A stretch of 26,556 nucleotides of DNA from a virus. Each line of letters begins with the position of its first letter. Positions within the stretch are counted from its first letter, which is position 1. The notes beneath the pieces are model-generated. The model did not search any database. It saw only the letters and a program-made list of their open reading frames with translations, and was not told where the DNA came from. Positions 1-26,556 of this stretch are shown in pieces. Made by a program: the position numbers and the translations under genes. The stretch spans positions 1 to 26,556 of the IMG/VR virus record IMGVR_UViG_3300049846_002767; one strand, given 5' to 3'.

Positions 1-1
1 C

Positions 2-16
2 TTTCACGCCGTGAAA
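2..16. repeat. 15-base palindrome TTTCACG-C-CGTGAAA
   Basis: Perfect 7-1-7 dyad. Related copies share the core TCACG-N-CGTGA at 11757-11771, 19253-19267 (perfect dyad) and 22532-22546. Looser copies lie at 3538-3552, 9180-9194 and 17129-17143. No known regulator is matched. Confidence 0.4.
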
Positions 17-91
17 CATGACAGTAGCGGGCGGGACCGCTTTGCCGCATTATTGATGCGGCATGCCATACGATCCGTCCGCCGTCCGTAG
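2..91 (+). CDS. possible C-terminal end of an upstream gene (partial)
   Basis: The frame is open from the left edge and ends at a TAG after 29 codons, giving a basic tail (FHAVKHDSSGRDRFAALLMR and a few more residues). The other two forward frames stop early here. If real, it overlaps the start of the tail-hub gene by 29 bases, more than the 4-8 base overlaps usual in this operon. No function can be read from so short a piece. The 15-base palindrome at 2-16 lies inside it. Confidence 0.35.
   Translation, partial: FHAVKHDSSGRDRFAALLMRHAIRSVRRP
44..62 (+). promoter_or_regulatory. perfect hairpin directly before the tail-hub start codon
   Basis: GCCGCAT (44-50), a five-base loop, then ATGCGGC (56-62) form a perfect 7-bp stem ending on the base before the ATG. 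It occupies the place where a ribosome binding site would lie, and no GGAGG-like sequence is visible there. It could modulate translation or be chance; no T-run follows, so it is not a standard terminator. Confidence 0.3.
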
Positions 92-3000
92 CGGCTCTAC
101 GTTTTCAACAAACCCGAGCTATCAGGGGGCTTGGATTTGCTACGTCAACGGCGTCGAAGTCCCCATCGTAGGCTTCGACGTACAAGCTGGAGTTTGGCAA
201 ATCCCCGCTTTCACCATTCACATGGTGCCGGACATTTTGCTCCAGCGTCTGGGAGCTGAAGATCGCGTCCCCGTACAGATCTTCTATTTGGATCAATGGC
301 TAAACCCAGCTGAGCCCGAGTTCCGCCTTTTGGTAGACGGCGAAATCGTAGGCTGGCAGTACTCCAGCTCGAAGGGGCAGCGCACGATGGCGTTCAGCTG
401 CCTGGCGCACATCCACGTGTTCCAGCAGCTGTACTTCTTCTACATGACGAACGTGGACGATATCGTGGCGGCACAGTCGCCCGAGGCCCAAGCGTCAGGC
501 TTTTCGCAACCCGGCCTTCTCTATCCGTACTCGTTGTTCCATCAAGGGCTTTTGGTCACAAACAATCAAGTCGCTGCGGCTAGCCCTCCGCCGCCTCGTC
601 GCCCCGGCTCCACCACCGCGCAAACCAGCCCGCCGACTGTTGAAGACCCCGACGCAGGGGTGCAGCCTGAGGCACAGCCAATCAAGGCGCCCTATGAGCT
701 GGTCTACAACGTCATCAAGGGCGTGATTTCAACGACTGTCCCCAACAATCGGCGCGCTGTGCCGATGATGAACTTTTTCGCCCGACACATCCGGAAGACG
801 CGCCTGCACAATCGCTTCGTACGATTGCCTTTCTTGGAAGACCCCGAACGCATTGGCGCTCAGAAGGGCGTGTTTCCGATCTTCAACGCTGCGAGGAATG
901 ACGAGGCGATGAACGCGATGCAGCGGCAAGCTGTGTCTCAAATCGGCTCGTCCGGCCCGGTCTGGAACGTACTCCAGCAAATCTACTCCATGGTGTACAT
1001 GGAGCTTGCGATGATCCCCAACCCACCAGCGGTGCTGGTGGCGTTGAATCCGCAAGAGGGCGAGCCCCAAGACGGGCGAATCTTGCGCCTTCTGACGCCC
1101 GATCTCCCTGTGCAAGCCCGGCCCTCTGCGGGAGTGCTAGCTGCTGAGGCCGATATCACCGCGATGGCGGAGACGTTCGCCCGGAACATTCGAGCAGCTG
1201 TGCGAGGTCAAGCATCCATCGGCCAAGATGTGCTTGCGGCCGCTGGTTTCTCCAGGCTGCCGGCCACGGAGATTGAAGTGGATGTGGCGAACATTCGCAC
1301 GCATCTAGAACGCCAGGCGCGCCAACTAGGTGGCATTCAGCCGTCTGCTGTACCGCCGATTGAGACAACGGACCCCACGACGCCTATTCGGCTGGCGCAG
1401 TATTTTGTGAAACCCCAATTTTTGTTTGGGGTGCCGCCGCACTGCAACGTGATCTTTCCGTCGATGGTCGATGGCTGGACCTACGACGAGTCATTCATCC
1501 AGCAGCCGACGCGCATCTACGTAAATGACTCCGTGATGACGCAGCTCCTTCGAGCGCAAGGATCCAATCGGCATTTCATGCTGCATGCGCTGACCGTCGC
1601 GTTCCCTGAAGAGGCCGATGCGCTGATGGAGCACAAGGTCGGCGGCGACGATGCGACGTCCGAAACAACTCGCGCCACTCCCGGCATGATGGAATCCGGT
1701 AAGAATCTGCTGATCTGGCCGGAGGAGTACTACAAGGGTCCGGTGACCGCGAAGCTGGCGTTGCCGTCCTGGTTCCAGATGCTTCGGCAGTTCTCCAACG
1801 GTAACGCTGGTAATGGCTCTTCTGGCGGTGCAAGCGCTCCCACTACGACGCCAGCCCCCGCGCGCACCACGACGCCCAATACAGCCGCAGGCGCGTCGCC
1901 AGCGCCGCCTAACGTCCCAGCGACGCCACAGCCGCCAATCATGAACGTGGCGGTGCCTCCCACAGTATCAAACGCGCGGCGAGGCCAGGTTTTTGACCGA
2001 GTACAGTCACGGCCTGATTTCGCGTACCGATGGTTGATCTCAGCGGAGGCCCTGGCCGAAGGCAACCGCAAAACAGTGCCCTACAGTCTGCCCAAGTACC
2101 GGGATCTGACTCCCAGCGGCTACGGCACGCCTCGCGGTAGCACGGAGCGGGTTCCACGTTGGCAGCAGCCGATCTCTCCTGCTCTCCGTATTTTGGCAGA
2201 GCACCTTCAGTCCATTTTCGGAAGCGCTATTCAGCGTTTTTACTACCACGCAGGCGGCCAGCCGGTGAATCCGCGACCGGATCGCGTAGTCGATCCGCAC
2301 ATCGCAGGACGTGCAGTCGATGTGATGATTCGCACGGTGCGCCGTGGGAGCCTATACAGCATGCCGGATTTGGAGCACGGCAACCCTATCGCTGAGTACT
2401 TGGTGCGAAATTGCGATGTGTTCGGCATTCAGTACTTCATTTGGGCTCGTTCACAGTGGAGCCCATCTAAGCCCATCGGGCGTAAATTCTCGCACTACAA
2501 CACAGCGCCAGAATCGGAACGCTTCGATCACTTCAACCACTTGCACGTAGAGCTCAGCGTTGACGCGGCCGCCGGTAACTTGCCCTTCTATCGCACGAAC
2601 GGAAGCTCGGCTGGCGGAGGCCCCGAACGCCCCGCACGTACGGTATTCGGGCCGCCTAACACAACTGGGCTAGTGACGACGCTGCCGCCCGGCCAAAATC
2701 CACGTGAGATCACGCGCTCGGTTCCGCTACCACAGCCTGGGACCGAGCCTGGGCCTACAGGTACGCGCACTGTCGCTCGAATCATTCCTACTGCCCAAGT
2801 CAATGCTACCGAGGGGCAGGTAAACTCGGACGACTCGTTCCAAAACCTGTTCCGACTGTACGCGCAGTACGAATACCTCAAGCAACGCTACACGGTTCGT
2901 CGCGCGGCTGCGCAGCTGCGTTTCAACCCGTACCTCGTCCCGGGATTCCCGGCGATGTTGTTCGACCACATGAGCACGCGCTTTCACATGGTCGGATACA

Positions 3001-4037
3001 TTCAAAGCTTCAACCATAGCGCTAACGCCAGCGGCTCAGGCTCGCTGGGCACCGACGTACAGTTCACATGCTGTCGCACGCTCCCCGAGTTTATCAACGA
3101 TGTGCGTACAGACGCGGAACGCTTTGCGAGCCGAGTGACCGCAGCGCCCGCTGAGATCATCGACGAGATTCGCGTCCAGATTCAGGACGAGAACCAAGCT
3201 GAAGCGTTTTACCGGCGCCTGCTCTACGGGGATGGTCCGCGCCTACACAACGCGCCTACGGCCTTTCGCTGGGACCAAGCGATGGGCTACTCCCGAGGGC
3301 TCGCTGTAGAGGCCATCGAGATCGTCGGCGAGTCTGTTTCCGCCAGCGTGACTCGAATGCAAGCAGCGCAGCAAGCCCTACGGGACGCGGCTAACCCCGA
3401 CGCGACTCCGTCCCCCTCGTCCACCAACGAGACCTCGAATGCAAATCCGGTAACCGCTACGAATTCCGCAGCCGTTCTTGGAGCCACGAGCCAACGGCAA
3501 CAGACGGTCACGCACAACCTGGACCCCAACCAGGAGCTTTCACCCCGTGAAAACATCTACCAGGACGCCTTTGACCGCTACGACATCGCCATGCAGCTGG
3601 CGTCCCGGCCTACGTGCAGCCTAACGCAGTACATTCGTTTCTGGCATGGCGGCATGACAGTAAACGACCTGATGGCGCGCGGGGAAGTAGGTCAGGCGGA
3701 GGATAGCTTCGCCTACGCCGAGACGCCGGAACAAGACGTGGTGGCAATTGGCCAAGATCCTACAGGCGACGCTGCGAACATTCGAGGCGCCACTTCCCGC
3801 AAGTCTGCCGTCTTCTACGCCCACATCTTCAAGCTGCGTCCAGGCCCTGGAGTTGGAGAGGACCGCCTGCAAGGACCGTCAGAAGCTGAACGCGGCTACA
3901 CGGATCCGCCTTCCGTACGCCCCTCCACTGTGCACGCCGGCGTAAGCGCAACCTACCCTCAAACGCGGGCTGATTGGGATCTTGTCCTAGAGCAGTACCG
4001 TGAAAAAGTGCGAAAACTGTTGAGGCCGAGCCGATGA
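63..4037 (+). CDS. tail/baseplate hub protein with embedded M15-like peptidase domain
   Basis: A 1324-residue protein, probably the central baseplate hub or tail-tip protein that also cuts peptidoglycan during infection. Residues 1-170 look like a beta-rich hub domain. Pro/Thr/Ala-rich linkers at about 579-639 and 843-909 bracket a domain with the M15-type signature H746-x2-G-x-A-x-D753 and, later, D822-H-F-N-H826-L-H828-V-E. These are candidate zinc ligands and catalytic residues, as in D-Ala-D-Ala carboxypeptidase-like and ARB_07466-like peptidases. After the second linker, around 920-1035, a segment with 'PYLVPGFPAML' and 'FHMVGYIQSFNHS' resembles gp27/late-control-D-like hub domains. The C-terminal 250 residues are unrecognised. 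The ATG at 63 is the first in-frame start after a stop at 54-56, but it has no clear Shine-Dalgarno and follows a 7-bp hairpin. It is followed by an ATGA overlap with the sigma gene. The peptidase call is fairly firm; the hub role is inferred from motifs and neighbours. Confidence 0.75.
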   Translation: MPYDPSAVRSGSTFSTNPSYQGAWICYVNGVEVPIVGFDVQAGVWQIPAFTIHMVPDILLQRLGAEDRVPVQIFYLDQWLNPAEPEFRLLVDGEIVGWQYSSSKGQRTMAFSCLAHIHVFQQLYFFYMTNVDDIVAAQSPEAQASGFSQPGLLYPYSLFHQGLLVTNNQVAAASPPPPRRPGSTTAQTSPPTVEDPDAGVQPEAQPIKAPYELVYNVIKGVISTTVPNNRRAVPMMNFFARHIRKTRLHNRFVRLPFLEDPERIGAQKGVFPIFNAARNDEAMNAMQRQAVSQIGSSGPVWNVLQQIYSMVYMELAMIPNPPAVLVALNPQEGEPQDGRILRLLTPDLPVQARPSAGVLAAEADITAMAETFARNIRAAVRGQASIGQDVLAAAGFSRLPATEIEVDVANIRTHLERQARQLGGIQPSAVPPIETTDPTTPIRLAQYFVKPQFLFGVPPHCNVIFPSMVDGWTYDESFIQQPTRIYVNDSVMTQLLRAQGSNRHFMLHALTVAFPEEADALMEHKVGGDDATSETTRATPGMMESGKNLLIWPEEYYKGPVTAKLALPSWFQMLRQFSNGNAGNGSSGGASAPTTTPAPARTTTPNTAAGASPAPPNVPATPQPPIMNVAVPPTVSNARRGQVFDRVQSRPDFAYRWLISAEALAEGNRKTVPYSLPKYRDLTPSGYGTPRGSTERVPRWQQPISPALRILAEHLQSIFGSAIQRFYYHAGGQPVNPRPDRVVDPHIAGRAVDVMIRTVRRGSLYSMPDLEHGNPIAEYLVRNCDVFGIQYFIWARSQWSPSKPIGRKFSHYNTAPESERFDHFNHLHVELSVDAAAGNLPFYRTNGSSAGGGPERPARTVFGPPNTTGLVTTLPPGQNPREITRSVPLPQPGTEPGPTGTRTVARIIPTAQVNATEGQVNSDDSFQNLFRLYAQYEYLKQRYTVRRAAAQLRFNPYLVPGFPAMLFDHMSTRFHMVGYIQSFNHSANASGSGSLGTDVQFTCCRTLPEFINDVRTDAERFASRVTAAPAEIIDEIRVQIQDENQAEAFYRRLLYGDGPRLHNAPTAFRWDQAMGYSRGLAVEAIEIVGESVSASVTRMQAAQQALRDAANPDATPSPSSTNETSNANPVTATNSAAVLGATSQRQQTVTHNLDPNQELSPRENIYQDAFDRYDIAMQLASRPTCSLTQYIRFWHGGMTVNDLMARGEVGQAEDSFAYAETPEQDVVAIGQDPTGDAANIRGATSRKSAVFYAHIFKLRPGPGVGEDRLQGPSEAERGYTDPPSVRPSTVHAGVSATYPQTRADWDLVLEQYREKVRKLLRPSR

Positions 4038-4732
4038 TCGACACGAAATCCAAAGATCAAGTCCTGTGGCAGCAGTGGAAGTCGAACCCTACGCCGCAAA
4101 ACTTGCAGGCGTTGATCGATCAGCTGATGCCTCTCATTCGTCGCGAGGTTTCGCGTTGGAGTTCGCTCGTGCCTACGTTCGTATTGGAGAACGAGGCCAA
4201 GGCGTTGGCGATCAAGGCGTGTAACACCTACAACCCCGCGATGGGGACGGCGTTGTCTACGCACGTCACATCGCAGCTTCAAAAGCTCTCACGCACGGCC
4301 TACAAAAATCAGAGCACGATGTCGGTGCCTGAGCAGCAGCGTTTGACGTTCAATCGCTTCAACGCAGCGCAGCGTCTACTAGAGGATTTGAACGGCAAGA
4401 AGCCTTCGCTGGAAGAGACGGCGGACTATCTAGCCATCAAGCCAAAGCAGCTCATGCGCATCGTGGAGAACGTAGGGCGGCGAGAATTGATGGAATCGGG
4501 CGAAGGGCCTCAATTCATCAAGGATGTAGACGATGACATTATCCACCTGGCTTTTGCAGACATGACTCCGCTGCAAAAGAAGATCTTCGAGCTCCGCACC
4601 GGCTACAATGGCGTTCCCGTAGCGTCTGGCGCTCAAGAGATCATGCGCAAGCTGAATATCACGCAGGGTCAGCTCAGCTATCAACTCAACGCAATGAAAG
4701 CTTTGCTGGAACGCGCGCAGCGACTACGCTAG
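4034..4732 (+). CDS. sigma-70 family RNA polymerase sigma factor (phage)
   Basis: A 232-residue protein with sigma-70 family architecture, expected to bind host RNA polymerase core and direct it to phage promoters. Region 2 spans about residues 25-100, with the core-binding/-10 helix pattern 'KALAIKACNTYNPAMGTALS' followed by 'THVTSQLQKLSR' and a 'VPEQQR' turn. A region-3-like helical segment follows at about 103-150, containing 'KPSLEETADYLAIKPKQLMR'. Region 4 lies at about 176-232: 'MTPLQKKIFELRTGY', then a helix-turn-helix-like 'GAQEIMRKLNITQGQLSYQL'. Regions 1.1 and 1.2 are absent, as in compact alternative or phage sigma factors. Its ATG overlaps the TGA of the tail-hub gene (ATGA), with GAGG 8 bases upstream, so translation is probably coupled to the hub. 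Placement in a baseplate operon is unusual. A late-gene role is inferred, not shown. Confidence 0.85.
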   Translation: MIDTKSKDQVLWQQWKSNPTPQNLQALIDQLMPLIRREVSRWSSLVPTFVLENEAKALAIKACNTYNPAMGTALSTHVTSQLQKLSRTAYKNQSTMSVPEQQRLTFNRFNAAQRLLEDLNGKKPSLEETADYLAIKPKQLMRIVENVGRRELMESGEGPQFIKDVDDDIIHLAFADMTPLQKKIFELRTGYNGVPVASGAQEIMRKLNITQGQLSYQLNAMKALLERAQRLR

Positions 4733-4737
4733 CGCGT

Positions 4738-6000
4738 ATGACCGAAATCGGCGACACGATCAATCAAGCGCTGACGCGTATCTCGTTCGATCGTCGGCGA
4801 ACGGCCAACCAGTATTTGAACATTGAGGCGCGTCCGGGAAACGCGTCCACGCCTCGCCGGTTGATGAGCGAGATTGGCTTCTTGGAAGAACGCCAATTTT
4901 CGTACGTCGCGCCGCACGCCGCCAACGTCACCTACGATGACACGGCTGGGCCGCGCGCTATCAAGCAGATCGTGCTGGTGGCATACGGCGTACGCAGCGA
5001 CTATCGTCGCCTGGTCTCTACGGCGCCACTGGACCGCAACGTACGAACCTTGGGTAGCGCTGGGACATCAGGCGTACTGCCGTACCCAACGAGCGATCAA
5101 GTATTGATGTCTGGGGCGCTCGACGCCGAAACGTACTCCGCCCAAAAAACAGCGCTAGTTGTACGTGGACTAACGTCCACGCAGGGGCCTGCTCCACACT
5201 TCATCGTAAACAGGCGAGGCGACATCATTGTCGGCCCCGGCATTGATGGGGAGACGAGCGTTCTTTTCGCCTACGCCGACACTGGCATCTTCATCGCCGT
5301 GGAGTCAGCGCTAGCGATTGCGAGAGAGGATCACGCCGCGCGCCGTTTTGATCGGATTGTCGAGCTGCCACTGGCGTCCGTGCAGTTGATTACCTTGGGC
5401 GTCCTGGTCAACAAGCTGATGACCGCCCTGGGGTCTAGCGTGCCAGCTACCTTCTACGACAATCTCTCGGCCACCGCTGCCGGCTTTACTTACGGCTGGG
5501 TGGACACGCTCGAAGGCGTCTCGCCCTACAACTTCCGCCAACGCCCAAAGCCTGCTCCGCATCCCGCGCTGCGCTTCGATTACTCAACTAGCACGGGACC
5601 TGACTTTTTTTCGTCGGTCGTACTAGCTCAAGGGTCGTTCAACCTAGCGACGGACATCTGGCGCCCACTAGCTGCGCCCAGGCCCATCGCTGGTCGGGAA
5701 GAAGTACGAGCGGCGCTGGGCTCCGTAGACACCGCCGGGGCAGAAAGCGTCTACATGGGGAACTACGCCACCCTAGCCGCTGGCGAGCGATCCTCAGAGA
5801 TGCAGACAACTCAGCGCGCCCAGATGTTCGTGCAGCGCATGCGCGTGTCGCATACGGGCGCCGATGAGGCGGCGACACAGGCGGCAAATGCCACAGAAAC
5901 AGGGACGTCCACGGTTTTGCCCAATGAAGAGCCAGCCAACGTTGGCCCTCACACCTATGATTTCGCCACAGGCCGCTGGGGTGACAACAGCCCCTTCTGA
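4738..6000 (+). CDS. baseplate-associated protein, possibly a degenerate amidase_2/PGRP-like fold
   Basis: A 420-residue protein of uncertain role, most likely a virion component because it sits between the sigma gene and the gp25-like wedge gene. Residues about 74-230 have the order of elements seen in N-acetylmuramoyl-L-alanine amidase type 2: a hydrophobic strand 'IKQIVLVAYG' (75-84), a 'PHFIVNRRGDIIVGP' strand-turn-strand (153-167), 'GIFIAVESA' (183-191), and an amphipathic helix starting 'PLASVQLITLGVL' (211). The His that would bind zinc in the first strand of active amidases is not visible, so an enzyme role is doubtful. The C-terminal part (about 340-420) is Ala/Thr-rich and low in complexity. 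The ATG at 4738 follows the sigma stop by 5 bases and has no convincing ribosome binding site. The fold assignment is a weak inference; 'unknown structural protein' is the safe call. Confidence 0.55.
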   Translation: MTEIGDTINQALTRISFDRRRTANQYLNIEARPGNASTPRRLMSEIGFLEERQFSYVAPHAANVTYDDTAGPRAIKQIVLVAYGVRSDYRRLVSTAPLDRNVRTLGSAGTSGVLPYPTSDQVLMSGALDAETYSAQKTALVVRGLTSTQGPAPHFIVNRRGDIIVGPGIDGETSVLFAYADTGIFIAVESALAIAREDHAARRFDRIVELPLASVQLITLGVLVNKLMTALGSSVPATFYDNLSATAAGFTYGWVDTLEGVSPYNFRQRPKPAPHPALRFDYSTSTGPDFFSSVVLAQGSFNLATDIWRPLAAPRPIAGREEVRAALGSVDTAGAESVYMGNYATLAAGERSSEMQTTQRAQMFVQRMRVSHTGADEAATQAANATETGTSTVLPNEEPANVGPHTYDFATGRWGDNSPF

Positions 6001-6005
6001 GCAAC

Positions 6006-6458
6006 ATGCCAATCTACGACATCCACATTCAGCTTCTCGACCCGGTAGAGCAGACGTATGGGTCGAACTTCAGCTTCGGGCTGTCGTCCCCCATTTTGGT
6101 GACGGGCTTTCAATCGCTCGTGAACCGGTGGATGAAGATCTTCATGACGCCGAAAGGTTCGCACCCCGTCAAGCCTCAACAGGGGACGGAGTTCGCGTAC
6201 CTTATCGGGTCCAACGTCGCAGACGTTCAATCACTGCAAGCTGTCATCGCCGAGTACATCGACGATGCTACCGAACAGGTTCAGACAATCGACCGCTCTT
6301 CGCCGTGGTTGACGAAGGATCAGCGCCTACGCAGCGCCGCCCTTTTGCAGTTCAACGCGATCAACGCGACGAGCATCGAATTCTTCGTTGAGCTGACCAA
6401 TCAAGCGGGTCAGCGTCTATCCGTCCTGATTCCCTACCGGGTGAGCGCCGATGGCTGA
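6006..6458 (+). CDS. baseplate wedge protein, gp25/GPW family-like
   Basis: A 150-residue protein that matches the T4 gp25/GPW_gp25 wedge family in size, position and a key motif. The stretch 'NRWMKIFMTPKGSHPVKPQQ' followed by 'GTEF' corresponds to the conserved 'L.T.kGerp..pe.G' region. In T4 and related contractile systems this protein joins the wedge and helps nucleate sheath assembly. The central helical segment (residues about 70-112) and the C-terminal beta strands fit the fold. It begins 5 bases after the previous stop, in the sequence TGAGCAACATG, and overlaps the baseplate J-like gene by 8 bases. That is the usual gp25-then-gp6/J order in myoviruses and type VI-like machines. Confidence 0.8.
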   Translation: MPIYDIHIQLLDPVEQTYGSNFSFGLSSPILVTGFQSLVNRWMKIFMTPKGSHPVKPQQGTEFAYLIGSNVADVQSLQAVIAEYIDDATEQVQTIDRSSPWLTKDQRLRSAALLQFNAINATSIEFFVELTNQAGQRLSVLIPYRVSADG

Positions 6459-8493
6459 GTACGATATCGACCGCAGCGCCGCAACTGAAGCCGGCGAGCT
6501 GCTTCGCGATCTACTGCGGACCGAGGTCCCAACGGGTGACTTTACCGAAGGTAGCGCGAACAGCGACATCCTGATTGATGGTCACGCCATCATCACGGGC
6601 TTCCTTCGGCAGCAGATCAACCTGATCCGCGACCGACAATCGCTGCTGACGCTGAAGAACTTGCCGGAGTCTGAGAGCGTCTCTGACGCCGCAGACGCGA
6701 TCCTGTCCAACTTCTTCCGGACGCGCGCGCAAGGCAAGTTCGCCAAAGGTGTCGCCACCCTGCGATTCAGCCAGCGGCTAGACGTACTCATTCCGCGCGC
6801 TGCTCGTTTCTTCCGAACCACCTCGCTGGTCTTCTACATCGACAGCGCCAGCGATCTGTTCATCTCTGCTGCTGACCTACGGCCGGACCTAGACGGGAAC
6901 GGGCTCGTGACGTCGTACTCGACCACGGTCTTCATGACTGCGGCGCGCGTGGGCGGGGACTACAACATCACGCCTGGCCGTTTTGTATCGTACGACCGGT
7001 TCAATGCGTATCTCGTCTCTGTTGAAAACCTGGCCCGCTTTCAAGACGGCGCAGGGGTTCAATCCACAGCTGACTTCGTCTCGCGCTCGACAAACGCAAT
7101 TTCGTTGCGCGCGCTGATTAACGATCGCTCCAACGACGTGACCTTGCTGGAGCAGTTCTCCGACATCGAGTCGACTACCACCGTCGGCTACGGTGACCCG
7201 GAGATGATTCGTGACCTGGTCACAAACGTCGCGAACAGCGCGGCGCTGCACGTGGGCGGGCACATGGATGTGTTCGTACGGCAGCCCATTCAGCAGGTTG
7301 TGGAACGCCTGACTGTCAACACGCTAACGCCACGTAATGATGATCGAGTGCTGATCCTGCGGCACACTACCACGACACCCTCTGGGTCGTTCATCACCGC
7401 TGGAGTTGCTCCCGGAGACATTCTGCGAATTGAGTCCGGCGTGCCAGACGCTCCGTTCCAGTTCACGATCGTCGCGGTTCGTGCCACGGAGCTGGAAATC
7501 GCACCGCGAACGCCGTTCTCTGTTGCGACTGATGAGCTAACGACGCCGACCCCGGTCGCGTACACGGTGGGTAACAACTATCCGAGCTTCAACAACAAGG
7601 TGAGCGTGGTTGCCACCTTGGATGCGAGCACGTCTCGCCAATTCTCAGAATTCAACCGTATTCAGCTACCGGGACGGCCGACGTACCTGATTTCGCGCGT
7701 AGAGCTGGTCCCGCCTTTTCCAATCGCCCTGAACGGCTACGCGGATTCGCTCACGGGAAACGTCGTTTTCACGACGCGAAAAAACGCGCCCACGCTAGCC
7801 GCCCCACCAATCGGCAGCGATTTGAGCTTCTACGTCCAAGCCAAAAATCCAGCAGAGTCTCAGTCCGATCGCTCGGTCATGATGCTCGAAGTAGGCTGGC
7901 CGGCTGTAGATCTGACTGGCTGCACGCTTGAGGTCACGTACGAAACCCCCAGCGGTTTCGACGCAGTGTCCAGCTACGTATCGAACCGCTTCAATCGCCC
8001 TGCGTGCGCAAACACGCTGACTCGCGCAGCGCATCCAGTTTACGTCTACGCATCCATTCCGTACCGCCAACGCGCGACGTCAGGTGATCCGCTGTCAACG
8101 GCGGTCCCGACGTTTGATCCAGACGCAGCCGCCGATCTATTGCAAACCTACGTCAACAGCTATCGCGACCTTGAGCCCCTCGACGTCAGCTTGCTGGCGA
8201 CAAAGGCCCGCGAAACATCAGCCGCCATCGCGTCCATTTTGACGTTCAAGGTGCAGTACTGGCTGTACCTGCCGGATGGCCGGTACATGGCCTTCGAGAC
8301 CGACGATAAGATCACCATCTATCCAGACGAGGTTACCAGCAGCGCCAAGCTCCTGAACCCAGGGGACTTCGGGCTTCCTACGACCGGCTACGGCGCAAAG
8401 CTTCGGCAGCTGTTGACGGATCAAGGCTTGAGTGACCGTGTTACGCGCTACCGCGTTACCGATGGTGGGCTCGTCTTCGAGCGGAGGGCCTGA
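6451..8493 (+). CDS. baseplate J-like protein (gp6/gp47-type wedge)
   Basis: A 680-residue protein resembling Baseplate_J family wedge proteins, which form the ring linking wedges around the hub. The N-terminal part contains a long helix (about 45-75), then beta segments. The segment 'VGGDYNITPGRFVSYDRFN' (near 165-185), leading into 'VSVENLARFQDGAGVQS', is the typical J-type pattern in which a glycine-rich 'GGxD' feature is followed by a region reading 'STADFVSRS'. A beta-rich insertion at about 314-356 ('AGVAPGDILRI') resembles a module found in other proteins of this window. The C-terminus ('LQTYVNSYRDLEPLDVSLLA') resembles the J C-terminal helical/beta domain. The gene overlaps the gp25-like gene by 8 bases and is followed, after TGATC, by the GTG of the next gene. 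Longer than many J proteins (about 350-480), but within the range of large phages. Confidence 0.8.
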   Translation: MAEYDIDRSAATEAGELLRDLLRTEVPTGDFTEGSANSDILIDGHAIITGFLRQQINLIRDRQSLLTLKNLPESESVSDAADAILSNFFRTRAQGKFAKGVATLRFSQRLDVLIPRAARFFRTTSLVFYIDSASDLFISAADLRPDLDGNGLVTSYSTTVFMTAARVGGDYNITPGRFVSYDRFNAYLVSVENLARFQDGAGVQSTADFVSRSTNAISLRALINDRSNDVTLLEQFSDIESTTTVGYGDPEMIRDLVTNVANSAALHVGGHMDVFVRQPIQQVVERLTVNTLTPRNDDRVLILRHTTTTPSGSFITAGVAPGDILRIESGVPDAPFQFTIVAVRATELEIAPRTPFSVATDELTTPTPVAYTVGNNYPSFNNKVSVVATLDASTSRQFSEFNRIQLPGRPTYLISRVELVPPFPIALNGYADSLTGNVVFTTRKNAPTLAAPPIGSDLSFYVQAKNPAESQSDRSVMMLEVGWPAVDLTGCTLEVTYETPSGFDAVSSYVSNRFNRPACANTLTRAAHPVYVYASIPYRQRATSGDPLSTAVPTFDPDAAADLLQTYVNSYRDLEPLDVSLLATKARETSAAIASILTFKVQYWLYLPDGRYMAFETDDKITIYPDEVTSSAKLLNPGDFGLPTTGYGAKLRQLLTDQGLSDRVTRYRVTDGGLVFERRA

Positions 8494-8495
8494 TC

Positions 8496-11400
8496 GTGCC
8501 GTACTTGCCCGACCCAGGACAAAACTTCATCCACGCCCTTTCGGATTTCTGGTCGGTGTTCTTCAAGGACACGACGCAGATTCAATCCTTCTACAAAGGC
8601 TCCGAAATCAACCTCGGGCAGCTGTACTTGGAGCTACTTGAAACGGTGTTGGGGACCAGCCTCCGACACGCTCCCGTATTTTCCAAGCAGTACTACAAGC
8701 AGTTCACCGTCGGTGAGGACGAAGTGTTCTTCGTCGAGGGCGCCAGCCCCGATGACGACGTGTTCGCCTACACCGCTCCGGGACTGCCTGTGGTCGACGC
8801 ACCTGTCCTCATGAACCGCGTCGTCAGCCCCACGCGCGTACTTGAAAAAGGCCGCGACTTCGACGTCCTCAATGCGGCGCTTCGCTTTTTCGACGACCCA
8901 TTCGACGTAGATGGCGCTGGGTCCACGCTCACCAAATTCCCCGTGCGGACGGTAATGAAGGCGTTCGCCGCAGAGTACCGCGACCTGCTACGGCGAAATT
9001 GGAAGACGGCTGGAGCAAAGGTCGGCGACACATTCCGGCTTCAAGTTGTCGGCGGCGCCCCATTCGAATCCAGAATCACGGGCGTGAACGGGGACACGCT
9101 GTATTTGGGCACTACCACGCCCGAGTACACCGCTGATTTCCGGCGAAAGTCGTTCCAGGTGTCCGTGCTTCGTACACCTTTTGACGCCGTGAAAAATGGG
9201 CTGGTGCTTCCCGATCATCCCGCAATGGTGACTCGCTTCAGCGGGAACACCACCGACGTGGCGCTAGTGCCAGCTAGCAGCAACATCGACTTCAGCGCTG
9301 AGCCTTACTACAAGGGGGCTTGGACGCCGCTGACGTCCTACGCAGTTGGGGACATTGTCAACGATCCGGGCACAAACCCTGTCCGAGCCAAAACAACGCA
9401 CACATCCGGCGCCGTCTACTCGGCCGTGGATTGGGAACCGCTCAACAACAAGTACATCTACATCCACCACCCTGACGACCCGCAAAACGATGGGTTGTAC
9501 AACGTGGCGTCTGTCACCCCTACCACGTTGACGTTGTTCCGGCCTGCGCCGTTCGTCACCGCTGGCAGTATGCGTGCTATCGCGTACATCGTCGGCTACA
9601 CCTCAGGGCTCATTGGGAGCCCTAAACCTGAGCTGACTCTGGCGCACACGTTCCTCACCCCGGGCACCGTCGAAGTGCTGGCCCGACGCAAACACGACGT
9701 CTACGTGCAACAAGCCGGGGCAGTCGTCGTGAAGCCAGCTAATCAGGCCGTGGAAGAAGGCGTCGACTACACCGTCGATTACGTGAATGGGACGCTACAG
9801 GTTTTGAGCGGATGGGACCCTGCGTTTGCAGGTCGCATTAGCTACGAGTGGCGGAATGAGGTCGTCTCATACACCCACACGGCCAAAGGAACGTGGGTCG
9901 CTTTTACGTTTTACGATGTAGGCGACATCGCGTTCACAGGTCCTGGGAACGCGACGGCCTACACCTGTTTGACCGCCAACTTGGACGGCGTGTTCGACCC
10001 AACGAAGTGGGTGGCGGTCACAGGCCCGTTTGCGTTCGACCAATCTCACCCTGTTCGCCAATTGGCGCTGTGGGGTGCAGACGTCCTGCTCGACCGAGAG
10101 ACGCTGTACACGAACTTCGGTTATCTGCTGGCCGCCAAGCACCCTTCGAGCGAGCAGTATCGTGCGTTCTTGCGCGGCGTAGCTCAGCTGTTTGTGATCG
10201 GCCCAGCATTGGAGCGTTTCGAGAGCGCGCTCAATGTGATGGCTGGCTTGCCCGTAATCCGAGACGATGGCGAGGTCTTGCGGGCGTACAACAACGGGAC
10301 GTTCTTCTCAGCGACCGACGGTCAAACGTTGGACTCGGATGAAGGCCGAGACGGGACGCTAACCGCAATCACGTCGCAATTCAGCGCTCCGACAGCTACG
10401 TTTTACGCGTCTGACGTCGGAGCGATTGTTCGTGTGCGCACCGGCGACGCGACGTACACAGACTACACCGTAACGGCCTACGTCTCTCCAACCACGGTCG
10501 TCGTCACGCCGCCTCCGGCGGATGGATCTGGCTTGACGTGGCGCTTCACGCACGTCGCGCTAACTCAGCGCTTTCGTACGTCGAGCTTCATCTTCACCGA
10601 CGCCGATTTGAACGCGGACATCGTCATTACAGGCGCGACTCATGCGCGCAACAACGGAACGTTCCGCATCCTCGGCGTCGAAAACGCCACAACCGTAGTC
10701 GTAGATGCGCCTTACGGCCTGACAGATGAAACAGGGCTGTCGTGGTCACTGACGCGCGACAAGGCACAGACAATCACGACGTCCAGGGCCGCATACAAGA
10801 TCCCCTACACCGTCCCGGTGCGTCCAGACATCGCGTTGAGCGGCAGCTTGAATACGCTGACGTTCTCAGCGTTCGAGACCATCACGGATGCGTTTAAAGT
10901 CACGGATTACCTGCAAGATCCGACGTGGTGGCACAGCACCTCCATTCCGCCCGAGCTACTGGCGCTACAAACAGAATCAACCGCGCGACGTCGCGCGTCC
11001 GCCGACATGGTTGAGCACCGGCTTTCTCCTCTAGATGAAGCCGTAGTGGGTGATTTTGGTCTGGCCGTCGGCGTAGACGACGAAGGCCGTCCTGGCACAT
11101 CTCGCACCGGACCCGCGACATGGTTTGGTGCCAACGACCTCGTGCTGTCTTTCAGCCCTGGAGTGCCAGTAGCAAACTCCAGGGACGTGGGACGCTATGT
11201 GCTCGTCGCCGGGCCTAACTTCTCTGCTCAATTCCAGATCATCGGCGTGAATGCGGCAGGCACTCTGCTGACTCTTGCAGATTTCCCGCCTCCAGAAATG
11301 ACTGGAATGATCCCGCCTGTCGCAATGACGGCCACGCTAGCTCCGCTGCTCTTCCGTCGAACCATCGGATTCATCATGATGGATCGATTCCTGAAGTATC

Positions 11401-12065
11401 ACGCGCTGCGTGTGGAGGTACACGAGTCAACGCCCATTGCGTCCGACTTCATCGGTGAGGCGACCGCGCTATTGCGTGAAGCAAAACCTGCGTTCACGCA
11501 TGTGTACTTCGAGACGCCGTTGAACTTCTTGGACGTGATCCTGGCCGCCGACGACACCACTGTAGGTGTTGGCTTCCCGGCGCTTGAGCCCATCTTCGCT
11601 CCGGACCCGACGGCGCTCGTAGGGCCGCCGAGCTTGCTACAAGTGGACGACGCTTACCGGTTCGAGCTGTTGTCGCAAGTCATTCCTGCGGCCCCCGGCG
11701 TCACCGCGCTCGCGCCCGTGCTTCCAGCCCCAGGCGCACCTCCTCGCACGGTACGGTTTCACGTCGTGAAGGGGTGGTTTGATTTCGCTGTTCTGGTAGG
11801 CGGCCGACGAATCGCCGAGGGTTTCGAGTACACGCTGGACCGTGTAAACGGAACAGTGACTGTTCTAACGCCCCTTCCTGGCCCAGTTACGTTCAACTAC
11901 GTAGCGGTGATTCTTCGTACGCGCATGCCAGGAGACCCGCTAGATCCCGGCGAAACCCAGGTTTGCGCCGGGGGAGCAGACCCGACTATCGCGCTGGCGT
12001 CGGCGCAAACCATCTACGACGCAGGTTTGATCGACAGGGCTGTACAACTTACAATTGGCCCCTGA
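8496..12065 (+). CDS. large modular baseplate/tail protein with CBM5/12-like repeats
   Basis: A 1189-residue protein that probably forms a peripheral baseplate wedge or tail appendage. It is directly downstream of the J-like gene, the place of gp7-like proteins in contractile phages. Start is GTG with GGAGGG seven bases upstream. The protein is a mosaic. (a) Two carbohydrate-binding CBM5/12-like motifs, W276...Y282-x-x-G-D286...W313 and W467...Y473-x-x-G-D477...W505. (b) Three '(E)xGxDYxxDxxNGTLxVL' segments, at about 116-137, 420-442 and 1107-1130. (c) Three copies of a beta module with an 'xxDVGxxVxV' core, at about 620-690, 685-755 and 882-935. (d) A segment 'LREAKPAFTHVYFETPLNF' typical of large phage baseplate proteins. 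No enzyme motif is visible. CBM-like motifs suggest glycan contact at the cell surface, but such modules can also be purely structural. Confidence 0.65.
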   Translation: MPYLPDPGQNFIHALSDFWSVFFKDTTQIQSFYKGSEINLGQLYLELLETVLGTSLRHAPVFSKQYYKQFTVGEDEVFFVEGASPDDDVFAYTAPGLPVVDAPVLMNRVVSPTRVLEKGRDFDVLNAALRFFDDPFDVDGAGSTLTKFPVRTVMKAFAAEYRDLLRRNWKTAGAKVGDTFRLQVVGGAPFESRITGVNGDTLYLGTTTPEYTADFRRKSFQVSVLRTPFDAVKNGLVLPDHPAMVTRFSGNTTDVALVPASSNIDFSAEPYYKGAWTPLTSYAVGDIVNDPGTNPVRAKTTHTSGAVYSAVDWEPLNNKYIYIHHPDDPQNDGLYNVASVTPTTLTLFRPAPFVTAGSMRAIAYIVGYTSGLIGSPKPELTLAHTFLTPGTVEVLARRKHDVYVQQAGAVVVKPANQAVEEGVDYTVDYVNGTLQVLSGWDPAFAGRISYEWRNEVVSYTHTAKGTWVAFTFYDVGDIAFTGPGNATAYTCLTANLDGVFDPTKWVAVTGPFAFDQSHPVRQLALWGADVLLDRETLYTNFGYLLAAKHPSSEQYRAFLRGVAQLFVIGPALERFESALNVMAGLPVIRDDGEVLRAYNNGTFFSATDGQTLDSDEGRDGTLTAITSQFSAPTATFYASDVGAIVRVRTGDATYTDYTVTAYVSPTTVVVTPPPADGSGLTWRFTHVALTQRFRTSSFIFTDADLNADIVITGATHARNNGTFRILGVENATTVVVDAPYGLTDETGLSWSLTRDKAQTITTSRAAYKIPYTVPVRPDIALSGSLNTLTFSAFETITDAFKVTDYLQDPTWWHSTSIPPELLALQTESTARRRASADMVEHRLSPLDEAVVGDFGLAVGVDDEGRPGTSRTGPATWFGANDLVLSFSPGVPVANSRDVGRYVLVAGPNFSAQFQIIGVNAAGTLLTLADFPPPEMTGMIPPVAMTATLAPLLFRRTIGFIMMDRFLKYHALRVEVHESTPIASDFIGEATALLREAKPAFTHVYFETPLNFLDVILAADDTTVGVGFPALEPIFAPDPTALVGPPSLLQVDDAYRFELLSQVIPAAPGVTALAPVLPAPGAPPRTVRFHVVKGWFDFAVLVGGRRIAEGFEYTLDRVNGTVTVLTPLPGPVTFNYVAVILRTRMPGDPLDPGETQVCAGGADPTIALASAQTIYDAGLIDRAVQLTIGP

Positions 12066-12074
12066 GATCGCCTG

Positions 12075-12563
12075 ATGAAGAAATCCGTAAGCCTCGACTC
12101 AAAGCCAAAGCTGAGGGGCGATCTGACGATCGTGATCACGAACGTGATTACGGGCCGCCAGACTCGTCATCACGTTCGGAACACGATCACATACGATGGT
12201 CTGAATTCGGCTCTGTATCTATGGGCTCAAGACGCCATCACGGTGACCGACTACCGAATCGTCAAACTGGTGCCGGGCACTAATCCCACACCGCCTACGC
12301 GCGGAGACGTGAGTGTCATCGCGCCGGTCCTGGGGGCCGACATCAACCTCACCGCGCCGGATCGCTCCATCAGCCCCGCAACGGGCGAGCTGATCATCAC
12401 GGGTACTCTGCCGCAAGTCAGTCCTGCAAATGGGTCCACGTTGACCGAAGTAGGGCTGGTGCTTGGAAACGGTCAGCTGTTTGCCCGACAAATCCACCCC
12501 GCGTTCCTGAAGCAAATCGCGTTCACGCTGACGTACTCGTGGCGCATCGCCATGACGGCGTAA
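12075..12563 (+). CDS. small tail/fibre-associated protein
   Basis: A 162-residue protein, recognisable as a type often found next to phage tail fibres but without an assigned biochemical role. The N-terminal 'NTITYDGLNSALYLW' (about 36-50), a central Pro-rich loop, and a C-terminal stretch 'STLTEVGLVLGNGQLFARQI' ending in a beta 'FTLTYSWRI' are its typical pattern. It is probably beta-rich, with no signal peptide or membrane segment. It lies 9 bases after the previous gene and 9 bases before the fibre-like gene. GAG in TGAGATCGCCTGATG may act as a weak ribosome binding site. It may be a fibre connector or trimer-cap protein; that is inference. Confidence 0.55.
   Translation: MKKSVSLDSKPKLRGDLTIVITNVITGRQTRHHVRNTITYDGLNSALYLWAQDAITVTDYRIVKLVPGTNPTPPTRGDVSVIAPVLGADINLTAPDRSISPATGELIITGTLPQVSPANGSTLTEVGLVLGNGQLFARQIHPAFLKQIAFTLTYSWRIAMTA
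12130..12178. repeat. nested palindrome and inverted repeat cluster
   Basis: A perfect 12-base palindrome TCGTGATCACGA (12130-12141) overlaps a perfect 10-base inverted repeat, CGAACGTGAT (12139-12148) and ATCACGTTCG (12169-12178), with a 20-base spacer. It lies 55-105 bases into the small tail-protein gene. Confidence 0.5.
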
Positions 12564-12572
12564 GGTACGACC

Positions 12573-15500
12573 ATGCCAAAGATCTACGACGAACAAATCG
12601 ACTTCAAGCAGGGTGGCGATAACGGTCAGAACACGGCCGGCTCGATTCAGCCCATTGCCGACGCCGAGCCTTTGTGGAGTGTGGCCTTGGGCCGCTCCCC
12701 AGAGAATCTGCGTAAGCGCACGGAAGTGCTACGCGCCGCGATCGACGAACTTCGCTACTACGCAGACTACGACAGGTCGTTGGTTCTACGGTCCAACGCC
12801 ACGTTTACGTTCATCGAACCGGATCCGCTAGGAGATCCTGGTCGGAAGATCCTGACCATGTCTGGGGATGATCTATGGATCTACCCCACGCTGACCCCTG
12901 GGGCCCTTAGCGGCGGCAGGCATCGCGGCGCCCGGATGTTCTTGCAGGTCGGCCCGAGCTGGGTCCCGTACAGCGGGACAGCGGGAGTTAACGACCTGAC
13001 CTTCACTGCGTCAGCGCAATACACGGGTATGCGCGGCTACGCTGACGCCGACGACTTCGCCATCGACGTGAACGGGGTGTCGCTAGGCGCCAATCGCCTG
13101 ACGCTCACGCTAGTCGCAGACCCTGCGGTAGCGGGCGGCGTCGGGACCATGGTCGCCACCGTGACCGGCACGCCAAAGGTCAACATTACGCTGACCTACG
13201 GCACGCTCACGCCCACCACCGTCAATGACATCATCGCGTTCGTCAACGGTGACCTTACGTCGCAAGGTACGTACGGGCTTGCGCACCTCATTCGAGCGTC
13301 TACGACCAGCTTGGGCACGGGCGCACCAACACCGTTCGTCGATGGTGTCTTTCAAGGTGGATACGACGCCGAAGCCTACAAGGTCGTGCTGGCCACGCTG
13401 TCGGCGTTTTTCAACGCGATGGATGCCGGGACTTTCCCCAACCGTCTACGTGAGGGCGAAGGGCTGGCGTTGAGCTACACGCCGGGCCCAGTAGAGCGCG
13501 GCGTCGCTACAGCAAAGGGCGGACGGCGTCAGTCACTCTTCGACTGGCCGTCGTCGCGAATTGGCGCCAGTAGCTCCAATGTCGCCCCCAGCCCAGGGTG
13601 GAATCTTTTCAACACCGGCCGAGAGCCGGAGAAGATTCCTGGGTCCGTGCCGATCGGTAAGATGATCGACGGTAAGTTTGTGTTTATCGACGGCACGATC
13701 GTGGACTCTGCGCCGATTTCACTCGGTGAAAGCAGCATCACGTTGGACAGGTTGGCCGCGACTGCTCCGGTTCCTGGAGCCGCGCTGGTTAGCTACGGCG
13801 GATCCGGCCCGTGGAATGCTGACGCCAGCGCCTCGGCCAACCCAGACATCCCTGCGGGCACGGTTCAAGCGACCCTAGATTCGGTCGTGTCGGATCTAGC
13901 CAGCGAAGCTGCGACCGATAGCGGAACGCGCCGCGTAGGTGGAGAGCCGATCGCGGGCAGCGTATCAGCGCTAAACGTCGCGCAGAACGTGACGGCGGGC
14001 TCCGTGCGTGAGCAGCTGTCGCAGATTCTAAACGCTACCGCTGGGCTCACTCAGGGCGGAGGCGTGAACGCACGCGTCAGCGAGTACGGGCACGTACTGA
14101 AGGGACCTCGGCCTATCACGAAGGACCTAAGCGTACTCTCGCTTCCGTCGGCCGGCGGCCAACGGTTCAGCGGCCTGATGACGGGCGGTACGTTCGAACT
14201 CATCGCGGCGCCTGCACGTACGGCTCGCGAAGAGATGATGGACTTCCTGATTCAGCCGATCGGTGGAGTAACCCTGGCGGGTGTCCCCGTCGTGCTTCCG
14301 GCTGAATCAGTAGTGATCGGATCTGCTGCCGATCGGCTCCTAATGACGGGCGTGAACATCGCCGCCCGATACCCGTTCATTCAAGCGCTGTTCCCCACGA
14401 TGAACACCTACTCGCAGGTTCAGCCTGCGAACAAGGCTTTCTCGGGGTGCATCGTCGTACTGATCACGGGCGCAGTCGCCGCAGGCAACGACGGTGACGG
14501 CTACTACTACTTCGAGAAGTGCACGAACGGCGTTACGTTTGAGATCCAGCTCAAGCGCCTCGATGGAACCGCCGCCGTTTTTACGGGCACCAACTTCGCC
14601 GCTGCGGTGTTGGTGTTCTGCAACGCGCGAGTAGTAGGAAACAACCCCTCGTCGCATCGCGAGCGTGTGTTCCACATCTCGGAGAATTTTGCGGAGAAGG
14701 TTATTGCGATGCCGGGGCTCACGCAGCCCTGGGTTGAGACCTATCACGCGAACATGTCCAGCGTCGGCGCCGACGCGATCAAGGGCAGCTACATGCTGTC
14801 CAACAAGGCCGTTTGGAAGCCCACAGAAGCCACTCCGCGTGACACGGACAACATCCTCGGCACGACCGACAAGGGGCTGCTGGACGGAGTGGAAGACGGT
14901 ATCGCGGTCAACGCGTCGCTGAGCCACCATCACGGCCTTACGTCGTCACGTATCGAGAAGTCTACCAACACCCCGCTCACATTCATCGGGGCTGCGGCGA
15001 GCGCCATCACGTTGAGCCAGCTCGACGACTACATCATGCTGCCCACGCCGCCACCGGGCTACACGGCTACAGCAGCGATCATGCTGATCAAAATGAACTT
15101 GGACAGCACCGCCGCCGCTCTGGCGCTGGCGAGCATCGCCGCGCGCGTGAGCGCGTCGTATGGATCGACGTACAACGGCGCCAATGCGTTGATGGCGATT
15201 CACCAGCAGTACCTGAAGCAGAACGCTGGTGGTGTCGCAGATCTTCGTGACTTCTACGTCGAAGTCACCCTCCAACCCGACGCGGCGCGCCAGATCGCGT
15301 TCCACCTCACCACGTCCACACCGGATGTGAACTTGGTGGTGGCTGGGTTGGAAGTGTCCTGCCGTTTCTTGGTGCTATCGAAGACCACCATGCTGGACGG
15401 ACAGTCCGGAACCGCCGCCAGCATCGGCGGAGTTATCGCTGCGGAGCAAACCGTCACGGGCCTCACGGGCATGACGGCTGGTTCCGTAGGGCGCTTCTTG

Positions 15501-15656
15501 GAGCTCAGCAACGCTGCGTCCGCTGAGAACAACGGTGTGTTTTTGATCACCGCGTACAACAGCCCCACCAGCGTCAACATTCGCAACCCGCTCGGAACGG
15601 TTGGGGCTGACGGTAACAACCCCAACATCATTTGGAGCGAGCGGATCGTGAACTAA
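12573..15656 (+). CDS. tail fibre / baseplate appendage protein
   Basis: A 1027-residue protein, the last gene of the left structural block, probably a fibre or appendage. The N-terminus (about 1-60) would attach to the baseplate. The middle has 'IPAGTVQATLDSVVSDLAS' and 'NVTAGSVREQLSQILNA' (about 430-490), a repeated 'aGtVqaaLdsiv' pattern seen in phage tail proteins. The C-terminal 75 residues contain 'MTAGSVGRFLELSN' followed by 'ENNGVFLITAYNSPTSV', a copy of the beta module also found in neighbouring proteins. The start ATG has AAGG eight bases upstream. Its TAA stop shares bases with the TAG stop of the convergent reductase gene, leaving no intergenic terminator. No enzyme or intramolecular chaperone motif is evident. 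Receptor binding is a plausible but unproven role. Confidence 0.6.
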   Translation: MPKIYDEQIDFKQGGDNGQNTAGSIQPIADAEPLWSVALGRSPENLRKRTEVLRAAIDELRYYADYDRSLVLRSNATFTFIEPDPLGDPGRKILTMSGDDLWIYPTLTPGALSGGRHRGARMFLQVGPSWVPYSGTAGVNDLTFTASAQYTGMRGYADADDFAIDVNGVSLGANRLTLTLVADPAVAGGVGTMVATVTGTPKVNITLTYGTLTPTTVNDIIAFVNGDLTSQGTYGLAHLIRASTTSLGTGAPTPFVDGVFQGGYDAEAYKVVLATLSAFFNAMDAGTFPNRLREGEGLALSYTPGPVERGVATAKGGRRQSLFDWPSSRIGASSSNVAPSPGWNLFNTGREPEKIPGSVPIGKMIDGKFVFIDGTIVDSAPISLGESSITLDRLAATAPVPGAALVSYGGSGPWNADASASANPDIPAGTVQATLDSVVSDLASEAATDSGTRRVGGEPIAGSVSALNVAQNVTAGSVREQLSQILNATAGLTQGGGVNARVSEYGHVLKGPRPITKDLSVLSLPSAGGQRFSGLMTGGTFELIAAPARTAREEMMDFLIQPIGGVTLAGVPVVLPAESVVIGSAADRLLMTGVNIAARYPFIQALFPTMNTYSQVQPANKAFSGCIVVLITGAVAAGNDGDGYYYFEKCTNGVTFEIQLKRLDGTAAVFTGTNFAAAVLVFCNARVVGNNPSSHRERVFHISENFAEKVIAMPGLTQPWVETYHANMSSVGADAIKGSYMLSNKAVWKPTEATPRDTDNILGTTDKGLLDGVEDGIAVNASLSHHHGLTSSRIEKSTNTPLTFIGAAASAITLSQLDDYIMLPTPPPGYTATAAIMLIKMNLDSTAAALALASIAARVSASYGSTYNGANALMAIHQQYLKQNAGGVADLRDFYVEVTLQPDAARQIAFHLTTSTPDVNLVVAGLEVSCRFLVLSKTTMLDGQSGTAASIGGVIAAEQTVTGLTGMTAGSVGRFLELSNAASAENNGVFLITAYNSPTSVNIRNPLGTVGADGNNPNIIWSERIVN

Positions 15657-18600
15657 GTGCTGCTCTCGATGCGCGCCTCACAAAGGCCGCCCGAGCAGAA
15701 CTTATCGTCGGTATCGTGGCTCACCACGAGCCCGTCATAACGCACCGGCGCCAGACGGGAACGTGCGGCCTCGTACTCCTCCTTCGTGCAGGGGATGTAC
15801 GGCGCTTGGGGGAAGCCGTGCGAGGAGTAGGGGAGGAAGCTAACGCACTTCCACTGCCCCTCGTAGACCTCCAGAACCCGTGCGACATCCTTTGCCTCGG
15901 AGGCTTGGAAGGTCAGCGTGGCGCTCACCATGTTATCGCTCCAGTGGCGCTGAAGAGCAGTGAACAACGCCGCCTGCTCCCACAACGTCATGTCCGTCGC
16001 CAAACGAACGTCGTCTGGAGCTTTCGCAGGGAAATAAACCACCATCGTACGTGGCGTCGTACGGTCAGGCTCCACGCGGTAGCCTGCGTTGCGTAGCGCC
16101 TCCACGAGAGGCGAGATGTGGTCGATGCGGATCGTCCGCATGTAGTAACGATCCGTGGGCAGCTTCATGCCGCCTTCGACACCGACCAACAACGGTGTAG
16201 TACCGCCGGGCTTGATGGACGTCTTCTTGATGGACTCGTTGACGCCGAGCCACGCGCTGTACTCGGTGTCCCACTTGCAGATCTCGGCGTAGCCCAGATT
16301 CCACCACTCGATGCACTCCTGCATGCCGAGCTTTGAGTACATCTCGATGATGCCCGCCATCGAGGTACCAATACGGCGGTTTCGCACCATGACCGCGTTG
16401 GTCTTTTGGTTGTGCGTCGGGATCAGAGTCACCGCCTTGGCATAGCGGTACGCGTATTTCAGCGTGGTCAGGAAGTCGTCCAGCGTCAGGTTCTTCGTGG
16501 GGTACGTTTCGACCAAGCAGCACAGCTCACCGTCGTGAAGCGTCTGTTCACCGCATTGTCCCGTAACGATCCCTTCGAAAGTTCCACGATGCGTAATGGG
16601 TTCTTCGAAGCAGTAGACGACGTCAGCGGACCCCACCTTCTCCACGGCCTCGACCGATACAAAGCGCCGCGCGTCCCGTTGTGGTCGCAGATTTGGTAGA
16701 TCAAGCCGATGCGTCTTCATGCCGAGGCGCACCAACTGGTGCGTATCCGCCGCATTGATCAACAACCGATAGGTGGACTGGCACGCGTAATCCGCGTGGC
16801 CCCCCTTACCGTCGGGCATCGATCGAATCGTCGCCTCACGCTCCTCGGTCACCTTGGCCTGAACACCGAGAGTGGTGAGCATCAACCGCACCTCCAACAA
16901 AAAGGCGCGATTGATACTGGTCAGCTGCAAGCACACGCTGTTCGGATTGCGAAGCACGCAACCATCCGCGTCGAACAAGCCCGCCAACCAAGCGAGCCGT
17001 GCAGCCACAGAAAGATCGTGACGCACGACGTACTTGTCAGGCAGCCCGCGAGGCAGGCCGACGTATACGCGATCGTACGCGTCCACAGCACTAACCGACG
17101 TCGTATCGAGATGCGACACCAAGCGCTGTTTCACGCCGTAAAGAAGGGCGCTCTTGGAGCCAGTCTCCGCGTTGACCTGCCCATCTCCGCAGAAAAAACC
17201 ATGCGTGTACGCCTGGGCCCAATCGCATCCCGTTTCCACGATTGGCATCGCGAACTTTGCCAACGTGTCGCCAGGCTGCAAATCGATCGCGCGCACAACT
17301 TCCTCATCACCCCCCTTGTGCTTCGGCGCAAGATGCCACTTGTGGTACTCGGTGCACACCAAGGACGTGCCGTCCGAGAGCTCCACACGCACGAGCGGCT
17401 GATCGTGGCCCGTGACCTTAGGCGTCACAGAGGCCCAGGACTCGCCGTTCCACACATCCACAGAACGATCCAACAGCGTATCAATCGCTTGATATCCATT
17501 CCGAGTCAGGATTCGCGTCCCTGCGGGCACGCACGGGTTGAACCCCTTGGCCTGACGATCCTTGTTGTTCGGTGGATCAATCAGGCGCCCATACTGACGG
17601 AAGACCTCAGGCCACCCGTACCCGGGCTCGCCATTGCGAAGCGTGTGCGGCACGATCTCCGAGTAGTCCGTCTTACCGACCTTGCACAGAACGGTGTTGT
17701 TGGACGCCCACCGGTGGTTGTTGATCGGAAGCGCACGAATCTGAGCGTCAATAGCCGCCCACTCAGGATTGTTGGAGCATAGCCGCGTGATGCGAGCTTG
17801 GTGACGGTCGATGCGCGATTGATAGTCGCTGTACGTCTTGTCGAGCACGCTCAAGTTCAGCTTGGCCCGCTGCGCTTGCAGCCGCGCGATAGCCTTCTTT
17901 TCCTTCTGAACCCCAGGGATGCTGTCCGCGATCTGCGCCAGCTTTGCGTACAGCTCGTTCTGCTGGGTGTTGTCCTTCAACGCCAGAAAAGTTGCGTCAT
18001 CGGGATCCCCTAGCGAGATCTCGCTGCTGCGCCGTACGTTCCCGGCTACAACGCAAACGCCGATGAGATTCATGACGTCCACGATAAAAGCCCCGTCGAT
18101 CTTTCGATCGACGTAAGAAAGGCACAGCCGTTCCAGTTCCATCAGGAGCCGCTTCAACGGCCCAGGGCCGCTCGCAGTACCCCCAAACGTCCGCAACGGC
18201 TTTCCTTCCTTGCGGATCTTCGAGTAGTCCCAACCCCCCGGCAGCTCATCCTTGCCCACGAAAGCCCGCAGGAGCTTCTGTACGGCGCCAATCCATCCCT
18301 CACGGGTATCGGGGATGACGTGCGCTTCGACGCCCCTAATGGGCTTTTGAAGCGTCACCTTGTCGGCGCCAAGCAGATCGAAGCCCATGCCGACGCCCAG
18401 CATCGAGTAATCCATGAGCATGACAAACGGCTCGTCGAAGTGTTCGACGCTGAGATGCTCCGTCGAAACAAAGCCGCAATTGTTCAGGATGCCGCTCCCC
18501 TTCAACTCCAAGGCCTCAGTTCCCATACCCCAAAGCCCGCGTCCGGGCGGCGTGAACTTGAAGGCCCAGATGCGCCGGAACATCTCCTGCGCATGCTCTT

Positions 18601-19048
18601 GCTCTTTTTCATCGCTCCAAGGCTGCCCCGTGTCACGCACGTGCTGCTTGAGCACCGAGCTGACGCCTTCCACGACACGCACGCACGTCTGCCAGTACTC
18701 TTCCGTCGTCTGAGTACTCGTCCTCGCGATCTGCTCTGCCGCGACGGCGCTCACCCCTAGATAGCGCTGAGCTTCGTCCGCGAGCTGCTTCTTGTCTACG
18801 CGGCGCGCATACGTGCGCTTGTACGTCACGTACGAAAGCAGCCCGTACCCCCAAGCCGGCTGCTGCCCGATGTAGCGCCTGACGAACTCCGGATCGAGCT
18901 TGAACCGATTCTCGTCGCGCAGCGTGTAAACGCGCTGCTCCTTAGGAGCCTTTGGCTTTGATCGAGATGCGCGCTTCGCCTCAGGTTGCGGAACGCCGTT
19001 TAGCTTCTTGGAAGAAGGCAATGGAGTATCGAAGAGCCCCTGCATCAT
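15653..19048 (-). CDS. class II (adenosylcobalamin-dependent) ribonucleoside-triphosphate reductase with intein
   Basis: A 1131-residue precursor; about 805 residues after splicing, near the 739 of Lactobacillus leichmannii RTPR. It reduces ribonucleotides to deoxyribonucleotides for phage DNA synthesis, using B12. Visible residues are C191 (in 'GILNNCGFVST', matching C119 of RTPR); thiyl-radical C832-G-E834 (matching C408/E410); C843 in 'ELCCLVETYP' (matching C419, with the same 11-residue spacing); and the redox tail pair C1118/C1123 (matching C731/C736). 'GVCVVAGNVRRSSEISLG' and 'HRWASNN' are RTPR hallmarks. Residues 361-438 form an extra charged helical, coiled-coil-like insertion. An intein (506-831) interrupts FNP/CGEQ at the active site. 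The ATG has GAGG seven bases upstream. It lies 15 bases after the RuvC-like gene, so they are probably co-transcribed. The host must supply or take up cobalamin. Confidence 0.93.
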   Translation of the reverse strand: MMQGLFDTPLPSSKKLNGVPQPEAKRASRSKPKAPKEQRVYTLRDENRFKLDPEFVRRYIGQQPAWGYGLLSYVTYKRTYARRVDKKQLADEAQRYLGVSAVAAEQIARTSTQTTEEYWQTCVRVVEGVSSVLKQHVRDTGQPWSDEKEQEHAQEMFRRIWAFKFTPPGRGLWGMGTEALELKGSGILNNCGFVSTEHLSVEHFDEPFVMLMDYSMLGVGMGFDLLGADKVTLQKPIRGVEAHVIPDTREGWIGAVQKLLRAFVGKDELPGGWDYSKIRKEGKPLRTFGGTASGPGPLKRLLMELERLCLSYVDRKIDGAFIVDVMNLIGVCVVAGNVRRSSEISLGDPDDATFLALKDNTQQNELYAKLAQIADSIPGVQKEKKAIARLQAQRAKLNLSVLDKTYSDYQSRIDRHQARITRLCSNNPEWAAIDAQIRALPINNHRWASNNTVLCKVGKTDYSEIVPHTLRNGEPGYGWPEVFRQYGRLIDPPNNKDRQAKGFNPCVPAGTRILTRNGYQAIDTLLDRSVDVWNGESWASVTPKVTGHDQPLVRVELSDGTSLVCTEYHKWHLAPKHKGGDEEVVRAIDLQPGDTLAKFAMPIVETGCDWAQAYTHGFFCGDGQVNAETGSKSALLYGVKQRLVSHLDTTSVSAVDAYDRVYVGLPRGLPDKYVVRHDLSVAARLAWLAGLFDADGCVLRNPNSVCLQLTSINRAFLLEVRLMLTTLGVQAKVTEEREATIRSMPDGKGGHADYACQSTYRLLINAADTHQLVRLGMKTHRLDLPNLRPQRDARRFVSVEAVEKVGSADVVYCFEEPITHRGTFEGIVTGQCGEQTLHDGELCCLVETYPTKNLTLDDFLTTLKYAYRYAKAVTLIPTHNQKTNAVMVRNRRIGTSMAGIIEMYSKLGMQECIEWWNLGYAEICKWDTEYSAWLGVNESIKKTSIKPGGTTPLLVGVEGGMKLPTDRYYMRTIRIDHISPLVEALRNAGYRVEPDRTTPRTMVVYFPAKAPDDVRLATDMTLWEQAALFTALQRHWSDNMVSATLTFQASEAKDVARVLEVYEGQWKCVSFLPYSSHGFPQAPYIPCTKEEYEAARSRLAPVRYDGLVVSHDTDDKFCSGGLCEARIESST
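16556..17533 (-). other. intein with LAGLIDADG homing endonuclease, inside the reductase
   Basis: Residues 506-831 (326 residues) of the reductase precursor. It starts with C506 in the block-A pattern 'CVPAGTRILTRNGYQAI'. It carries two LAGLIDADG-type motifs: 'THGFFCGDGQ', with G621-D622-G623, and 'LAGLFDADG' at 688-696. The block-F/G end is 'VVYCFEEPITHRGTFEGIVT', then G830-Q831, followed by extein C832. The last intein residue is therefore Gln rather than Asn, and the penultimate residue is Gly rather than His. Gln-ending inteins are known, for instance in a viral reductase intein from an iridovirus. Splicing should regenerate FNP-CGEQ with the catalytic Cys as the +1 nucleophile. The insertion point is the most conserved site of the enzyme, typical for inteins. 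Confidence 0.9.
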
Positions 19049-19063
19049 CAGTGCACCTCAGAA

Positions 19064-19648
19064 TCAGAGATTGGGTTGCTTGCTAGGACGAACGCGCTGC
19101 TTCTTTTTGCGTGGCTCCAGTACGGCACGTACTGTCTCCAGCTCGCAGCGGCGCGTTAAGGAAGATTGATGATCGAGCGCCCACGCAAATCGCGCGAGCA
19201 TAAGAGCGTCTGCCGCGTCGTCGTCATCCCCCAGCATGACGCCGAGGTGCGTCTTCACGGCGTGAAGGATCGCCTCTTTGTCCGCAGAGCCTGAGCCTGT
19301 GGCAAAGCGTTTTAGCTGCGTCGGGGGTACGACGATAGGTTCCACGCCCGAACAATGGTAGATCGCCAGCTTGGCGACCGCTGACGCCTCGCCGAGGTCG
19401 AACTCGCGGTGCGTGGAGTTCAGGCTAGGCCCCTCAATCGCAGCGCGTCGGACGCTAGCCCCGGAGCACAAAAGCGGGTGAAGCGTTGAGCGATACCACT
19501 CAAAAGACTCGTAAAGCCTCGCCGCGCCGCGCGAGTTACGGCTTACACTATTTGCGCCGACGAACAGCACTTCCCCAAGCCCGTTCAGCACCGCGAACCC
19601 AGGGCGGCGGACCGAAGAGTCCACACCCAGATAGAGATCAGTCGCCAC
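19064..19648 (-). CDS. RuvC-like Holliday junction resolvase
   Basis: A RuvC-fold nuclease of about 194 residues that would cut branched DNA during recombination, or before packaging. Numbered from the chosen start, the acidic residues are D10 in 'LYLGVDSS', E72 in 'AAIEGPS', and D144 and D147 in 'DDDDAADALMLA'. The 'PTQLKRFATGSGSADKEAI' segment (with K114) is the RuvC 'P.q.K....G.G.AdK' signature. The C-terminal tail is basic (KKKQR). The GTG start at 19648 has GGAGG five bases upstream; ATG codons at 19651, 19660 and 19666 are in frame but too close to or upstream of this GGAGG. It is divergent from the plus-strand gene at 19650 with only one base between starts, and lies 15 bases upstream of the reductase gene in the same direction. 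Confidence 0.88.
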   Translation of the reverse strand: MATDLYLGVDSSVRRPGFAVLNGLGEVLFVGANSVSRNSRGAARLYESFEWYRSTLHPLLCSGASVRRAAIEGPSLNSTHREFDLGEASAVAKLAIYHCSGVEPIVVPPTQLKRFATGSGSADKEAILHAVKTHLGVMLGDDDDAADALMLARFAWALDHQSSLTRRCELETVRAVLEPRKKKQRVRPSKQPNL

Positions 19649-19649
19649 C

Positions 19650-20600
19650 ATGCCCTCCATCGTCATCCGAATTCGCCAGAAAGGGTACGTCCGTTCCGCT
19701 GGCTACCAAGCGGTGAACTGGGCCGTGACGGTACCTGTGGCGGATCCGCCGAGCTCTCCGCTCATCGGTACGACACCCCTCTCGTACGCGCCGCTATTCG
19801 TCGTGCGCGATTCGGGCGGGTTCGACTCCTTGGAGCGCGTCGCGACGCTGCAAGATCTCGTGGCGCTACCACAAGCCGAGCTGCGATTCCTAGACGTGCG
19901 TGGACCAGGGGGCGATGCGGCATTTGCCCCTGCGGTTGTGAACGGGCCGCTAGGGCCATTTGCTGGGGATACGTTGACGTTTCCAGACACTGCGGGCCGC
20001 CTGTCTTACTGGTTGGAAGACAGCCCACCGTACAACTCCAACAGCTTCGTGGTCAAGCAAAGCGCGATTCGAGCCCAAGGAACAAACCCTCAGATTCTAA
20101 CAGGAAACAGGCTACAGCTCCCGAACTATACATTTACACAAAACGATGTAAATCGGTGGGTCTACTTGTCCGGTTTCTCGACCCTCGCGTACAACGGCTT
20201 CGCGCAGATCACCGCCTTCCTTGGCAATACCGCGACGATCAACAAGACAACCTCGTCCATCGAAACTGGAACCTCGTGGCGATTCCCGTACATCGAAATT
20301 GATACGGGCACGAATCCCCTAGTAGAGCCAAGGTTCTTCCCAACGCGCGAGCGCAACCTCGCGTGGGAGCTTCGACGCGGCGCCGCCTTGATCGCATCCG
20401 CTACGTCCGGTGGCGCAACAATGCGAGACGTAGAAGCCTCGCTGGTACGCTCCCTGCGCTACACAAACCTCGCGTCGTCCAATCAAGCTGCCTTGGATCT
20501 AATGGCAGCTGTGCGCAGCGGCGCCTACAACCTTCAAGCAGAAGGTGCGCGCAACAACACGGACTTCACCGTACTCATCACCTCGACCTACGGACCCTGA
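19650..20600 (+). CDS. probable virion structural protein (unknown)
   Basis: A 316-residue protein not recognised as a known family. Residues 49-74 contain 'LFVVRDSGGF' and 'LERVATLQDLVALP', a motif shared with the next two genes. Residues about 152-213 contain a copy of the beta module seen in the large baseplate and fibre proteins ('NDVNRWVYLSG', then 'AYNGFAQITAFLGNTATI', then 'TGTSW'). The C-terminal 60 residues are helical with a polar end. The coding DNA around 20086-20153 is noticeably AT-richer than its surroundings and contains a perfect inverted repeat. It is the first plus-strand gene after the minus-strand cassette, starting within the cassette's leader, and ends two bases before the next gene's ATG. 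A structural role is inferred from the shared modules. Confidence 0.5.
   Translation: MPSIVIRIRQKGYVRSAGYQAVNWAVTVPVADPPSSPLIGTTPLSYAPLFVVRDSGGFDSLERVATLQDLVALPQAELRFLDVRGPGGDAAFAPAVVNGPLGPFAGDTLTFPDTAGRLSYWLEDSPPYNSNSFVVKQSAIRAQGTNPQILTGNRLQLPNYTFTQNDVNRWVYLSGFSTLAYNGFAQITAFLGNTATINKTTSSIETGTSWRFPYIEIDTGTNPLVEPRFFPTRERNLAWELRRGAALIASATSGGATMRDVEASLVRSLRYTNLASSNQAALDLMAAVRSGAYNLQAEGARNNTDFTVLITSTYGP
19654..19658 (-). promoter_or_regulatory. ribosome binding site deciding the RuvC-like start
   Basis: GGAGG on the minus strand lies 5 bases before the GTG at 19648, ideal spacing. It is only two bases from the ATG at 19651, and downstream of the ATG at 19666. It lies within the first codons of the divergent plus-strand gene. 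Confidence 0.6.
20132..20153. repeat. AT-rich perfect inverted repeat
   Basis: ATTTACA (20132-20138), an eight-base spacer, then TGTAAAT (20147-20153). It lies inside a coding region, in a locally AT-rich patch of an otherwise GC-rich window. It resembles a dyad operator in shape but has no known match. Confidence 0.4.
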
Positions 20601-20602
20601 CC

Positions 20603-20995
20603 ATGTCCTGGATTCAAGTAGCTCAAACCCAATCGACCACGGCTGTAGGTGATCCAGCAACTGTCCGGTACACCGTGGAGTTGCGCGTGGTGTTGGCGAA
20701 CGGCATTGACCGCGAGCTGTTCGTGTTTCGCACGACAGACGACGCGTTCAGTCACGTCGCCACGCTCGACGATCTGAAACTGTACCCCAACAACAAAGCT
20801 GCGGCCTTGGCCGACAACGCCAAGTTCTACCGTGCCTCAAGCGCCAGTGTTACATACACGTCGCAAAGCACAGCTGCGCAAGCCTCGGTGCACGCGCAAG
20901 AGCGCCTCAAGCGCGTGAACTTGGAGTGGGGCCAGCTGGCGGACGATGTATTTGGCGGCAGCGAGACGTTCATCTACGATAGTGAGGATCCATGA
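20603..20995 (+). CDS. small probable structural protein sharing a motif with its neighbours
   Basis: A 130-residue protein. The ATG at 20603 is chosen because it comes two bases after the upstream stop; the longer open frame before it overlaps the previous gene and has shadow-like composition. Residues 39-62 ('LFVFRTTDDAFSHVATLDDL') match segments of both flanking proteins. A 'VRYTVELRVVL' beta segment precedes it. The C-terminal half is Ala/Ser-rich and helical, ending in an acidic tail. Its TGA overlaps the next ATG (ATGA) with GAGG upstream, indicating translational coupling. No enzyme motif is present. Function is unknown; a virion or assembly role is suggested by context only. Confidence 0.55.
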   Translation: MSWIQVAQTQSTTAVGDPATVRYTVELRVVLANGIDRELFVFRTTDDAFSHVATLDDLKLYPNNKAAALADNAKFYRASSASVTYTSQSTAAQASVHAQERLKRVNLEWGQLADDVFGGSETFIYDSEDP

Positions 20996-22059
20996 GCGTC
21001 ATCCCCGTCACGCGCCAAACACGGCGCTCCGTAACATTGTCTGACGGCTCTGTACGCTTCGAGGTTACGACCGAGATCATTGATCGCGGGGATCTACCGT
21101 TCCCTCATCTGTTCGTCGTCACGATCAACGACAATCTCGACCCAAAAGACGACGTGCTGGCGCGCATCGCCACGCCAGTGGACATTCGCCAAGCTGATCC
21201 ATCTGCGCCCATTTACGTGAAGGTCGTCTCTACAGACCTGACGCGCATTGGGACGGACACCTTCGCGAAGATCGCGAGCGCCAACGATCTGACACGGCTA
21301 CCTAGAGACCGCGTAACCGCCCAGCGCGCGGGGCTGACGCAGTACCTGACGACCGCAGTAGCCCTGCTCTACGACAACGTCACGACGGCGGACGCAGCTG
21401 CAAAACAGATCGTGGACCGCTTGTCCACCTTGGTCACAGAGTGGCGTTCATTCAACACCAACTTCGCGACGAATCCATATCAAGACTACCAGCTGCCCCA
21501 GGTCGGCATCAGCGTCGAAAGTCAGCGCATCGCCGTCTACACAGCGGCCAAAAACGCAAGGCTCGCCGCTGAAGCCGCCAGGGACGCCGCAAAGCTAGAC
21601 AAAGAAGCGTGCGAGCGAGACTGCGCCGCCGACAAAGTCATCTACGACTTTTTGGCGTACGACGTCGCATTCCTCGAACAGGCCGATGCGGCGATGACCG
21701 CCATTACGGAAGGCTTTGCGCCCCCAGGCCCCACGCTAACGCTGACCGGCGGCACGACGCTGACGCCACCCGGTACGTACACGATCGCGGCGACAGCTTC
21801 GACCAACGCAAAAAGCTTTGCGCTTCAAAGCGGCATCTACGGCAGCGACCCACGCTCCTATCGCGCGCTGTTGGTCAAGAAGCGCTCGGACCTAGCGACG
21901 TATGCCTCCCGCGTGCGAGAATGTACAGATCGATGCGCGACCTTCGCGGCTACGTTGCTAACGGCCCAGCAAAATGTCGACGCAGCGACAGCTGCGGAAC
22001 GCGCGGCGCTGGCGGCGGTCACCGCAGTCTGCCCTACCTTTGACCCGAGCACGGTGTAA
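20992..22059 (+). CDS. unknown helical protein with twin CX3C motifs
   Basis: A 355-residue protein. Residues about 40-65 ('LFVVTINDNL', then 'LARIATPVDI') and a second half-copy at about 89-104 ('TFAKIASANDLTRLPR') match the motif of the two preceding genes. The rest is mostly Ala-rich helix. Two CX3C pairs occur, C207-ERD-C211 and C311-TDR-C315, each in a long charged helix. They are separated by a Thr/Gly-rich beta segment (about 245-280) and could staple an antiparallel helical hairpin. A single further Cys (C347) is near the end. The ATG overlaps the previous stop and has GAGG four bases upstream. It ends one base before the next gene. Function is unknown; probably a virion component. 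Confidence 0.5.
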   Translation: MSVIPVTRQTRRSVTLSDGSVRFEVTTEIIDRGDLPFPHLFVVTINDNLDPKDDVLARIATPVDIRQADPSAPIYVKVVSTDLTRIGTDTFAKIASANDLTRLPRDRVTAQRAGLTQYLTTAVALLYDNVTTADAAAKQIVDRLSTLVTEWRSFNTNFATNPYQDYQLPQVGISVESQRIAVYTAAKNARLAAEAARDAAKLDKEACERDCAADKVIYDFLAYDVAFLEQADAAMTAITEGFAPPGPTLTLTGGTTLTPPGTYTIAATASTNAKSFALQSGIYGSDPRSYRALLVKKRSDLATYASRVRECTDRCATFAATLLTAQQNVDAATAAERAALAAVTAVCPTFDPSTV

Positions 22060-22060
22060 C

Positions 22061-23074
22061 ATGGACTTCTACCACGACCCAGGCCACGGCACCCTTCGTC
22101 ATCTACTTCAACGCGCTCCTCAAGCTGCGGAGCTGTTGAAGACCGCTGAACTCGAAGATTTCAACAGCGAACTGCCGGACAGTGCTTTCGCCTGGAGCGC
22201 GAAGCGCTTGTACCCCGTGCATTCGCCGGAACACGCGATCGTGTCGCACCTCTACGCGAAGTACGCCTCTGAGAACGTACCTCCTGAGGTTTTGCGCACG
22301 ATCAAGGAAGCTCTGGACATTTTTGAGATTCCAGAGGAGAGCCTTCGTGCCGAAGAGATCAAGGAGGCGGCCTTCGATCCCGACGAGTGCCTGTTTCCAG
22401 AGGAGCGGCTGTATCCCGTGCGCACAGCTGGAGAGATCAAGGTCGCTGAGCGCCGCCTTCACGAGCAGCTGTTCAAGCTTCACCCGGAAAGCCGCGCTGA
22501 AGCCTTCAGCAGGCTAGCGAACGCTGCTGACCTTCACGGCGTGAAACTCGCCACCGTGTCCATGCAGCTGGCCGGCCGCACCTACACGGACAGCAGGCAG
22601 TTGGTGCGAGATCTACACGCCCGTGCTGCGGCTACGAAAGAGGCCAGCATTCGAGAGAAGTATGCGCGGCTAGCCGAATCCGTAGCGAAGGACCGTCAAG
22701 GGCTACGCGACCAGCTGACGCGCGCCAAGCTGGCCGCCACGATCGGCACGCTAGACGAGGCCGCTGGCGTCGTGGGGCTGTATGACCGCGCCATTCCGGA
22801 CCCGCTGACGACGGTCTACAACACCACCAAGATCGCCGCCGCTGATGACCTGGATCTAGGCGGGGGTCAAATGGTCTCGGCGGCCGCGTTGAGCCAGCTG
22901 CCGCCCTCTTTTTTCGCGGACCTGTTCGGCCAGGACATCGTTCGAGAAGTGGCGCCCTCAGGGCAGGTGCAGCCTGAGCTAGTGCAACAAGTGGTGAGCA
23001 CCTTTCCAGCTGACATGAAGCAGACGCTCGCTAAGGCGCTCGTAAGCGCTGGCGTTCCGATGGCTCAGGTGTGA
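22061..23074 (+). CDS. unknown protein with an internal duplicated motif
   Basis: A 337-residue, mostly helical and acidic protein. The ATG at 22061 follows the previous stop by one base (TAACATG); the frame is open further upstream, but that part overlaps the previous gene. Two related segments occur: 'AFAWSAKRLYPVHSPEHAIV' (residues 42-61) and 'CLFPEERLYPVRTAGEIKVA' (110-129). They share the pattern aromatic-x4-R-LYPV-x5-E/H. Comparable 'F(A)xxxxxxYPI' plus His/Glu motifs occur in some phage scaffold- or protease-associated proteins, but I cannot assign a family. The C-terminal 60 residues ('LSQLPPSFFADLFGQDIV') look like a helical tail. Position between structural genes and terminase suggests a head or assembly function. 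Confidence 0.5.
   Translation: MDFYHDPGHGTLRHLLQRAPQAAELLKTAELEDFNSELPDSAFAWSAKRLYPVHSPEHAIVSHLYAKYASENVPPEVLRTIKEALDIFEIPEESLRAEEIKEAAFDPDECLFPEERLYPVRTAGEIKVAERRLHEQLFKLHPESRAEAFSRLANAADLHGVKLATVSMQLAGRTYTDSRQLVRDLHARAAATKEASIREKYARLAESVAKDRQGLRDQLTRAKLAATIGTLDEAAGVVGLYDRAIPDPLTTVYNTTKIAAADDLDLGGGQMVSAAALSQLPPSFFADLFGQDIVREVAPSGQVQPELVQQVVSTFPADMKQTLAKALVSAGVPMAQV
23067..23070 (+). promoter_or_regulatory. ribosome binding site deciding the next start
   Basis: AGGT lies seven bases before the GTG at 23077 and only a base or so before the in-frame GTG at 23071. The TGATCGTG stop-restart arrangement here is the same as at 8491-8498, where a GTG two bases after the stop is used. Both points favour 23077. 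Confidence 0.5.
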
Positions 23075-23076
23075 TC

Positions 23077-23757
23077 GTGAACGTAAAAGGCGCGCTCAGC
23101 GATCCCCTTCTAACGTCGTCTGTGGCGCTAGAAGCTGTGAAGAAGCTTCTAGGTCCCACAGTACTGGCGTGGGAGCCGGAGACAATTCGCCTTGAGTTGA
23201 CTCGTCGCGGCATCACCGTAGACGACGGAGTGATGGCTAAGATCCTATCGGCGATTACCATCGTGACGACTCGCGCTTGGACCGCAGATCACGACGTGCT
23301 GTTCGCCTTTGCTGTAGCGTGTTGCGGTGTACCGGCGGACGCTGAAGCTCTTCACCATCCAACGCCAGAACAGCTCTGCTGGGCGATCCATGAGATCGCA
23401 GCCCTAGTCGGTGCCGCTGTTAATGACGACGAAGGGTTCGACCCAGACACTGTAGATCCTGCTATCGCGGTCGTGCTCCACGATGAAGGCTTCATGGTGA
23501 CGCCTGATGAGCTGCGATTCGCACAGGACGCGCTAGACCGCAGCAACCGGTACAGTTTGGACGCAGGCCTAAAAAAGCGCGTGCTCGACGCCTGGAAGAA
23601 GCTGGCGACTCTACCTGTCAATGAGCTGCGCAAAGAGCTGGCCAAACTAGACGAAGACCCATACGGTGTTCAGCTTCGACGGCTGGGTGATTGTCGGCTC
23701 TACGTAGCCGAACACGAAGAGCGGCGGGCTAAGCAACATGGGCTTCTTAACGGATAG
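23077..23757 (+). CDS. unknown protein upstream of the terminase
   Basis: A protein of about 226 residues, immediately before and overlapping the terminase large-subunit gene by 20 bases. The position would suit a small terminase subunit or a packaging partner, but I see no helix-turn-helix or other TerS signature. Residues about 25-70 ('PETIRLELTRRGITVDDGVM') and 95-120 ('PTPEQLCWAIHEIAALVGAA') are amphipathic helices. The C-terminus is a charged helix ('LRKELAKLDEDPYGVQLRRL'). No membrane segment or signal peptide is present. GTG at 23077 is preferred over GTG at 23071. Composition matches its neighbours. Function is unknown. Confidence 0.5.
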   Translation: MNVKGALSDPLLTSSVALEAVKKLLGPTVLAWEPETIRLELTRRGITVDDGVMAKILSAITIVTTRAWTADHDVLFAFAVACCGVPADAEALHHPTPEQLCWAIHEIAALVGAAVNDDEGFDPDTVDPAIAVVLHDEGFMVTPDELRFAQDALDRSNRYSLDAGLKKRVLDAWKKLATLPVNELRKELAKLDEDPYGVQLRRLGDCRLYVAEHEERRAKQHGLLNG

Positions 23758-25381
23758 CAGTGGCCGCGTAATCGCGCGGACACGTTCTGAACTCGCGAGG
23801 TCGCTGCTCAGGATCGACGGGAAGCCTGTCAACCTAGACGACTACCCGATGTTCTTGGACATCTACGACGGCGCCTACAAAAAGACGCTGTTGAAGACGT
23901 CGCGACAGGTAGGGAAATCAACGACGCTCTCGAACTTCTCGGTCGCGGAGTCCATCGCGATCGAGCACTTCAAGACGTTCTTCATTTCGCCTTCCCAAGA
24001 GCAGACGCACAAGTTTTCTACCGAGCGCGTCGGTAAGACGATCCAGTACTCGCCCCTCGTCAAACGTTACTTTTTGGGCGACGCGGCCAGCAATCGCGTC
24101 ATGGTGCGCTCCTTCAAGAAAGGGTCGACCATTTATTTCTCGTATGCAGAAGATGACGCGGATCGCTGTCGTGGTATCACCGCCGACCGTCTCTGCATCG
24201 ACGAGGCACAGGACGTCAACCTGGAGGCCGTGGTCCCCGTCGTCAAAGAGACGATCGCAAACTCAGAGTACGCGTATGAGATGTACTGCGGCACTCCGAA
24301 GACGATGGAGAACGGCATCGAGTCGATGTGGCAGAGCTCCACTCGCACAGAGTGGGCCATGCGATGTCCGAGCTGTCGCAAGTACAGCGTGCTCGTATCC
24401 GAGAAGCAGCTGGGCAAGCTTGGCCCCATCTGCACTAAGTGCAAAAGCTACTTGAACCCGCGTGAGGGTGTCTGGGTCGATACGAATCCAGACAAAACCG
24501 TAAAGACCAAGGGCTTCCACATCTCACGACCCATCATGCCCAAGTCCGTCCCCATGTGCTGGCCTGAAGGGCCTGCGCGGGACAAGGCGCAGGAAAAGTG
24601 GGACGAAGTTCTAGACAAGATGGAAGGCCCCAACGCTTACCCGTTGGCCATGTTTCGCAACGAGGTGCTGGGCGTCAGTGACTCAGAGGGTGTACGGCTT
24701 CTAACCAAAGAAGACCTCGAAGCCCTTTGCGACGGGCCGCCCCTTTCTGTCGTCCCTACCGCTGCAAACATGCGCGACGTGACGAAGATCAGCGCAGGCT
24801 TCGACTGGTCTGGGGGCGGCACTGAGATCAAGTCGCGAACCGTTGTGACAATTCAAGGCCATCTGACGAATGGCCGCATTCGGTTGCTCTACTTCAAGAT
24901 CTTCCCGGGCACTAACCCGATGGATGAGCTCAACGAGATCACGGCCGTAGTCAAGAACTACGACTCAAAGATGGCCATGTACATGGCTGGCGACGCCGGA
25001 GAGGGGAACATGAACATGGACTCCCTTCGCAATCGCTTCCAGCGTCCGGCGCGCATCCTGAAGCTGCGCTACGTGGGCAATCAAATCGTCTACATCCAGT
25101 GGAACTCAAAGGGCTCCTTCTTCAGCGTTCACCGCACGCCCGCAGTGGACTCAATGATGACCAACCTCAAGGGCGGCCTGTATCAATTCCCGGCAGACAA
25201 AAAGAGCATGGAAGTTGCGTTCTCGGACATCCTCAACGAGCACGTCGAGATCACCCGTGAGGGGCGCAAACGCTGGGACCACGCACACAACAAGCCTGAT
25301 GACTTTTTGCACGCGTTGATCTTTGGGCGAATCGCGTTGCAGGTCAGCACTGGCGAGCTGAACTTGGGCAGCGTACTGTAG
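23738..25381 (+). CDS. terminase large subunit (DNA packaging ATPase/nuclease)
   Basis: A 547-residue motor that pumps DNA into the prohead and cuts the concatemer. The ATPase has Walker A 'TSRQVGKST' (54-62) and Walker B 'LCIDEAQD' (152-159) with D155 and catalytic E156, and a coupling-type 'CGTP' (184-187). A four-Cys zinc knuckle, C210-x2-C213 and C232-x2-C235, lies between the ATPase and nuclease parts; such knuckles are seen in some phage terminases. The RNase-H-like nuclease has acidic residues D356 ('FDWSG'), D419 ('MAGDAGEG') and D521/D522 ('KPDDFLHAL'). Length is typical. The ATG is within AAGCAACATG, like the gp25-like gene start, with no strong ribosome binding site; it probably depends on coupling to the overlapping upstream gene. 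It ends six bases from a convergent minus-strand gene, so no terminator fits between. Confidence 0.95.
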   Translation: MGFLTDSSGRVIARTRSELARSLLRIDGKPVNLDDYPMFLDIYDGAYKKTLLKTSRQVGKSTTLSNFSVAESIAIEHFKTFFISPSQEQTHKFSTERVGKTIQYSPLVKRYFLGDAASNRVMVRSFKKGSTIYFSYAEDDADRCRGITADRLCIDEAQDVNLEAVVPVVKETIANSEYAYEMYCGTPKTMENGIESMWQSSTRTEWAMRCPSCRKYSVLVSEKQLGKLGPICTKCKSYLNPREGVWVDTNPDKTVKTKGFHISRPIMPKSVPMCWPEGPARDKAQEKWDEVLDKMEGPNAYPLAMFRNEVLGVSDSEGVRLLTKEDLEALCDGPPLSVVPTAANMRDVTKISAGFDWSGGGTEIKSRTVVTIQGHLTNGRIRLLYFKIFPGTNPMDELNEITAVVKNYDSKMAMYMAGDAGEGNMNMDSLRNRFQRPARILKLRYVGNQIVYIQWNSKGSFFSVHRTPAVDSMMTNLKGGLYQFPADKKSMEVAFSDILNEHVEITREGRKRWDHAHNKPDDFLHALIFGRIALQVSTGELNLGSVL

Positions 25382-25387
25382 AGCAGA

Positions 25388-25660
25388 TCACTCCTCGAAC
25401 CAGTGATCACGCATCGCCCGCAGCTCTTCGTCCGTAACCGCTGTACTTGGAATCACCGAGTCGATGCCGCAATGCGGGCAGATCGCTGTAGCCCCTTTGT
25501 CGGTCCATTCATGGATCTCGGAGCGGGGGTACCGCCTCAAGCAACGGAAACACGCGCAGGCTTCCGCGCTCAGCTTGTAAGTCAGTCGATGGGTGCGCTT
25601 CAACCAATCCTGATCCTTGCCGCACTGACAGCAGGTGTTGTTTTTCGTCTCTTCGGCCAC
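25388..25660 (-). CDS. small zinc-ribbon protein (unknown function)
   Basis: A protein of about 90 residues with several Cys pairs: CCQCG near the start, CACFRC in the middle, and CPHCG, spread as in zinc ribbons. The stretch 'PRSEIHEWTDKGATAICPHC' followed by 'GIDSVIP' and a final 'LRAMRDHWFEE' matches a small-protein family pattern found in bacteria and phages whose function is not known to me. The GTG at 25660 is chosen because GAGG lies five bases upstream. A longer frame starting with TTG at 25723 would begin inside the terminator hairpin and is unlikely. The gene converges on the terminase gene with six bases between stops. Confidence 0.65.
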   Translation of the reverse strand: MAEETKNNTCCQCGKDQDWLKRTHRLTYKLSAEACACFRCLRRYPRSEIHEWTDKGATAICPHCGIDSVIPSTAVTDEELRAMRDHWFEE

Positions 25661-25665
25661 TAGGT

Positions 25666-25669
25666 CCTC
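25666..25669 (-). promoter_or_regulatory. ribosome binding site of the zinc-ribbon gene
   Basis: GAGG on the minus strand, 5 bases before GTG 25660. It decides the start in favour of the 90-residue form. Confidence 0.6.
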
Positions 25670-25681
25670 ACTTCCCGTAAT

Positions 25682-25724
25682 GAAAACAAAAGAAAGAGGC
25701 CGCGAGCTCCCGAAGAAGCTCAAG
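25682..25724 (-). terminator. UUCG-loop intrinsic terminator
   Basis: On the minus strand GAGCTTC-TTCG-GGAGCTC forms a 7-bp stem (one G-U pair) with a C(UUCG)G tetraloop. It can be extended by flanking GGCC/GGCC after a small internal loop, and is followed by a U-rich stretch TCTTTCTTTTGTTTTC. It starts six bases after the stop of the 248-residue gene, so it probably ends that transcript. Confidence 0.8.
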
Positions 25725-25727
25725 CAG
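25701..25727. repeat. direct repeat copy 1 (terminator hairpin)
   Basis: The 27 bases here and at 26530-26556 are the same except for two positions, in the same orientation, on either side of the 248-residue gene. Each copy carries the terminator hairpin. Confidence 0.7.
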
Positions 25728-25729
25728 GC

Positions 25730-26476
25730 CTATTCGTACACGTCAGCAAGCGGATCTGGCGGCAGCCGCACCCCGTCAATGTATTCTGGTTCGACCACGT
25801 GCTGCACGGGCTGCTGGGCCATAAGCTCCGGACGTTCAGCCTTTAGCTGGGCCACGCCGTTGTTTATCGCTACCTGCAAGAGGTCGAAAATAGTTTTGAT
25901 GGTTTGACGCCGTTGGTCAGCGTCGGGGCTAGATGTGCAGCGAACTCGAAAGTCCGACACGTGCTGCATGTGGAGATAGTGTCTACGGTCGTACGCGGAA
26001 ACCTCACGGTACAGCTGATCAAGCTTCGCGAAGTCGCGGCACAGAACGTTCGAGTGATACTCCGCATCGAACGCTGCTTGAAGCTCCTTCGACAATTTCA
26101 AGACGGGCCAGACCTCACGATACAGGAATCTTGAATCAGCTACGTCTTCGTATAGCTTTTTCAACCGCACCTGTGCGGTCGGCCCACTCTGAAGTTCAAG
26201 CATGCGGTGCTTAAGCCCCGCCGCCTCAAACTCTACGTGGAAAACCCCATCAGTGGCGACGCGGTAGGTCGCGCCCAGGAATGGGCACCTTCTAACTAGC
26301 GTGCCCCCTTCGTACTCGAATCGCTTACGATCCGCGCCCATGCGGGCGCATAGCGCACCCCACGTGGTGGGGGCGGCTGGGCGGGGCATTTCTTCTGCCC
26401 ACGCCGCACGGGCCACACGGCCCAACTTCCACGCAGCCAACAGCTGCGCGGTCCCGATGACACGGTTCTCGTCCAT
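25730..26476 (-). CDS. unknown accessory protein (248 residues)
   Basis: Not recognised. The N-terminal third is basic and Ala/Trp-containing ('AAWKLGRVARAAWAEEMPRP'), followed by a region with beta character: 'FEYEGGTLVRRCPFLGATYR' and 'VFHVEFEAAGL'. The middle, about 100-175, is charged and helical ('RLKKLYEDVADSRFLYREVW' and 'AKLDQLYREVSAYDRRHYLH'). The end is Pro-rich and acidic. No membrane segment or catalytic signature is apparent. A near-identical hairpin terminator lies after it and another lies just upstream, so it forms a self-contained transcription unit or cassette. The ATG at 26476 has no clear ribosome binding site. Minus-strand, non-structural placement suggests an early or host-interaction gene, but this is speculative. 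Confidence 0.55.
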   Translation of the reverse strand: MDENRVIGTAQLLAAWKLGRVARAAWAEEMPRPAAPTTWGALCARMGADRKRFEYEGGTLVRRCPFLGATYRVATDGVFHVEFEAAGLKHRMLELQSGPTAQVRLKKLYEDVADSRFLYREVWPVLKLSKELQAAFDAEYHSNVLCRDFAKLDQLYREVSAYDRRHYLHMQHVSDFRVRCTSSPDADQRRQTIKTIFDLLQVAINNGVAQLKAERPELMAQQPVQHVVEPEYIDGVRLPPDPLADVYE

Positions 26477-26513
26477 GTTGGCTTATACCAGAGTGCCCTA
26501 TGGGTTTAGGCCG

Positions 26514-26554
26514 CCAAAAAAGAACGCGCAGCCGCGAGCTCCCGAAGGAGCTCA
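26514..26554 (-). terminator. second UUCG-loop terminator at the window edge
   Basis: Minus-strand GAGCTCC-TTCG-GGAGCTC (26553 down to 26536) forms a 7-bp perfect stem with a UUCG loop. A T6 run follows at 26521-26516, about 14 bases after the stem. It matches the 25682-25724 terminator at 25 of 27 bases over the hairpin. It would end a minus-strand gene lying beyond the window. Confidence 0.65.
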
Positions 26555-26556
26555 AG
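26530..26556. repeat. direct repeat copy 2 (terminator hairpin)
   Basis: Second copy of the hairpin-bearing repeat, cut by the window end. See copy 1 at 25701. Confidence 0.7.

Follow-up and report, generated by a model that had tools for sequence, protein, structure and literature searches.

The stretch of DNA analyzed here (the window) is 26,556 nucleotides long and spans the whole of a 26.5-kb virus fragment, IMG/VR record IMGVR_UViG_3300049846_002767; to judge by its predicted genes, it is part of a tailed-phage genome. Besides genes for a terminase, a resolvase, and a series of large proteins, it has a single open reading frame of 1,131 codons that codes for a ribonucleotide reductase precursor interrupted by an intein (Table 1).

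Table 1. Features of the reductase gene, its intein, and the rest of the window (residues are those of the precursor)
Feature	Position	Strand	Basis or remark
Large proteins, mostly without assignment, including a weak tape-measure match	63-15656	+	
Intein-containing precursor of a class II (RTPR-type) ribonucleotide reductase	15653..19048	-	1131 aa
C-extein, residues 832-1131, begins CGEQ	15656..16555	-	stop codon 15653-15655
FCSGGLC C-terminal Cys pair (C731/C736 equivalent)	15680..15700	-	motif match
Cys843 in GELC (C419 equivalent, redox Cys)	16520..16522	-	1L1L alignment
Cys832, +1 nucleophile and reductase radical cysteine (C408 equivalent)	16553..16555	-	1L1L alignment
Intein, residues 506-831, 326 aa, Cys1 to Gly-Gln	16556..17533	-	predicted ~35.8 kDa
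Intein end Gly830-Gln831 (penultimate Gly, terminal Gln)	16556..16561	-	sequence
Intein block F, VVYCFEEPITH, with Cys813 (F:4) and His820	16589..16621	-	Cys in 92/101, His in 57/101 relatives
LAGLIDADG motif 2, AGLFDADG, residues 689-696	16961..16984	-	within Pfam LAGLIDADG_3 match, residues 684-768
LAGLIDADG motif 1, HGFFCGDG, residues 616-623	17180..17203	-	motif
Intein block B, TEYH (TxxH), residues 566-569	17342..17353	-	almost all relatives have TxxH
Intein block A, CVPAGTRILTRNG, Cys1 nucleophile	17495..17533	-	Cys1 in 101/101 aligned relatives; intein_Nterm
N-extein, residues 1-505, ends AKGFNP	17534..19048	-	aligned to 1L1L up to NP/C408
Cys191 in LNNC (C119 equivalent, redox Cys)	18476..18478	-	1L1L alignment
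RuvC-like resolvase	19064-19666	-	adjoins reductase
Terminase large subunit (gpA-type)	23738-25381	+	

Profile searches with the precursor recovered the phrog_367 ribonucleotide reductase family (E = 1.3e-104), the NCBIfam adenosylcobalamin-dependent RTPR family TIGR02505 (E = 8.1e-79), and the Lactobacillus leichmannii RTPR structure (PDB 1L1L; E = 5.3e-74), along with the Pfam domains RNR_Alpha and RNR-II_ins_dom, the latter being the B12-dependent insertion domain. The TIGR02505 hit is a clear family match whose 265.6 bits, obtained with the intein left in, lie under the strict equivalog cutoff of 340 bits. These matches bear out an earlier sequence-only reading, which had taken the host protein to be a phage class II reductase. 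In the L. leichmannii enzyme, Cys408 is established as the thiyl radical cysteine, Cys119 and Cys419 as the redox pair, and Cys731 and Cys736 as the C-terminal pair. Because all five reductase cysteines are kept across the two exteins, the gene looks functional once spliced. The joined exteins come to 805 aa (predicted ~90.9 kDa), the length that the sequence-only reading had given. Around reductase residues ~365 to 445 (window about 17700-17960, minus strand), the N-extein has ~75 extra charged, probably helical residues relative to most phage class II relatives.

The insert, with a G+C content of 59.5% against 59.9% for the host gene, has the junctions AKGFNP/CVPAGTRILT upstream and FEGIVTGQ/CGEQTLHD downstream (the slash marks the splice site), and its in-frame removal restores a perfect NPCGEQ motif, the intein-free relatives having NPCxEQ at this point. 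Its extent and junctions had been given correctly to the base, and its identity as an intein is upheld by its nucleophiles, its block motifs, and full-length relatives with common boundaries. The sequence marks of a class 1 intein are all present, namely, Cys506 at position 1, Cys832 at position +1, the TxxH motif, the terminal Gln831 (Gln and Asp being known alternatives to Asn), and the precise insertion, with the exception of the usual but not obligatory penultimate His, in place of which there is Gly830. What had been described as an extra Gly is therefore a replacement of the usual His, with no residue added. The His of block F is at its usual place (His820, intein position 315). The domain profiles recovered LAGLIDADG_3 (Pfam; E = 9e-12) and, slightly below its cutoff of 24.5 bits, the NCBIfam model intein_Nterm (22.0 bits; E = 2.4e-4). 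Both homing-endonuclease motifs, which had been noticed from the sequence, are intact and retain their catalytic Asp residues. An AlphaFold2 model of the intein, computed from an input with 41 relatives, has a pLDDT of 92.6, and Foldseek searches with it returned as the best PDB matches the homing-endonuclease inteins TliVMA, PI-SceI, PhoVMA, and PI-PfuI, as well as the LAGLIDADG endonuclease I-DmoI. PI-PfuI (1DQ3), an archaeal homing-endonuclease intein from a reductase, is also the best PDB match of the family by sequence; at ~14% identity by fold alignment and with its archaeal source, it is a different element. These observations confirm the insert as a class 1 intein of full length, whose LAGLIDADG endonuclease domain is intact and has both motifs.

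The sequence-only reading had further regarded a terminal Gln as a known but uncommon splicing variant and the Gly before it as making this intein a test case. A tblastn search of 50,697 phage records with the intein gave a match in 417, of which 333 cover at least 80% of its length; full-length relatives with identical boundaries thus occur in hundreds of records, far beyond what chance would give. Full-length inteins with these boundaries at the same host site are 37 to 75% identical to the window intein. Further scans of IMG/VR and of 84,980 bacterial and archaeal genomes enlarged the set to 102 inteins distinct at 90% identity. Their last two residues are GQ in 62, GN in 28, SQ in 4, SN in 3, AQ in 2, and FN, MN, and LN in 1 each, whereas none of these 102 nonredundant relatives, which come from phage records, IMG/VR contigs, and the genomes of bacteria, ends in His-Asn. 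The scan pattern for the bacterial and archaeal genomes contained TG[QN], which favors such ends, but the pattern for the viral scan was free of the C terminus, and the 77 viral inteins taken alone divide into 42 GQ, 24 GN, 8 SQ/SN/AQ, and 3 FN/MN/LN, again with no His-Asn end. Among the 101 aligned relatives, the terminal residue is Gln in 68 and Asn in 33; it is preceded by Gly in 89 (88%) and never by His. Among representatives, the TGQ/C junction is found in the phages ICP1, Aeromonas PhAER-3, Staphylococcus V1SA22, Rheinheimera Barba1A, and Vibrio eugene, and in all members of a chromosomal cyanobacterial clade (Microcystis, Crocosphaera, Calothrix, and others); TGN/C is found in Zion, CcrColossus, and phiCbK, and AGN/C in SelmaRatti. 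Rarity of the Gly-Gln end is thereby ruled out, as it is the commonest end of its own family. By sequence comparison, the window intein is an ordinary member of a large, known family of phage and bacterial reductase inteins.

This census bears directly on whether the intein is degenerate, with the Gly-Gln end a product of decay and the precursor cleaved or dead. The missing canonical His-Asn end would fit such decay, but Gly-Gln is the majority end both in phages and in the chromosomal cyanobacterial reductases, both endonuclease motifs and all of the reductase cysteines are intact, and the dN of the intein is low. Against its nearest relative, L001 (an IMG/VR locus with a 75% identical intein), the NG86 dN is 0.19 for the intein and 0.23 to 0.45 for the exteins, a comparison that is only indicative because dS is saturated and dN alone is usable. 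The low value is consistent with purifying selection on the intein, and we regard decay as highly improbable.

The radical-cysteine site is common to the family in class I (SNL/C) and class II (NP/C) reductases. In the window, Cys832 aligns with C408 of 1L1L, in agreement with the proposal that the +1 Cys and the radical Cys are one and the same, and we infer from the position of the insertion that the reductase cannot assemble correctly before splicing. Intein-free alleles are abundant among relatives: the NPCxE motif is uninterrupted in 74 of the 80 extein relatives, and loci L032 to L034 are likewise free of the intein. No intein-free allele above ~50% extein identity was found among the extein relatives, which leaves recent homing hypothetical. 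Alternatively, the intein might splice but have an inactive endonuclease and be inherited vertically. The lack of a close intein-free allele fits this alternative, motifs alone are no proof of activity, and all five inteins of the window clade occupy class II NP/C sites. Set against these points are the catalytic Asp of both motifs and the patchy presence and absence of the element among relatives, and we consider purely vertical inheritance not very likely.

Insertion at an essential active-site cysteine also invites the idea of a conditional splicing reaction, dependent perhaps on redox state, that gates the reductase through its radical Cys, a hypothesis raised in the literature for active-site inteins (PMC8229266). 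However, homing elements prefer active sites in any case, because such sites are conserved and loss must be precise, and no sign of conditional control is seen in the sequence. A regulatory role is accordingly improbable in our judgment.

Members of the family also occur at other reductase sites. In five loci (L068, L069, L072, L087, and L093), a family member lies one codon later, at NPC/SEI, with Ser at +1 and the radical cysteine as the last N-extein residue, and in two others (L008 and L108) members occur in the small subunit, NrdB, at NIH/SETY, with a +1 Ser and a Gln end. Other intein types also occupy NP/C of phage class II enzymes, with the ends HN (L182), VGQ (L179), and IGQ (L180). 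In the closest relative, L001:5797-10269 (IMGVR 3300005686_000126), the first redox cysteine is the site of a second intein (LNN/CFVGREQ to TGN/CGFVST), a site that is empty in the window (LNNCGFV, residues 188-194). Four inteins interrupt the phage class II reductase encoded by the 1,781-aa open reading frame of L165 (IMGVR 3300025661_000373), in the LNN/C region and at HRWA/SNNS, GNP/C (where the intein starts with Ser), and ELC/C; the inteins at ELC/C end in THQ/C in L165 and TYQ/C in L177. At the end of locus L003, a further intein start, CVSGDTRILTRDG, directly follows the second redox cysteine (FELC/C) and is cut by the contig end.

Taking the observed anatomy, boundaries, homology, conservation, and empty alleles together, we are confident that the window contains a full-length, mobile class 1 intein that belongs to the phage and bacterial reductase family and interrupts a phage B12-dependent reductase just ahead of its radical cysteine; it most likely splices via Gln cyclization and spreads by homing. 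Its splicing chemistry, the residue assisting Gln, and its homing activity can be proposed from the family and from published inteins. Cys1 (C506) would form a thioester, from which the N-extein would pass to Cys832 by transthioesterification. The side chain of Gln831 would then attack its own carbonyl, with the intein leaving as a glutarimide; help would come from block F, through its F:4 Cys and His820, rather than from a penultimate His. An S-to-N shift would yield FNP-CGEQ and restore the radical cysteine, and the LAGLIDADG domain would cut an intein-free NPCxEQ allele, into which the element would home. The idea of Gln cyclization without the assisting His holds for the penultimate position, but the block F His820 is present, and its counterpart in the Pho Pol-II intein is credited with Gln activation and is placed 3.4 A away from the carbonyl of the Gln in the crystal structure (PMC8229266). 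Such a helping role is not general, because the block F His is absent in 44 of the 101 relatives. No link between this His and a terminal Gln was seen among the 101, which comprise 38 with His and Gln, 19 with His and Asn, 30 with Gln alone, and 14 with Asn alone.

In a quick maximum-likelihood tree of the 101 inteins, from which the last four residues were left out, the window intein clusters with four other class II NP/C inteins (99% SH-aLRT), all with TGQ. At least about 19 changes between Gln and Asn are needed on this tree, compared with a mean of 28 (range, 20 to 32) for shuffled labels, the number being approximate because many forks are weak (37 open). The distribution of Gln and Asn thus has some phylogenetic signal and yet shows frequent interchange, and this family-wide interchange is the sole mildly new point of our analysis. 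It is possible, and we suggest it only tentatively, that in the reductase inteins Gln is the default, well-optimized leaving residue, that the C-extein is released without recourse to a penultimate His or, in 44% of the members, to the block F His, and that another conserved feature (the block F Cys, an FNG turn, or the penultimate Gly) does the work, with Gln and Asn interchanging freely.

The premise that this intein is a rare test case does not hold. Experiments on inteins with a terminal Gln or a penultimate Gly have already been published (PMC4031507, PMC5050341), and relatives or comparable inteins have essentially been put through the proposed Gln cyclization test. About 5% of functional inteins deviate from the penultimate His (PMC4031507), and a penultimate-Gly phage intein splices completely, while its Gly-to-His mutant is slower (>5 h to ~50%; PMC5050341). 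Inteins and introns splitting phage reductase genes have likewise been surveyed (PMC3653736). The window intein alone is one more member of a large family; what the family offers is natural pairs for measuring C-extein release without the textbook His-Asn end, such as the sister inteins L078 and L096, one with a final Gln and the other with Asn. For Gln release with neither His, the ICP1-type members, with Gly-Gln and no block F His, are better suited than the window intein.

Gln-ended inteins have been described from the reductase of Chilo iridescent virus (CIV; IIV-6, an insect virus) and from archaeal Pol-II (PMC549080). The intein of the CIV large subunit shares the terminal Gln with the window intein; it splices, and better with its native Gln than with Asn (PMC4031507). 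A putative Gly-Gln end is given for it in PMC3556154, a paper that also gives Gly-Gln for phiCbK, in conflict with the YLTGN/C of the deposited sequence (L229). The Pho and Pab Pol-II elements also have a terminal Gln but, unlike the window intein, are archaeal mini-inteins; the former ends in His-Gln, as read off a cloning primer (PMC8229266), rather than Gly-Gln, and the latter is slow with Gln (PMC4031507).

Closer counterparts are found in the phages themselves. Annotated phage examples of the family are those of ICP1, SelmaRatti, and CcrColossus. The NrdA inteins of Vibrio phage ICP1 (ORF203), Aeromonas PhAER-3, Staphylococcus V1SA22, and the Rheinheimera Barba phages are 38 to 42% identical to the window intein over their full length and agree with it in the site before the radical Cys, the TGQ/C end, and the LAGLIDADG domain, but their host is a class I NrdA (SNL/C) rather than a class II enzyme, and the ICP1 intein is without the block F His that the window intein has. 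Escherichia phage SelmaRatti, Caulobacter phages CcrColossus and phiCbK, and Corynebacterium phage Zion have inteins of the same family at the same site, two of them already annotated as inteins in their records, which end in Gly-Asn in contrast to the Gly-Gln of the window. Nearest are the class II inteins of the IMG/VR loci L001, L003, L004/L005, and L039, which are 75 to 56% identical to the window intein, share its NP/C site and TGQ/C end, and make up with it the clade with 99% SH-aLRT support; L001 and L003 carry more inteins at other reductase cysteines, where the window has none.
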